Shown here one piece after another: positions 1 to 49,573 of a stretch of DNA of 49,573 bases. The notes beneath the pieces were generated by a model that did no database searches, was not told where the DNA came from, and saw only the letters and a list, made by a program, of their open reading frames with translations. Position numbers and translations under genes: made by a program. The stretch covers positions 1-49,573 of the forward strand of contig DUNA01000066.1 in NCBI GenBank assembly GCA_012839605.1. Direction: 5' to 3'. Origin of the DNA: Bacteroidales bacterium (GTDB lineage: Bacteria > Bacteroidota > Bacteroidia > Bacteroidales > UBA932). Within the stretch, counting starts at the first letter, position 1. The number at the start of each line of letters is the position of its first letter.

Positions 1-122
1 AAGGGTGTTTTTATAGACTGATATTGCTAACGGCTCAGCTTCGCCTGAAAGTTTAAGGGGCAAAACATTAAATTGCTATAAAAGAGCATAATAATGTAAA
101 AAAATTTGGATTACAACATAGA
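1..122. other. Non-coding stretch, nothing recognised
   Basis: AT-rich sequence at the window edge. I see no convincing reading frame, RNA gene or promoter here; it may be the tail of something outside the window. Confidence 0.5.
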
Positions 123-214
123 AGGGTAGTAAGTACTCAAAGGCGGCTGACTTCCATAACACACACAATCCAGCATATTACAGGCTTTTTCAAAAAGCTG
201 CTACTTACTACCCT
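123..214. repeat. 92-bp element with 13-bp inverted terminal arms (copy 1)
   Basis: The left arm AGGGTAGTAAGTA (123-135) is the exact reverse complement of the right arm TACTTACTACCCT (202-214). The roughly 66 bases between them are not shared with copy 2, but the right end (a TTTTTCAAAAAGCTGC stretch before the arm) closely matches the right end of the copy at 49456-49544. Size and architecture resemble REPINs, paired inverted REP sequences, but no REP-associated transposase is present here. See also the copy at 248-342. Confidence 0.7.
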
Positions 215-247
215 CCCCGGAAAACACGAAAAACAACGCTTTTGCCC

Positions 248-342
248 GAGGGTAGTAAGTGACTCACGACGGCGTAGTACTGCAAGTTGCTGTGTGCCTG
301 CAGGTTGATGCCTCGTCCTGAAAACAACGACTTACTACCCTC
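248..342. repeat. Palindrome-ended element (copy 2)
   Basis: GAGGGTAGTAAGT (248-260) and ACTTACTACCCTC (330-342) form a perfect 13-bp inverted pair around about 69 bases of interior. The arms are the same sequence as those of copy 1, 33 bp away, so four arms alternate in orientation. The interior is unlike copy 1. No reading frame is present. Confidence 0.7.
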
Positions 343-406
343 CCACCTACTTTCTTGAAAAAATTGGAGCTGCATTGAAGGAAGGAAAAAAGGTGCGAGT
401 TAACAC

Positions 407-437
407 CAAAAAAAACAGCACCCAAAAGGGAGCTGTT
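407..437 (-). terminator. Rho-independent terminator of pnp
   Basis: Read on the minus strand, AACAGC-t-CCC pairs with GGG-t-GCTGTT around a TTTT loop, and is followed by a run of T residues (complement of the A run at 407-415). It lies about 120 bases past the pnp stop codon, on the correct strand. Confidence 0.8.
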
Positions 438-449
438 AGTTTAAGGGCC

Positions 450-559
450 GAGGGCTGCGATTGTGTGTGCTGAGGGCTACGATTGTGTGTATCGGCGGCA
501 GCAGTTGTTTTTGCTAACGACTGCTGTTGCTTTTGCTAACGATCGCGGTCGCGTTTAGC
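450..559. repeat. Degenerate 22-bp tandem repeat, five units, overlapping the pnp stop
   Basis: Five units in strict 22-base register begin at 450, 472, 494, 516 and 538. Units 1 and 2 share GAGGGCT(G/A)CGATTGTGTGT; units 3 and 4 share GTTG(T/C)TTTTGCT. The last unit contains the pnp stop codon (TAA, complement of 555-557), so the array may have lengthened or shortened the PNPase tail during evolution. Confidence 0.6.
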
Positions 560-2813
560 GGCGGTTGCTTCCTCCGCCTCCTCTTCCGTAGGGTTTGTTC
601 CTGTCCCTGTCGCTCCTGTCCCTGTCGCCGGAGCGGGGATGGCCTCCGCGGGAACTTCCGCCTGTGGGGCGGGGTCTGCGTTCGGGTTCTCTGTAGCCTT
701 CCGGTTTTTCCAGCAAGGCTTTGCGGGACAGGCGCATTTTTCCGGATCTTTCGTCCACTTCCATCAATTTGACGGTGACTTCATCTCCCGTTTTTACTAC
801 GTCTTCTACTTTGTCTGTTTTTTTCCAGTCCAATTCAGAGATATGGAGAAGGCCTTCTTTGCCGGGAAGGATTTCCACAAAGGCTCCAAATTCCAAGACA
901 GAGATGACTTTGCCTGTATAGACTTCTCCTACTTCAGGAACGGTGGTAATGAGTTTAATCATTTCTAGTGCGGCATCCATGCCTTCTTTGTCTTCACCAA
1001 AAATATCTACAATGCCAAAATCGCCGTCTTCTGTAATGGTGATGGTAGTTCCGGTTTCTTTTTGAATTTCTTGGATGACTTTTCCTCCCGTTCCAATAAC
1101 GGCTCCAATAAAGTCTTGCGGTATGGTAATTTGAATAATCCTGGGAACGTGTGGTTTGTAATCGGCTCTGGGTTCCGAGATGGTTTTATCCATCTGGTCC
1201 ATAATATGCAATCTGCCTACTCGGGCTTGCTCCAAGGCTTGTTCCAATACTTCATAAGGAAGACCGTCCACTTTGATATCCATTTGAGTAGCCGTGATGC
1301 CGTCTCGTGTACCGGTTACTTTAAAGTCCATATCTCCCAAGTGGTCTTCATCACCTAAAATGTCAGAGAGTATAGCGTATTTTTTACCACCCGGTTCCGA
1401 AATAAGTCCCATGGCAATACCGGATACGGATTTTTTCAACTTGATACCGGCATCCATCAAAGCCAGTGCTCCTGCACAGACAGAGGCCATAGAAGAAGAT
1501 CCGTTAGATTCTAAAATATCCGAGACAACGCGTACGGCATAAGGATTGTTTTCACCAACAGGGACCATGCCTTTCAGAGCACGGTATGCCAGGTTGCCGT
1601 GTCCTACTTCACGACGGCCTACGCCGCGTGTGGGACGTGCGTCTCCGGTAGAGAAAGGAGGGAAGTTGTAATGCAGGACAAATTGTTCTGTACCTTGGAT
1701 AAGTACTTCGTCCATTTCTTTCATGTCCAGTTTTGTTCCCAGGGTGACCGTTGTGAGGGATTGGGTTTCGCCTCGGGTAAATACGGCAGAGCCGTGAGCC
1801 ATGGGCAGGTAATCAATCTCTGACCAGATGGGACGGATATCGGCCGGTTTGCGACCGTCCAGACGAATGCCATCGTTTAGGATCATATGGCGCATGGCCT
1901 TTTTCTCTACGTCGTGGTAATACCTGGTTACCATCGTTTCTTTTTCTTCACGTTCTTCTTCCGGGATGGTTTGCAGGAATTCTTCTTTCAATGCATCGAA
2001 GGCTTCTGAACGTGTGTGCTTGTCATGACCGGCTTTGGCTATGGCATAGCAACGCTCGTAGCAGTATTCTTCGACTGCTTTGCTCAGGTCTTCGTCGTTT
2101 TCTTCATGGGAATACTCACGTTTTACTGTTTTCCCCGTTTCTTCCATCAGTTCCATTTGCACCTTGCAATGCTTTTTAATTTCTGTGTGTGCAAATTTGA
2201 TGGCTTCCAGCATTTCGGCCTCGCTTATTTCTTTCATCTCGCCTTCCACCATCATGATGTTTTCATAGGTAGCTCCTACAATAATATCTAAATCTGTCTC
2301 TTTCATTTGACAGAAGGTGGGGTTGAGTACGAACTCTCCGTTGATGCGTCCTACGCGGACTTCGGAAATGGGTCCGTTAAAGGGAATATCGCTTACGGCA
2401 AGGGCTGCCGATGCAGCCAATCCGGCCAAGGCATCGGGCATGATGTCTTTTTCTGCCGAGATTAGAAATACGTTGACAAATACTTCTGCGTGAAAATCGT
2501 CGGGAAAGAGCGGCCTGAGTGCGCGGTCAATCAGACGAGAGATAAGGATTTCATAATCCGAGGGGCGTCCTTCGCGTTTCATAAACCCACCGGGATACCT
2601 ACCGGCAGCCGCGAATTTTTCTTTATAGTCTACGGAAAGCGGCATAAAGTCCGTGTCGGGCTTGGCTTCCTTTGCGCACGTGACGGCTGCCAGCAACATG
2701 GTGCCGCCCATTCTCACTACTACGGAACCATCGGCCTGTTTAGCCAACTTCCCGGTTTCAATTTCAATGGTACGACCATCATCCATTGTGATGGTTTTCT
2801 TAATAATTTTCAT
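555..2813 (-). CDS. pnp: Polyribonucleotide nucleotidyltransferase (PNPase)
   Basis: A 752-residue phosphorolytic 3'-to-5' exoribonuclease of mRNA decay. The order is two RNase PH-like domains with a helical linker, a KH domain ([16 protein letters not shown]), an S1 domain ([20 protein letters not shown]) and an arginine/glycine/aspartate-rich tail with RGG and RDRD repeats that ends in [10 protein letters not shown] chose the ATG at 2813 ([14 protein letters not shown]). The frame stays open for 26 more codons upstream, but those run through the terminator hairpin between rpsO and pnp and are not PNPase-like. The rpsO-pnp order is widely conserved in bacteria. The RGG tail may add an RNA- or protein-binding surface (inference). 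Confidence 0.97.
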
Positions 2814-2830
2814 GTATTTTTCTTTTGCAA

Positions 2831-2876
2831 AAATTTCTAAAAAAAGGCTGATCTCTATATAGAGAGTGCAGCCTTT
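2831..2876 (-). terminator. Terminator or attenuator hairpin between rpsO and pnp
   Basis: On the minus strand AAAGGCTG (2876-2869) pairs with CAGCCTTT (2850-2843). The inner palindrome TCTCTATATAGAGA extends the stem, and a T run follows immediately. This is a good intrinsic terminator for rpsO, but it also sits in the leader of pnp, 30 bases before its ATG. Read-through or processing here would set the rpsO:pnp ratio. In E. coli the same gap carries a terminator and an RNase III hairpin used in pnp autoregulation. Confidence 0.75.
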
Positions 2877-2920
2877 GTTTGGTGTATGCAAAGAGCCTGA
2901 TGCATCTTTGCATGTGTCAG

Positions 2921-3196
2921 CTATCTCCGGAGATTGAGCGTCTTAAGGATGGCACGGTATCGCTCAATGTCTGTGGCCTTCAGGTAATCCAGTTGGCGAC
3001 GACGTTTACCTACCAAACGGAGCAATGCACGTTGTGTGCCGTAGTCTTTTCTATTAGACTTCATGTGTTCGGTAAGATGGGCGATACGGTATGAAAACAA
3101 GGCAATCTGACTTTCTGCAGATCCTGTGTCCTTATTAGACGTTCCGTACTGTCCGAAAATCTCTTGCTTTTTTTGGGCATTTAAGTAATTGGCCAT
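2921..3196 (-). CDS. rpsO: 30S ribosomal protein S15
   Basis: A 91-residue primary 16S-rRNA-binding protein of the small-subunit platform. The family core is plain: [16 protein letters not shown], then [22 protein letters not shown], then [13 protein letters not shown] and a short C-terminal helix. Length is normal for the family (88-91). The ATG at 3196 is 60 bases past a good promoter (3255-3284). The next gene is pnp, separated by an intrinsic terminator. Confidence 0.97.
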
Positions 3197-3224
3197 GTCT
3201 TAGCAATTGATTTTTAATGAATAA

Positions 3225-3255
3225 TAAAAAAATAAGCATCCCCAAAAGGGGATGC
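3225..3255 (-). terminator. Intrinsic terminator of the zincin gene, also the 5' end of the rpsO transcript
   Basis: An 8-bp perfect stem (GCATCCCC/GGGGATGC, 3236-3255) with a 4-base loop is followed on the minus strand by TTATTTTTTTATT. It ends transcription of the metalloprotease at 3296-5773. The rpsO -7 element overlaps its first base, so the predicted rpsO start falls at the hairpin itself. Confidence 0.75.
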
Positions 3256-3284
3256 AAAGATAGGTGTTTTTTTTAATAAATCAA
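3255..3284 (-). promoter_or_regulatory. Bacteroides-type promoter of rpsO
   Basis: On the minus strand TTG (3284-3282), 19 bases, TATCTTTG (3262-3255). This matches the -33/-7 consensus of the Bacteroidota primary sigma factor. It lies just outside the zincin stop codon and overlaps its terminator. Confidence 0.75.
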
Positions 3285-3295
3285 TAGATACTTAT

Positions 3296-5773
3296 TTACC
3301 TTATTTGCTCTATGGTATTTTGCAGAAAATGGTAATGAGCACGTGTGCGTTCGTCTCCTTTGCCTCGTTTGAGTTTTTTGTCGATGGACTCCAACTGGAA
3401 CAGAACTAGTGATTTGACATCGTTGTTTTCAATAGAAGCTGTCCTCATGCGCATGAATTGCATTTGAGGGTTTGCCGGTTGTGTCGGAGGTTCCGGCTTC
3501 ACCATTTTGCAAAGAGTGCTTATGTATATGTTTTGCAAGCTGCGTTGGTACATATCTGTGTTGCCGTATTCCTTAAAAATGGCTGAAGTCAGATCATCCA
3601 GGAATCCTTGGGCACTATAAGCGGTGTGTCCCAATTGTTCTTCTGCACGAAGCAAGCGTACTAAAACATTGTTGTTGACCAGTCCTCTGACGGCGCTGCT
3701 TTGTATGTCTTCCATAGTACTTAAACGACTTAAAGGCAGTAATTCCGACAAGTAACCGGGAAGAATCCAGTAGGGTGTGGTAAAGATATGACGCTCCAGA
3801 AAAGCCATGGCTTCTTTCTGTTTTTCTTTGGAAACAGGTACATAGACAGGACCGTCTTGTTCTACTTTTTTGGGATCTGCAAATACACCTCCAATCCATT
3901 TGGAAACGTGACCAATGTATCTGTTAAACTGAGTCGTTACTTGCGGGTACAAAGTAGCCAAGCCTGTGTAATCTTCGTTAGGTGTTTTTGTCCATTCCGG
4001 CAAGTTTTGGATGATGATTTTCAAGTTGTTGATGCCCAATTCGCATGTTTCCATTTGATTGTCACCCAAATCTTCCGATTGTGCGCGGGGATCGTCTAAA
4101 CCGGATTCGGAACCGCCATTGAATTTCAGGTACGGGTTGGCTGTTTTCTCAATCACCCATTTGTTCAGATACGGAATTTCTTCCCAGCCGTCTGCAAATT
4201 GGTAGAAACGTTTGTATCCCCATTCTATGGCCCAGTAATCGTAATGGCTTATTCTGGGAAACAACAATTCTTGCGGCACGTTGTCACCGGGTTGTACCAC
4301 AAAATTGAAACGCGAGTAATCCATGATGGATGTGGTATGGCCGTTGGCTCTTAAAAATTCCGGATCACGCAATTGTTTTGTGGTATAATAAGCCGTTGCG
4401 CCAAAATTGTGACGTAAACCCAATGTGTGGCCTACTTCATGCGAGGACACAAAACGAATGAGCTGACCCATAAGTTCTTCCGGAAAAACAAGGCTGCGGG
4501 CCTGTGGATCTACGGCCGCACACTGCACAAAATACCAGTTGTGTACCAGGCTCATCACATTGTGGTACCAATTGATATGGCTTTCAATGATTTCTCCCGA
4601 GCGCGGGTCGCTTACGTGCGGACCGCTGGCGTTGGCAATGGTGGAAGGTTTGTAGACAATGGCTGAATTGCGTGCATCTTCCAGACTCCATGTGGGGTCT
4701 TCTTCCGGAGAGGGAGCTTCCAGTGCGTAAATGGCGTTTTTAAAGCCGGCTTTTTCAAAGACGGGTTGCCAGTCGTTCACTCCTTGAATCAAATAGGGTA
4801 CCCACTCTTTAGGTGTAGTGGGGTCTATATAGAAAACAATGGGTTTGGCCGGTTCCACGGCTTCTCCCCGTTTGTATTTTTCCAAGTCTTCCTGTTTGGG
4901 TTCCAGACGCCATCGGGAAATCATGCGGATGGGTTTGATGCCTTGCGGATTTTTGTCAAAATCTGTGTAATTGGTAGTAAAGTAACCGATTCTTTCGTCA
5001 AAATATCTGGGTTGCATGGGCTCTTTGGGTAGCAAAACCCAAGAGCAATTGATGACAAAAGTCAAAGGATCGTCATTGTCTTGGTGACCGTACGTTTTCA
5101 CACTACGTAATTCTGTGTTGATGGGGAATGTTTTCACACTCTCCACATAGGATTTGTCTGCTTGAAGTCCCATGAGTTTGGAAGATTTTTTCTGCCTTTT
5201 GCTCAAATACAGGCTTTCGTTGTCTCCTTTGACCAAATCTGTAACATCAATCAGATACAGCGACCGGTCGCTGTTGAGGGCCTTGATGTCGAATGAGGCA
5301 ATAATGGCCGGTCTGTTGGAGCGCATGACGTTGTAATACATGCTTTGAGTGCTGTCTGCAGATTGTTCCCTGGCCAGTACTTTGGTAAGAAAGAGGTTGT
5401 TGTCCGGACCTTTTTCAAAACGAAGCATGCCGCTGTTTATTTGGTCGCCGGCGTATCCAAAGAAATTGGCTCGGAAGCCTTGCGGAGCTTCCGCTATACG
5501 ACTTACCATCAGGATATCGCGTCCCAATAACGTATCCGGGATTCCCAGAAAGGTGCGCTTATCTTGTGTGTAGACGGGGGTCATCCCCTCCATAATGGTT
5601 GTTTCCGGTTTGATAAAATCGTCCAGATTGGCCGGTGTTTTATCTTCTTTTTTCTCATCGGTCGTTTTTTCTGATCTGTTTGCGTCTTGTGGTCCTCTTC
5701 TAAACTGGGCGTTTACAGGTTGAAGACTGAAAGCTAACAAAGCCAGAAAAAGAAAGGTTTTTGCTGGTTTCAT
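3296..5773 (-). CDS. Secreted zinc-dependent metalloprotease (DUF5117/DUF5118 zincin)
   Basis: An 825-residue protein with a signal peptide (MKPAKTFLFLALLAFSLQPVNAQ). The extended zinc-binding motif HEVGHTLGLRH at residues 445-455 has the third histidine of the metzincin type, and SIMDYSRFNF follows as the Met-turn region. The long N-terminal part (IPDTLLGRDILMVSRIAEAP, then an FFGYAGDQINSGMLRF stretch) matches the DUF5118/DUF5117 domains that precede this catalytic domain in Bacteroidota and Actinobacteria. It should act in the periplasm or outside the cell; the substrate is unknown. It is monocistronic: its own -7 element lies at 5829-5836 and its terminator at 3225-3255. Confidence 0.85.
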   Translation of the reverse strand: MKPAKTFLFLALLAFSLQPVNAQFRRGPQDANRSEKTTDEKKEDKTPANLDDFIKPETTIMEGMTPVYTQDKRTFLGIPDTLLGRDILMVSRIAEAPQGFRANFFGYAGDQINSGMLRFEKGPDNNLFLTKVLAREQSADSTQSMYYNVMRSNRPAIIASFDIKALNSDRSLYLIDVTDLVKGDNESLYLSKRQKKSSKLMGLQADKSYVESVKTFPINTELRSVKTYGHQDNDDPLTFVINCSWVLLPKEPMQPRYFDERIGYFTTNYTDFDKNPQGIKPIRMISRWRLEPKQEDLEKYKRGEAVEPAKPIVFYIDPTTPKEWVPYLIQGVNDWQPVFEKAGFKNAIYALEAPSPEEDPTWSLEDARNSAIVYKPSTIANASGPHVSDPRSGEIIESHINWYHNVMSLVHNWYFVQCAAVDPQARSLVFPEELMGQLIRFVSSHEVGHTLGLRHNFGATAYYTTKQLRDPEFLRANGHTTSIMDYSRFNFVVQPGDNVPQELLFPRISHYDYWAIEWGYKRFYQFADGWEEIPYLNKWVIEKTANPYLKFNGGSESGLDDPRAQSEDLGDNQMETCELGINNLKIIIQNLPEWTKTPNEDYTGLATLYPQVTTQFNRYIGHVSKWIGGVFADPKKVEQDGPVYVPVSKEKQKEAMAFLERHIFTTPYWILPGYLSELLPLSRLSTMEDIQSSAVRGLVNNNVLVRLLRAEEQLGHTAYSAQGFLDDLTSAIFKEYGNTDMYQRSLQNIYISTLCKMVKPEPPTQPANPQMQFMRMRTASIENNDVKSLVLFQLESIDKKLKRGKGDERTRAHYHFLQNTIEQIR

Positions 5774-5828
5774 AATGTAGTTGGATTTTCACAGTTGAAA
5801 GTTTAATATTGTAGTATCTTTACAACCG

Positions 5829-5836
5829 CAAAGATA
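5829..5836 (-). promoter_or_regulatory. -7 element for the zincin gene
   Basis: TATCTTTG on the minus strand, 55 bases before the ATG at 5773. I see no good -33 element at the usual distance, so this is a weaker call than the rpsO promoter. Confidence 0.45.
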
Positions 5837-5845
5837 AAAAAGAAA

Positions 5846-5875
5846 GGACAGGCAACTTAGAAGTGTTGTCTGTCC
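5846..5875 (-). terminator. Strong hairpin upstream of the dedA leader
   Basis: GGACAGGCAAC (5846-5856) pairs with GTTGTCTGTCC (5865-5875), 11 bp with one G-T pair. On the minus strand it is followed by TTTCTTTTTTATC, terminator-like, which would shield the zincin promoter just beyond. On the plus strand no T run follows, and the hairpin lies in the leader of the 18-codon reading frame and dedA. Confidence 0.5.
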
Positions 5876-5902
5876 TGACCCATTTAACCTAAAACCTAAT
5901 AG

Positions 5903-5959
5903 ATGAAAAAAACTATCTGCTTTAATAGTTTGCAAACCCCGTGCCAAAGATTTTTTTAA
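5903..5959 (+). CDS. Putative 18-residue leader peptide before dedA
   Basis: ATGAAAAAAACT opens a frame of 18 codons (MKKTICFNSLQTPCQRFF) that stops at 5957-5959, two bases before the dedA ATG at 5962. That spacing is typical of translational coupling. It is preceded by AACCTAAAACCTAATAG. A very similar leader (AACCTAAACTAAAAAAA, then ATGAAAGAC) opens another 18-codon frame at 15000. Whether it is translated is unknown. Confidence 0.3.
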   Translation: MKKTICFNSLQTPCQRFF

Positions 5960-5961
5960 AG

Positions 5962-6414
5962 ATGGATTTTTTATTAAATCTTGGGTATACAGGATTGTTT
6001 ATTGGATCCTTCTTGGCCTCTACGCTCATTCCCCTGAGTTCGGAAATTCTCTTGACCGGTATGCTGTTGGCCGGAGGTGATCCGTGGATTAGTTTTGGGC
6101 TGGCGACCGTGGGCAATAGTATGGGCAGTTTAACGGGATACGGACTGGGTTATTTGGGAAAATGGAAATGGATAGAAAAAGGATTGCGGGTAAAAAGAGA
6201 ATCCTTAGAGAAGCAGCAAAAGATTATCGTAAAGTGGAGCCGATTGGTAGCTTTCTTTTGCTGGCTCCCTTTTATAGGAGATGTATTGTCGGTAGGACTG
6301 GGATTTTATCGCGCACCTTTTTGGCGCACTGCTTTTTATATATTTCTGGGAAAAGCCTTTAGGTTTCTTATTCTGATTGTTCTTTGGCTAAGTCTTCAAA
6401 AGATATATCTCTAA
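5962..6414 (+). CDS. DedA/YqaA-family (SNARE-associated) inner-membrane protein
   Basis: About 150 residues with four hydrophobic segments. It has the family's glycine-rich N-terminal half (NLGYTGLFIGSFLASTLIPLSSE), the GNSMGSLTGYGLGYLGK loop, and the WLPFIGDVLSVGLGFYR segment typical of YqaA proteins. The family is tied to membrane lipid flipping and envelope homeostasis; YqaA itself is uncharacterised. A GTG at 5941 would add seven residues, but the ATG at 5962 is preferred because the 18-codon frame ends two bases upstream. The last 47 bp overlap the end of the convergent vanX-like gene. Confidence 0.85.
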   Translation: MDFLLNLGYTGLFIGSFLASTLIPLSSEILLTGMLLAGGDPWISFGLATVGNSMGSLTGYGLGYLGKWKWIEKGLRVKRESLEKQQKIIVKWSRLVAFFCWLPFIGDVLSVGLGFYRAPFWRTAFYIFLGKAFRFLILIVLWLSLQKIYL

Positions 6415-7069
6415 GCGGGAATGTACGTGCTTCCGTAAAATTGTAATGCCACCATTCCGCTTCATAAATATAGAATCCAAACGTTTCCATAACGCCTCGC
6501 AGCAGAGCCCGGTTTTCCAAAACGTGTTCCGGCAGGTCCATAAAGGTATGTGAGGCCGTGTCTGAGAACGAATCAAACCGGGTAGGCATTTCCAATTCTT
6601 CTCCCGTTTCTGCGTTGATGAGAGTTAAGTCTACAGCTCCTCCGCGGTTGTGGATTGAACCTCTGCGAGGATCGGCCACAAAAGTGGTGTTGGGGTATAC
6701 TTCGTAAAAATAGAGCGTGGCTGCATACGGTCTGTACGCGTCAAACACCTTGATGGCCAGCCCCATTTTTTGTAAAGAATCTTGTACATCAGCCAGCGCC
6801 ATGGCTACCGGACGGCACAGAAAGGCTTTAGGTGATGTGTAAATGGGGACGCCCGTAAAGTTGTCTTCTGTAGCGTAAGCAATGTATAGGGCTAAGTCGG
6901 GGATGACTTCCTCCAGATCCACCAGCTCTGTGTCGGGATTTTCAGCCACTTGAGCCAAGTAAGCCTCCATAGTGTTGGCAATAGGTAAATTGTGCGGATT
7001 GCGAGTGTCTTTTTCTTGACAAGCAATCAGGATAGAAGTAGTAAGAACAAGTATAAATAAACGTTTCAT
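6368..7069 (-). CDS. D-alanyl-D-alanine dipeptidase (VanX/DdpX type, M15D) lipoprotein
   Basis: A 233-residue lipoprotein (signal MKRLFILVLTTSILIAC, Cys17). Peptidase M15D signatures are complete: Arg113 in DAYRP, the zinc motif S138-I-H140-NRGGAV-D147, and the E205-W-W-H208 motif with catalytic Glu and the third zinc ligand. In VanX/DdpX enzymes these hydrolyse D-Ala-D-Ala. A periplasmic or outer-membrane location and no van ligase nearby suggest peptidoglycan turnover or D-Ala-D-Ala salvage rather than vancomycin resistance. The promoter lies four bases before the ATG, so the mRNA may be leaderless. The 3' end overlaps dedA by 47 bp on the opposite strand. Confidence 0.9.
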   Translation of the reverse strand: MKRLFILVLTTSILIACQEKDTRNPHNLPIANTMEAYLAQVAENPDTELVDLEEVIPDLALYIAYATEDNFTGVPIYTSPKAFLCRPVAMALADVQDSLQKMGLAIKVFDAYRPYAATLYFYEVYPNTTFVADPRRGSIHNRGGAVDLTLINAETGEELEMPTRFDSFSDTASHTFMDLPEHVLENRALLRGVMETFGFYIYEAEWWHYNFTEARTFPLRDISFEDLAKEQSE

Positions 7070-7073
7070 ACGT

Positions 7074-7081
7074 CAAATATA
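7074..7081 (-). promoter_or_regulatory. -7 element four bases before the vanX-like ATG
   Basis: TATATTTG on the minus strand, then ACGT, then the ATG at 7069. With a start site about four bases past the element, transcription would begin at or next to the A of the ATG. Confidence 0.5.
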
Positions 7082-7100
7082 AGGAATTAAAATTTTTGAT

Positions 7101-7108
7101 TACCTTTG
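7101..7108 (+). promoter_or_regulatory. -7 element of tRNA-Pro
   Basis: TACCTTTG ends 13 bases before the first base of the tRNA. No clear -33 TTTG lies 19-20 bases upstream. Confidence 0.5.
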
Positions 7109-7121
7109 CGTGCCAAATCTA

Positions 7122-7194
7122 CGGGGTGTAGCGCAGTTGGTAGCGCGCCACGTTCGGGACGTGGAGGCCGAAGGTTCGAGTCCTTTCACCCCGA
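7122..7194 (+). tRNA. tRNA-Pro (anticodon CGG)
   Basis: The acceptor stem CGGGGTG/CACCCCG, the D arm, the anticodon stem-loop CCACG-TTCGGGA-CGTGG and the T arm (GGTTCGAGTC) are all present. The anticodon CGG reads CCG. The discriminator is A and CCA is not encoded. The last nine bases (7186-7194) are also the 3' end of the ABC ATPase gene on the other strand. Confidence 0.95.
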
Positions 7195-7881
7195 CTCTTT
7201 GTTTTCCAAAGCAGTCATCAGCATTTCTTTCAATCGGTCGGTTTTTTCAAGCTTGTTGTTTTCTGTTTGCAACAGAATACGTGCCGGTGCTTTACTCAGC
7301 ACCACAACGGTATCTCCCAATTGCAAGGCTTCTTCTACATCGTGTGTGACAAATATGACCGTACGCCTGTCTGCTTTCCAGATGGGAAGAAACCATTGGA
7401 TCAGGTTTTGTTTGAGGATGGGGTCCAGCCCTTTCAAGGGTTCGTCCATTAAGATGATATCTGAAGAAACAGCAAAAGCCCGGGCTATCGATACGCGCTG
7501 GCGCATGCCTCCGCTCAGTTGTGCCGGATAGTAGCAGGAAAACCCTTCCAATTCCACTTGTTTGATCAACTGTTCGGCTTGTTTTTTTCTTTCGGATGCA
7601 TGCAAATGTTTGGGTAAGACAAATTCGATGTTTTCACATACTGTTTTCCACGGCAACAGACGGGGGTCCTGAAAAACGTAAGAAAGTTGTTTGTCTTGGA
7701 ATCCTTCCAACACACCGCCGTCGGGACGGATTAAGCCGCCTATGATATGCAACAACGTTGTTTTCCCGCAGCCGGAAGGGCCTAATATGCAGGTAATTTC
7801 GTTTTCCTTGAAAGAGATGGAAAAATCCTCAAATACGGGATTCCGGTAGCTCTTGTATAAGTTATGGATGTGGATTTTCAT
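7186..7881 (-). CDS. ABC transporter ATP-binding protein, nitrate/sulfonate/taurine type
   Basis: A 231-residue ATPase: Walker A GPSGCGKTT (34-42), Q-loop VFQDPRLLPW (about 69-78), signature LSGGMRQRVSIARA (122-135), Walker B DIILMDEP (141-148), H-loop VTHD. Similarity is to SsuB/TauB/NrtD. The ATG at 7881 overlaps the permease stop (ATGA), so translation is coupled; the longer frame to 7920 lies within the permease. The stop codon falls inside the tRNA-Pro acceptor stem on the opposite strand. Confidence 0.9.
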   Translation of the reverse strand: MKIHIHNLYKSYRNPVFEDFSISFKENEITCILGPSGCGKTTLLHIIGGLIRPDGGVLEGFQDKQLSYVFQDPRLLPWKTVCENIEFVLPKHLHASERKKQAEQLIKQVELEGFSCYYPAQLSGGMRQRVSIARAFAVSSDIILMDEPLKGLDPILKQNLIQWFLPIWKADRRTVIFVTHDVEEALQLGDTVVVLSKAPARILLQTENNKLEKTDRLKEMLMTALENKESG

Positions 7882-8639
7882 GAGGCGTTCTTCCAACGAA
7901 TAATATATGATTCTCCCCAACGGATGAGTCTTTCAAATAGAAAACTAAGCACAATGGCTATGAGTGTCCAAGCAATGAGGGCTTCCACATTCAGGTATGT
8001 TTGTGCCATTTGCATGCGCGTACCCATACCGTATACCGGTTGGCTGAGTACCTCTCCTATGATAATGGCGCGCCAGCCGATGCCCATGGCGCTCGATGCT
8101 CCGCTTGTTATAAAAGGCATTACAGCCGGGATGTACACACCGGTAAGAATTCGTTTTTTATCTACTTTATAAAAATGGGCCATTTCTATCAGGCCCGGAT
8201 CTATGCTTCGGATGCCGTCCGACACATTGGTGCACATAAAGGGGAACATGGTTAAAAACCCGATGAAAACAGGAACTGCCCCCGTCTGAAACCAAATCAG
8301 AGCCAATAGTATAAGCGAAATAACCGGCATGGAACGTATGGTAACGAGCAGCGGAGTAATCAAGGTGTTGAAGGTGGGGCTGATGCCGGCCAAAACACCT
8401 ATTGCAATACCAAGGATTCCGGATAGAACAAAGCCTATCAGTCCTCTTAATAGCGTACTGCCGACCACCATTAAAAAATCCCCTTCCATACATAATTTGA
8501 TGACGGCTGCAAGAGTTGCCTTTGGATCGGGAATAAGGTAAGGAGAATCAAAGATGACTGCCAACAGCTGCCAGATGCCCAAGAGTAGGACTATGGATAG
8601 CGCAGTTAAAGTTTCTTTTTTATTGATAAAACGTTTCAT
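7878..8639 (-). CDS. ABC transporter permease, SsuC/TauC type
   Basis: A 253-residue integral membrane protein with about six hydrophobic helices. It carries the binding-protein-dependent transport fold with the cytoplasmic EAA-like loop in the GLIEMAHFYKVDKKRILTGV region, followed by IPAVMPFITSGASSAMGIG as in SsuC/TauC/NrtB. It forms the pore with the ATPase downstream and takes substrate from the binding protein upstream. The start overlaps the binding-protein gene by 20 bp and the stop overlaps the ATPase start by 4 bp, so the three genes are one operon. Confidence 0.9.
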   Translation of the reverse strand: MKRFINKKETLTALSIVLLLGIWQLLAVIFDSPYLIPDPKATLAAVIKLCMEGDFLMVVGSTLLRGLIGFVLSGILGIAIGVLAGISPTFNTLITPLLVTIRSMPVISLILLALIWFQTGAVPVFIGFLTMFPFMCTNVSDGIRSIDPGLIEMAHFYKVDKKRILTGVYIPAVMPFITSGASSAMGIGWRAIIIGEVLSQPVYGMGTRMQMAQTYLNVEALIAWTLIAIVLSFLFERLIRWGESYIIRWKNAS

Positions 8640-9597
8640 CCGGCAGTTGCCCTCCTATGATTTCCGGGTCCAAGGTATAAAATACTTGTAAATAATCGTG
8701 TATTGCCGTTTTGATATCAGCGGCTCTTACAAAATGCAGTCCCGAACCGGATATGGCGCGGACGGCTACTTCCCGGTTCTCTAAGATGTGGTGTTTTACC
8801 ATAAGCACAGCTGCGCTGTCTTGGTTGTCGTTCACCCACCGGGTAGAGGCCTCACAGGCTGCTAAAACGGCTTCTATTTTGTCGCGGTGTTTTTTATAAG
8901 ATGTGGCATGGACTAAAAAGGCGGTTTGAGGCATGGGGGCTTGCAGAGCAAGAGTCCACTCTCTGTTTAGATCCAGCAAGAGCGATACATTGGGGTTTTT
9001 TTGAACTACCTGACTGGCTTGCGGCTCTGACAATACGCCCAGCGGGGCTTTTCCCACGGCCATGGCTCCCGCCAGGTCCATGTGGGTAGGGAAGCGGTAG
9101 TCCAGAGTAAGGTCTTTTTCCGGATCTATATCGTGCTTTAAGAGCAGATAACGGAACAAGACATCGGGCGTCATCCCTCGGGCCATTACGTATACGGTTT
9201 TTCCTTTTAGGTCTTCCAGGCCGGTAATGGACGTGTCTTGTCCGTAAACGTACAACGCGCCCCAAACGGGAACAGCTGCCAGTTTATAATCCAGGCCTCT
9301 GTTGTATACGTTGGCTGCCAAGGTCATAGGCAGCAGCACCATATCGGCTCGGCCCTCCAACATCAATTTTCTTGCTTGAAGCGGTTCGTTCACCATCACC
9401 ACCCGAACGTCGGCATGTTGTATGCGAGACAGGCTGTCGGTAACGCGTACCATACCCATGGCAGAGGGGCCGCGAAGGGTAACGAGGGTGAGTACCCCGT
9501 TGTCCGTTTTCCCTGTACCGGTGCCGCACGAGGTACATCTTGTTGCTCCAAAAAGAGTGAAAAGCAGGGCCGGGATCATTAGGAAAAAGATTCGCAT
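8620..9597 (-). CDS. ABC transporter substrate-binding protein, NMT1/SsuA-like
   Basis: A 325-residue exported protein (signal MRIFFLMIPALLFTLFGATRC, possibly a lipoprotein at that Cys). The fold resembles NMT1/SsuA proteins: a first lobe with the VTLRGPSAMGMVRVTD and GRADMVLLPMTLAANVYNRG regions, and GLEDLKGKTVYVMARGMTPD at the hinge. This superfamily binds sulfonates, nitrate, thiamine precursors or related small anions; the ligand is not decided by sequence. I place the start at 9597 because the -7 element TATGTTTG lies at 9609-9616; the frame is open to 9633. Confidence 0.85.
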   Translation of the reverse strand: MRIFFLMIPALLFTLFGATRCTSCGTGTGKTDNGVLTLVTLRGPSAMGMVRVTDSLSRIQHADVRVVMVNEPLQARKLMLEGRADMVLLPMTLAANVYNRGLDYKLAAVPVWGALYVYGQDTSITGLEDLKGKTVYVMARGMTPDVLFRYLLLKHDIDPEKDLTLDYRFPTHMDLAGAMAVGKAPLGVLSEPQASQVVQKNPNVSLLLDLNREWTLALQAPMPQTAFLVHATSYKKHRDKIEAVLAACEASTRWVNDNQDSAAVLMVKHHILENREVAVRAISGSGLHFVRAADIKTAIHDYLQVFYTLDPEIIGGQLPDETFYQ

Positions 9598-9608
9598 GTT
9601 ACGAATGG

Positions 9609-9616
9609 CAAACATA
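9609..9616 (-). promoter_or_regulatory. -7 element of the ABC importer operon
   Basis: TATGTTTG on the minus strand, 11 bases before the ATG at 9597. It excludes the two upstream in-frame ATGs as starts if it is the only promoter. Confidence 0.5.
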
Positions 9617-9671
9617 GATGTAGAATTTTCCACAAAAATAGAACATTTTTAGGCAGATGGAAAAAATGTCG

Positions 9672-9679
9672 TATATTTG
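9672..9679 (+). promoter_or_regulatory. -7 element of the TM1266-like/TonB receptor operon
   Basis: TATATTTG on the plus strand, about 50 bases before the ATG at 9733. It is divergent from the ABC importer promoter at 9609-9616, with roughly 55 bp between the two elements, so both operons could be controlled from one site. Confidence 0.55.
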
Positions 9680-9720
9680 CGGCTCTATTAAGAAATCTAT
9701 TTATTAACAAAATCTAATCC

Positions 9721-9732
9721 GGAGGTATTCTG
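9721..9732 (+). promoter_or_regulatory. Unusually strong Shine-Dalgarno sequence
   Basis: GGAGG at 9721-9725 ends seven bases before the ATG at 9733. Near-perfect Shine-Dalgarno sites are uncommon in Bacteroidota and are absent from most genes in this window, so this start is both well defined and atypical. Confidence 0.7.
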
Positions 9733-9978
9733 ATGGAAAAGAGAGTAGGAACAGTAATCATTCAAATCAACAGCAATGAAGATGTCGGTCAGCTGAACGA
9801 CATCCTTTCCAATCATTCGGAAATCATCCTGGGAAGACAAGGTCTTCCGCGCAGCAATGGCAAAAATCTTATTTCCCTTATTCTTGAAGGTACTACAGAT
9901 CGGATAGGTTCCTTGACAGGCCAATTGGGTCGTCTGCAAGGAATACTCGTAAAGTCAGTACTATTGAAGAATAAATAA
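9733..9978 (+). CDS. Small ACT-like protein, TM1266-family putative regulator
   Basis: 81 residues, with an alternating beta-alpha-beta pattern (RVGTVIIQINSNEDVGQLND, then NLISLILEGTTDRIGSLTGQ, then QGILVKSVLLKN) as in the ACT/NikR-C-like TM1266 family, often annotated as a putative regulator of the iron-only hydrogenase system. No hydrogenase or HydEFG gene is in the window. It lies one base before the TonB-dependent receptor, so the two are co-transcribed and a ligand-sensing role for that uptake system is possible (inference). It has no DNA-binding domain of its own. Confidence 0.7.
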   Translation: MEKRVGTVIIQINSNEDVGQLNDILSNHSEIILGRQGLPRSNGKNLISLILEGTTDRIGSLTGQLGRLQGILVKSVLLKNK

Positions 9979-9979
9979 A

Positions 9980-12169
9980 ATGAAGAAAAAATCCATTGTT
10001 TTTGCAGCAGCCTGCATTTTGGCTGCGTTAACGCTTCACGCTCAAGAAGTAGAAAAGAAAGATACCATCCCCGTTACTCTGGGAGAGATTGTGGTAACAA
10101 GCCTGAAAATGGACCGCCAGGTCCGGAACGTGCCGGCTTCTCTGGTAGTGGTAGATTCGGCTTTGTACCAAAGGCAATCCGCCTTTACCTTGTCCAACGT
10201 GTTGGAACAGGAACCGGGAGTGACGCGTGGCGGAGACGGCGTTTGGGCCACCAACATCAACGTACGTGGTTTTAATGAGGACCGCTTGGTTATCCTCATT
10301 GACGGGAACAGGGTAGAGACGGCCACAGACCTGACGGCTTCTTTGAGTATGGTAGATGTGAACGATGTGGAGCGCGTAGAGGTAATCAAGGGCGCCCAAT
10401 CGTCTTTGTACGGCACGGGAGCCATGGGAGGCATTGTGAACATCATTACAAAACAAGGCCGATTTGGTGAAAAACCGTACGTATCCGGTAACGTTACTTC
10501 CGGTTTTGCCTCTGTAAACCGAATGTTTTCCAATTCTGCGAACGTGAGCGCCGGTTCCAAAAAATGGTTTCTCCATCTGGGAGGAACGTATGCCAAGGCA
10601 GACGATTTGCGCACACCGGACGGTATTTTGGAAAACAGCCGCTTTTCCACGAGCAACATCTCGGCAAAACTGGGGGTAAAGCCTTTTGCCAACCACGAAT
10701 TGAGAATGCAGTACCAACGCAATTGGTCTAAAGATGTAGGTGTCCCGGGTGGCGATGCGTTTCCCGGTCCGGCTAAAGCAACGTATACGGATATAGGACG
10801 TCACCTGTTTTCCGCCAACTACAAAATTTCCAATATTACGAGCAAATGGACATCGGTGGAATTGAAATATTTCACCCAATACATTGTGCGTGACGTGGCC
10901 ATGGAACCCAATCAGGTGACAGAGGCAACCATGCCCAACGGCAACATTCAACGTACGTCTCCGCAAGTGTTTTTTCCGCTTGGATTGCATTTGACAAACG
11001 GCGTACAACTGCAAGGTACGTGGGATTTGTCCCACAGGAATGTGTTGATTGCCGGAGCCGATGTATGGGGACGGAAGCTTCATACGGAACGCACCAAGCA
11101 CATCCGCGTAGATATCCTGAACCCGATGGGAGACATTGTGAGAACGAATATTGTGGAACGCGGTGAAACCCCCATTCCCGATTCGCGTTTTAATAGCGCC
11201 GGAATATTTTTTCAAAACGAAACGCGTTTTCTGGATGACAAGTTGACCATGATTGTAGGCGGACGTTTTGACGGCATCTTGATTAAAAACGAACAAGGTG
11301 TTGATGTAGATTACATCATCATGAACGGCGATAGGAACGACAACCCTCCGGGACAGCGCGTGACGTTTGAAAAAGGAGAAGAATACAATTTGTCTTGGAG
11401 TGCTAACTTTGGTTTGCTTTATAAGGTAATGCCCGATGTAGATTTGACATTGAACGCAGGGCGTGCTTTTCGTGCTCCGTCATTGGAAGAACGTTTTAAA
11501 TACATAGACTTGGGGAACTTCGTACGTCTGGGAGATCCGGCACTGAAACCGGAAAAATCCCACTCCATAGACCTGGGGCTGCGTATTTGGAAATCAAAAT
11601 TCAATCTGCAAGCCGGTGCTTTTGTGAACCGCCTGACCGATATGATTATAGAAAGACCGGGCGAATTCATATTCCGCTTGACAAACGAATCGGCCCCAGA
11701 TACGTTGCCCGCCCTGGTGAATGACAACGTTCGTAAAGCGTTGTTGTACGGTTTTGACATCAAATTTGCCTACAACTTCAGTCGGGATTTTGTGTTCTTT
11801 GGTTCCGGAGCGTATGTGCGCGGTCATGCTTTGGAAACAGAAGCCGACTTGCCGTTGATTCCTCCGCTCAATGGACGTGCCGGATTGCGCTATACGTGGC
11901 CCGGAGTAGGTGCTGCAGAAGTATCTATCATGGGTGCCGCCAAGCAAGATAAGATTGCCGAGGGGGAAAAAGAAACACCCGGTTACTACAGGTTGGATCT
12001 AGCTTTGCACACCAAAGCGTTTGACTTGGGCTTTATGCGTCTGCAGGGTTTTGCCGGTGTTGACAACATCACCAACACGCGCTACACAAACCACCTGTCC
12101 ACCAACCGCGGCGACATAAGCGTGGAGCCCGGTCGCAATTTCTTTGTTCGGTTGCGGTTGATGTTTTAG
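9980..12169 (+). CDS. TonB-dependent outer-membrane receptor (BtuB/CirA-like)
   Basis: 729 residues. Signal peptide MKKKSIVFAAACILAALTLHAQ, a TonB-box-like stretch (GEIVVTSLKMD), a complete plug domain (VPASLVVVDSALYQ to QSSLYGTGAMGGIVNIITKQG), then a 22-strand barrel ending in FFVRLRLMF with the terminal aromatic typical of barrels. It lacks the SusC N-terminal carboxypeptidase-like domain, so it belongs to the siderophore/cobalamin/metal type. The start follows the TM1266-like gene by one base. The divergent ABC importer may supply the inner-membrane step of the same uptake route, which would suit a small ligand or metal chelate; the ligand is not known. Confidence 0.9.
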   Translation: MKKKSIVFAAACILAALTLHAQEVEKKDTIPVTLGEIVVTSLKMDRQVRNVPASLVVVDSALYQRQSAFTLSNVLEQEPGVTRGGDGVWATNINVRGFNEDRLVILIDGNRVETATDLTASLSMVDVNDVERVEVIKGAQSSLYGTGAMGGIVNIITKQGRFGEKPYVSGNVTSGFASVNRMFSNSANVSAGSKKWFLHLGGTYAKADDLRTPDGILENSRFSTSNISAKLGVKPFANHELRMQYQRNWSKDVGVPGGDAFPGPAKATYTDIGRHLFSANYKISNITSKWTSVELKYFTQYIVRDVAMEPNQVTEATMPNGNIQRTSPQVFFPLGLHLTNGVQLQGTWDLSHRNVLIAGADVWGRKLHTERTKHIRVDILNPMGDIVRTNIVERGETPIPDSRFNSAGIFFQNETRFLDDKLTMIVGGRFDGILIKNEQGVDVDYIIMNGDRNDNPPGQRVTFEKGEEYNLSWSANFGLLYKVMPDVDLTLNAGRAFRAPSLEERFKYIDLGNFVRLGDPALKPEKSHSIDLGLRIWKSKFNLQAGAFVNRLTDMIIERPGEFIFRLTNESAPDTLPALVNDNVRKALLYGFDIKFAYNFSRDFVFFGSGAYVRGHALETEADLPLIPPLNGRAGLRYTWPGVGAAEVSIMGAAKQDKIAEGEKETPGYYRLDLALHTKAFDLGFMRLQGFAGVDNITNTRYTNHLSTNRGDISVEPGRNFFVRLRLMF

Positions 12170-12185
12170 GCTGTGGTAAGAACTC

Positions 12186-13547
12186 TTAATTAATGAAGAA
12201 GTAGCCTATAATTATTACCGAAAGCGATACAACCAACATAGGAACGAGGTTCCTTTTTATAAGAAGCATAGGGGAAACTCCGGCTAATTTTGTTACGGTA
12301 AGTACAATAATGGCAATAGGAGAAGCTATGCGGGCAATACCTGTAATAAGTTGCATAGAGACTGTCAATGCAAGAGTTGAGACTCCAATGGTTTCTGCCA
12401 GCTCGGGCATTAAGGGTAGTATAGAAGAGAACAAGGAAACTCCGCTTCCAACTAAGAGAACGGAGAAAAAAACCACTACACCCAGTGTGAACATAAGTAT
12501 AAAATCGCCAACAGGTAAAATGGTTAATATATAAATAATGAAATCAATAAATCCCATCCTTATAAGGCCTTGCGAAAACACATCGGCACATATCATAAGA
12601 ACTACAACAGACATACAAATCTTACCAAATCCTTCCCAAAAACAGTCCATGGACTTCAATGCTTGCACAACTGATTTCTTTACTATAGAATCCACTATCC
12701 CAACAATAAAGAAGGATATAATTATGGATATAGAAAGGCTGGATGTAATACGCATCTGATAGGGAGATATAAGTAATATTAAGATGGGTAAGAGTGGAAA
12801 CAATGCATAAAAAAGATGGGGAACCTTTTCCCAGTCTTCAATTTTTATCATATAGGGCTTAATGGATTGATTTTGAGATTCTTTTTTGTCAAAATGCTTG
12901 TTGGACAGATAGATAAACAGCATAGAGATAAAAACAAGAGGAATCATTACGGGAAGCTGAACAGAGAAGTATTGCGATATGTTTATTTGTAAAGCTTCTG
13001 CTGCTATATTGCTGTTCCAGGAAGCAATGCCCACGTCAAAAATTGTACAGGCAGAGATTACTGAAAGAGCAAATCCTCTGCTCACACCCAATCCCAATAA
13101 AACGGGATAGATGGTTGCCATAAAAAAAAGCCCCATTGCCGTTGCAGAAGGAAGCGCCATGTATATGATCGTTCCTATTGGAATGACAATAATTGAAAAG
13201 AGATATGCATTTTTTTTAAAGACAGAGACTGGACGCATCATTAGGTAAATAATTGCGTCACTCGCTTTGATCTTCTTCATATATTCGATATAACCTCCAA
13301 AGAGCATAATCAGCAAACCGGCTTCTAAGAACCTGTTTGTGAAAGCCTCATATATATAATCATAGAACGCTTTTAAAAAATTACCACCACAACTTAGTTG
13401 GTATTCGTTAACATTAAATAGGTAGGCAAGTGTAAACATGATTATACCCATACCTAAAAGAGTAATGGCGGGAGCAGAGTTTTTCCACAAAAGGTATCCC
13501 GTCAGTACTGCAAGATGTATTGCTATAATACCACTAATCAGTAACAT
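12186..13547 (-). CDS. C4-dicarboxylate carrier, DcuC family
   Basis: 453 residues, very hydrophobic, with about 11-12 membrane spans. The layout is that of DcuC carriers: LIMLFGGYIEYMKKIKASDAI early, ALPSATAMGLFFMATIYPVL in the first half, and LVGSGVSLFSSILPLMPELA and LITGIARIASPIAIIV in the second. DcuC proteins export succinate and exchange fumarate, malate or aspartate during anaerobic growth. It is divergent from the membrane-tethered regulator (59-bp gap with an inverted repeat) and starts the AT-rich accessory locus. Only 16 bp separate its stop from that of the TonB receptor. Confidence 0.82.
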   Translation of the reverse strand: MLLISGIIAIHLAVLTGYLLWKNSAPAITLLGMGIIMFTLAYLFNVNEYQLSCGGNFLKAFYDYIYEAFTNRFLEAGLLIMLFGGYIEYMKKIKASDAIIYLMMRPVSVFKKNAYLFSIIVIPIGTIIYMALPSATAMGLFFMATIYPVLLGLGVSRGFALSVISACTIFDVGIASWNSNIAAEALQINISQYFSVQLPVMIPLVFISMLFIYLSNKHFDKKESQNQSIKPYMIKIEDWEKVPHLFYALFPLLPILILLISPYQMRITSSLSISIIISFFIVGIVDSIVKKSVVQALKSMDCFWEGFGKICMSVVVLMICADVFSQGLIRMGFIDFIIYILTILPVGDFILMFTLGVVVFFSVLLVGSGVSLFSSILPLMPELAETIGVSTLALTVSMQLITGIARIASPIAIIVLTVTKLAGVSPMLLIKRNLVPMLVVSLSVIIIGYFFIN

Positions 13548-13558
13548 ATTCTATGTTT

Positions 13559-13575
13559 TTATGTTTTTTACATAA
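13559..13575. promoter_or_regulatory. Inverted repeat between dcuC and the regulator gene
   Basis: TTATGT and ACATAA, separated by five T residues, in the 59-bp gap between divergent genes. It could be an operator for the SARP-like regulator. The region is AT-rich, so chance is not excluded. Confidence 0.35.
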
Positions 13576-13606
13576 TAATATTTAAATTTATGTTTAATTT
13601 AAAAAG

Positions 13607-14956
13607 ATGCCAAAAAAAAGTCTCTTAGTTCTTCTTGCACTCGTATTTTGTAATACAACATTTGCTTTTGATCAGCAACTGCAGAAAAGTGGCATAAAGC
13701 TTCATTTTACACCTAATATAGAGATAAAGGTTACCACACACATCAATCCGCATGTTCAAAATTATTCTTTTCCTCTCATTGCATTTGAAATACACAATTA
13801 CATTAAACTGGCATTTCTAGTAGAATCCAACGATTCAACATTTAGATACACACTCATTTCCTCTGAATTCATGAAGTCTATTGAGACAAGAAAAAGAGGT
13901 CCGGTTCATAACGATTCTATAGAGTTCCTTCTCTCTGTTCAGAAAGATAAAATTTCCATCTCGTCACAAGAAGAAACGGTTACTTTCCACGACATCAAAA
14001 TGGTTCAAGACATCTCGTATAACGTATGTCTTCCTCTAGAGAACGAACTTATTACTGCAGTCAATGTCTCTGTAGGAAATGCCCAAAAATCAAACATAAC
14101 TTTAAAGGTTATTTATGGAATTATAGCTCTATTTGTCATTGATTTTTTCATATATTTTTATTTTAGACTGAAAGGTAAGAGGCGAGAACAAAGCCTCTTG
14201 GAGGAAGATCAACCCTTGGAAGATGCGGACAGTCAGCATGCACTCACAAAAGCTTCTATCAAACTGTTCGGAGAATTTAGAGTTTATGACAAACACGGAA
14301 CCGATATTACCAAGAAATTCTCTCCTATGCTTAGGGAATTGTTCTGTCTGTTATTGTGTCATTATCAGGAAGGTGGTATTTCTATAAGAGTACTTAATAA
14401 CATTTTATGGTATGATAAAGACAAGCACAGTGCCAGAAACAATCGCTCCGTCTATTTGGCCCGATTGAAAAAGATTTTAGAGAATGTAGGAGATTATTCT
14501 ATTGCTAAGAACGGTGATTTCCTTTCTTTAGAGTCGGACGAAATCAATATTGACTATTACGATTTTATCAATATAGTTGCTTCTGACGATAAGTCATTAG
14601 CCAACGTAGAATCTTTACTTGACATTATCAAAAACGGAAGCTTTCTTCAGACATGTGAATATACGTGGCTTGATAATACCAAATCTAATGTCTCCGATGC
14701 AGTTGTCAGTTATCTTGAAAACTTCTTGCTTACATTTAATATAAAGGACAATCCGGAACTTGTAATAAATGCTTGCAACGCTATTTTCTTGTTTGATTCT
14801 TTGGATGAAGTTGCCTTAAGGTATAAATGCAGAGCTTATAAAGAGATGGGTAATCATACGTTAGCCAAACAGTTGTATGCCAACTTCACAAAAGAATACT
14901 CTGAACTATATCATGAAGATTTCAACAAGTCGTTTATAGAAATAATGACAGACTGA
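13607..14956 (+). CDS. Membrane-tethered one-component regulator with SARP-like DNA-binding and TPR domains
   Basis: 449 residues. Signal peptide at 1-20 (MPKKSLLVLLALVFCNTTFA); periplasmic beta-rich region at about 21-160, resembling a concanavalin-like or lectin-type sensor; one membrane helix at about 166-186 followed by RLKGKRR; a winged-helix at about 216-312 (ASIKLFGEFRVYDKHGTDIT, then SPMLRELFCLLL, NNRSVYLARLKKIL), the SARP/OmpR-like pattern; and a helical TPR/BTAD-like tail. Such proteins sense a periplasmic ligand and bind DNA from the membrane. No receiver or kinase domain is present. It is divergent from dcuC and convergent with the SusCD operon, so it is the likely local regulator. 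The exact sensor fold is not recognised. Confidence 0.75.
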   Translation: MPKKSLLVLLALVFCNTTFAFDQQLQKSGIKLHFTPNIEIKVTTHINPHVQNYSFPLIAFEIHNYIKLAFLVESNDSTFRYTLISSEFMKSIETRKRGPVHNDSIEFLLSVQKDKISISSQEETVTFHDIKMVQDISYNVCLPLENELITAVNVSVGNAQKSNITLKVIYGIIALFVIDFFIYFYFRLKGKRREQSLLEEDQPLEDADSQHALTKASIKLFGEFRVYDKHGTDITKKFSPMLRELFCLLLCHYQEGGISIRVLNNILWYDKDKHSARNNRSVYLARLKKILENVGDYSIAKNGDFLSLESDEINIDYYDFINIVASDDKSLANVESLLDIIKNGSFLQTCEYTWLDNTKSNVSDAVVSYLENFLLTFNIKDNPELVINACNAIFLFDSLDEVALRYKCRAYKEMGNHTLAKQLYANFTKEYSELYHEDFNKSFIEIMTD

Positions 14957-14971
14957 ATCAGCCTGTCATTA
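14945..14971 (+). terminator. Hairpin at the end of the regulator gene
   Basis: AATGACAG pairs with CTGTCATT, and the inner CTGA/TCAG extends the stem with one mismatch. The regulator stop codon lies inside it. No T run follows on the plus strand, so it may protect the 3' end or act with Rho rather than terminate alone. On the minus strand it lies past the serine hydrolase stop. Confidence 0.45.
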
Positions 14972-14999
14972 CTGCTATAAAAAACCTAAACTAAAAAAA

Positions 15000-15056
15000 A
15001 TGAAAGACTTACTGTTTACATCCAGCAATCTTTTTTATCAACGCATAATACGTTGA
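15000..15056 (+). other. 18-codon frame resembling the dedA leader, antisense to the serine hydrolase 3' end
   Basis: After AACCTAAACTAAAAAAA an ATGAAAGAC opens a frame of exactly 18 codons, as at 5903-5959. Both are preceded by a hairpin with GACAG/CTGTC arms. It overlaps the end of the gene at 15009-16115 on the other strand. I list it only because of this resemblance; coding is not shown. Confidence 0.2.
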
Positions 15057-16115
15057 TTTCTCCATATTTGCATTCACATCCTTGTGTGCAATTACCATAT
15101 CTAAATGCGGTAGAACTGTAATATATTGACCTCCTAAGCCTGTAGCTGTATAGCCGTCTTTGTATACATTTGGATCATATCCGGTGTACTCTTTGTTAAA
15201 AATCCACCACAAATATCCGTAATCAAACTCACGAGTATGACGTGAGGAGGGATTCATTTCTGTGCGTGGAGTAACAACAGAGGTTGTGGCCTTTACCCAG
15301 TCTTTGCTAATAATTTGCTTTCCGTTCCATTCTCCTTCTCTCAACATAAGATATCCGACTCTGGCCATATCTCTTGTTGAAATCCAAAAATGGTATGCGG
15401 GGTATTTTGAGAGAGTTAGGTCTCCTGTTTTCTTTTGATTTGCAAGTTTGTAATCCTGCATGCCAATAAGAGAAGCAATGTCTTGATAGAAGGCGGAATA
15501 GATATCCATTCCCACCAATTGCTCAAAAACGCCGCCGGCACAATTAAAATCCCAATTGTTGTATAAAAAATAGGTACCGGGCTCTACACTTCCCCTTTTA
15601 GGAGCATGTTTGGAATCATCTCCTGTATTAGAGGCCGGATGAAAGACACCCGAACGTGCTGTAATTAAATGACGTACTTTGGCCTTCTTTTCTATATCCA
15701 AGAGTCCGTCAATATCATCAATATTCAGATCTTTTAGAGTGGCATCCAAATTGATGGTGCCGTCTTCCACATACTTTCCATAAAGCATTGACAGTAAGCT
15801 TTTTCTACAAGAAGCAATCCTTGCATTATGAGAGAGGTCTCCCATAGAGAAAATAACTTTTCCTTCCACTACTACTATGAGATGAGTAGTAGAATACTTT
15901 TTTTCTATCTCTGCTTTTAGAGCTGCAAATTTCTCTGAACTATACCCTTGTGTCTCCGGTGATGTTGTTTCCCAGTCTTTACCCGGGAAATACCGGGAGC
16001 TTTCATGGTTATTGGGTCCATCGGAACCGTTTGATTCCGATGGACAGCAGCACGTAACAGTTGTACATATTAGTAAGATACCAATTAGTATATTCTTAAT
16101 GTATGTGTACTTCAT
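15009..16115 (-). CDS. Serine hydrolase lipoprotein, beta-lactamase class C/S12 family
   Basis: 368 residues with a lipoprotein signal (Cys at 22-24). Active-site elements of the S12/beta-lactamase-C fold are visible: S102-C-R-K105 in ASCRKSLLS, Y185-N-N187 in FLYNNWDFN, and a glycine-rich third motif near GLGGQYITVLP. The family includes D,D-carboxypeptidases, D-aminopeptidases, esterases and amidases, so the reaction is open. As the last gene of the SusCD run it probably acts on the imported substrate in the periplasm or at the surface. It is eight bases behind the lipoprotein gene. Confidence 0.82.
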   Translation of the reverse strand: MKYTYIKNILIGILLICTTVTCCCPSESNGSDGPNNHESSRYFPGKDWETTSPETQGYSSEKFAALKAEIEKKYSTTHLIVVVEGKVIFSMGDLSHNARIASCRKSLLSMLYGKYVEDGTINLDATLKDLNIDDIDGLLDIEKKAKVRHLITARSGVFHPASNTGDDSKHAPKRGSVEPGTYFLYNNWDFNCAGGVFEQLVGMDIYSAFYQDIASLIGMQDYKLANQKKTGDLTLSKYPAYHFWISTRDMARVGYLMLREGEWNGKQIISKDWVKATTSVVTPRTEMNPSSRHTREFDYGYLWWIFNKEYTGYDPNVYKDGYTATGLGGQYITVLPHLDMVIAHKDVNANMEKSTYYALIKKIAGCKQ

Positions 16116-16123
16116 ATGATGAT

Positions 16124-17956
16124 TTATTCTTCTTTATAATCTTTTACGCAACGGATACTGCAGGCGTTACCTCTATTGATGGCAGCTCCCGGATTGATTT
16201 GATTGTCTCTAATCCTTGCTGCATATCCGCTGGCACCGGAAGCATTTAAATAATCACACCAGTAGTGATGTTGTCTTCCGAGGTTTAGCATGCGCCCGGC
16301 TTTTCTTGCTCGATTCCCGTTATTGGGGAACCAAACATCCAAACCTTTAAGTACAAAACCCAAATGGGTTTCCGTGTCCATACCTTCCGTTGTTCCGTCT
16401 GCATGATATACCAATTCCATGCCGCCATAATTTAATGAAGCATTTACTCCCCATATTGCTTTGCTTTCATCACTGTTTGGAATATGATAGCCATAAGGAC
16501 AGGGATTTGCTACAGCTGCCCATGTTATATCTTCTACAGAAGGGGCGTTGTCATTGTTTGAGATATAGCGAGTGGGGTACGCACTTGCTCCTTGGTGTGT
16601 TTTCGTTTCTTCATCACCATCATCAAAATACCAATCTTCAACATAGGTCTTGTTTATGGAGGATGAAGCAGTGGCGGCTCCACCAATTTCTGTTTCACTT
16701 TCATCCTCTGTACTGCTAAACTGACCAATAATTCCAACACCAATTATAGGATCTTTTCTGCCCCACTGGTAATATAAGCCGTGAGGACCTGCCGTGCCGG
16801 GTGTTGTATTTACTGCTCCCAACAATCTGTCTAGCATAACAATAGACCTTGTAACCGTTTGATTGTTATCGGTGGCAGTAGTATTGCGTGTCAAAGACAT
16901 GTCTTCAAGAGAAACAGTGCTTGTCCAAATGTGCCAAGTCCAAAGAATTTTCTTGCTTGCAGGGTCAACATAACCCACCACTGTATTTCCGCCAACTTCT
17001 TGGACATGAATGTAAATCTGTGTTTCTTCCGGAATTCCTGCAGGATACTCGCCTAACGGGTTCTTTGCATAGAACGAGTATATGCCCGGTTTGTCAATTA
17101 CAAAACAGTTGGCCGGTTGTGTTCCATCGGCATCAAGAGATACTGCACCTTCTACTTCATTGGTAGAGGCTTCTGAAACAAAACTATCTAATGACGGGCC
17201 TCCGCTCCAAACAAGGATGGCTTGGTTATCACCTTGAACTCTAAAACGTTTTTCTGTCAATTGCGCAAAATCCGAAATGTTTTGTGGAACTATGACATAT
17301 TCTCCGTCTTGATATAAGGCTATACCTTTTATTGTTCCACTCAATTCCGGAACAATTTCTCCTGCAAAAGAGGCGGTAGACGGTGTAATTACACGAATTG
17401 TATCGCTGTCCTTATTTATGAATTTCAGTGTCTTTCCCACGCTCTCTGAAATCTGCTCCTCAATTACTTCATAACCGGATAGGCCTACATACATAGATTG
17501 GAAATTTCCGCTTTGCAACTTTGTGTTATCAATGATTATGGCACCGTACGGAGCCGTAGTGCTGTTGCTCTTTGTGACACTCTTGTCGTTAGGAATTGTT
17601 ATGGTACAAAAGCTATCGTCTTTACTAAGTTGGCAACCATCTATGTCTATTAAAATGTTATCTCCGGCTTGATAACTGTGGGTAGATTTGTGATTTATTA
17701 AAATCCCATCTCTTGATTCGTATCCATCCTGAATGGTAAACATTGTTGTTCCAAGAACTTCTGATTTACTCATTACTACAGCAGGAATTGTCACTTTTGC
17801 CGTCAATGTACCTGCATTAAAATCTTTTACTTCAGAGATTGTAAGAACCCGTAATGCATCCGGATTGATTTGTTCGGGTTTTACATCCTTTTCGCATGCT
17901 ATTACTGTACAGCATAAAATAGCACAAATAGCAGCTTTAATAATATTGTCATTCAT
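16124..17956 (-). CDS. Surface lipoprotein with DUF5689-like and FISUMP-like domains
   Basis: 610 residues. Lipobox VIAC at about residue 21, followed by EKD, an acidic signal of the type that sends Bacteroidota lipoproteins to the cell surface. The N-terminal third (VLTISEVKDFNAGTLTAKVT onward) looks like the OB-type DUF5689 domain. The C-terminal third has the Fibrobacter major-paralogous pattern (HGLYYQWGRKDP, VANPCPYGYHIP, NACSIRCVKDY). These proteins are usual third partners of SusCD pairs and bind or process the ligand outside the cell; no catalytic motif is visible. It is 12 bases after susD and 8 before the serine hydrolase. Confidence 0.72.
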   Translation of the reverse strand: MNDNIIKAAICAILCCTVIACEKDVKPEQINPDALRVLTISEVKDFNAGTLTAKVTIPAVVMSKSEVLGTTMFTIQDGYESRDGILINHKSTHSYQAGDNILIDIDGCQLSKDDSFCTITIPNDKSVTKSNSTTAPYGAIIIDNTKLQSGNFQSMYVGLSGYEVIEEQISESVGKTLKFINKDSDTIRVITPSTASFAGEIVPELSGTIKGIALYQDGEYVIVPQNISDFAQLTEKRFRVQGDNQAILVWSGGPSLDSFVSEASTNEVEGAVSLDADGTQPANCFVIDKPGIYSFYAKNPLGEYPAGIPEETQIYIHVQEVGGNTVVGYVDPASKKILWTWHIWTSTVSLEDMSLTRNTTATDNNQTVTRSIVMLDRLLGAVNTTPGTAGPHGLYYQWGRKDPIIGVGIIGQFSSTEDESETEIGGAATASSSINKTYVEDWYFDDGDEETKTHQGASAYPTRYISNNDNAPSVEDITWAAVANPCPYGYHIPNSDESKAIWGVNASLNYGGMELVYHADGTTEGMDTETHLGFVLKGLDVWFPNNGNRARKAGRMLNLGRQHHYWCDYLNASGASGYAARIRDNQINPGAAINRGNACSIRCVKDYKEE

Positions 17957-17968
17957 TATGTGTAAGTT

Positions 17969-19786
17969 TTAATAAGTAGGATAACCCTCGTTTTGTTTAA
18001 TTTTAATCTTTGTATTAGAATCAATAAAGACCTTTGGAATAGGGAATAATACCGGAGTATCATACAATTCTGCTCCGTGACTTACTGTTGTAGTGCCTAA
18101 CATAGAAGTGCCACCCTCAATTTGTCCACACACTTCGTTAATGTCTCTTATTCGCCGTTTGAAGAAATTATCGACGTCTCGTTCATCTCCACCGTTTGCC
18201 TGACTTACACGCATCAAAGTGTGTCTTCTTTGCCCCTCACAAAGGAGCTCTCTGGCACGCTCATCTAATATGAAATCCATTGTGATATCAGATGAAGCTA
18301 CATAAGAGACTTGTGCACGACTGCGGATCTTATTCAGCCATTTTGCAGCTCCTTCGTTATCTCCCAATTTGTGTAATGCTTCTGCATATAACAGATATGG
18401 TTCCGACAGCCTCATATAAGAGACATTTTGGAAACAATAATCTGTACTTGCTCTCTCAAAGTTAGAGTGAAGATTATCCCATTTTCGTGTAGATGGCAGG
18501 AAATAATTTTTAATGGTGCCTTCGGAAGTCGCAAACATAGCCGCTGTAGGTACCAGGGCAATAGGACTGTTACCATCTTTGTCCAAAATCTCATATACTT
18601 CATTTTTGGTATTCAGAAAATAGAGCTTTTTCATAACGGAATATTCGTCATACCTAATGTCGTTATCCTGTTGATTGTCCCACTCGTACAGTCTCCAGGC
18701 CCCTATTGGTACGGCTAGACGGGAAGCGCCTTTACCTCCGTTCAAAGACCAGAAGAGATCTATCGTTTTACCTTCATAATCGGGATGAGAGAGTGTAGAT
18801 ACTTCCGTTAAATAGGAGTAATAGTTTTTAAACATATTGCGTACTTCACTTATGCCGGTTGTCCCATAAGGGATAGACTCCTCTTCTGCGTTTAAGAAAC
18901 TATATAGCACCTCGTTATTGCCGTCAGAATAGAGAGGACTACGGAACACATCAATAAAACAATTGCCCGGTTCGTTTGCGTTTGAGCCAAACCTTGCTGT
19001 CATTAGGCTAAACTCGTTTCCTTCACAGAGCGGCTCCAACACATCTACGGCCTTTTGTACCTGGTCAATGGCAAGGTAGGTTTCTGCTAAGTAAGCTCTT
19101 GAAATGGCTTGATTTGGTTTTGTGTTGTTTCCATCTACGCGCCAGTCCAAATGGTCCACACAATATTGAAAATCTGCAATCATTGCTTCCCGTACTTTCT
19201 CGATAGGATCTCTATCCCAGTCTGTTCTGTAATTTGATCCTGTAATTTCGTCTAAACTAAGCGGAACATCTCCAAAGCAATAAGTTAAATGCCTGTAGGC
19301 CCACGCCCTAAAGAATTTTGCCTGAGCAATAATAGATGTTTTATTTTTCTCATCTTTTTCGGCAGAACCACCCTCCCAGTCTACATCGAGGTCATTTTCT
19401 GCTCTATTGATAATCATGTTGCTTACATTTATGATGGTGTACATTTGATCGAAAATTTCTTTAAAAACGACACCATCTGTAAACTGAGTAATTAGCTTAG
19501 GCCAATTCCACCATGTTGCGGTAGATATTCTTTGGTTACCAAAATAAAGATCTGAGCCCCCATTGAAAACGGAGTTTGGACTAATAGCAGTAGCGCTAAA
19601 ACGTCCGTGCTCGTTCCTCATAAGTCCTCTTTGAGCAGAGATCATACTGTAAAACCCACTGTAATTAACCAAAAGGTTGTTTGCATAAATCTCATCAACC
19701 GGCCTCTCTTTTAAGAAATCCTTAGTACAGGAATTAGAAATAAAGCAGGTTGCTAATAATATTGCTATAATGATTATTTTTTTCAT
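17969..19786 (-). CDS. SusD/RagB-family nutrient-binding outer-membrane lipoprotein
   Basis: 605 residues. Lipoprotein signal MKKIIIIAILLATCFISNSC, then TKDFLKERPVDEIY, the usual SusD start. The helical SusD core follows (AQAKFFRAWAYRHLTYCFGDVPL, then NQAISRAYLAETYLAIDQVQKAVDVL) and the C-terminal region ends in FPIPKVFIDSNTKIKIKQNEGY, the standard family ending. SusD proteins form the lid of the SusC channel. It is 11 bases behind susC. The ligand cannot be read from the sequence; neighbours point to peptides rather than glycans. Confidence 0.95.
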   Translation of the reverse strand: MKKIIIIAILLATCFISNSCTKDFLKERPVDEIYANNLLVNYSGFYSMISAQRGLMRNEHGRFSATAISPNSVFNGGSDLYFGNQRISTATWWNWPKLITQFTDGVVFKEIFDQMYTIINVSNMIINRAENDLDVDWEGGSAEKDEKNKTSIIAQAKFFRAWAYRHLTYCFGDVPLSLDEITGSNYRTDWDRDPIEKVREAMIADFQYCVDHLDWRVDGNNTKPNQAISRAYLAETYLAIDQVQKAVDVLEPLCEGNEFSLMTARFGSNANEPGNCFIDVFRSPLYSDGNNEVLYSFLNAEEESIPYGTTGISEVRNMFKNYYSYLTEVSTLSHPDYEGKTIDLFWSLNGGKGASRLAVPIGAWRLYEWDNQQDNDIRYDEYSVMKKLYFLNTKNEVYEILDKDGNSPIALVPTAAMFATSEGTIKNYFLPSTRKWDNLHSNFERASTDYCFQNVSYMRLSEPYLLYAEALHKLGDNEGAAKWLNKIRSRAQVSYVASSDITMDFILDERARELLCEGQRRHTLMRVSQANGGDERDVDNFFKRRIRDINEVCGQIEGGTSMLGTTTVSHGAELYDTPVLFPIPKVFIDSNTKIKIKQNEGYPTY

Positions 19787-19797
19787 ACGTAAAAATT

Positions 19798-22743
19798 TTA
19801 AAAACTAACTTTTAGCCCAAGTGTATATTGCCTCGTTTGAGGTATAGATCTTTGCCGGCTGGAAGAGCCCACAAATTCAGGGTCAAGTCCTACCCAATTC
19901 GTGAAAGTGAATAAGTTTTTCATGTTCGCATACACCTCTAATTTGCTCATTCTCAATGGTTGTAACACCCTCTCAGGTAGTTTGTACGACAATGTTACAT
20001 CCTTAATCTTAATAAAATCCGCACTTCTATAGAAACGTACTCGTTTTGGATTGCTGGAAGCATCCCTGGTATTTGAAGGATACTCGTTAATAGGGTACGT
20101 TTCTGACCAGAATGCCCGATGGTATAAGTTGATTCTGTAACTCTCTGTATGAGAGTTTACGAAATAGTTAGGCGTAAGTGAGCCGTATCGGCCTATCATA
20201 TAGACAGATAGCGAGAAGTTTTTATAACTAAACGTGTTTGTCAGACTGGCATCAAATTTTGCTTCGCGTGAACCAACGACCATCTGATCCTTTTCCGGAG
20301 TAATATCACCATCACCATCTAAATCTTTGTATCTTACATAACCCGGTTGCGAATGTAAAGGTGTATTGGAGTCAATTTCTCCAATTTGCCAAATACCATC
20401 AAAGACGTAATCGTAATAACAGTTTGTAGGCCAGCCTAAGAAATAACCTGAAGCAACGTCGTCTATAGGATTCCCATTCTCATCATACAATCCTACGTCT
20501 ACAAGTTTTGTTCTATTTGCATATATTATAAAACTGGTTGACCATGTAAAATCTTTTTTGCTGATATTGATGGAGTGCAGCCCAAACTCAATCCCATAGC
20601 TATGCGTTTTTCCAATATTTTCCCAAATGGAGCTTGCCCCGTTTATGGACGGGATAGTCTTAACAAGAAGCAAATCTGTTGTTCTTGCATCATAGACATC
20701 TAATGTTCCCGATATTCTATTGGCCAGCATACCATAATCTAAACCAATATTAAAAGATGTTGTCTTCTCCCATCCTAAAAGCGGAGACTCTAATTTTGTA
20801 GGATAGTAACCAAATTCTGAAGAATAATCATCTCCTAAGTAGTTGCGTGTGCTTAATTTAGGTAGCGTTGCATAGGGGTCAATAGCCTCGTTACCATTTA
20901 TACCATAAGACAACCTCAGTTTAAGTTGGTTGAACAATTTGTCCATTTTTGTTCCCTTAATAAATGGTTCATTAACCACATTCCAACCAAGGGCTACCGA
21001 TGGAAAGAGGCCGTATTTTCTGTCCTCTCCAAATCCGGAGTAACCGTCGTTTCTGACTGTTAAGGTCATTAAGTATCTGGAATCGAATGAATAGTTTGCT
21101 CTTAACATTTGCGAAACGTGTGTCTTTGTCCATTCACTGGCACTGGCTGTAAGAGCAGTGGCTTTGTCAGGTTGCCAATACGTTAATACATCACTCCCAA
21201 ATCCGCTCCCCTCTATGGTGTTTGTCTCTCTTGTCTGATGTTGAGCAGAGTAAAGAGCTGTGAGGAAAAGGCTGTGTTTCCCAAATGTTTTTGTGTAGCT
21301 TAAGATGTTTTCAACCAGCCATTTGGACGAATATGAGTCGTAAATTTCAAGCAACCCGTTATTTCTTGCTCCGGTGTAGGTGTCTCTGCCATAATACGTG
21401 TTTTCATCTCTTGAGTCAAACTGCACATTGGTGCTCAGCCTATATAGTAAACCATCAATGGGGAACTTCACATCTAAGGAGTTGTTGGTCATAAGGGTTC
21501 TACGAATATTGCTGTTAATAACATTTAGTTCAGCTAAGGGGTTGGCCACATCTGTCGAAGCCTCCCAAGTTTGCAAGCGTAATGATCCATCAGAATTGTA
21601 TGCTTGAGCAAGAGGGTTCATGTAGTACGCAGACTGGAAGTCTACGTGGTGGCCGCTTCTGTCCACAAAGTTGATTTGAGTATTTGTACTGAATTTTACC
21701 CATTTGCCAATATCCTGCTCAAAGTTGATTCTTCCGGAATACTTTGTAAAGTCATTACCTTTTGCAATTCCCTTATTGTCTGAAGCAATAAAAGAAACAA
21801 AGTAATTATTGACTTTTGTTTTCCCACTGACAGAAATGGTGTGGTAATGGTTAAGACCTGTTCTTAACGCAAGACCTACCCAATCCACATAATTTTTGCT
21901 TAGAAATGTATTGCGCTCAGTAAGAGTGAAGTCTCCGACCGCCTCGTTTTTATAATAATAAAAGGTGTCGCCGTCCATCATCTTTGGAAGTTCATATACA
22001 TCTGAAACAGTCATATAACCATGGTAGTTCACCCTCGCCTTATCGCTCTGTCCTTTCTTGGTTGTAATCAGGATAACGCCGTTGGCGCCTCGGGAACCGT
22101 AAATAGCGGCAGACGAAGCATCCTTTAACACCTCTATAGACTCGATATCATCCGGGTTCAATTCAGACCAGCTGAAGTAATAAGGTGCACCATCCAGGAT
22201 GATAAGAGGGGCATTGCCTGCATTAATAGAGTTGCTGCCTCTAATAACGGTAGAACTCTTACTTCCCTCTGCATCAGAACCATATAATTCAACTTTCAGT
22301 CCCGGAATAGAGCCTTGTAACGCTGTAACAAGATTGGGAGCCGGTCTGTTTTCAAGAACATCTTTATTCAGAGATGCCACTGCACCCGTAACGTCGCTCT
22401 TTTTCTGCACACCATATCCAACTACAATAATATCATCGAGCAATGTAGCATCTTGTTCCAGTACAACAGCAAGAGGAGTATCTCCCTCTACGACAACCTC
22501 TCTTGTACTATAACCTAGAAAACTAAATATTAATACATCTCCATCTTTGGTTGAGATAGAAAATTTGCCGTCAAAATCTGTTTGAGTGCTGACAGAAGTA
22601 CCTTTAATGACAATTGCCACACCTAGCATCGGTTCATTATTTGCAGCTCCGTCAAGTACCACTCCCGTGATAGTTTTCTGTGCAAATGCCGATAAAGTGA
22701 AGCAAAGCATATAAGTGAGAAATACGAATAACCTCCTTTTCAT
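19798..22743 (-). CDS. SusC/RagA-family TonB-linked outer-membrane channel
   Basis: 981 residues. Signal peptide MKRRLFVFLTYMLCFTLSAFAQ, a carboxypeptidase-regulatory-like domain (about 23-105, ITGVVLDGAANNEPMLGVAI onward), the DDIIVVGYG TonB box, a plug with GSNSINAGNAPLIILDGAP and SAAIYGSRGANGVILITTKKG, then a barrel ending in RQYTLGLKVSF. It imports large ligands with the SusD lid. It is on the short side for the family. A 91-bp AT-rich gap separates it from the upstream symporter gene; I see no clear -7 element there, so it may be read from the promoter at the peptidase gene. Confidence 0.95.
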   Translation of the reverse strand: MKRRLFVFLTYMLCFTLSAFAQKTITGVVLDGAANNEPMLGVAIVIKGTSVSTQTDFDGKFSISTKDGDVLIFSFLGYSTREVVVEGDTPLAVVLEQDATLLDDIIVVGYGVQKKSDVTGAVASLNKDVLENRPAPNLVTALQGSIPGLKVELYGSDAEGSKSSTVIRGSNSINAGNAPLIILDGAPYYFSWSELNPDDIESIEVLKDASSAAIYGSRGANGVILITTKKGQSDKARVNYHGYMTVSDVYELPKMMDGDTFYYYKNEAVGDFTLTERNTFLSKNYVDWVGLALRTGLNHYHTISVSGKTKVNNYFVSFIASDNKGIAKGNDFTKYSGRINFEQDIGKWVKFSTNTQINFVDRSGHHVDFQSAYYMNPLAQAYNSDGSLRLQTWEASTDVANPLAELNVINSNIRRTLMTNNSLDVKFPIDGLLYRLSTNVQFDSRDENTYYGRDTYTGARNNGLLEIYDSYSSKWLVENILSYTKTFGKHSLFLTALYSAQHQTRETNTIEGSGFGSDVLTYWQPDKATALTASASEWTKTHVSQMLRANYSFDSRYLMTLTVRNDGYSGFGEDRKYGLFPSVALGWNVVNEPFIKGTKMDKLFNQLKLRLSYGINGNEAIDPYATLPKLSTRNYLGDDYSSEFGYYPTKLESPLLGWEKTTSFNIGLDYGMLANRISGTLDVYDARTTDLLLVKTIPSINGASSIWENIGKTHSYGIEFGLHSINISKKDFTWSTSFIIYANRTKLVDVGLYDENGNPIDDVASGYFLGWPTNCYYDYVFDGIWQIGEIDSNTPLHSQPGYVRYKDLDGDGDITPEKDQMVVGSREAKFDASLTNTFSYKNFSLSVYMIGRYGSLTPNYFVNSHTESYRINLYHRAFWSETYPINEYPSNTRDASSNPKRVRFYRSADFIKIKDVTLSYKLPERVLQPLRMSKLEVYANMKNLFTFTNWVGLDPEFVGSSSRQRSIPQTRQYTLGLKVSF

Positions 22744-22834
22744 AATAGATACAATTAATTAAAATATTACATATAAAGTTAAGAGTTTGCCATAGGGGAC
22801 TTGTTAATGTTATTGTTAATAATGTACTAACAAA
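22744..22834 (-). other. AT-rich gap before susC
   Basis: 91 bp between the symporter stop and the susC ATG. It holds three near-identical hexamers in tandem (GTTAAT, GTTATT, GTTAAT at 22803-22820) but no clear terminator or TAnnTTTG element. Confidence 0.4.
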
Positions 22835-24064
22835 TTAAATTTTTAAAACTTCTCCTTCAGATTTCGCAATTACGACCGCTGCACACATATCACCATAACT
22901 GTTTGTAGCGGTACGCGGCATATCACAAAGCTGTTCAACAGCAAGCACAAGGCCTATACCTTCTAATGGTAGTCCAACCGCTGACAGGACTACGGAAATC
23001 ATAACCAAACCGGCCATAGGTATGCTGGCCGTACCAATAGCAGCTAAAAGAACAGTTGCCACTACCATTACTTGTTGAACAATAGTTAGTTCAATGCCAT
23101 AAGCCTGAGCAATAAACAGCACGGCTACGCTTTCGTATAAGGCTGTTCCGTTCATATTCACAGTGGCGCCTAAAGGCAGAGTGAAACTTGCAATTTTATT
23201 GGAGACCCCAACCTTCTCTTGCGTGTCGCGAAGTGATATTGGTAGAGCTGCCGCTGATGAACAAGTGGAAAATGCTGTGAGGATTGCTGTAGACATCTTG
23301 CTCATGTGTTTCCATGGGTTGGCTTTACCTACAAACCGAACTATGGCAGGTAGTATAATGAATGTCTGAATAAGGCACCCTGCCCAAACAATACCAACAA
23401 AAAGTCCAAGACTGCTTAGAGTTTTAACCAATTTATTCATGTCCCCTGCTTGCTTTCCTATCATGGTGGCTACAATGGCAAAGACTCCAATGGGTGCAAG
23501 ACGGATGATGAACATCGTTATCTTGATAATAACATCGTATGTGCTGCTAAAGAAGTCAACTAGGAAACTCTTAGATTTCTCTCCCACTCTAGTAATAAAG
23601 AAACCAAATAAGATAGAGAAGAAGATAAGCGGCAATATGTTTCCATCAGCCATGTCTGCAAAAATATTTGCAGGAATAATGCCTACAATTTGATCTATAA
23701 ATGACGATTCAGTAGCTGCAATGGATTCAACACTTTCTGAAAGACCAACATCGGCACCTACTCCCGGTTGGAAAATATTCACCAAAACCAAACCCAAAGT
23801 AGCTGCTATAAGTGTTGTGGAAATATAAAAAGCAAAGGTCTTTCCGGCTATTCTTCCAAGATCTGCCGAGCCGCCAATGCTTGCAACACCCATAGTGAGT
23901 GAGGTAAATATTATAGGTATGATGATCATTCTTAGAGCACGAAGAAACATATCTCCGGCCCACTGAATGTATTTTATGTGTTCAGATAAAAACACTCCAA
24001 AAAGAGCACCAAGCAAGATGGCTATGAGTATTTGCCAGTGAATTGCTAATTTCTTAGTTCGCAT
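22835..24064 (-). CDS. Dicarboxylate/amino acid:cation symporter (DAACS, GltP/DctA type)
   Basis: About 409 residues. The family marks are present: the serine-rich loop TAFSTCSSAAALPISL, the TLPLGATVNMNGTALYE motif and AAIGTASIPMAG. DAACS carriers import glutamate, aspartate or C4-dicarboxylates with Na+ or H+. I take the ATG at 24064 (MRTKKLAIHWQ); the frame upstream of it overlaps the racemase gene. It lies 13 bases after the racemase, which suggests that the imported substrate is an acidic amino acid. Substrate selectivity is inferred from this pairing. Confidence 0.9.
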   Translation of the reverse strand: MRTKKLAIHWQILIAILLGALFGVFLSEHIKYIQWAGDMFLRALRMIIIPIIFTSLTMGVASIGGSADLGRIAGKTFAFYISTTLIAATLGLVLVNIFQPGVGADVGLSESVESIAATESSFIDQIVGIIPANIFADMADGNILPLIFFSILFGFFITRVGEKSKSFLVDFFSSTYDVIIKITMFIIRLAPIGVFAIVATMIGKQAGDMNKLVKTLSSLGLFVGIVWAGCLIQTFIILPAIVRFVGKANPWKHMSKMSTAILTAFSTCSSAAALPISLRDTQEKVGVSNKIASFTLPLGATVNMNGTALYESVAVLFIAQAYGIELTIVQQVMVVATVLLAAIGTASIPMAGLVMISVVLSAVGLPLEGIGLVLAVEQLCDMPRTATNSYGDMCAAVVIAKSEGEVLKI

Positions 24065-24077
24065 GTTATTGTTTTTG

Positions 24078-24815
24078 TTATTTGTTAGTCTCCGGATTGT
24101 AAAGATGTTCAATACAGGCATCAGCTAACGCATGCAAAGAAGATATTGCATGGTTTTTATCTAGCCCGGTGTAATCATATGCTATTGGAAGTTCAGTACA
24201 AGCACAAACTATCGGTATCTTTTCACTTGACCAAAGCTCTTCTATAATTCCTTTATAGAGCTTTCCGGATTTTTCGTATTCACCGCTTTTTACCAAATCA
24301 ATTGTACGTTGTATACAATCATTTTGCTCTTGAGAAGGAATTCGGAAGGTATAACCCAATACTTCTGCATGCTTTTGATACAGTCCTGTTTTTATAGTAC
24401 CCATTGTTGCAGTAAGCCAAGCTCCGTCCGGTGAAATGCGAGCCGCTGCCTTTATTGTCTCTTGTATGATATGTATGAGAGGAAGAGGCATCAAACCTTC
24501 TGAAATCAACTCATCTAGGAAGTAGTGAGCTGTATTGCAGGGTACTGCCAAAACATCTGCACCCCACTTGTATAAAGCTTCAATTCCTCGTTTGATCTCT
24601 GCACCGGGTGAGGGGCCCGTACCAAGTAGGAAAGAAGTTCTATCAGGCGTGATTGTATTAGAATAAACAATTGTTTCCGGGTGTTCTTGGTCGCAAGATG
24701 CCGGGGCTCTTTTTGACAAAAGGAGCATAAAATCTGCAGTAGCAGCCGGACCCATACCACCTAAAACACCTAAAATTGATTTTGGTCTCATCTTGTAAAA
24801 GTCACTATTTTTCAA
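24078..24815 (-). CDS. Aspartate/glutamate racemase family protein
   Basis: 245 residues, cytoplasmic, with no signal peptide. The N-terminal LGVLGGMGPAATADF is the standard AspR/YgeA start. The two catalytic cysteines are Cys93 in VPCNTAH and Cys206 in ACTELP. PLP-independent racemases of this family interconvert L- and D-Asp or L- and D-Glu; homologues with broad specificity exist. It overlaps the upstream peptidase by 11 bp if the ATG at 24815 is used; the ATG at 24791 (MRPKSILGVLGG) is an alternative. Its place between a peptidase and a symporter points to catabolism rather than cell-wall D-Glu supply. Confidence 0.9.
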   Translation of the reverse strand: MKNSDFYKMRPKSILGVLGGMGPAATADFMLLLSKRAPASCDQEHPETIVYSNTITPDRTSFLLGTGPSPGAEIKRGIEALYKWGADVLAVPCNTAHYFLDELISEGLMPLPLIHIIQETIKAAARISPDGAWLTATMGTIKTGLYQKHAEVLGYTFRIPSQEQNDCIQRTIDLVKSGEYEKSGKLYKGIIEELWSSEKIPIVCACTELPIAYDYTGLDKNHAISSLHALADACIEHLYNPETNK

Positions 24816-25941
24816 AATATCTGGATTGTTTTAAAACTCTAACAACTTCGTCAACAGGTATTTGAGGAACAATTCTTCCTTTGTATCCTTTTGTTGTTTG
24901 AGCCATAAATAAGGAATTCCACAAGGCCTCTGCTGTTGCTTCTATAGTGGCCAAGAAAAGCGATGACATGGCGCTGTTGTGCAATACGCTCGAGGTATAA
25001 AACGGCTGTTTTTCATTGATAAGGTTGTCCGGATATACCGACATAGCAATTACATAATCACCGCTTCCATTGGAAGCAATACCCCCTGTTTTAGCAAGTC
25101 CTAACATGGCTCTCTTTGCTATCCGCTCCAAATTCCTAGAATCTACCGGGGCGTCTGTAATGACAACCATCATACATGACCCATCGACATCTTGTAGTAC
25201 ATCGTTTTTATAACTGTATTTCCCAAGTAGAGGGCCCACAGGAACTCCGGCAATTTCAAGTACACCACCGTAATTTGATTGAACTATCACACCTACTGTA
25301 TAACCGCCTAAGCTCTTTGGTAAAACGCGTGAAGATGTACCAATGCCGCCTTTGTACCCAAAAGCTCTAGTACCTGTACCTGCTCCTACAGCTCCTTCTT
25401 CAACAGGACCGCTCTTGGCGTTCTCAATGGCTTCTAGAACTATTTCCGGAGTAATAAAACGAGCGCTTATATGGTTCAACTGGCTATCATTTGTTTCTCC
25501 TACGACACCGTTTACGGAACGAACATTTTCATTTCCCGGTTGTTGCAAAGTATATGTTATTAAGCCATCCAGCCCGGCTGCCACACTCAGTGTATTTGTT
25601 AAAATCACAGGTGTTTCAATGTTCCCCAGTTCCTGAACTTGAGTGTATCCGGCTAATTTCCCAAAACCATTGCCTGTATAAATCGCAGCCGGTATTTTGT
25701 TTCTAAAAATATTGTCTTGATGTGGAACAATTGCTGTAACACCTGTACGAATACTATCACCTACAATACAGGTTACGTGTCCTACAGTTACTCCTTTAAC
25801 ATCAGTAATGGCATTCTCTTTCCCCGTTTTGAATATACCCGGTGTGATTCCAAAATCTCTAAGTCTTTGTGAATGCAAATGGCTAGAAGAAGCTACTACA
25901 ATGAAGAAGAGTAAGAAGGTTTTTAAAATTATTTTTTTCAT
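24805..25941 (-). CDS. P1-family (DmpA/S58) peptidase, exported
   Basis: 378 residues with a signal peptide (MKKIILKTFLLFFIVVASSSHLHS). DmpA-fold marks include TDVKGVTVGHVT, VGAGTGTRAFGYKGGIGTSS and the self-cleavage site N291-G292|S293-G294-D295, where Ser293 would become the N-terminal nucleophile. Known relatives are the L-aminopeptidase/D-Ala-esterase DmpA and beta-peptidyl aminopeptidases BapA, which cut D- or beta-linked N-terminal residues. It is the first gene of the minus-strand run and should release amino acids in the periplasm for the symporter. The exact substrate is unknown. Confidence 0.88.
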   Translation of the reverse strand: MKKIILKTFLLFFIVVASSSHLHSQRLRDFGITPGIFKTGKENAITDVKGVTVGHVTCIVGDSIRTGVTAIVPHQDNIFRNKIPAAIYTGNGFGKLAGYTQVQELGNIETPVILTNTLSVAAGLDGLITYTLQQPGNENVRSVNGVVGETNDSQLNHISARFITPEIVLEAIENAKSGPVEEGAVGAGTGTRAFGYKGGIGTSSRVLPKSLGGYTVGVIVQSNYGGVLEIAGVPVGPLLGKYSYKNDVLQDVDGSCMMVVITDAPVDSRNLERIAKRAMLGLAKTGGIASNGSGDYVIAMSVYPDNLINEKQPFYTSSVLHNSAMSSLFLATIEATAEALWNSLFMAQTTKGYKGRIVPQIPVDEVVRVLKQSRYFEK

Positions 25942-25966
25942 TGAGCTAAAAATTGTTTTTCCAGCT

Positions 25967-25999
25967 TAAATGTAAATGAATCTTTATAAGGAATCCTTA
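25967..25999 (-). promoter_or_regulatory. Putative promoter/operator of the peptidase-to-hydrolase run
   Basis: On the minus strand TACATTTA (25974-25967), one base off TAnnTTTG, lies 26 bases before the ATG. Just upstream is a perfect 13-base palindrome TAAGGAATCCTTA (25987-25999), placed where a regulator could act on the promoter. No second copy is seen near susC or dcuC. Confidence 0.4.
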
Positions 26000-26044
26000 G
26001 TAAAACAGTTAAAATTTTCTTAATGGTGCTATTCTTATCCAGTA

Positions 26045-26076
26045 TTTGTTACTCTGGTAATGAATCTCTATCTTTG
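26045..26076 (+). promoter_or_regulatory. Promoter of mgtE
   Basis: TTTG (26045-26048), 20 bases, TATCTTTG (26069-26076). It predicts a leader of about 117 bases before the mgtE ATG, long for this organism and containing a strong hairpin. Confidence 0.65.
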
Positions 26077-26141
26077 ACAGATATTAAAAAATCATGTGAA
26101 GAATGGACGAGAGCCCTTATCATAGTTGTAGTATCATGCTG

Positions 26142-26191
26142 CTGTAAGGGGAGAATTATGTCTCCTTACAGTATTTAATTGTTAGGAGACA
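26142..26191 (+). promoter_or_regulatory. Hairpin and Shine-Dalgarno site in the mgtE leader
   Basis: CTGTAAGG-g-GAGA (26142-26154) pairs with TCTCCTTACAG (26161-26171). The AGGAGA at 26184-26189, just before the ATG at 26197, can instead pair with the same TCTCCT. So the 3' arm of the hairpin has two mutually exclusive partners, one of them the ribosome-binding site. I do not recognise an M-box here. Confidence 0.45.
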
Positions 26192-26196
26192 AGATT

Positions 26197-27531
26197 ATGG
26201 TTGATATCAAAACCAGGTTCGAACAACTCATTGAAAACAAAGATTGGAAAGAACTGAAGGTAGAGCTGAACGACATTGATCCCGTTCAGATTACTGAAAT
26301 TATTGAAGACGCCCCCGACGGGGATGACGTGCTTCTTTTCCGTCTGTTAAATCGGAAATTGGCTAAAGAAACGTTCCAGCTGCTTTCTCACGATATGCAG
26401 GAAGAGATTATTGAAAGCATGGCTCGGAATGTGAAAAAGTTGTCAACGTTGCTCAACGATATTGAGCCTGACGACAGAACGGCTTTCTTTGAAGAACTTC
26501 CCGGCACCATCAGCCAGCGTCTGATACAATTCTTGTCGCCTGAAGAACGCAACACCACCATCCGCCTGCTGGGGTATCCGGAAGACAGTATTGGTCGTTT
26601 GATGACGCCCGAATACGTGGCCGTCAATCCGGAACATACCATAGAAGAGGCTTTTGCTCACATCAGAGTGTACGGAAAAGATTCGGAAACGTTAAACGTT
26701 GTTTACATAGTAGACAAAGAGTGGAAGCTGGTTGACGACATACGGATTAAAGAATTGATTCTGGCAGATCCGCAGCAAAAGGTTCAAGATTTGTTGGACT
26801 ACCGTTTTGTGGCACTCAATGCGATGGACGATCAGGAAACAGCCATTGGAGCTTTTCAGGACTACGACCGCGTGGCGCTTCCCGTCCTGAACAGCGAAGG
26901 GGTTTTGCTGGGGATTGTGACGTTTGACGACATCATGGACGTGGCTGAGGAAGAATCTACGGAGGACTTTCACAAGTTTGGATCCATCCAGCAATCCATA
27001 GCCAATCCTCTGAAAGAGAGGGCTTGGGGTATGTATAAAAACAGAATTGTTTGGTTGTTGGCCTTAGTATTTGTGAACATTTTTTCCGGAGCGGCTATTT
27101 CTTCATTTGAATCTCTTATTCAAACGGTAGTATCACTTGTTTTCTTTTTACCTCTACTTATTGATAGCGGAGGCAATGCCGGTTCTCAATCGGCTACCTT
27201 AATGATTCGGGCTTTGGCCATCGGGGATGTAAAGGTATCTGACTGGTACAAATTGATTGGCAAGGAATTTATAATATCGTTTCTACTAGGTGTCACTATG
27301 GCGGCAGGAGTAGCCGCTATAGCTAGTTTTAGGGCGCCGGAAATCATTCTGGTGGTGGCCTTGTCTATGTTGCTAATTGTAATGACGGGAAGTCTTATAG
27401 GATTGTTGCTGCCTTTCTTGTTCACCAAATTCCGTTTGGACCCGGCTACGGCCAGTGCTCCGTTGATTACTTCTATTGCAGATATTTGCGGAGTGTTGAT
27501 TTACTTCTCCATTGCTTCTTGGATCATGTGA
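26197..27531 (+). CDS. mgtE: Magnesium transporter MgtE
   Basis: About 444 residues: an N-terminal MgtE_N superhelical domain (EIIEDAPDGDDVLLFRLL, then FEELPGTISQRLIQFL), two CBS domains (RLMTPEYVAVNPEHTIEEAF; VLNSEGVLLGIVTFDDIMD) and a five-helix membrane domain with IDSGGNAGSQSATLMIRALA, the family's ion-pore segment. MgtE is a Mg2+-gated Mg2+ channel of the inner membrane. The TTG at 26179 adds six residues but lies across the Shine-Dalgarno AGGAG, so the ATG at 26197 is the start. A leader hairpin may control translation. Confidence 0.95.
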   Translation: MVDIKTRFEQLIENKDWKELKVELNDIDPVQITEIIEDAPDGDDVLLFRLLNRKLAKETFQLLSHDMQEEIIESMARNVKKLSTLLNDIEPDDRTAFFEELPGTISQRLIQFLSPEERNTTIRLLGYPEDSIGRLMTPEYVAVNPEHTIEEAFAHIRVYGKDSETLNVVYIVDKEWKLVDDIRIKELILADPQQKVQDLLDYRFVALNAMDDQETAIGAFQDYDRVALPVLNSEGVLLGIVTFDDIMDVAEEESTEDFHKFGSIQQSIANPLKERAWGMYKNRIVWLLALVFVNIFSGAAISSFESLIQTVVSLVFFLPLLIDSGGNAGSQSATLMIRALAIGDVKVSDWYKLIGKEFIISFLLGVTMAAGVAAIASFRAPEIILVVALSMLLIVMTGSLIGLLLPFLFTKFRLDPATASAPLITSIADICGVLIYFSIASWIM

Positions 27532-27552
27532 CGGAAGCTGCGCGTTGTTGCC

Positions 27553-28176
27553 TTACCTGACGTTTCGCCCTCGGCCGCCTCTGCGGGTATTTGTTGAAGA
27601 ACTGTCAAGGTACCTTGGTGGTTGCGGTCGAACTCCCATCCTTGGTCCTTGCCGAGGTGTTTGCAAGCGGATATCAGGCTCGGAAAGAATATTGCTAAAC
27701 ACGTCTATAAAAAGTTTTTGCTGCTCTGAATCCAATATCTCTTTCATTTGAAAATAATATTGGAACGTAAGCAATTTCAGTTCTTTATGTTTTTCTCCTA
27801 AATCGTGGGCCAGTGTGTCCAAAGCTTCTTTGTTGGGGTTGGATGCTTTCAATTCCTTAGCCATAGCGGAACGGGTCGTTCCCATTTGGATTAGAAGATC
27901 GTTTGCCGAGCGGTTGAATGCCCTGTGAAATTGCCTGAAGCGCTCTTGCTGCTCTTGAGTAAGGTGTAATTCTCTAATTAGGAGACCGATTGTGCCCGGG
28001 CGTGGAATAAAATCTTCAAGAGTTGCTTGTTCAGAGGCAGCAATAGAATCTGTCAACAGGTCGTATTCCTGCTCCGTATTGATACGTTGTTTCCGGGATG
28101 TTACTATAAAAGCTACATTGGTTGCCAGCAGAAAGACTACCAGAACAATCCATACCGTATGGGGAATTTTACGCAT
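27553..28176 (-). CDS. Membrane-anchored Spy/CpxP-like periplasmic protein
   Basis: 207 residues. One N-terminal membrane helix (VWIVLVVFLLATNVAFIV), then a helical periplasmic region with LTQEQQERFRQFHRAFN and LDSEQQKLFIDVFSNIL, the paired LTxxQ-like pattern of Spy/CpxP/CnrR proteins, and a tail rich in Arg, Gly and Pro ending RRGGRGRNVR. These proteins are chaperone-like stress sensors that restrain signalling. It follows the anti-sigma gene by nine bases on the same strand, so it probably belongs to the same switch. Distantly related to the protein at 29319-29786. Confidence 0.7.
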   Translation of the reverse strand: MRKIPHTVWIVLVVFLLATNVAFIVTSRKQRINTEQEYDLLTDSIAASEQATLEDFIPRPGTIGLLIRELHLTQEQQERFRQFHRAFNRSANDLLIQMGTTRSAMAKELKASNPNKEALDTLAHDLGEKHKELKLLTFQYYFQMKEILDSEQQKLFIDVFSNILSEPDIRLQTPRQGPRMGVRPQPPRYLDSSSTNTRRGGRGRNVR

Positions 28177-28185
28177 ACCGATTAC

Positions 28186-28617
28186 TTAAAAGATGTCTTC
28201 TAAAAACAATGCCTCTACCTGTTCCATAGGTGCTTCGTGGAAGATGTACGCTACTTCGTACACGATATCCGGATCCGGGAGCGGTTGCGTAACAGACGAC
28301 TGCCCCATCCAGAACCCAAAGAACAGTCCTACCAGGAGAGCAGCCGCAACAGCTAGAGGCTTCAGCCATTTGACGCCCCCCAGTTTTTCCGGTACAACCT
28401 GTTGCTGCATACGTCCTATTGTGCGCGTGTATAGGAAAGGTTTTGGAGTCAGAGCCTTTTCTGTTTCTATATAGGAAAGCGTTTCTTGCAAATAAGCCAA
28501 CTTTTGGCTGCAAGCGGAACAGGTGCTCAGATGGTCTTGCACAACAGAAGACTCTCCTTTTGGCAGGGTGTTTTCTATGTAGAAGATCAATTTCTTTTCT
28601 GTTGCTTTACAGTCCAT
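28186..28617 (-). CDS. Zinc-finger anti-sigma factor
   Basis: 143 residues. The N-terminal anti-sigma zinc domain has the H-x3-C-x2-C core (DHLSTCSACSQKL) after a conserved early Cys (MDCKATEKKL). One membrane helix follows at about 85-105 (VAAALLVGLFFGFWMGQSS), and a short periplasmic tail. It should hold the divergent ECF sigma factor at the membrane until a periplasmic signal releases it. It is co-transcribed with the Spy-like gene. Being divergent from its sigma factor, not in one operon with it, is less usual. Confidence 0.82.
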   Translation of the reverse strand: MDCKATEKKLIFYIENTLPKGESSVVQDHLSTCSACSQKLAYLQETLSYIETEKALTPKPFLYTRTIGRMQQQVVPEKLGGVKWLKPLAVAAALLVGLFFGFWMGQSSVTQPLPDPDIVYEVAYIFHEAPMEQVEALFLEDIF

Positions 28618-28631
28618 TTTCTTATATTTTG

Positions 28632-28695
28632 TATGTTTGACACATACTCTTGCAAAAACTTGCGCAGGAAAAAGCCGGCTCTTGTGTCAAATATA
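28632..28695. promoter_or_regulatory. Face-to-face promoters sharing a TTTGACACA inverted repeat
   Basis: TATGTTTGACACA on the plus strand (-7 element 28632-28639) points towards the sigma gene, and TATATTTGACACA on the minus strand (-7 element 28695-28688) points towards the anti-sigma gene. TTTGACACA (28636-28644) and TGTGTCAAA (28683-28691) are an exact 9-bp inverted pair. Each promoter lies inside the other's leader, so the two RNAs would be complementary over about 40 bases. The repeat may be an operator or a promoter for the encoded ECF factor. Confidence 0.55.
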
Positions 28696-28712
28696 TTGTT
28701 TTTTACAGAATT

Positions 28713-29273
28713 TTGGATACAAATATTGTTGAAAGATTAAAAAAAAGAGAAGAATCTGCTTTTAAAGAGCTGGTTGATACATACGGGGACATGGTATTTC
28801 GCGTATGTATGGGGGTATTGCACAATGCAGCCGATGCCGACGATGTGACGCAAGAAGTCTTTATTGAAGTGTACCGTTCTATTCAAAAATTTCAATCTAA
28901 GTCCAAACTTTCAACATGGTTGTATAGAATAGCTTTAAACAAGTCTTTAAACCACTTGCGTGATAACCGCCGTCATAAAAGAGCTCTCTTGCCGGATAAA
29001 GAACAAATGGAGCAATGGAACGTTTCGGCAACAGACGCAGATCCGTTGGAAGTGCTCCACAATCAAGAGAAACGGCAAGTCCTTCAAAAAGCCATCGACG
29101 CGTTGCCACAAAGGCAGAAAAAAGCATTTGTTTTGAGCCAATATGAAGATCTGTCTTATAAAGAAATAGCCGATGTGATGGAAACGTCTGTGTCTTCTGT
29201 GGAATCTTTGCTGTTCAGAGCACGTCAAAATTTGCAAAAAGAATTGTTTACTTTGTACAAGCGCAAGTTTTAA
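28713..29273 (+). CDS. ECF RNA polymerase sigma factor
   Basis: About 186 residues. Region 2 (ESAFKELVDTYGDMVFRVCM, DADDVTQEVFIEVYRSIQKF, LSTWLYRIALNKSLNHLRD) and region 4 (ALPQRQKKAFVLSQYEDLSYKEIADVMETSVSSVESLLFRAR) are complete. No in-frame ATG precedes region 2, so I use the TTG at 28713 (giving M-DTNIVERLKKREE); a TTG at 28650 is also open but lies inside the promoter region. The sigma gene is followed 45 bases later by a Spy-like gene and is divergent from a zinc-finger anti-sigma gene: an RpoE-like envelope-stress switch. Confidence 0.88.
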   Translation: MDTNIVERLKKREESAFKELVDTYGDMVFRVCMGVLHNAADADDVTQEVFIEVYRSIQKFQSKSKLSTWLYRIALNKSLNHLRDNRRHKRALLPDKEQMEQWNVSATDADPLEVLHNQEKRQVLQKAIDALPQRQKKAFVLSQYEDLSYKEIADVMETSVSSVESLLFRARQNLQKELFTLYKRKF

Positions 29274-29318
29274 GTTGTAGCTGTGTCTTATAGGCAAAAC
29301 CAATTAACAATTGCAATC

Positions 29319-29786
29319 ATGAAAACAAAAATTTTAGGTACAACACTTTTGTTGATGACTCTTTCTTTTTCTATGTGGGCGCAAGGTCCCGGATCCAGGG
29401 GCAGAAGAGTGCCGGCCTCTTATAATAGAGGGTCATGTACAGAGTACATAGAAGGTTTGACGGACAAACAAGTCCAAAAGATTACAGCTTTGGAAGCTAC
29501 TCACAGAGAGCAGATGGAACAGTTGAGAAACAACCGTCGCGCTACGTATGAATTTGAAACGAAAGACAACATCCGCGATGAAATGATCAAATTGCGCGAT
29601 AAGCAAAGAGATGAAGTCAGAAAACTGCTTACCAAGGAACAACAGAAAGCTTATGACGCTTTGCCACGTGACAGGTATCAGGAGGTACGGCCCGAATCTT
29701 ACGGTAGAGGTAGAAGGGGCGATTATGACCGGAGAGGGGCGTACGGAAGAAGCGAATCTTATAGAAGAGGAGGAAGACGCAGATAA
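29319..29786 (+). CDS. Secreted Spy/CpxP-like protein with Arg/Gly-rich tail
   Basis: 155 residues. Signal peptide MKTKILGTTLLLMTLSFSMWAQ. Helical core with LTDKQVQKITALEATHREQM and LTKEQQKAYDALPRDRYQ, the two LTxxQ-like repeats of the Spy/CpxP family. The tail is tyrosine/arginine/glycine-rich and ends YRRGGRRR. It lies 45 bases behind the ECF sigma gene, so it is probably a target of that factor and a periplasmic chaperone. The ATG at 29319 starts the signal peptide; an upstream in-frame ATG at 29283 would spoil it. Confidence 0.72.
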   Translation: MKTKILGTTLLLMTLSFSMWAQGPGSRGRRVPASYNRGSCTEYIEGLTDKQVQKITALEATHREQMEQLRNNRRATYEFETKDNIRDEMIKLRDKQRDEVRKLLTKEQQKAYDALPRDRYQEVRPESYGRGRRGDYDRRGAYGRSESYRRGGRRR

Positions 29787-29790
29787 AAAT

Positions 29791-29821
29791 TTTGTGATGA
29801 GCGTAAAAACCCATATCTTTG
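29791..29821 (+). promoter_or_regulatory. Consensus promoter of rpsP-rimM
   Basis: TTTG (29791-29794), exactly 19 bases, TATCTTTG (29814-29821). It begins five bases after the Spy-like stop codon and predicts a leader of about 55 bases. Confidence 0.75.
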
Positions 29822-29880
29822 CCCACCTTTTCTCGGGAAGATTAGGAAGTTAACAAGATTTAGTAACTTAAAAAAAGAGT

Positions 29881-30471
29881 ATGGCAGTAAAAATTCGTCT
29901 TGCCCGCCATGGCAAAAAAACCTACGCTTATTTTCACATTATAGTAGCTGATTCACGTGCACCGCGTGACGGAAGAAGGATTGAAACCCTTGGAAAATAC
30001 AACCCAAATACAGACCCTGCAGAGATCACTTTAGATGCTGACAGGGCTTTGTATTGGTTAAACGTGGGAGCTCAGCCTACTGTAACAGCACGCAGACTTT
30101 TGTCGTACAAAGGCGTGTTGCTGAGAAAACACTTGCAGGAAGGTGTGGCTAAAAATGCGTTTACGCAAGAAGAGGCCGACACCAAATGGGAAGCTTGGAT
30201 GAAAGAAAAAGAAGCTAAGGTACAGGAGAAAAAGAACAGGTTGGCCCAAGAATCAAGTGAAGATGCAAAGAAACGTTTGGAAGCCGAGTCCGTAATCAAT
30301 AAAGAACGCGCTCAAGCCTTGTTGGCCAAACGTGAAGAAGCAGCCGCCCAATTGGCAGCTGCTGCTGCAGAAGCTGCAGCAAAAGCAGAAGAAGCCATTG
30401 CCGAGATTGAAGGCACGGTTGCTCCGGAAGACACAGCTGCTGCTGAAGCAGAAGAGCAAGCCGCCGAATAA
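29881..30471 (+). CDS. rpsP: 30S ribosomal protein S16 with long C-terminal extension
   Basis: 196 residues against 80-90 in most bacteria. The S16 core is residues 1-85 (VKIRLARHGKKTYAYFHIIV, IETLGKYNPNTDP, YWLNVGAQPTVTARRLL). The rest is a charged, alanine-rich helical extension (QLAAAAAEAAAKAEEAIAEI) with an acidic end, as in other Bacteroidota S16 proteins. The role of the extension is not known. It has a consensus promoter and is followed six bases later by rimM. Confidence 0.96.
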   Translation: MAVKIRLARHGKKTYAYFHIIVADSRAPRDGRRIETLGKYNPNTDPAEITLDADRALYWLNVGAQPTVTARRLLSYKGVLLRKHLQEGVAKNAFTQEEADTKWEAWMKEKEAKVQEKKNRLAQESSEDAKKRLEAESVINKERAQALLAKREEAAAQLAAAAAEAAAKAEEAIAEIEGTVAPEDTAAAEAEEQAAE

Positions 30472-30477
30472 CTTGAA

Positions 30478-31002
30478 ATGAAGAGGGAAAGGTTTTTACC
30501 ACTGGCAACTGTCAGAAAAACCTATGGCAAGGAAGGGGAATTGTTTCTAAAATTCCACCCCAAAGCCCCCCAAACGTTCTTGGAACAATGGACAGAAGAA
30601 GAACCGGTATACATCTGGGTAGATGGAATACCGGTTCCTTTTTATATTACGTCTTTACAATTTGTGGGAAACGACAAAGCCGTCGTATGTTTTGAAAATT
30701 ATTCAACGGAGCGTTTGGCAGCCGAATGGGTAGGCAGTACGTTGTTGGTTAAGGTGGAAACTGCAGCAGATGAAGCCGATGGCAGCCGTTTGGTAGGATA
30801 TGCTTTTCGTGCAAAGACAGAAAAAGAAGGTATGAGGAAAGGTGTCGTTTCCCAATTTTTTGATTACCCCATGAATCCTTGTCTGGAACTGACCTTTGAA
30901 GACGGAACAAGTACTTTATTGCCGTTTCATCCCACTTTTGTCAAAAAGACAAACCACCGCAACAAATCACTGGAGCTATTTCTACCGGAAGGATTGGAAT
31001 AG
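30478..31002 (+). CDS. rimM: Ribosome maturation factor RimM
   Basis: 174 residues. The RimM N-domain (FLPLATVRKTYGKEGELFLK, with PVYIWVDGIPVPFYI) is followed by a PRC-barrel domain with a typical LVGYAFRAKTEKEG start and LFLPEGLE end. RimM binds S19 and helps mature the 30S head. The rpsP-rimM order is conserved in bacteria; trmD and rplS, which often follow, are absent. The stop is four bases from the end of the convergent lipoprotein gene. Confidence 0.92.
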   Translation: MKRERFLPLATVRKTYGKEGELFLKFHPKAPQTFLEQWTEEEPVYIWVDGIPVPFYITSLQFVGNDKAVVCFENYSTERLAAEWVGSTLLVKVETAADEADGSRLVGYAFRAKTEKEGMRKGVVSQFFDYPMNPCLELTFEDGTSTLLPFHPTFVKKTNHRNKSLELFLPEGLE

Positions 31003-31006
31003 GTTG

Positions 31007-31420
31007 TTACCAAGTGGTGATGAGCACAAACCCGATGTTCCTTTCTTTGTTATCAAAGTGTTGAAAATTCACATGGTACTGTCTGTTACCCACCTTGGGC
31101 CCTATGTAACTGGTAACTCCTTCGTTTTCTGAGTAAAACGTATAATTTTTGGCCTTTATGACTTCCAGATATTTGTCTGCATTTTTTATTTGGGTGCGAA
31201 TGTTTACGTTTTGGCTCTCGTAGTTGCTGACATCGTGTTCAAAATAACTTAGGTATTTAAAAGGAAAGTCAAATGAAGGATACATATTCAGAAAATCGTA
31301 TTCTTCACAAAGTTCCTCCCAATCACTATTGTCAAAATCAAACTCCCATAGCCATTCGCAAGCGGGAGCAGCCAGTAAAGCTACCAATATTAGTGATACA
31401 TAAATAATTGTTTTTTTCAT
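31007..31420 (-). CDS. Small lipoprotein, member 3 of a tandem paralogous family
   Basis: 137 residues with a lipoprotein signal (MKKTIIYVSLILVALLAAPAC) followed by EWLWEFDFDNSDWEEL. It keeps the plan of the two genes upstream: a W/D-rich start, a YPSFDFPF-type segment, an N-ADKYLEVIKAKNYTF segment matching the ADxYIKVLKNN(G/K)F of its paralogues, then an NRQYHVNFQ-type end, but it is the most diverged. I know no function. It is last in a minus-strand set of three. Confidence 0.65.
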   Translation of the reverse strand: MKKTIIYVSLILVALLAAPACEWLWEFDFDNSDWEELCEEYDFLNMYPSFDFPFKYLSYFEHDVSNYESQNVNIRTQIKNADKYLEVIKAKNYTFYSENEGVTSYIGPKVGNRQYHVNFQHFDNKERNIGFVLITTW

Positions 31421-31435
31421 AGCATTAGTTATTAG

Positions 31436-31855
31436 TTATTGTGTGCTGGAAAAGGTAATGTCTGTGTACCCCGGATAGTCTGAAGGATAAAATCCTACGA
31501 ATCGCCAATATGCCCCCAGTCGTTTTGAACTTTTAAGTTGTACCTTGAAATTATGACCGGAAGGACTTGTTGTAAAACCATTGTTTTTCAGCACTTTAAT
31601 ATAATTGTCTACGTATTGATCTTGTGTAGAGATGATAATAATCTCATATAAAGGAAGTTGCTTTTGGTGTTGTAGAAAGGTCACCGATCCCATAAAATCC
31701 GGGAACGCTTTAAGGATGGGATATTGCATAATTAACAGATTCCAGTCTGCATAATCAGCTTGATTACCATTCCCTTCCCCGGATTCAAACCAGTCGCATC
31801 CGCCTATCAACAGACCGGCCATTCCAATCAATAATAAAGTTATGTATTTCCTCAT
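31436..31855 (-). CDS. Small lipoprotein, member 2 of a tandem paralogous family
   Basis: 139 residues. Signal MRKYITLLLIGMAGLLIGGC, then DWFESGEGN. Shared with member 1: ADYADWNLLIMQYPILKAFP, the IKVLKNNGF segment, SGHNFKVQ, and the end RLGAYWRFVGFYPSDYPG with ITFSSTQ. Its ATG overlaps the stop of member 1 by 4 bp, so the pair is co-translated. Product unknown; probably on the outer membrane, and the Asp after the Cys leaves inner-membrane retention possible. Confidence 0.68.
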   Translation of the reverse strand: MRKYITLLLIGMAGLLIGGCDWFESGEGNGNQADYADWNLLIMQYPILKAFPDFMGSVTFLQHQKQLPLYEIIIISTQDQYVDNYIKVLKNNGFTTSPSGHNFKVQLKSSKRLGAYWRFVGFYPSDYPGYTDITFSSTQ

Positions 31856-32268
31856 GGTAAATTACTAAACATAATTTTGGTTATTCCGGCCGCGTCGGGT
31901 TTATAGAAGCCGACATACCGCCAGTAGTGTCCTATTCTGTCCGGACTCATGTATTGCACGTCGAAATTATGTTCGCCGGATGGTTTTTTAAATTTGTTGT
32001 TTTTCAGTACTTTAATATAGGCTTCCGCATTTTTTGTTGTAACGGCAACCTCAATCCATGTAATAAACGGATTGTCGTTGTTGTATTCCAATAAAGTGAT
32101 ACTTCCGGCCATGGGCGGAAAACCGTTAAATTCAGGATAGCGAGATACAAGGATTTCCCAGGCTGTATAGTCTGCCGACTCATTGTCTTCAAAATCAAAG
32201 AGCCAGTCACATCCGCTCATCAACAAACCCGATGTGCTGATGAGGAGAACAGTGATAATTTTTTTCAT
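31852..32268 (-). CDS. Small lipoprotein, member 1 of a tandem paralogous family
   Basis: 138 residues. Signal MKKIITVLLISTSGLLMSGC, then DWLFDFEDN. Shared with member 2: ADYTAWEILVSRYPEFNGFP, AEAYIKVLKNNKF, SGEHNFDVQ, and RIGHYWRYVGFYKPDAAG with ITKIMFSN. The conserved aromatic end (YWR-VGFY) suggests a small ligand-binding or beta-sandwich fold, but I do not recognise the family. A 7-bp inverted repeat (ACCTATA/TATAGGT, 32275-32302) lies in its leader. Confidence 0.68.
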   Translation of the reverse strand: MKKIITVLLISTSGLLMSGCDWLFDFEDNESADYTAWEILVSRYPEFNGFPPMAGSITLLEYNNDNPFITWIEVAVTTKNAEAYIKVLKNNKFKKPSGEHNFDVQYMSPDRIGHYWRYVGFYKPDAAGITKIMFSNLP

Positions 32269-32324
32269 AATTGTACCTATAAGGTTTTGCAGTTGTATAG
32301 GTAAAGATAATGATTGTTAGGAAT

Positions 32325-32954
32325 TTACCAATAATTTTTTATTAAGTCTACAGCTGCTTCTGCACAGCGCTCCAATCCAAGCAGTCCTGAATCAAGAGAA
32401 AAGTGGTAAGATTCGGCTCTGCCCCATTCCTTATTTGTAAAATAGTTGTAGTACGCTGCACGGTTTTTGTCTCCCCGCACAATGAGACTCTCAGCTTCTT
32501 TGTGTGTAATACCTTTGCTTTCCGCTATGTTGGATATGCGTACAGACAAAGGAGCGTGGATGAACAGGCTTCTGAGTCCGGGCACATCACGTAGTACGTA
32601 GTCTGCACAGCGGCCTATAAACAGACACGGTTGCTGTTGAGCCAGTTTTCTGATGACTTCAGATTGGATATTAAAGATTCTATCTCTGGAAAGGGGAGTA
32701 TTCATAGGATCAAAAAAAGCCAGCCCAAAGGGGTTTTGGACATTCAAGATTCTGGAAAGGCCGGTAGATGTTTTTTCGTCTGCGTTTTCAAATACTTCTT
32801 CACACAAGCCGCTTTCTTGAGCAGCGTGGTATAGAAGTTCTTTGTCAAAGAATGCAAGGCCCAGGGCAGAAGCAATCATTTTACCCACGGTGTAGCCGCC
32901 GCTTCCCAGCTGACGGCCCAATGTGACGGTACTGTTAATTTTAGCTTTCATCAT
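32325..32954 (-). CDS. Cytidylate kinase-like family protein
   Basis: 209 residues, cytoplasmic. The P-loop-like start VTLGRQLGSGGYTVGKMIA, the AFFDKELLYHAAQESGL segment and the FIGRCADYVLRDVPGLRSLF-type core match the cytidylate-kinase-like family (PF13189), distinct from true Cmk. Its substrate is not established. It overlaps the upstream MATE gene by 14 bp, an arrangement seen in many Bacteroidales. Two adjacent ATGs (32954 and 32951) are possible starts. Confidence 0.85.
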   Translation of the reverse strand: MMKAKINSTVTLGRQLGSGGYTVGKMIASALGLAFFDKELLYHAAQESGLCEEVFENADEKTSTGLSRILNVQNPFGLAFFDPMNTPLSRDRIFNIQSEVIRKLAQQQPCLFIGRCADYVLRDVPGLRSLFIHAPLSVRISNIAESKGITHKEAESLIVRGDKNRAAYYNYFTNKEWGRAESYHFSLDSGLLGLERCAEAAVDLIKNYW

Positions 32955-34287
32955 ACGTTCTGAACTCTTTCATTTGTTTAATTATCAACACGGTAGCCAC
33001 CACAAAAGAAGCGGCATCCGATATAGGCATACTGGCCCACACACCGATTACTCCAAAAAATCGAGGAAGGATCAAAAGCGCCGGAATTAGGAAAATGACT
33101 TGACGTGTAAGGGACAGAAAAATAGCTTTACCGGGTTTTCTTATGGCCTGGAAAAAATTTGATGTAACAATAGGCAGGCCAACTAGTGGAAAAGCAGCCA
33201 AATCAATACGCAGGCCTTCAACGGTAAGTTTTATAAGAGTTGGGTCGTTTGTAAACAGCTTGACGGCTGCATGAGGAAAGAATTGCGCTATGATAAACGC
33301 CAGCATACTTATGCAGGAAGCACAAAGAACCGTCAGCTTGTAGATTTCCGTAACTCGTTTGTATTTTCTAGCTCCGTAGTTAAAGCCTACCAAAGGCTGC
33401 ATCCCTTGGTTAAACCCAAATATGATCATGATGAAAAGGAAAACCATACGGTTGGCTATTCCGTAGGCTCCTACGGCATAATCTCCGCCGAACTTCAGAA
33501 AAGAACGGTTTATAATTATGATAATCAGACTGTTTACAATATTCATCAAAAAAGGAGCCAACCCTACGGAAACGATGTTGCGCGGCATCCCCTTTTGAAT
33601 GGTGAAAATATCTCTCTTAAATCTGATGATGGAATCTTTTCTTGTATAGTGATGTACCACAATACCTAAGGCTACGGCTTGTGATATAACGGTGGCAATA
33701 GCCGCTCCGCGGATTCCCCATTTAAATCCAAAGATAAACAACGGGTCCAGAATCAGATTGGTAGTCACGGCCGTAAGGGTAGCCAGCATGGCTTTCTTGG
33801 GATAGCCGCTTGCACGTAAATTGTCATTCAATCCGTGATAAATGTGAGTAATGACATTCCCGGCCAATATGATTTGCATGTACTCTTTGGCGTAAGGCAA
33901 TGTTTGAGCACTGGCTCCAAAGAAATACAAGGTGGGTTCCAGAAAGATAAGAGCTATGATGGAGTATGAAATTCCAATAATGGTATTTAATGTAACGGCG
34001 TTTCCCAACGCTTTTTCTGCCGTTACTTTGTCCTTTTGACCTAGCTTGACAGATACAAGCGTAGAAGCTCCTACTCCAATCATGGAACCAAAGGCAGCCG
34101 AAATGTTCATGAGCGGCAAAGTCAACGACAGTCCGGCTATGGCCATGGCATTGACTCCTCGGCCTATGAACATCACGTCTGCCATGTTGTATATACTGGC
34201 TGCCGTCATGGAAATGATGGCGGGAAGCGCATATTTGAATAGAAGACCGGGGATGTTACCTTTGTCCAGTTCCAGGTTTTTTGTCAT
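32941..34287 (-). CDS. MATE-family efflux transporter
   Basis: 448 residues with 12 predicted membrane helices in two similar halves. MATE marks include ISMTAASIYNMADVMFIGRGV in helix 1-2 and the second-half ANRMVFLFIMIIFGFNQGMQPLVGFNYGA segment. It exports cationic drugs or metabolites with Na+ or H+; the substrate is not predictable. It starts four bases after the phosphohexomutase gene and overlaps the kinase-like gene downstream, within a minus-strand operon. Confidence 0.92.
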   Translation of the reverse strand: MTKNLELDKGNIPGLLFKYALPAIISMTAASIYNMADVMFIGRGVNAMAIAGLSLTLPLMNISAAFGSMIGVGASTLVSVKLGQKDKVTAEKALGNAVTLNTIIGISYSIIALIFLEPTLYFFGASAQTLPYAKEYMQIILAGNVITHIYHGLNDNLRASGYPKKAMLATLTAVTTNLILDPLFIFGFKWGIRGAAIATVISQAVALGIVVHHYTRKDSIIRFKRDIFTIQKGMPRNIVSVGLAPFLMNIVNSLIIIIINRSFLKFGGDYAVGAYGIANRMVFLFIMIIFGFNQGMQPLVGFNYGARKYKRVTEIYKLTVLCASCISMLAFIIAQFFPHAAVKLFTNDPTLIKLTVEGLRIDLAAFPLVGLPIVTSNFFQAIRKPGKAIFLSLTRQVIFLIPALLILPRFFGVIGVWASMPISDAASFVVATVLIIKQMKEFRTYDES

Positions 34288-34291
34288 GGTT

Positions 34292-35623
34292 TTATATAAA
34301 AGGGTCTAATACATTTCTCATTTCCTGCAATTTTTCTTGCAACAAATCGGCTCCGCGTGCCTCTGCTATAAAGCGTAAATAAGGCTCTGTATTGGAAGGT
34401 CTGACATTAAACCACCATTCGGCAAATTCTACTCGGTACCCGTCAAAGTCAAAAAACGCCATGGGTTCTTCTTGTGATGAAAAATACTCTTTGAGAGCGT
34501 CCATGGCTTCCTGTTTTTTGTCTATCTTAAAGTTGATTTCACCTGAGCTTTCGTACTTTTTAATATCTCTTATGATTTTGGAAAAGGGCTTGTTCAGTTG
34601 CGTTAAAACGCGCAACACCAGCAAAGAAGCTAACAATCCACTGTCTGAATAAAAGAAATCTTTGAAATAGTAGTGACCGGCCAGTTCTCCTCCGTAGAGG
34701 CCGTCTATTTCTTTAAGCTTTGGAGCCGCAAATGCCCTTCCTACACGCCACGTATGCATTTCTGCTCCCATAGGCTTCAAGTACTCTCCAATGGCTTTGG
34801 AAGATCTGATGTCTTGTAGGACCCGGGTGGGTGTGCCGTCTAAAAAATGGTGGCCTAACAGGGCTATAATCAAATCGGGAGATACGAATGTCCCGTTTTC
34901 ATCTGTAAACATGACTCGGTCTGCGTCTCCGTCAAAAATAATGCCTATGTCGCATGTTTTGTCTCTCACAAGAGCTTGTAGTTGTTTGATGTTTTCCGGT
35001 ACAAGCGGGTTGGGCGGATGGTTGGGAAAACGACCGTCCAATTCTTCATTTATGTATAAGACGTTTTTAGTTCCCAACAGTTTTTTGACAAACAATCCGG
35101 CCATTCCGTTGGAACCATCAATCCCTACTTTTAGTTTTCTGTTTTCAGGTACCCATTTTGAGAGAAACTTGAAGTATTCTTCTTTGATATCCAAAGCAGA
35201 TACGGTTCCGCGCGTTTTGACAAGCTTTGGGGTGTGGTTGTGGACGTATTCTTCCAAAAGGTTTAGTCCGTTGTCGTATCCTACGGGCATGGCTTTGGCG
35301 GAAGACACTTTTAGGCCGTTGTACTCTGCGTTGTTGTGAGAAGCAGTTATTTGTACGGAGCCTCCAAAATCGTATTTTCCGGTGGCGTAATACACCATAG
35401 GAGTGGTGGCAAGGCCCAAGTCTACTACATGGGCACCTGCGTCGCATATGCCGTTGACAAGGTATTTAAACATATCCGGTGAAGATTCGCGGCAATCGCG
35501 ACCTACGGCAATGATTTCTGTTTTTAAGACGGTGGGCAGAAAGAAGCCCATTTTGTATACCATTTCCGGGAGCAAGTTTACTCCGTAAACTCCCCTGATA
35601 TCGTAAGCGTGAAAAACACTCAT
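34292..35623 (-). CDS. Phosphomannomutase/phosphoglucomutase
   Basis: 443 residues of the alpha-D-phosphohexomutase family. Features in order: FHAYDIRGVYG, the phosphoserine loop TAS95HNNAEYNG (normally TASHNPxxYNG; the Pro is Asn here), the metal loop DGDADR, the sugar loop GELAGHYYF and the phosphate loop RPSNTEPYLR. It supplies mannose-1-P or glucose-1-P for surface polysaccharides. Its ATG overlaps the def stop by one base (TAATG), so translation is coupled. The GELAGH form of the sugar loop and the length fit AlgC/ManB better than GlmM. Confidence 0.9.
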   Translation of the reverse strand: MSVFHAYDIRGVYGVNLLPEMVYKMGFFLPTVLKTEIIAVGRDCRESSPDMFKYLVNGICDAGAHVVDLGLATTPMVYYATGKYDFGGSVQITASHNNAEYNGLKVSSAKAMPVGYDNGLNLLEEYVHNHTPKLVKTRGTVSALDIKEEYFKFLSKWVPENRKLKVGIDGSNGMAGLFVKKLLGTKNVLYINEELDGRFPNHPPNPLVPENIKQLQALVRDKTCDIGIIFDGDADRVMFTDENGTFVSPDLIIALLGHHFLDGTPTRVLQDIRSSKAIGEYLKPMGAEMHTWRVGRAFAAPKLKEIDGLYGGELAGHYYFKDFFYSDSGLLASLLVLRVLTQLNKPFSKIIRDIKKYESSGEINFKIDKKQEAMDALKEYFSSQEEPMAFFDFDGYRVEFAEWWFNVRPSNTEPYLRFIAEARGADLLQEKLQEMRNVLDPFI

Positions 35624-36177
35624 TATTGAACAATCTTTGTTTTGTAAAAAGCCTTTACTTGTCCTTTGGCAATGGCTTGCAATTTGCTTTGCAACATTTT
35701 TTTACGGATGGGCGTTGCCAGGTCTGTAAACAATTCTCCTTCCAGATGGGAGTATTCATGTTGGACCATACGGGCAGCCATGCCGTGAAACCATTCTTCC
35801 ACAGGTTCAAAACGTTCGTTTAAATAGGCCAACTTTACGCTTGTGGGGCGTTCAATATCTGCAAACAGTTTGGGCACACTTAAGCACCCTTCCTGAAGGG
35901 TGATTGTTTCTTCACTTGATTCCAAAAGACGTGCATTGATGATGGTTCTTTTAAAATCTTTCAGTTCAGGACGGTCTTCTGAAAGCTCGCTCCCGTCTAC
36001 CATGAACAGGCGGATGGACAGCCCTATTTGAGGGGCGGCCAATCCTACTCCGTCTGCATAATAGAGCGTTTCCCACATGTCTTCCATAAGGGATTCCAAG
36101 TTGGGATAATCCGGTGTAATATCCCGGGTTACTTGCCTTAGAACGGTTGATCCGTATATATAGATGGGCAATATCAT
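35623..36177 (-). CDS. def: Peptide deformylase
   Basis: 184 residues. The three deformylase motifs are GVGLAAPQ (43-50), EGCLS (Cys98) and H140-E-Y-S-H144 (usually HExDH; Ser replaces Asp). Cys98 and the two histidines bind the metal, Glu141 is catalytic. It removes the N-formyl group from nascent proteins. Its ATG overlaps the ruvX stop (ATGA), and its stop overlaps the phosphohexomutase start, so three genes are tightly coupled. Confidence 0.96.
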   Translation of the reverse strand: MILPIYIYGSTVLRQVTRDITPDYPNLESLMEDMWETLYYADGVGLAAPQIGLSIRLFMVDGSELSEDRPELKDFKRTIINARLLESSEETITLQEGCLSVPKLFADIERPTSVKLAYLNERFEPVEEWFHGMAARMVQHEYSHLEGELFTDLATPIRKKMLQSKLQAIAKGQVKAFYKTKIVQ

Positions 36178-36590
36178 GTCTTGTTGCTTTGAAGGTATTC
36201 TTGCAAAATCAGTACCGCACTGATTTTGTCTACATTGGCTTTGTTACGCCTGTCCTTTTTTTTCATACCGCCGTCAATCATGGCTTGAAAAGCCATTTTT
36301 GAGGTAAAACGTTCGTCTACCAACACAACCGGAATATCCGGAAAAGTCCTTTTCAGGTGGGTGACAAAAGCCGTTACACGAGGGGCGTTTTGGGACGGGG
36401 TGTTGTTCAGGTTCTTGGGGTACCCTACTACAAATATGGAAACTTGTTGTTCTTGCAGGTACTTTTTTAAGAAATCCGTTACTTTATCCACTGCAACAGT
36501 TTGCAGAGGAATGGCAAAAAGGTTCAGCGGATCACTTACTGCAATACCTACTCTTTTTTGTCCGTAGTCAATACCCAGGATCCTGCCCAT
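36174..36590 (-). CDS. ruvX: Putative pre-16S rRNA nuclease / Holliday-junction resolvase-like RuvX (YqgF)
   Basis: 138 residues. RNase H-like fold: MGRILGIDYGQKRVGIAVSD with the first catalytic Asp, FVVGYPKNLNNTPSQNAPRV with the family's GxPxxxxG-like loop, VVLVDERFTSKMA and the acidic end KANVDKISAVLILQEYL. The frame is open 57 codons upstream, but the conserved start is the ATG at 36590, which lies four bases after a TACCTTTG -7 element. It heads the minus-strand operon ruvX-def-mutase-MATE-kinase. Confidence 0.93.
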   Translation of the reverse strand: MGRILGIDYGQKRVGIAVSDPLNLFAIPLQTVAVDKVTDFLKKYLQEQQVSIFVVGYPKNLNNTPSQNAPRVTAFVTHLKRTFPDIPVVLVDERFTSKMAFQAMIDGGMKKKDRRNKANVDKISAVLILQEYLQSNKT

Positions 36591-36594
36591 GGTG

Positions 36595-36602
36595 CAAAGG
36601 TA
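36595..36602 (-). promoter_or_regulatory. -7 element four bases before the ruvX ATG
   Basis: TACCTTTG on the minus strand, then CACC, then the ATG at 36590. It implies a leaderless or near-leaderless mRNA for the whole operon. Confidence 0.5.
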
Positions 36603-36644
36603 ACACAAATTGGAAAATGATTTGTACATTTGTTGGAATAAAGC

Positions 36645-37511
36645 ATGTGTATGAAGTCCGGACAATTCAGGAGAAAGACGCTCAGAGAAAGGTATGTTTT
36701 TGGTGTTTTTGACAAAGAGTCTCACAAGCAGGTGTACACGGTGAAATTCTCTGTATTTCATTTGCTTTTGGTGGTGATAGGACTTTTAGCCGTACTCATT
36801 ACGGGTATAACGCTTTTGTTTATATATACGCCTTTGAAAGAAGTTATTCCCGGGTATCCCAACGCACAAACGCGAGAAGTGATGATGAGGAACGCTTTGC
36901 GTGCAGACTCACTAGAAAAAGTAGTTCATTTGTGGGAGGTACACCTTACAAATTTGCAAAAAGTATTGGCAGATGAAGACCCCGTTGCTCCGGGAGATAT
37001 TTTGCCTAAAAACCAATTGTCGGAAATTCCGGAAATTTCTGTGGGCGCCAGGTCTCAGGAGGATTCTTTGCTGCGTCTTACAGCGGAACTCAAAGAACAG
37101 CAAACTTTAAGCAGTTTGCGTGGAGGCAATTTGCAAATGGAAGGATTGCATTTCTTTCCTCCTATCAAAGGCTTGGTAACGGCAGGATTTAACCCGGCTG
37201 AAAACCACTACGCCATAGATATAGCAGCTCCGGAAAATGCTGTGATTTATGCTGTTTTGGACGGTACGGTAAACTTTGCGTCTTGGACAGATGAGTTTGG
37301 ATATATCCTTCAAATCCAGCATGAAAACAATTTGTTGTCTATATATAAACATTGTTCGCAGTTGTTTAGGAAGGTAGGTGATGCCGTTACAGCCGGTTCT
37401 GTAGTAGGCGTTGTAGGCAGCCACGGGACGTATTCTACCGGCTTTCATTTGCACTTTGAGCTTTGGCATAAAGGAAAACCCTTAAATCCGGCAGACTATA
37501 TTCATTTCTGA
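36645..37511 (+). CDS. M23-family (LytM) peptidase, membrane-anchored
   Basis: 288 residues. A cytoplasmic basic start, one membrane helix at about 38-62 (LLVVIGLLAVLITGITLLFI), a coiled-coil-like region, then a LytM domain with H-Y-A-I-D and H-L-H-F-E-L motifs: three of the usual zinc ligands are present, so it may be an active murein endopeptidase. ATGs at 36645 and 36651 are both possible. It is divergent from ruvX and one base ahead of dxr; this M23-dxr-rseP order recurs in Bacteroidales. Confidence 0.88.
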   Translation: MCMKSGQFRRKTLRERYVFGVFDKESHKQVYTVKFSVFHLLLVVIGLLAVLITGITLLFIYTPLKEVIPGYPNAQTREVMMRNALRADSLEKVVHLWEVHLTNLQKVLADEDPVAPGDILPKNQLSEIPEISVGARSQEDSLLRLTAELKEQQTLSSLRGGNLQMEGLHFFPPIKGLVTAGFNPAENHYAIDIAAPENAVIYAVLDGTVNFASWTDEFGYILQIQHENNLLSIYKHCSQLFRKVGDAVTAGSVVGVVGSHGTYSTGFHLHFELWHKGKPLNPADYIHF

Positions 37512-37512
37512 T

Positions 37513-38676
37513 ATGACACTTCAAAAACGTATTGCTATTTTAGGGTCTACCGGGTCTATAGGTGTTCAGGCATTGGATATTGTTAAGAGGTATCCGAACC
37601 TTTTTAAAGCACATGTTCTGACAGCCAGAAAGTCGGCTCAAGTGTTGATTGCACAAGCCCTGGAATTTCAACCGAAAGCGGTTGTTCTTACAGAGGAGGC
37701 CGCCTGGAAACAAGCAAAAGAAGCGCTTGCCGGAACAGAAATCCAAGTTTTGTACGGAGATGGAGCGATTGAAGAAACACTACACTGGCCTTCTATAGAT
37801 TTGGTATTGAATGCTTTGGTGGGATTTGCCGGTTTGGGACCTTCTCTTGCCGCATTAAAAAATAAAAAAACGTTGGCTTTGGCCAATAAAGAAAGTCTGG
37901 TGGCCGGCGGGCATTTGGTTATGCGGGAAGCCCATAATGTGGGGGCAGAAATTTTGCCGGTTGACAGTGAACATTCAGCCATCTTTCAGTGCCTTTTGGG
38001 TGAACAGGCAATAGTGGAAAAGATGATACTGACAGCTTCCGGTGGCCCGTTTTTCAAATGGCCTGCAGAAGATCTGAAAAAGGTTACCAAAGCACAGGCT
38101 TTGGCTCATCCTACTTGGGATATGGGGACGAAAGTAACGGTAGATTCTGCTACTTTGATGAATAAAGGATTGGAGGTGATGGAAGCTTTTTGGCTTTTTG
38201 GTCAACCCCTGGAGCGGATAGAAGTCATGATCCATCCCCAGTCATTGGTCCATTCTATGGTGCAGTTTTCTGACGGCGTCATTAAGGCGCAGATGGGACG
38301 TCCGGACATGAGGCTGCCCATTTTGTTTGCGTTGTCCTATCCGCGGAGGGTGGACTTCCCCGAAGCTCCGCGTATGGACCTTTCGGATTTTCGTTCTATG
38401 GAATTTTATGAACCACCTACAGATAGGTTTCCTTGCCTGACTTTGGCATACCAAGCACTTAAAACGGGAGGAAATATCCCTTGTGCGTTAAATGCGGCCA
38501 ACGAAGTGGCAGTAGATGCTTTTTTAAAAGAACAAATTGGTTTTGTAGCCATACCCAAATTGATTTCCGGAACGCTGGAAAAAATAGACGTTGTGTCAAA
38601 TCCTTCTTTCAGCCAGTTGCAAGATACACACTGTGAAGCATGGAGGGTGGCACAACATTTGTTGTTAAGTTGTTGA
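37513..38676 (+). CDS. dxr: 1-deoxy-D-xylulose 5-phosphate reductoisomerase
   Basis: 387 residues. NADPH-binding start RIAILGSTGSIGVQALDIV, LANKESLVAGG, the metal- and substrate-binding PVDSEHSAIFQCL, and LTASGGPFF with MNKGLEVMEAFWLF and AANEVAVDAFL later. It catalyses the first committed step of the MEP isoprenoid route. The start is one base after the M23 stop and its own stop is followed four bases later by rseP. Confidence 0.97.
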   Translation: MTLQKRIAILGSTGSIGVQALDIVKRYPNLFKAHVLTARKSAQVLIAQALEFQPKAVVLTEEAAWKQAKEALAGTEIQVLYGDGAIEETLHWPSIDLVLNALVGFAGLGPSLAALKNKKTLALANKESLVAGGHLVMREAHNVGAEILPVDSEHSAIFQCLLGEQAIVEKMILTASGGPFFKWPAEDLKKVTKAQALAHPTWDMGTKVTVDSATLMNKGLEVMEAFWLFGQPLERIEVMIHPQSLVHSMVQFSDGVIKAQMGRPDMRLPILFALSYPRRVDFPEAPRMDLSDFRSMEFYEPPTDRFPCLTLAYQALKTGGNIPCALNAANEVAVDAFLKEQIGFVAIPKLISGTLEKIDVVSNPSFSQLQDTHCEAWRVAQHLLLSC

Positions 38677-38680
38677 TACT

Positions 38681-40009
38681 ATGGAGATATTAGTAAAGAT
38701 TGCACAAGTTATCCTGGCTCTGTCCCTTTTAATTTTGATTCATGAGCTGGGACATTTTCTTTTTGCCCGTTTGTTTAAAATACGGGTAGACAAATTTTAT
38801 TTGTTTTTTGACCCGTGGTTTAGTTTGATCAAGTATAAGCCTAAAAATTCTCATACAGAATATGGTATTGGATGGTTGCCTTTTGGTGGCTATTGTAAAA
38901 TATCAGGCATGATAGACGAATCTATGGACAAAGACAGCCTGAAAGAGGAACCTAAGCCGTGGGAGTTTCGTAGTAAGCCGGCCTGGCAAAGGTTTTTTGT
39001 TATGGCAGGCGGCGTTTTGTTCAATATTGTATTGGCTGTCATTTTGTACGGTTTCATACTATATACGTGGGGAGAAGAATACATACGCACAGAGGACGCT
39101 TTGTATGGCATAGAGTGTACGCCCTTGGCGCAAGAGGTGGGTTTTCGCAACGGAGACAAAGTGCTGGCATACGATGACAGATCGGTAGTAGACGATCCGG
39201 TGCATACGCTCCATGTAGATTTGATAAGAACACGCCCTGCCGTAGTGACTGTTCTACGAGGAGCAGACACGGTTCGCTTTCATTTTGACCAAGATTACAT
39301 TAGCGATATGCTGAGTGCACAAGGTTTCTTCAGTTTGAGGTATCCTTTCCACGTGGCCGTTGTGCCGGACACATCTATAAATGTACATATGGGATTGCAT
39401 CCCGGAGACAGGATTGTTTCCGTGAACGGCATAACCACTCCGGCTATTCAAGATGCTCAAAGAGTCTTCATGGAACACAAAGGCGGAATGATTGAAGTGG
39501 GTGTGCAAAGAAACGGTGAAGAAGTCCACATTCCTTTACATGTGGATGAAGAAGGGAAAATTATGGTAGGGGTAACGAATCCTTTGGATTTTATACCCGT
39601 AACCGTCAGGGAGTATTCTTTAGCGCATGCGTTTCCGGCCGGTATTCAAAGAGCGTATACGACTGCATCCAATTATTTGAAAGAATTGGGATTGATATTC
39701 AGACCCAAAACAAAAGCATACAAATCTGTTGGTAGCTTTATTGCCATCGGAAGTATTTTCCCGGGAACGTGGGATTGGGAAGTGTTTTGGAATATTACGG
39801 CCTGGCTTTCTGTGATGTTGGCCATATTGAACTTGCTTCCCATACCGGCATTGGACGGCGGTCATATCATTCTTGTTTTATATGAAATGGTTACAAGAAG
39901 AAAACCGTCCGAAAAATTTCTGGAATACACACAAATTGCAGGAATGATTTTGCTGATGGCTTTGATGTTTTTGGCTTTTAGCAACGATATATACAGATTG
40001 TTTAAATGA
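38681..40009 (+). CDS. rseP: Site-2 intramembrane zinc protease RseP
   Basis: 442 residues. The HELGH motif at 21-25 in the first membrane helix, a GGYCKISGM loop, PDZ-like regions (VGFRNGDKVLAYDDRSV; MGLHPGDRIVSVNGITTP) and the NLLPIPALDGGHI motif with the third zinc ligand near the end. RseP cleaves anti-sigma factors and leftover signal peptides in the membrane. The zinc-finger anti-sigma factor at 28186-28617 has one membrane helix and is a possible substrate (inference). Confidence 0.96.
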   Translation: MEILVKIAQVILALSLLILIHELGHFLFARLFKIRVDKFYLFFDPWFSLIKYKPKNSHTEYGIGWLPFGGYCKISGMIDESMDKDSLKEEPKPWEFRSKPAWQRFFVMAGGVLFNIVLAVILYGFILYTWGEEYIRTEDALYGIECTPLAQEVGFRNGDKVLAYDDRSVVDDPVHTLHVDLIRTRPAVVTVLRGADTVRFHFDQDYISDMLSAQGFFSLRYPFHVAVVPDTSINVHMGLHPGDRIVSVNGITTPAIQDAQRVFMEHKGGMIEVGVQRNGEEVHIPLHVDEEGKIMVGVTNPLDFIPVTVREYSLAHAFPAGIQRAYTTASNYLKELGLIFRPKTKAYKSVGSFIAIGSIFPGTWDWEVFWNITAWLSVMLAILNLLPIPALDGGHIILVLYEMVTRRKPSEKFLEYTQIAGMILLMALMFLAFSNDIYRLFK

Positions 40010-40029
40010 GTACATTAAGGAAGATTATC

Positions 40030-41013
40030 ATGAAAAAATATGTGTTAATAAGTATTGCGTTATTCCTCTTTGCACTTTCTTGTAAAGACGGTCCACAACT
40101 GAAACAAAATGTGAGTGGAAAAACAGGAGAGGTAATAGTGGTTATGAATAAAACATATTGGGAAGCAGGGCCCGGACAAGCCCTTCGTGCTGTTTTGGCC
40201 GTTGATTTTCCATATTTGCCTCAACGTGAACCGTTGTTTACTCTGTTTAATATTCAGGAAAATGCGTTTTCCTCCCTTTTTCAAGTACATAGGAACATCA
40301 TTGTATGCAATGTCAATCCCAAATTGGAAGAAACAAAAATGGTGATTCAGCAAGACATTTGGGCAGCTCCGCAAATTGTCGTTACCATATCGGGGCCTAC
40401 AGAAGAAGGGATTGCTCAGAGTATCGAAAGTCAGAGCGATTTGCTGAGGAACGCTATGGAACAGGCAGAAAGAAACAGGGTTATTCGCAATGCCAAAAAA
40501 TACGAAGAAGTAGATATTCGCAAACAAGTAGTAAAGGCTGTAGGAGGATCTCCGTATTTTCCTACGGGATACCGTGTAAAAAAACAGACGAATCATTTTA
40601 TGTGGATAGCTTATGAAACCACATATACCACACAAGGCATTTTCATCTATTCTTATCCGTACAGAAACGAGGACGATTTGACGTTGTCTAGAATTGTTGC
40701 CGAACGCAATAGAATGCTGGAAAAAGAAGTGCCCGGTCCGCTGGATAATACGTATATGACTACGCACACTTTGATTGAACCTTCCTTAAGATGGGTTACG
40801 TACAACAAACGAGAATTTGTGGAAGTACGTGGCTTGTGGGATGTGAAAAACGACTTCATGGGCGGTCCTTTTGTGGCCCATTGCTTCTACGACAAGGAAA
40901 ATGAAAACATCATTGTATTGGAAGCTTTTGTATATGCCCCTCGGTATCCCAAACGCGATTATTTGCGCCAAGTAGAGTCTATAATTTACTCATTCGAGTG
41001 GCAAAAAGACTAA
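40030..41013 (+). CDS. DUF4837 lipoprotein
   Basis: About 327 residues. Lipoprotein signal MKKYVLISIALFLFALSC, followed by KDGPQ. The DUF4837 pattern follows: GKTGEVIVVMNKTYWE, then LFTLFNIQENAFSSLFQVHRNI, with a two-domain repeat and YIIYSFEW-like end. Function unknown. This family regularly follows dxr-rseP in Bacteroidota and may aid envelope processing. An ATG at 40006 overlaps the rseP stop, but the signal peptide begins at 40030. Confidence 0.85.
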   Translation: MKKYVLISIALFLFALSCKDGPQLKQNVSGKTGEVIVVMNKTYWEAGPGQALRAVLAVDFPYLPQREPLFTLFNIQENAFSSLFQVHRNIIVCNVNPKLEETKMVIQQDIWAAPQIVVTISGPTEEGIAQSIESQSDLLRNAMEQAERNRVIRNAKKYEEVDIRKQVVKAVGGSPYFPTGYRVKKQTNHFMWIAYETTYTTQGIFIYSYPYRNEDDLTLSRIVAERNRMLEKEVPGPLDNTYMTTHTLIEPSLRWVTYNKREFVEVRGLWDVKNDFMGGPFVAHCFYDKENENIIVLEAFVYAPRYPKRDYLRQVESIIYSFEWQKD

Positions 41014-41017
41014 AAAA

Positions 41018-41048
41018 TTTGTAGTATAAAAAAAACATTATATCTTTG
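41018..41048 (+). promoter_or_regulatory. Consensus promoter of tRNA-Glu/rpsT
   Basis: TTTG (41018-41021), exactly 19 bases, TATCTTTG (41041-41048), ending 11 bases before the tRNA. It is the best match to the Bacteroides consensus in the window together with that of rpsP. Confidence 0.8.
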
Positions 41049-41059
41049 CGCTCCCCAAT

Positions 41060-41131
41060 GGCCAGTTCGTCTAACGGTTAGGACTCAAGATTTTCATTCT
41101 TGCAATAGGGGTTCGATTCCCCTACTGGCTA
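41060..41131 (+). tRNA. tRNA-Glu (anticodon TTC)
   Basis: A full cloverleaf: acceptor GGCCAGT/ACTGGCT (one G-T end pair), anticodon arm CAAGA-TTTTCAT-TCTTG, T arm GGGGTTCGATTCCCC. The anticodon TTC reads GAA and GAG. CCA is not encoded. rpsT follows 21 bases later, so the two are probably co-transcribed. Confidence 0.96.
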
Positions 41132-41152
41132 CAAAAAAAATTGAAAAATTAT

Positions 41153-41407
41153 ATGGCTCATCACAAATCAGCAAAAAAAAGAATGCGTCAAAACGAGAAA
41201 AGACGTCTTCATAACAGATATTACGCCAGGACTACACGTAATGCCATAAAAGCTGTACGTAACACGACTGACAAAGCAGAGGCGCAAGAGATGCTACCTA
41301 AAGTGTTCTCTATGATTGACAAATTGGCTAAAATACATGTCATTCACGACAATAAAGCCAGCAACTTGAAAAGCGGCTTGACACTTTACGTAAATAGACT
41401 TCCATAG
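41153..41407 (+). CDS. rpsT: 30S ribosomal protein S20
   Basis: 84 residues, all-helical and very basic: [20 protein letters not shown], then [24 protein letters not shown]. It binds 16S rRNA early in assembly. The ATG at 41153 starts the family's conserved M-A-H-H-K; the frame is open from a TTG at 41141. A strong terminator follows at 41438-41468. Confidence 0.97.
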
Positions 41408-41437
41408 TTTATACCTTTTGTCCCGGTTTTTACACAG

Positions 41438-41468
41438 TGCTTTCCAAAATTTGGAAAGCATTTTTTTT
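41438..41468 (+). terminator. Rho-independent terminator of rpsT
   Basis: TGCTTTCC/GGAAAGCA stem (extendable by AT pairs), then eight T residues (41461-41468). The radC ATG at 41473 is only four bases past the last T. Confidence 0.85.
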
Positions 41469-41472
41469 GTGA

Positions 41473-42165
41473 ATGGGTATGGAAAAAAAAATCAGGATAA
41501 ACGAGTGGGCAGAAGGAGACAGACCTAGAGAGAAATTGTTGGAAAAAGGAGCGTCGGCGCTGACAAATACAGAATTGTTGGCTATTCTTATCCGTAGCGG
41601 CACAAGAAACATGAATGCCATGGAAACGGCCAGGTGTCTTATAAACAAACACGATAACAGTTTGTATGCATTGGTAAGAACACCTATAGAAAAGATGATG
41701 CGCATTAAAGGTATAGGTCCGGCCAAAGCGGCAGCTCTTGCAGCGGCATTTGAATTGGGTAGAAGAGGACAAGTTCCGGTAGAAAGACCGGCTTCGATTA
41801 CCTCGGCTCGTGAAGTGGCAGACATGATGATTCCTATGCTTAAAGACTTGACGTACGAAACGTGTTGGGTACTGTTTTTTGACGGAGCCAGAAAATATAT
41901 CGGCAGGGAACAGGTAAGTAGCGGCGGATTGAACGCCACCATTGTGGATATACGTATGGTGTTGAAGAAAGCATTGGACAAACTGTCTTGTGAATTGATT
42001 ATAGTGCACAACCATCCGTCAGGGAGTCACAAACCGGGGCGGCAAGACAAGTTGCTTACACAAACATTGAAAGAAGCGGCTAGGATGGTTGATGTACATT
42101 TGATAGATCATATTGTCATAGGAGGAAGCAGATACTTTAGTTTTGCAGAAGAAGGACTCTTATAA
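41473..42165 (+). CDS. radC: RadC family protein (JAB/MPN domain)
   Basis: 230 residues. An N-terminal helix-hairpin-helix (MRIKGIGPAKAAALAAAFEL) and a C-terminal JAB domain with the metal motif VHNHPSGSHKPGRQD. The fold is that of a metal-dependent deubiquitinase-like hydrolase; despite its name it is not a proven DNA-repair enzyme. It starts only four bases after the T run of the rpsT terminator. The stop overlaps an ATG in frame with upp by one base. Confidence 0.95.
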   Translation: MGMEKKIRINEWAEGDRPREKLLEKGASALTNTELLAILIRSGTRNMNAMETARCLINKHDNSLYALVRTPIEKMMRIKGIGPAKAAALAAAFELGRRGQVPVERPASITSAREVADMMIPMLKDLTYETCWVLFFDGARKYIGREQVSSGGLNATIVDIRMVLKKALDKLSCELIIVHNHPSGSHKPGRQDKLLTQTLKEAARMVDVHLIDHIVIGGSRYFSFAEEGLL

Positions 42166-42203
42166 TGTCGTTTACTTTTGTACCTTTGAGAAAATTCTTC
42201 TGT

Positions 42204-42857
42204 ATGAAAACGTTTGTTTTTTCTGAAAAAGACTCCTTTTTTAATGCCGTACTCGCAGAAATACGTGATGTTACAGTGCAGAAAGACGCTATGAGATTTC
42301 GTTATAATCTGGAGAGATTGGGGTATATGTTTGCCTACGAAGTAAGCAAAACACTTTCTTATAAGATGGAAGAAGTGCATACTCCTTTGGGAATTTCTAC
42401 CTGCAAAATTCCGGAAGATGAAATTGTGCTGGCTACTATATTAAGAGCGGGGTTGCCTTTGCACGAAGGGATGTTGAAAATTTTTGACAAAGCACAAAGT
42501 GCCTTTGTGGCCGCTTATAGGAAGTATGGTAGAAACTATAAGTTTACCATACAGATGGAATATATGATCAGCCCTTCCTTAGAGGACAAAATATTGATTC
42601 TTTCAGACCCCATGTTGGCTACCGGGTCTACGTTGTTTCTTACGTATCAGGAATTGGTTGAGCAGAAAGGCCAACCAAAACATTGCCACATAGTATCTCC
42701 CATAGCATCCAGGGAAGGATACGAATTCTTGTGTCGCAAATTGCCACAGAGCGGGGTGTCCATCTGGCTGGGAGCTATTGATGAGGAAATGACAACAAAG
42801 TCCTACATCGTCCCCGGTTTGGGCGATGCTGGAGATTTGGCTTACGGGGAAAAGTAG
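42204..42857 (+). CDS. upp: Uracil phosphoribosyltransferase
   Basis: 217 residues. Early LRAGLPLHEGML, the PRPP loop ILSDPMLATGSTL and the C-terminal uracil-binding GLGDAGDLAYG (usually GDAGDR.FGT) support UPRT, which salvages uracil to UMP. The ATG at 42204 (MKTFVFSEKDS) is chosen: a TACCTTTG -7 element lies at 42181-42188. A start at 42165 would overlap the radC stop by one base. The stop is three bases from the convergent amidohydrolase stop. Confidence 0.9.
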   Translation: MKTFVFSEKDSFFNAVLAEIRDVTVQKDAMRFRYNLERLGYMFAYEVSKTLSYKMEEVHTPLGISTCKIPEDEIVLATILRAGLPLHEGMLKIFDKAQSAFVAAYRKYGRNYKFTIQMEYMISPSLEDKILILSDPMLATGSTLFLTYQELVEQKGQPKHCHIVSPIASREGYEFLCRKLPQSGVSIWLGAIDEEMTTKSYIVPGLGDAGDLAYGEK

Positions 42858-42860
42858 GTT

Positions 42861-44501
42861 TTAAGGAAATACTTGTTCTCCTCCCAAGAAATTCATGTAG
42901 CATGACGTACCGGGTATCTCTTCAATAGGGATGGTCATCAGGTCGTCTGTCCATACTACAAAGTCTGCCCATTTGCCCGGTTCAATAGAACCTTTTTCTT
43001 TTTCCCGGCAGGAACCCATAGCGGCCCATATAGTCATACCTTTGAGGGTCTCTTCTCTAGAGAGGATTTGCTCAGGATACCAACCTCCTTCCGGCTGCAT
43101 GTCCAAATTGGTTCTAGTAATAGCTGCAAAGAACGTATATACGGGGTTGAAATCTTCTACCGGCGTGTCGGTACCGAAAGGTGCCCAGCCCGCTGCATCT
43201 ATCAAATCTTTGAATGCATAAGCTCCTTTTACCCTTTCAGGTCCCACGCGATCCTCGGCCCAACCCATATCAGAGGTAGCATGTGTGGGTTGGATGGAAG
43301 GGACAACGTTCAGTTGCCCAAAAAGCTTGAAATCTTCCGGAGCCACAACTTGGGCGTGTTCCATACGCCACCTCAGATCGTTTCCGGGAGTTAAGAATTG
43401 GGCGTAAAAATCCAATACTTTACGAACTCCTTTGTCTCCTATGGCGTGTGTACTTACCCTAAATCCTCTTTCTTGAGCCAAGCGGCATACGTCTAAAAAT
43501 TCTTCCTTGGAAATAACTTGGATACCAGAATTTCCCGGATCGTCCGAGTACGGTTTGTACATCAGCGCCCCTCTGGAACCAAGGGCTCCGTCTATGTACA
43601 ATTTTATGGTAGTTATATCCAACCTGTCTGACATATAGGGTTCTTGAAAGCGTGCAAAATTGTCTTCAGAAGGGGTTAACCATACGTCCGTTCTTATTTT
43701 CAGCCTCCCTTCTTTCTGCAAAGAATCCAACAATTCTATTTCATGCAGCAACAATCCGCCGTCTGTTACAGAACCCAAGCCGTAGGCAAAACAGATGTCT
43801 TGGGCTTCCATCATATATTTTTCCAACGTGGCGTTGTTGGGAGAAGGAGCAGTAGCACTGATGGCGGCACCCGTATCTTCCAGGAAAATACCGGTAAACG
43901 TACCGTCGGGATGCAACAGCGCTTCACCCGGTTTGATGGAAGGGTCTCCCGGTTTGATGCCTGCCAACTCAATGGCTTTGTCGTTTACCCAATACGCATG
44001 AAAATCCACTCTGTACAAGTATACCGGAATATCCGGAAAGGCTTTGCTTAGCGCTTCATTGGTAGGGAATGCCTTGCCTTCCCATAACGTCTGGTCCCAA
44101 CCGTCTCCTTCAAGAAACTCGGGTTTGTGTAAGTCGTAATGTGCTTTAAGCCGTTCAATGATTTCTTCTTCAGATTTTGCGCCGCGTAAATCTGCATGGC
44201 TCAACCCGTGAGCAAACATGGTAAAATGGCTGTGGGCATCAATAAAAGAGGGATAAACAGGAGCGCCTCTCAGGTTCAGCTCTTTACGTCCTTTGAAAGC
44301 AGCCCGGATTTCATCCGTGGAGCCTACGGCCAAAAATACTCCTTTGTCTACGGCAAAAGCGCTTTGAATGGAGAAATCATTGTCTACTGTATATACTTTA
44401 GCGTTGTATACGACAACATCTACTTTTTGACGCGTAGTGCAAGAATGGGCCGATAAGGCAGCAGCCCCTAAAACAAGAGACATAATGGCGAGTTTTTTCA
44501 T
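42861..44501 (-). CDS. Amidohydrolase_3 (YtcJ-type) lipoprotein
   Basis: 546 residues. Lipoprotein signal MKKLAIMSLVLGAAALSAHSC. A metal-dependent hydrolase of the YtcJ kind: the strand-1 H-S-H in FIDAHSHFTMFAHG, WDQTLWEGKAFPT, the strand-5/6 histidines in VSTHAIGDKGVRK and RMEHAQVV, and the Asp in FGTDTPVEDFNP. The substrate (amide, carbamate or aryl ester) is not known. Export is unusual for an amidohydrolase superfamily member but common for this type in Bacteroidota. It follows rpoN by one base. Confidence 0.88.
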   Translation of the reverse strand: MKKLAIMSLVLGAAALSAHSCTTRQKVDVVVYNAKVYTVDNDFSIQSAFAVDKGVFLAVGSTDEIRAAFKGRKELNLRGAPVYPSFIDAHSHFTMFAHGLSHADLRGAKSEEEIIERLKAHYDLHKPEFLEGDGWDQTLWEGKAFPTNEALSKAFPDIPVYLYRVDFHAYWVNDKAIELAGIKPGDPSIKPGEALLHPDGTFTGIFLEDTGAAISATAPSPNNATLEKYMMEAQDICFAYGLGSVTDGGLLLHEIELLDSLQKEGRLKIRTDVWLTPSEDNFARFQEPYMSDRLDITTIKLYIDGALGSRGALMYKPYSDDPGNSGIQVISKEEFLDVCRLAQERGFRVSTHAIGDKGVRKVLDFYAQFLTPGNDLRWRMEHAQVVAPEDFKLFGQLNVVPSIQPTHATSDMGWAEDRVGPERVKGAYAFKDLIDAAGWAPFGTDTPVEDFNPVYTFFAAITRTNLDMQPEGGWYPEQILSREETLKGMTIWAAMGSCREKEKGSIEPGKWADFVVWTDDLMTIPIEEIPGTSCYMNFLGGEQVFP

Positions 44502-44502
44502 T

Positions 44503-45912
44503 TTAAATTTCTTTTCTTAATCGTGCTATAGGTATATTTAATTGTTCGCGGTATTTGGCTACAGTTCTCCGAGCCACTTTGTACCCCTTATCTGTTAAAC
44601 ACCCAACCAATTGTTCATCTGTAAGAGGTTTGCGTTTGTCTTCTGTATCAATGCTTTTCACCAGAATGTTTTTGATCTCACGGGTAGATACTTCTTCTCC
44701 TGATTCTGTCATCAAACCTTCTGAGAAAAAATACTTGAGAGAGTAAATTCCAAAGTGGGTTTGGATGTATTTTGAATTTACCACTCTAGAAATGGTAGAA
44801 ATGTCCAAGTTTGTTTTTTCTGCAATGTTTTTTAAAACCATCGGTTTCAGTTTGGACTCGTCTCCTTCAGCAAAATATTCTTCTTGGAATTCAAGAATGG
44901 CTTTCATGGTATTGAATAACGTATTCTGCCTTTGGCGTAAGGCTTCTATAAACCATTTGGCCGAATCCAATTTTTGTTTGACAAACGTAGCGGCTTCTTT
45001 GCTTTCTCTGGAACTTTTATCGGCTGCTTTCAATAACATGTCTGCATACCTTCTGTTGATACGAAGTTCCGGAACAGAAAAACGCGGAAGGGTAAGCACA
45101 AATTCACCGTCTTTCAGATCCAGGATAAAGTCCGGTACTACTTGTTGGGCTCTGTCTGTATAAGAATCATCTACGTGACCTCCGGGTTTGGGGTTCAATT
45201 TGAGGATTTCATCAATGGCCTCTTTCAGTTCGTCTTCAGTCAGATCAAGACGAGCAATGATTTTATCGTAATGTTTTTTTGTAAATTCTTCAAAATATTT
45301 TTCAAGAATAAGGGTTGCCGTATCTATAGAAGGCTTTGACTGCTTATTCTGTATTTGAATGAGTAAGCATTCTTGTAAAGAACGTGCGCCTACGCCAGGC
45401 GGGTCAAATTGCTGGATAAGCGCAATGGCGTTTTCTATTTCTTCTTCTGTAACTTCTACGCCCAAACGAAAAGCCATATCGTCACATAAGGTTTCCGGTT
45501 CCCTTCTAAGGTACCCGTCATCGTCCAGACTGCCTATGACAAACAAAGCCACTTTTCTTTCTCTGTCCGTGAGTGTGCGAAATCCTAATTGTGCCTCCAG
45601 GTTTTGCCGGAAACTTTCTTTAACGGAAAAAGTAGGAAAATCCCTGGTAGTATCTTTAGATTGGTGACTTGTGTATAATCGGTAAGAGGGGATGGAATCG
45701 TCTTCTCCGTAGTATTCACTTAACGAGAGTTCGTTATCTTCTGTTTCGTCCTCATTGTCTTTTGTTTCCAGTACAGGGTTTTCTTCCAGCTCCTTTCTTA
45801 CACGTTGGTCAAGTTCTAAGGCCGGCAGTTCCAACAATTTGATGGTCTGTATTTGCAACGGCGATAGCTTTTGCTTTAACTGTAACTTTTGCTGTAACGA
45901 CTGAGATAACAT
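44503..45912 (-). CDS. rpoN: RNA polymerase sigma-54 factor
   Basis: 469 residues. N-terminal region I rich in Gln and Leu (SLQQKLQLKQKLSPLQIQT, LLELPALELDQRVRKEL), an acidic region II, a core-binding region (LTDRERKVALFVIGSLDDDG), and a C-terminal RpoN box ARRTVAKYRE. It directs transcription from -24/-12 promoters with enhancer-binding proteins; none is encoded in the window. I chose the ATG at 45912, since the upstream extension runs into the promoter. A near-palindrome covers the promoter (45923-45949). Confidence 0.95.
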   Translation of the reverse strand: MLSQSLQQKLQLKQKLSPLQIQTIKLLELPALELDQRVRKELEENPVLETKDNEDETEDNELSLSEYYGEDDSIPSYRLYTSHQSKDTTRDFPTFSVKESFRQNLEAQLGFRTLTDRERKVALFVIGSLDDDGYLRREPETLCDDMAFRLGVEVTEEEIENAIALIQQFDPPGVGARSLQECLLIQIQNKQSKPSIDTATLILEKYFEEFTKKHYDKIIARLDLTEDELKEAIDEILKLNPKPGGHVDDSYTDRAQQVVPDFILDLKDGEFVLTLPRFSVPELRINRRYADMLLKAADKSSRESKEAATFVKQKLDSAKWFIEALRQRQNTLFNTMKAILEFQEEYFAEGDESKLKPMVLKNIAEKTNLDISTISRVVNSKYIQTHFGIYSLKYFFSEGLMTESGEEVSTREIKNILVKSIDTEDKRKPLTDEQLVGCLTDKGYKVARRTVAKYREQLNIPIARLRKEI

Positions 45913-45922
45913 AGATACATAT

Positions 45923-45949
45923 AATTGTATATTACAAATATACACAATT
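45923..45949. promoter_or_regulatory. rpoN promoter inside a near-palindrome
   Basis: The minus-strand -7 element TATATTTG (45942-45935) lies 22 bases before the rpoN ATG. It is inside AATTGT-ATATT...AATATAC-ACAATT, which is symmetrical apart from a two-base insertion, so it may be an operator. Confidence 0.4.
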
Positions 45950-45982
45950 GCATTCTTTTAGATAACTTTGCAAACAGAAAAC

Positions 45983-46966
45983 ATGAATACTATGATAGAG
46001 CCTGTAGCCTCTCCCGTATCTAAACATCTATTGGAAGAAGAACTTACACAAGAGCTTTTGGTCAGGTATACGTCACGCGGTGAAAACCAATTGTACGATT
46101 TTGATGCCCATCAGGCGCCTCATGCTATGCAGGAAGTAGGCCGGCTGAGAGAGATTGCTTTTAGGATGGCCGGTGGCGGCACGGGGAAGGCTGTAGATAT
46201 TGATGCATACGATCTACATCCGGATTTTCCATATAGACAATTGGTAGTGTGGGATCCAAAACATAAAGAAATATTGGGAGGGTACCGCTACATAATGGGA
46301 ACGGGTATTCAGACAAAACATTTGGCGACATCTTCTGTGTTTGATTTTTCTGATGCCTTTGTTACCCATTATTTGCCGTATACCATAGAATTGGGCAGGT
46401 CTTTTGTTCAGCCTGATTATCAGAACACCAACAAAAACCGATCGGGACTCTACGCTTTGGATAATTTATGGGACGGGTTGGGTGCCTTGATTGTCCGTGA
46501 TCCGGAAATGAAATTTCTTTTTGGGAAAGTTACCATGTACAGTAATTACGACAAGGTAGCTCGTAACTATTTACTGTATTTTTTAAACCAATATTTCCCC
46601 GATGCGGAAAATCTGGTATCTGCCAAGGAACCGTTGGATTACAACGAAAAAGACCCCATGTTTCAGGGGCTCTTTACAAGCGGAATCTATAATGAAGATT
46701 ACAAATCTTTGGTACGATTGCTCAAACAACGTGGAGAAAGGGTTCCCCCATTGATTAACTCTTATATGCGTATTTCTCCTAATATGCGTGTGTTTGGGAC
46801 TACCTTGAATAAAGATTTCGGCGGTGTGGAAGAAACGGGTATTCTTATCACTGTCAAAGACATGTATCCGGAGCGAGTAGATCGTTATATGAATCCGTTA
46901 AAACAGTTTAAAGGACGGTTTAAACTAAAATGGTGGCGTACCGCAGCACGTCATAAAGGCGGATAG
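45983..46966 (+). CDS. GNAT-like N-acyltransferase, GlsB/OlsB family (PF13444)
   Basis: 327 residues. The acyltransferase pattern of hemolysin-like/OlsB proteins is clear: EVGRLREIAFRMAGGGTGKAVD, DFPYRQLVVWDPKHKEILGGYRY, then IELGRSFVQPDYQ and LWDGLGALIVR. In Bacteroides the glycine-lipid enzyme GlsB belongs here and attaches 3-OH acyl chains to glycine; OlsB does so on ornithine. The O-acyltransferase partner GlsA is not adjacent. A TTG at 45968 is in frame, but the ATG at 45983 sits 12 bases behind the -7 element TAACTTTG (45963-45970). Confidence 0.78.
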   Translation: MNTMIEPVASPVSKHLLEEELTQELLVRYTSRGENQLYDFDAHQAPHAMQEVGRLREIAFRMAGGGTGKAVDIDAYDLHPDFPYRQLVVWDPKHKEILGGYRYIMGTGIQTKHLATSSVFDFSDAFVTHYLPYTIELGRSFVQPDYQNTNKNRSGLYALDNLWDGLGALIVRDPEMKFLFGKVTMYSNYDKVARNYLLYFLNQYFPDAENLVSAKEPLDYNEKDPMFQGLFTSGIYNEDYKSLVRLLKQRGERVPPLINSYMRISPNMRVFGTTLNKDFGGVEETGILITVKDMYPERVDRYMNPLKQFKGRFKLKWWRTAARHKGG

Positions 46967-47433
46967 GCAATATGCTCTCTTGTAATAAACGCTTGTGGGT
47001 ACGTTCTTCGGATACGTAACATGAACTGCATGGCCTGGCTTCTTGTTCTGAAATCTCCGACCGTTACTTTAAAGTACGGATTTTCATAGATTCTGTACAC
47101 AGCTATATCCGGATATGTTTCTGAAAAGGCAGCAACAAGGTCTTCCGATTCTGAACGTGCAGATTGTTTGTTGTCAAAAAAGATCCGCACCCTATAGCCT
47201 TGCATTTTTCGTTGTGTTTTGCTGTTGATTTCTACCAACTGATTTATTTTAAAAGCAAGAGAGTCCGGTTGAATAATGGTAATCCGGTTGCCATACGGTC
47301 CCGGTTCGTTAAATGTTTTAAACACATCGTACCGCGACGGTAACGTATCTTGTATCCATCGCTCCCCCTGTCCGTATAAAGTAACCAACGGAATAAGAAG
47401 AAACAAACAGGCTATGGTATAACGTTTTATCAT
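46951..47433 (-). CDS. SPOR-domain protein, exported
   Basis: 160 residues. Signal peptide MIKRYTIACLFLLIPLVTLYGQ and a C-terminal SPOR-like domain at about 82-155 (YRVRIFFDNKQSARSESEDLV, then PYFKVTVGDFRTRSQAMQFM). SPOR domains bind denuded peptidoglycan glycans, often at the division site. The stop overlaps the end of the convergent acyltransferase gene by 16 bp; the start overlaps the LEA-2 stop by 4 bp (ATGA). The longer frame upstream lies within the LEA-2 gene. Confidence 0.8.
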   Translation of the reverse strand: MIKRYTIACLFLLIPLVTLYGQGERWIQDTLPSRYDVFKTFNEPGPYGNRITIIQPDSLAFKINQLVEINSKTQRKMQGYRVRIFFDNKQSARSESEDLVAAFSETYPDIAVYRIYENPYFKVTVGDFRTRSQAMQFMLRIRRTYPQAFITREHIAYPPL

Positions 47434-47888
47434 TTGATAAACTGTTTTATGGGTACGTCGTTCTCTTGGAGGGTGCGTTTCATACACCCGCTTTTAACGG
47501 TCATTTCTATATCCAGGCTCAATTTGTCCAAAACAGTTTCGTCCAAATCAATGACACCGGAAAAGAGCGGGGACATATCCCTGATTCTCAGCACCAGCAC
47601 TCCCTCCCGTTCAGATACGCTTTTGGCGGCAAACACGAGTGTGGAGTCCAGATGAAACTGGGCAAACGGCTTTTTATCTATTTTTAACACCCCTTCCAGT
47701 CCTTCCAAGGCTATTTTTCTACCTACCGGATTGTCCAGAGTAGCCTTTACGGTCACCTTGGCCGTAGAAAGACTTGTCATATTGAATTGCGTCAAAGCCA
47801 CGTGTTGCAAAGATATATCCTTGTACCGTGCACATCCGGCCATGGTCAGTAAGGCAATAGCCACCAGAAGATAGCGTTTTCCACTCAT
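47430..47888 (-). CDS. LEA type 2 (WHy-like) lipoprotein
   Basis: 152 residues. Lipoprotein signal MSGKRYLLVAIALLTMAGC, then a single LEA-14-like beta-sandwich (MTSLSTAKVTVKATLDNPVGRKIALEGLEG, then SEREGVLVLRIRDMSPLFSG). Function is unknown; such proteins may stabilise the envelope. It is first in a two-gene operon with the SPOR protein. I use the ATG at 47888, four bases after the -7 element TACCTTTG; the frame open further upstream crosses the divergent miaB start. Confidence 0.75.
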   Translation of the reverse strand: MSGKRYLLVAIALLTMAGCARYKDISLQHVALTQFNMTSLSTAKVTVKATLDNPVGRKIALEGLEGVLKIDKKPFAQFHLDSTLVFAAKSVSEREGVLVLRIRDMSPLFSGVIDLDETVLDKLSLDIEMTVKSGCMKRTLQENDVPIKQFIK

Positions 47889-47892
47889 GATG

Positions 47893-47928
47893 CAAAGGTA
47901 TACATTTAGGGTGAATATGCTATATTTG
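47893..47928. promoter_or_regulatory. Divergent promoters of LEA-2/SPOR and miaB, both four bases before ATG
   Basis: On the minus strand TACCTTTG (47900-47893), CATC, then the ATG at 47888. On the plus strand TATATTTG (47921-47928), TGCC, then the ATG at 47933. Both spacings are exactly four bases, so both mRNAs would be leaderless. Confidence 0.55.
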
Positions 47929-47932
47929 TGCC

Positions 47933-49243
47933 ATGATTCCTTTCTATATAGAAACGTACGGCTGTCAAATGAATGTGAGCGATTCCGAGGTGGTGGCAAG
48001 CCTTCTGGCCGGCAGCGGATACGTACCTTGTTCCCGTTGGGAAGAAGCCCGTATTTTGTTGATTAACACCTGCTCCATTAGGGAAAATGCAGAAAAAAGG
48101 GTAATGAACCGACTGGACCATTTTGCCCGCTTAAAGAAAAAAAACCCGCAACTGAGGGTAGGCGTGCTGGGCTGTATGGCCACCCGGCTTAAAGAACAAT
48201 TACTGGAACATCCGGCCGTCGATTGGGTGGTGGGACCCGACAGTTACCGTCACCTGCCTGCCATGATGGGATCGCCTGCCTCGGCCCCTTTGCAAACACA
48301 ACTGTCTCTTACAGAAACGTATGCAGACATCACACCGTACCGGGGCCGGGAGCAGACAGTGACTTCCTTTGTTACCATTATGAGAGGCTGCGACAACCTA
48401 TGCGCTTATTGCATTGTACCATACGTGCGCGGAAGGGAACGCAGCCGCGACCCGCAGTCCATACAAGCCGAGGTGGAGGCCCTGCAGAAAGACGGATTTA
48501 AAGAAGTCACGCTGCTGGGGCAGAATGTCAACTCGTACCGGTGGAAAGCCGGAGAGGAAACCGTCTCTTTTGCAGGCTTGCTGGAGCGTATAGCGCTGGC
48601 TGTACCGAATCTGCGCATCCGTTTTACCACCTCGCATCCCAAAGATATGCAGGATGATGTGCTGCACGTGATGGCGAATCATCACAACATCTGTAAGCAG
48701 ATTCACCTGCCGGTCCAGAGCGGCAGCAACGCCGTACTGGCCAAAATGAACCGTAAGTACACGCGGGAAACGTACCTGGATAGGATCCGGAGCATCCGTA
48801 CCATCTTGCCCGGTTGTGGTATTTCAACCGATTTGATTGCCGGTTTTTGTGCCGAGACGGAAGAAGACCACCGCTTGACCTTGGAGCTGATGAAAGAAGT
48901 GCGGTTTGACCAGGCCTTTATGTTCCAGTATTCGCAACGCCCCAATACGCTGGCTGCCCGTCATTACCCGGACGATGTGCCGGAGGAAGAAAAAACCCGG
49001 CGACTGAGTGAGATTATTGCCTTGCAGAACCGCCTGTCGCTGGAAAGTAACCGGGCCGATGTGGGTAAAACCATGGAAGTATTGGTAGAAGGCACCTCTA
49101 AGCGATCTGAAGAAGACCTTTTTGGGCGTACGGATACAGGCAAAGTCTGCGTATTTCCCAAAGGAACGAACCGCGTGGGAGATCTTGTACACGTGCGCAT
49201 TACCTCTTGTACAGCGGCCACATTAAAAGGAGATATTGTCTAA
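47933..49243 (+). CDS. miaB: tRNA-2-methylthio-N6-dimethylallyladenosine synthase MiaB
   Basis: 436 residues. The UPF0004 domain has the three cluster cysteines Cys11 (ETYGCQMN), Cys47 (INTCSIREN) and Cys81 (LGCMA). The radical-SAM motif C153-DNL-C157-AY-C160 follows, and a C-terminal TRAM domain (about 375-436). It adds a methylthio group to i6A37 in tRNAs reading UNN codons, such as the tRNA-Leu(CAA) encoded just downstream. The ATG at 47933 starts only four bases after the -7 element. Confidence 0.96.
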   Translation: MIPFYIETYGCQMNVSDSEVVASLLAGSGYVPCSRWEEARILLINTCSIRENAEKRVMNRLDHFARLKKKNPQLRVGVLGCMATRLKEQLLEHPAVDWVVGPDSYRHLPAMMGSPASAPLQTQLSLTETYADITPYRGREQTVTSFVTIMRGCDNLCAYCIVPYVRGRERSRDPQSIQAEVEALQKDGFKEVTLLGQNVNSYRWKAGEETVSFAGLLERIALAVPNLRIRFTTSHPKDMQDDVLHVMANHHNICKQIHLPVQSGSNAVLAKMNRKYTRETYLDRIRSIRTILPGCGISTDLIAGFCAETEEDHRLTLELMKEVRFDQAFMFQYSQRPNTLAARHYPDDVPEEEKTRRLSEIIALQNRLSLESNRADVGKTMEVLVEGTSKRSEEDLFGRTDTGKVCVFPKGTNRVGDLVHVRITSCTAATLKGDIV

Positions 49244-49266
49244 GTAAAAAAAATACACTACATTTG
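49236..49266 (+). promoter_or_regulatory. Promoter of tRNA-Leu
   Basis: TTG (49236-49238), 20 bases, TACATTTG (49259-49266), with the -33 element inside the last codons of miaB. It ends 18 bases before the tRNA. Confidence 0.65.
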
Positions 49267-49284
49267 CTTCCCGTTTGAGACGAG

Positions 49285-49368
49285 GCCCGGATGGCGGAAT
49301 AGGTAGACGCGCTGGTCTCAAACACCAGTGGCCGCAAGGCTGTGCCGGTTCGATCCCGGCTCCGGGCA
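49285..49368 (+). tRNA. tRNA-Leu (anticodon CAA)
   Basis: 84 nt class II tRNA. Acceptor GCCCGGA/TCCGGGC with discriminator A, D arm, anticodon arm CTGGT-CTCAAAC-ACCAG (CAA reads TTG), a long variable arm (GGCCGCAAGGCT) and T arm CCGGTTCGATCCCGG. CCA is not encoded. It is an expected substrate of the neighbouring MiaB. Confidence 0.96.
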
Positions 49369-49380
49369 CCCACACAAACA

Positions 49381-49424
49381 AAAAAAGCTCTGATTCGTAA
49401 AGAATGGCAGGGCTTTTTTCTTTT
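49381..49424 (+). terminator. Terminator after tRNA-Leu
   Basis: AAAAAAGCTCTG pairs with CAGGGCTTTTTT (one G-T pair) around a 15-base loop, and T-rich sequence continues. The A run on the other side makes it look bidirectional. Confidence 0.75.
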
Positions 49425-49455
49425 ATTGCTTACGGAAACGGTACTTCTGCCAAAG

Positions 49456-49544
49456 GGTAGTGAGTACCTGCAGAGCGTTGACTGTCGCAACCAGTTAAAT
49501 ATCTGCCCATTAGCGCACTTTTTTCAAAGCTGCTACTCACTACC
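49456..49544. repeat. Palindrome-ended element (copy 3), right end of window
   Basis: GGTAGTGAGTA (49456-49466) is the reverse complement of TACTCACTACC (49534-49544). The arms differ from copies 1 and 2 by one transition (GTAAGT to GTGAGT), and it appears in both arms, keeping the palindrome. The sequence before the right arm (TTTTTTCAAAGCTGC) matches copy 1. The overall length of 89-92 bp is shared by all three copies. Confidence 0.7.
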
Positions 49545-49573
49545 TTTCAGAGGCGCCGACACCGACCGTCCGC

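Follow-up and report, generated by a model that had tools for sequence, protein, structure and literature searches.

An acquired SusCD locus in a gut-type Bacteroidales bacterium, with a P1-family peptidase, racemase and symporter, as a candidate route for isoaspartyl and D-aspartyl peptides

SusCD loci are mostly interpreted as glycan systems. RagAB represents the peptide-importing SusCD pairs and, to our knowledge, is not accompanied by genes for a racemase, a symporter or a DcuC carrier. P1 aminopeptidases of the BapA/DmpA type can release residues of the beta3-amino-acid type, to which, in formal terms, isoaspartate (isoAsp) belongs. Uptake of beta-aspartyl material with release of aspartate is the task of the cyanophycin utilisation loci, which, as summarised in PMC10206079 (citing Ben Hania et al.), combine a cyanophycinase, the isoaspartyl dipeptidase IadA and a transporter; for Sutterella there is a precedent in which an isoaspartyl dipeptidase feeds a route through aspartate and fumarate to succinate (PMC11204068).

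Here we report a nine-gene locus of a gut-type Bacteroidales bacterium, located within the 49,573-nucleotide stretch of contig DUNA01000066.1 that was analysed as a whole (the window). The nine genes are one horizontally acquired unit, and we propose with moderate confidence that they form a SusCD locus for peptides whose aspartyl linkages are abnormal, the likeliest kinds being beta-aspartyl (isoAsp) and D-aspartyl ones. The locus has the following features:

12154..26062, no strand: inserted block; homology to congener G106 ends on the left at 12153 and resumes on the right at 26063
12186..13547, minus: DcuC-family dicarboxylate carrier, DcuC1 type (PF03606, 164.7 bits; TIGR00771, 212.4 bits)
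13607..14956, plus: membrane-tethered SARP-like regulator (predicted-fold matches to AfsR and EmbR)
15009..16115, minus: S12 (beta-lactamase-fold) hydrolase with a lipoprotein-type N-terminus (PF00144, 67.4 bits)
16124..17956, minus: DUF5689 and FISUMP-like surface lipoprotein (PF18942, 53 bits; TIGR02145 below cut-off)
17969..19786, minus: SusD-family lipoprotein (PF07980, 107.4 bits)
19798..22743, minus: SusC-family TonB-dependent transporter (TIGR04056, 803.9 bits)
22835..24121, minus: DAACS/SDF acidic amino-acid symporter (PF00375, 428.6 bits)
24078..24815, minus: Asp/Glu racemase family, asp_race, near CuyB (PF01177 and TIGR00035 above cut-off)
24805..25941, minus: P1 (Pfam S58) DmpA/BapA-type aminopeptidase (PF03576, 366.6 bits)

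All nine genes lie where the original prediction had placed them, and its description of a coherent set is borne out by their forming one block that is absent from three congeners. DcuC shares its strand with seven other genes, only the tethered regulator being on the opposite one. In the longest frames as listed, the P1 gene overlaps the racemase gene and the latter overlaps the symporter gene; 91 bp separate the symporter from SusC, with gaps of 8-12 bp inside SusC-SusD-DUF5689-S12. As had been claimed of glycoside hydrolases, none of the nine proteins matches a glycosidase family in Pfam or NCBIfam; a search of the same proteins and collections for peptidoglycan hydrolase families was likewise negative, and nothing was found in favour of peptidoglycan cross-bridges, an earlier suggestion for the peptide source. 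An Rfam scan of positions 9500-28700 gave zero matches up to E 1, and a promoter scan was uninformative, with 50 sites found against 41.3 expected.

The flanks of the block adjoin each other in the congeners G106 (the closest, which served as reference for the borders), G117 and G071, and therefore about 13.9 kb (12154-26062) are extra in the window. GC3 is 30.5-38.6% in the block genes and 37.2-58.6% in 14 other window genes of our choice, so that the ranges touch; no convincing terminal repeats were found at the insertion. The locus is a mosaic: P1 (with less than full support, 89/94) and the racemase-symporter pair have their nearest counterparts in one genus, g4 (G045, G061 and G130), and SusCD in another, g16 (G092 and G547).

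The S58 profile matches P1 over nearly its full length (1-306 of 307), above the curated cut-off. The alignment of P1 to 2drh, DmpA (1b65) and BapA (3n2w) takes in the GS/NS site, and the DGS of P1 stands opposite the GS/NS of four solved members, as expected of the autoproteolysis site, whose Ser we take to be the nucleophile. Its N-terminal signal sequence is the ground on which P1 is taken as periplasmic; a native paralogue is encoded on contig C86 of the same genome. What sets P1 apart from the DmpA/BapA enzymes is its place inside a SusCD locus; it is a candidate for isoAsp or D-Asp specificity, and none of the P1 substrates known to us concerns isoAsp.

Acidic-substrate signature residues are retained in both the racemase and the symporter. 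Racemase residues R59, C93, K176 and C206 align with R48, C82, K164 and C194 of PhAspR, of which the two Cys are presumably catalytic and the Arg and Lys serve the acidic substrate. In the symporter, D400, R403 and N407 of DMPRTATN (400-407) fit the DMxRTxxN motif, whose Arg we take to be the side-chain Arg known from GltPh, and the best PDB match is 9bgz, 'Aspartate transporter' (354.3 bits). Among the 14 distinct loci read around racemase genes, six have the symporter next to the racemase. In one racemase locus, L138, an unrelated SusC (26%) is encoded at a distance of about 2.3 kb.

The adjacent SusC and SusD, 11 bp apart, constitute a SusCD pair that, by family context, looks peptide-type like RagAB. 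RagA is among the PDB matches of SusC (262.8 bits), although the nearest solved structure is 8aa4 (435.7 bits), which we take to be a fructan transporter and thus part of a glycan system. The S12 hydrolase carries S102xxK, Y185xN and K319xG, motifs to which we presume the usual S12 roles apply. DcuC passes TIGR00771 (cut-off 187 bits) and groups at 100/99 with the DcuC copy beside the regulator in the related loci L132, L133, L134 and L151-L153, the copy called DcuC1, on a long branch whose placement the tool flagged as unsure. The regulator has zero Pfam or NCBIfam matches; its predicted fold matched six AfsR (SARP) and EmbR chains at E about 1e-6, with no other PDB chain falling below E 0.001, and comprises a SARP-type winged helix and BTAD fold. 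Taken block by block, pLDDT is 62-95 over about residues 211-449 and low over most of 21-214. The predicted layout is a signal sequence, a periplasmic part, a long helix at 166-196 that may be taken as the membrane span, and a cytoplasmic winged helix with repeat domain.

The exact nine-gene set was found nowhere else, so that the co-occurrence in other Bacteroidales expected of it did not materialise. Partners of the window P1 were absent from all 80 nearest peptidase loci (44 with full 10-kb flanks by our count), and the full set was also missing from 29 short P1 loci of the family. At least 14 SusC relatives were obtained from 149 family, 393 order and 40 + 13 genus genomes, and none of the 14 loci read encodes P1, the racemase or the symporter; the best 5 or best 2 candidates per genome were scored, depending on the search, and SusC relatives may therefore be missed. 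The set was also sought from the racemase, which has matches in 33 of the 149 family genomes at E ≤ 1e-10 (25 by our count, including the genome of the window, at E < 1e-50); the single order-wide match among 393 genomes is the genome of the window itself.

In the tree, the window SusC forms a clade with 13 relatives (support 100/99). Their loci contain DcuC in 11, IadA in nine, M14 in nine and a SARP-like regulator in seven cases, against none of 20 control SusC loci hand-picked, before their neighbours were viewed, among the matches listed in six genomes (Fisher test: 4e-7, 2e-5, 2e-5 and 4e-4, respectively, values that overstate independence because six of the 13, L132, L133, L134 and L151-L153, are close kin in one genus). 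The queries for DcuC2, IadA, M14 and the esterase came from L132, which thus matches itself. By taxonomic family, IadA was seen in four of six (f1, f8, f105 and f111) and not in f14, and f38 is represented by a 5-kb contig. Adding L140 (SusC 36-40%), which falls outside the 14-row clade, gives 11, nine, nine and seven of 14. Of the four relatives without IadA, L131, L146 and L153 lie on early-ending contigs, and L149 (SusC 44-45%) shows none over the 14 kb covered; it is surrounded by sulfatase-like genes and also devoid of DcuC and M14.

SusC and SusD are each 76% identical to those of L131, and the closest full architecture is L150/L154, with SusC (67%), SusD (70%), DcuC2, the DUF5689 lipoprotein (45%, or 45-47% in L150), the S12 hydrolase (65%) and then IadA. 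In five of the six clade members scanned (L132, L145, L147, L148 and L151) IadA exceeds the TIGR01975 cut-off of 331, that of L154 scoring 302. The clade IadAs mostly differ from classical IadA at the position aligned with the substrate-binding Glu E77 of EcIadA, which is Q or K in eight of nine and E in L154 only, and therefore may not be classical isoaspartyl dipeptidases.

These IadA homologues strengthen the earlier isoAsp idea. The window belongs with the DcuC-IadA-M14 SusCD type by its SusC clade, but neither IadA nor M14 has a match anywhere in it; it may work like this type, though not as a standard member. No IadA turned up at E ≤ 1e-60 elsewhere in the genome either, in keeping with a substitute. 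SARP, DcuC2, IadA, M14 and esterase also occur together without the window-type SusC in L188 and L191; among the 20 of 65 IadA places whose neighbourhoods were read, six low-scoring regions include three with DcuC2 (L188, L191 and L193) and three contigs below 5.3 kb. In another Bacteroidales IadA group, whose SusC proteins are distant from the window clade, 12 of 14 loci have a SusC gene close to IadA and five of 14 an M14 gene, with a cyanophycinase above cut-off in L203. The window has no cyanophycinase match at E ≤ 1e-8 with three S51-family queries; compared with cyanophycin loci as summarised in the literature cited above, it would likewise serve beta-aspartyl uptake and aspartate release, yet in place of cyanophycinase and IadA it has DcuC, the SARP-like regulator, P1, the racemase and the symporter. 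The best-ranked open-access literature matches contained no description of the DcuC-IadA-M14-SusCD type, which is weak evidence of absence.

On the best reading, IadA is missing and periplasmic P1, the acidic amino-acid symporter and the racemase are its stand-ins. SusC, SusD, the DUF5689 lipoprotein and the S12 hydrolase would together capture and import the presumed substrate, peptides left after ordinary proteolysis, and P1 would strip the N-terminal residue in the periplasm. Freed D- or L-aspartate would enter through the DAACS symporter, the racemase would convert D- to L-aspartate, and DcuC would exchange C4-dicarboxylates; the tethered SARP-like protein, on binding a putative ligand, would turn the locus on. 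In related loci an IadA homologue would take this part, usually along with another DcuC. Tentatively, the P1-family Ntn peptidase may be an outright IadA replacement, acting within a SusCD locus as an isoaspartyl/D-aspartyl aminopeptidase of the periplasm; cleavage would then no longer be cytoplasmic, which would call for the addition of a symporter for aspartate and of a racemase. The earlier peptide-utilisation reading keeps its peptide-type SusCD and acidic-substrate signatures, and loses the recurrence of the gene set elsewhere. Its proposed end in fumarate respiration with export of succinate is weak: in the genome, 92.5% complete, no protein scores above cut-off as aspartate ammonia-lyase (aspA). 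Several findings speak against the isoAsp reading: P1 was not seen with these partners in other loci, the SusC relatives read lack P1, racemase and symporter, the E77 position is changed in most clade IadAs, L149 lies among sulfatase-like genes, 8aa4 is the nearest solved SusC, and aspA was not found above cut-off.

General scavenging of acidic or D-peptides, with P1 an ordinary L/D-aminopeptidase and the racemase-symporter pair salvaging D-Asp or D-Glu, for instance from cell walls, is somewhat unlikely: the best PDB matches of P1 (2drh and 5tzb) are named D-aminopeptidase, the six racemase-symporter pairs noted above have neither SusCD nor IadA with them and the window itself lacks IadA, but SusCD, DUF5689 and S12 are shared with the IadA-ending L150/L154, and none of the nine proteins matches a peptidoglycan hydrolase family. 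It is unlikely that SusCD, importing a ligand of its own, merely travels with a passenger P1-racemase-symporter module. The two parts are apart in every other locus read and have different nearest genera, yet low GC3 and a single insertion are common to all nine genes, and the seven from P1 to S12 run on one strand, neighbours either overlapping or lying no more than 91 bp apart. An N-glycopeptide or other amide conjugate (Asn-linked GlcNAc, N-acyl or N-succinyl aspartate) as ligand would suit the Q/K at the E77 position, a weak second match of the M14 relatives to the AstE/aspartoacylase domain and the sulfatase-like surroundings of L149; with no glycosidase in the set and the Glu kept in the locus nearest to the window, we consider it very unlikely. 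Cysteate or a sulfonated relative as substrate is highly improbable. In its favour, the best NCBIfam model of the racemase is CuyB (cysteate racemase, NF052483), at 179 bits, and two relatives score 179 and 173; yet all three stay below the cut-off of 190 and pass TIGR00035, and no sulfo-lyase family is matched by any of the nine proteins.

Beta-aspartyl dipeptides are known to disappear in the presence of a normal gut microbiota, and the clade loci are candidate genes for this disappearance. That one SusC clade is linked with homologues of isoaspartyl peptidase, with DcuC and with a SARP-like regulator of the tethered kind suggests that Bacteroidales take up aspartyl peptides that are damaged or resist digestion and use them as nutrients, and the window locus suggests that such an aspartyl-peptide route can be rebuilt with other parts.

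Open reading frames and family scans confirmed nine genes in the window, in the order listed below.

12186-25941: DcuC; tethered regulator (opposite strand); S12 lipoprotein; DUF5689/FISUMP-like lipoprotein; SusD; SusC; DAACS symporter; Asp/Glu racemase family protein; P1 peptidase with a signal sequence

The tethered regulator had no match in the family-model scan. For its structure, predicted from a seven-sequence alignment and poor in the N-terminal half, the only PDB matches below E 0.001 were six AfsR and EmbR chains.

The nine-gene locus is one acquired block. In three congeneric genomes (G106, G117, G071) the TonB receptor gene (9980-12169) directly adjoins mgtE (26179), and homology of the window to the closest of them, G106, ends at 12153 and restarts at 26063; the G021 contig, from a fourth congener, breaks off within mgtE and is uninformative on the insertion. 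The GC3 content of the nine genes is 30.5-38.6%, versus 37.2-58.6% in 14 other window genes. The locus SusC was not found at E<=1e-200 in 12 other genomes of the genus, nor the racemase at E<=1e-10 in 11. The locus is real, coherent and acquired.

Beside this block, at 26103-26200 and upstream of mgtE, is a 14-codon mini-ORF, MDESPYHSCSIMLL (26103-26147). In a fold of the window sequence only, its stop codon lies within a stem competing with a hairpin that covers the ribosome-binding site of mgtE. The MDE(S/G)P start of the mini-ORF is kept in the same three congeners, with similar bases following. The mini-ORF is reminiscent of Mg2+-sensing leader peptides, MgtL among them; an Rfam search covering it gave no match.

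No repeat of the exact nine-gene set was found among the P1 loci, SusC relatives and racemase loci. The 80 nearest P1 loci, 44 of them with full 10-kb flanks, contained no DcuC, SARP, S12, DUF5689, SusD, DAACS or racemase match, and a distant SusC occurred in two. Of 14 distinct racemase loci that were read, 6 have the symporter gene next to the racemase gene, without the other partners. In L138, a racemase relative (55-56%) and an unrelated SusC (26%) are ~2.3 kb apart; the genes between them look, by eye, sigma-factor-like and FecR-like.

The window P1 groups with those of another genus (genomes G045, G061, G130) with moderate support (89/94) and a long branch, and the closest racemase and its symporter come from that same genus (G045; 67-68% and 72%). 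A native P1, 89% identical to that of G021, is kept on another contig of the same genome (C86). It lies near genes for arginine deiminase, M55 D-aminopeptidase and formate-tetrahydrofolate ligase (L139:1630-11087) and beside genes that by eye are ribosomal-protein-like.

The lead on function comes from the SusC clade. Searches with the SusC query in 149 family, 393 order, and 40 and 13 genus genomes found 14 loci, all of which were read; 13 of these form one 100/99 group with the window SusC in a maximum-likelihood tree. Linked in the 13 clade loci are DcuC (11), an IadA homologue (9), an M14 peptidase (9), a SARP-like regulator (7) and an esterase-like protein (7), none of which occurs in a control set of 20 SusC loci drawn from six genomes (Fisher 4e-7 for DcuC, 2e-5 for IadA, 2e-5 for M14 and 4e-4 for SARP-like, optimistic values, as a single genus contributes six closely related members to the 13). 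P1, racemase and symporter occur in none of the 13. The SusCD-DcuC-IadA-M14 type, often with a second DcuC and esterase-like and SARP-like genes, is seen in L132, L133, L134, L145, L147, L148, L151 and L152; no description of a SusCD-DcuC(-IadA-M14) locus type was found among the literature matches listed. Esterase-like region and M14 carboxypeptidase domain are joined in one 1009-aa protein at L147:16803-19829, unlike several other loci, where they are separate genes. The nearest full locus (L150/L154) reads SusC, SusD, DcuC2, DUF5689, S12, IadA. Four of these, SusC, SusD, DUF5689 and S12, recur in the same order in the window, which lacks DcuC2 and IadA; no IadA was found at E<=1e-60 in the rest of its genome either.

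Several observations qualify an isoAsp reading. The position of E77 of E. coli IadA, which holds the free amine, is Q in seven, K in one and E in one (L154) of nine clade IadAs, and E in 44 of 44 rows of the other IadA group, some rows being the same gene twice. With E77 replaced in most of them, altered substrates may be preferred by the enzymes of this clade. Among solved structures the nearest SusC is 8aa4, presumably a fructan transporter, and clade member L149 is flanked by genes that by eye appear sulfatase-like. PMC10206079 lists E77 of E. coli IadA as one of the residues that bind substrate.

A search from IadA also yielded L188 and L191, which carry SARP, DcuC2, IadA, M14 and esterase without a clade SusC. 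In the other IadA group, 12 of the 14 loci examined have a distant SusC nearby and 5 have an M14. Its L203, with a cyanophycinase over the cut-off, exemplifies a match to the cyanophycin utilisation locus mentioned in PMC10206079; an S51 protein of L199 stayed below the threshold of the cyanophycinase scan. Loci of this kind with SusC, IadA and S51-family proteins, L199 and L203 among them, are probably cyanophycin utilisation loci.

The substrate of the window locus is inferred, and the mechanism proposed is as follows. SusCD and the surface lipoproteins would capture peptides, P1 would trim them in the periplasm, and aspartate would enter through DAACS, in which the acidic-side-chain Arg of the DMPRTATN motif is conserved. 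The racemase, which keeps four residues of the aspartate racemase PhAspR, would racemise D-Asp, and DcuC would exchange dicarboxylates, the tethered regulator controlling the locus. BapA/DmpA enzymes act on N-terminal beta-amino acids, and isoAsp residues belong to the beta3-amino acids, which on chemical grounds would link P1 to isoAsp. The abstract of PMC9570944 opens with enzymatic carnosine synthesis. For the putative fumarate step, a scan of the same genome for aspA gave nothing over the cut-off. The window locus is a rewired version of the SusCD-DcuC locus type.
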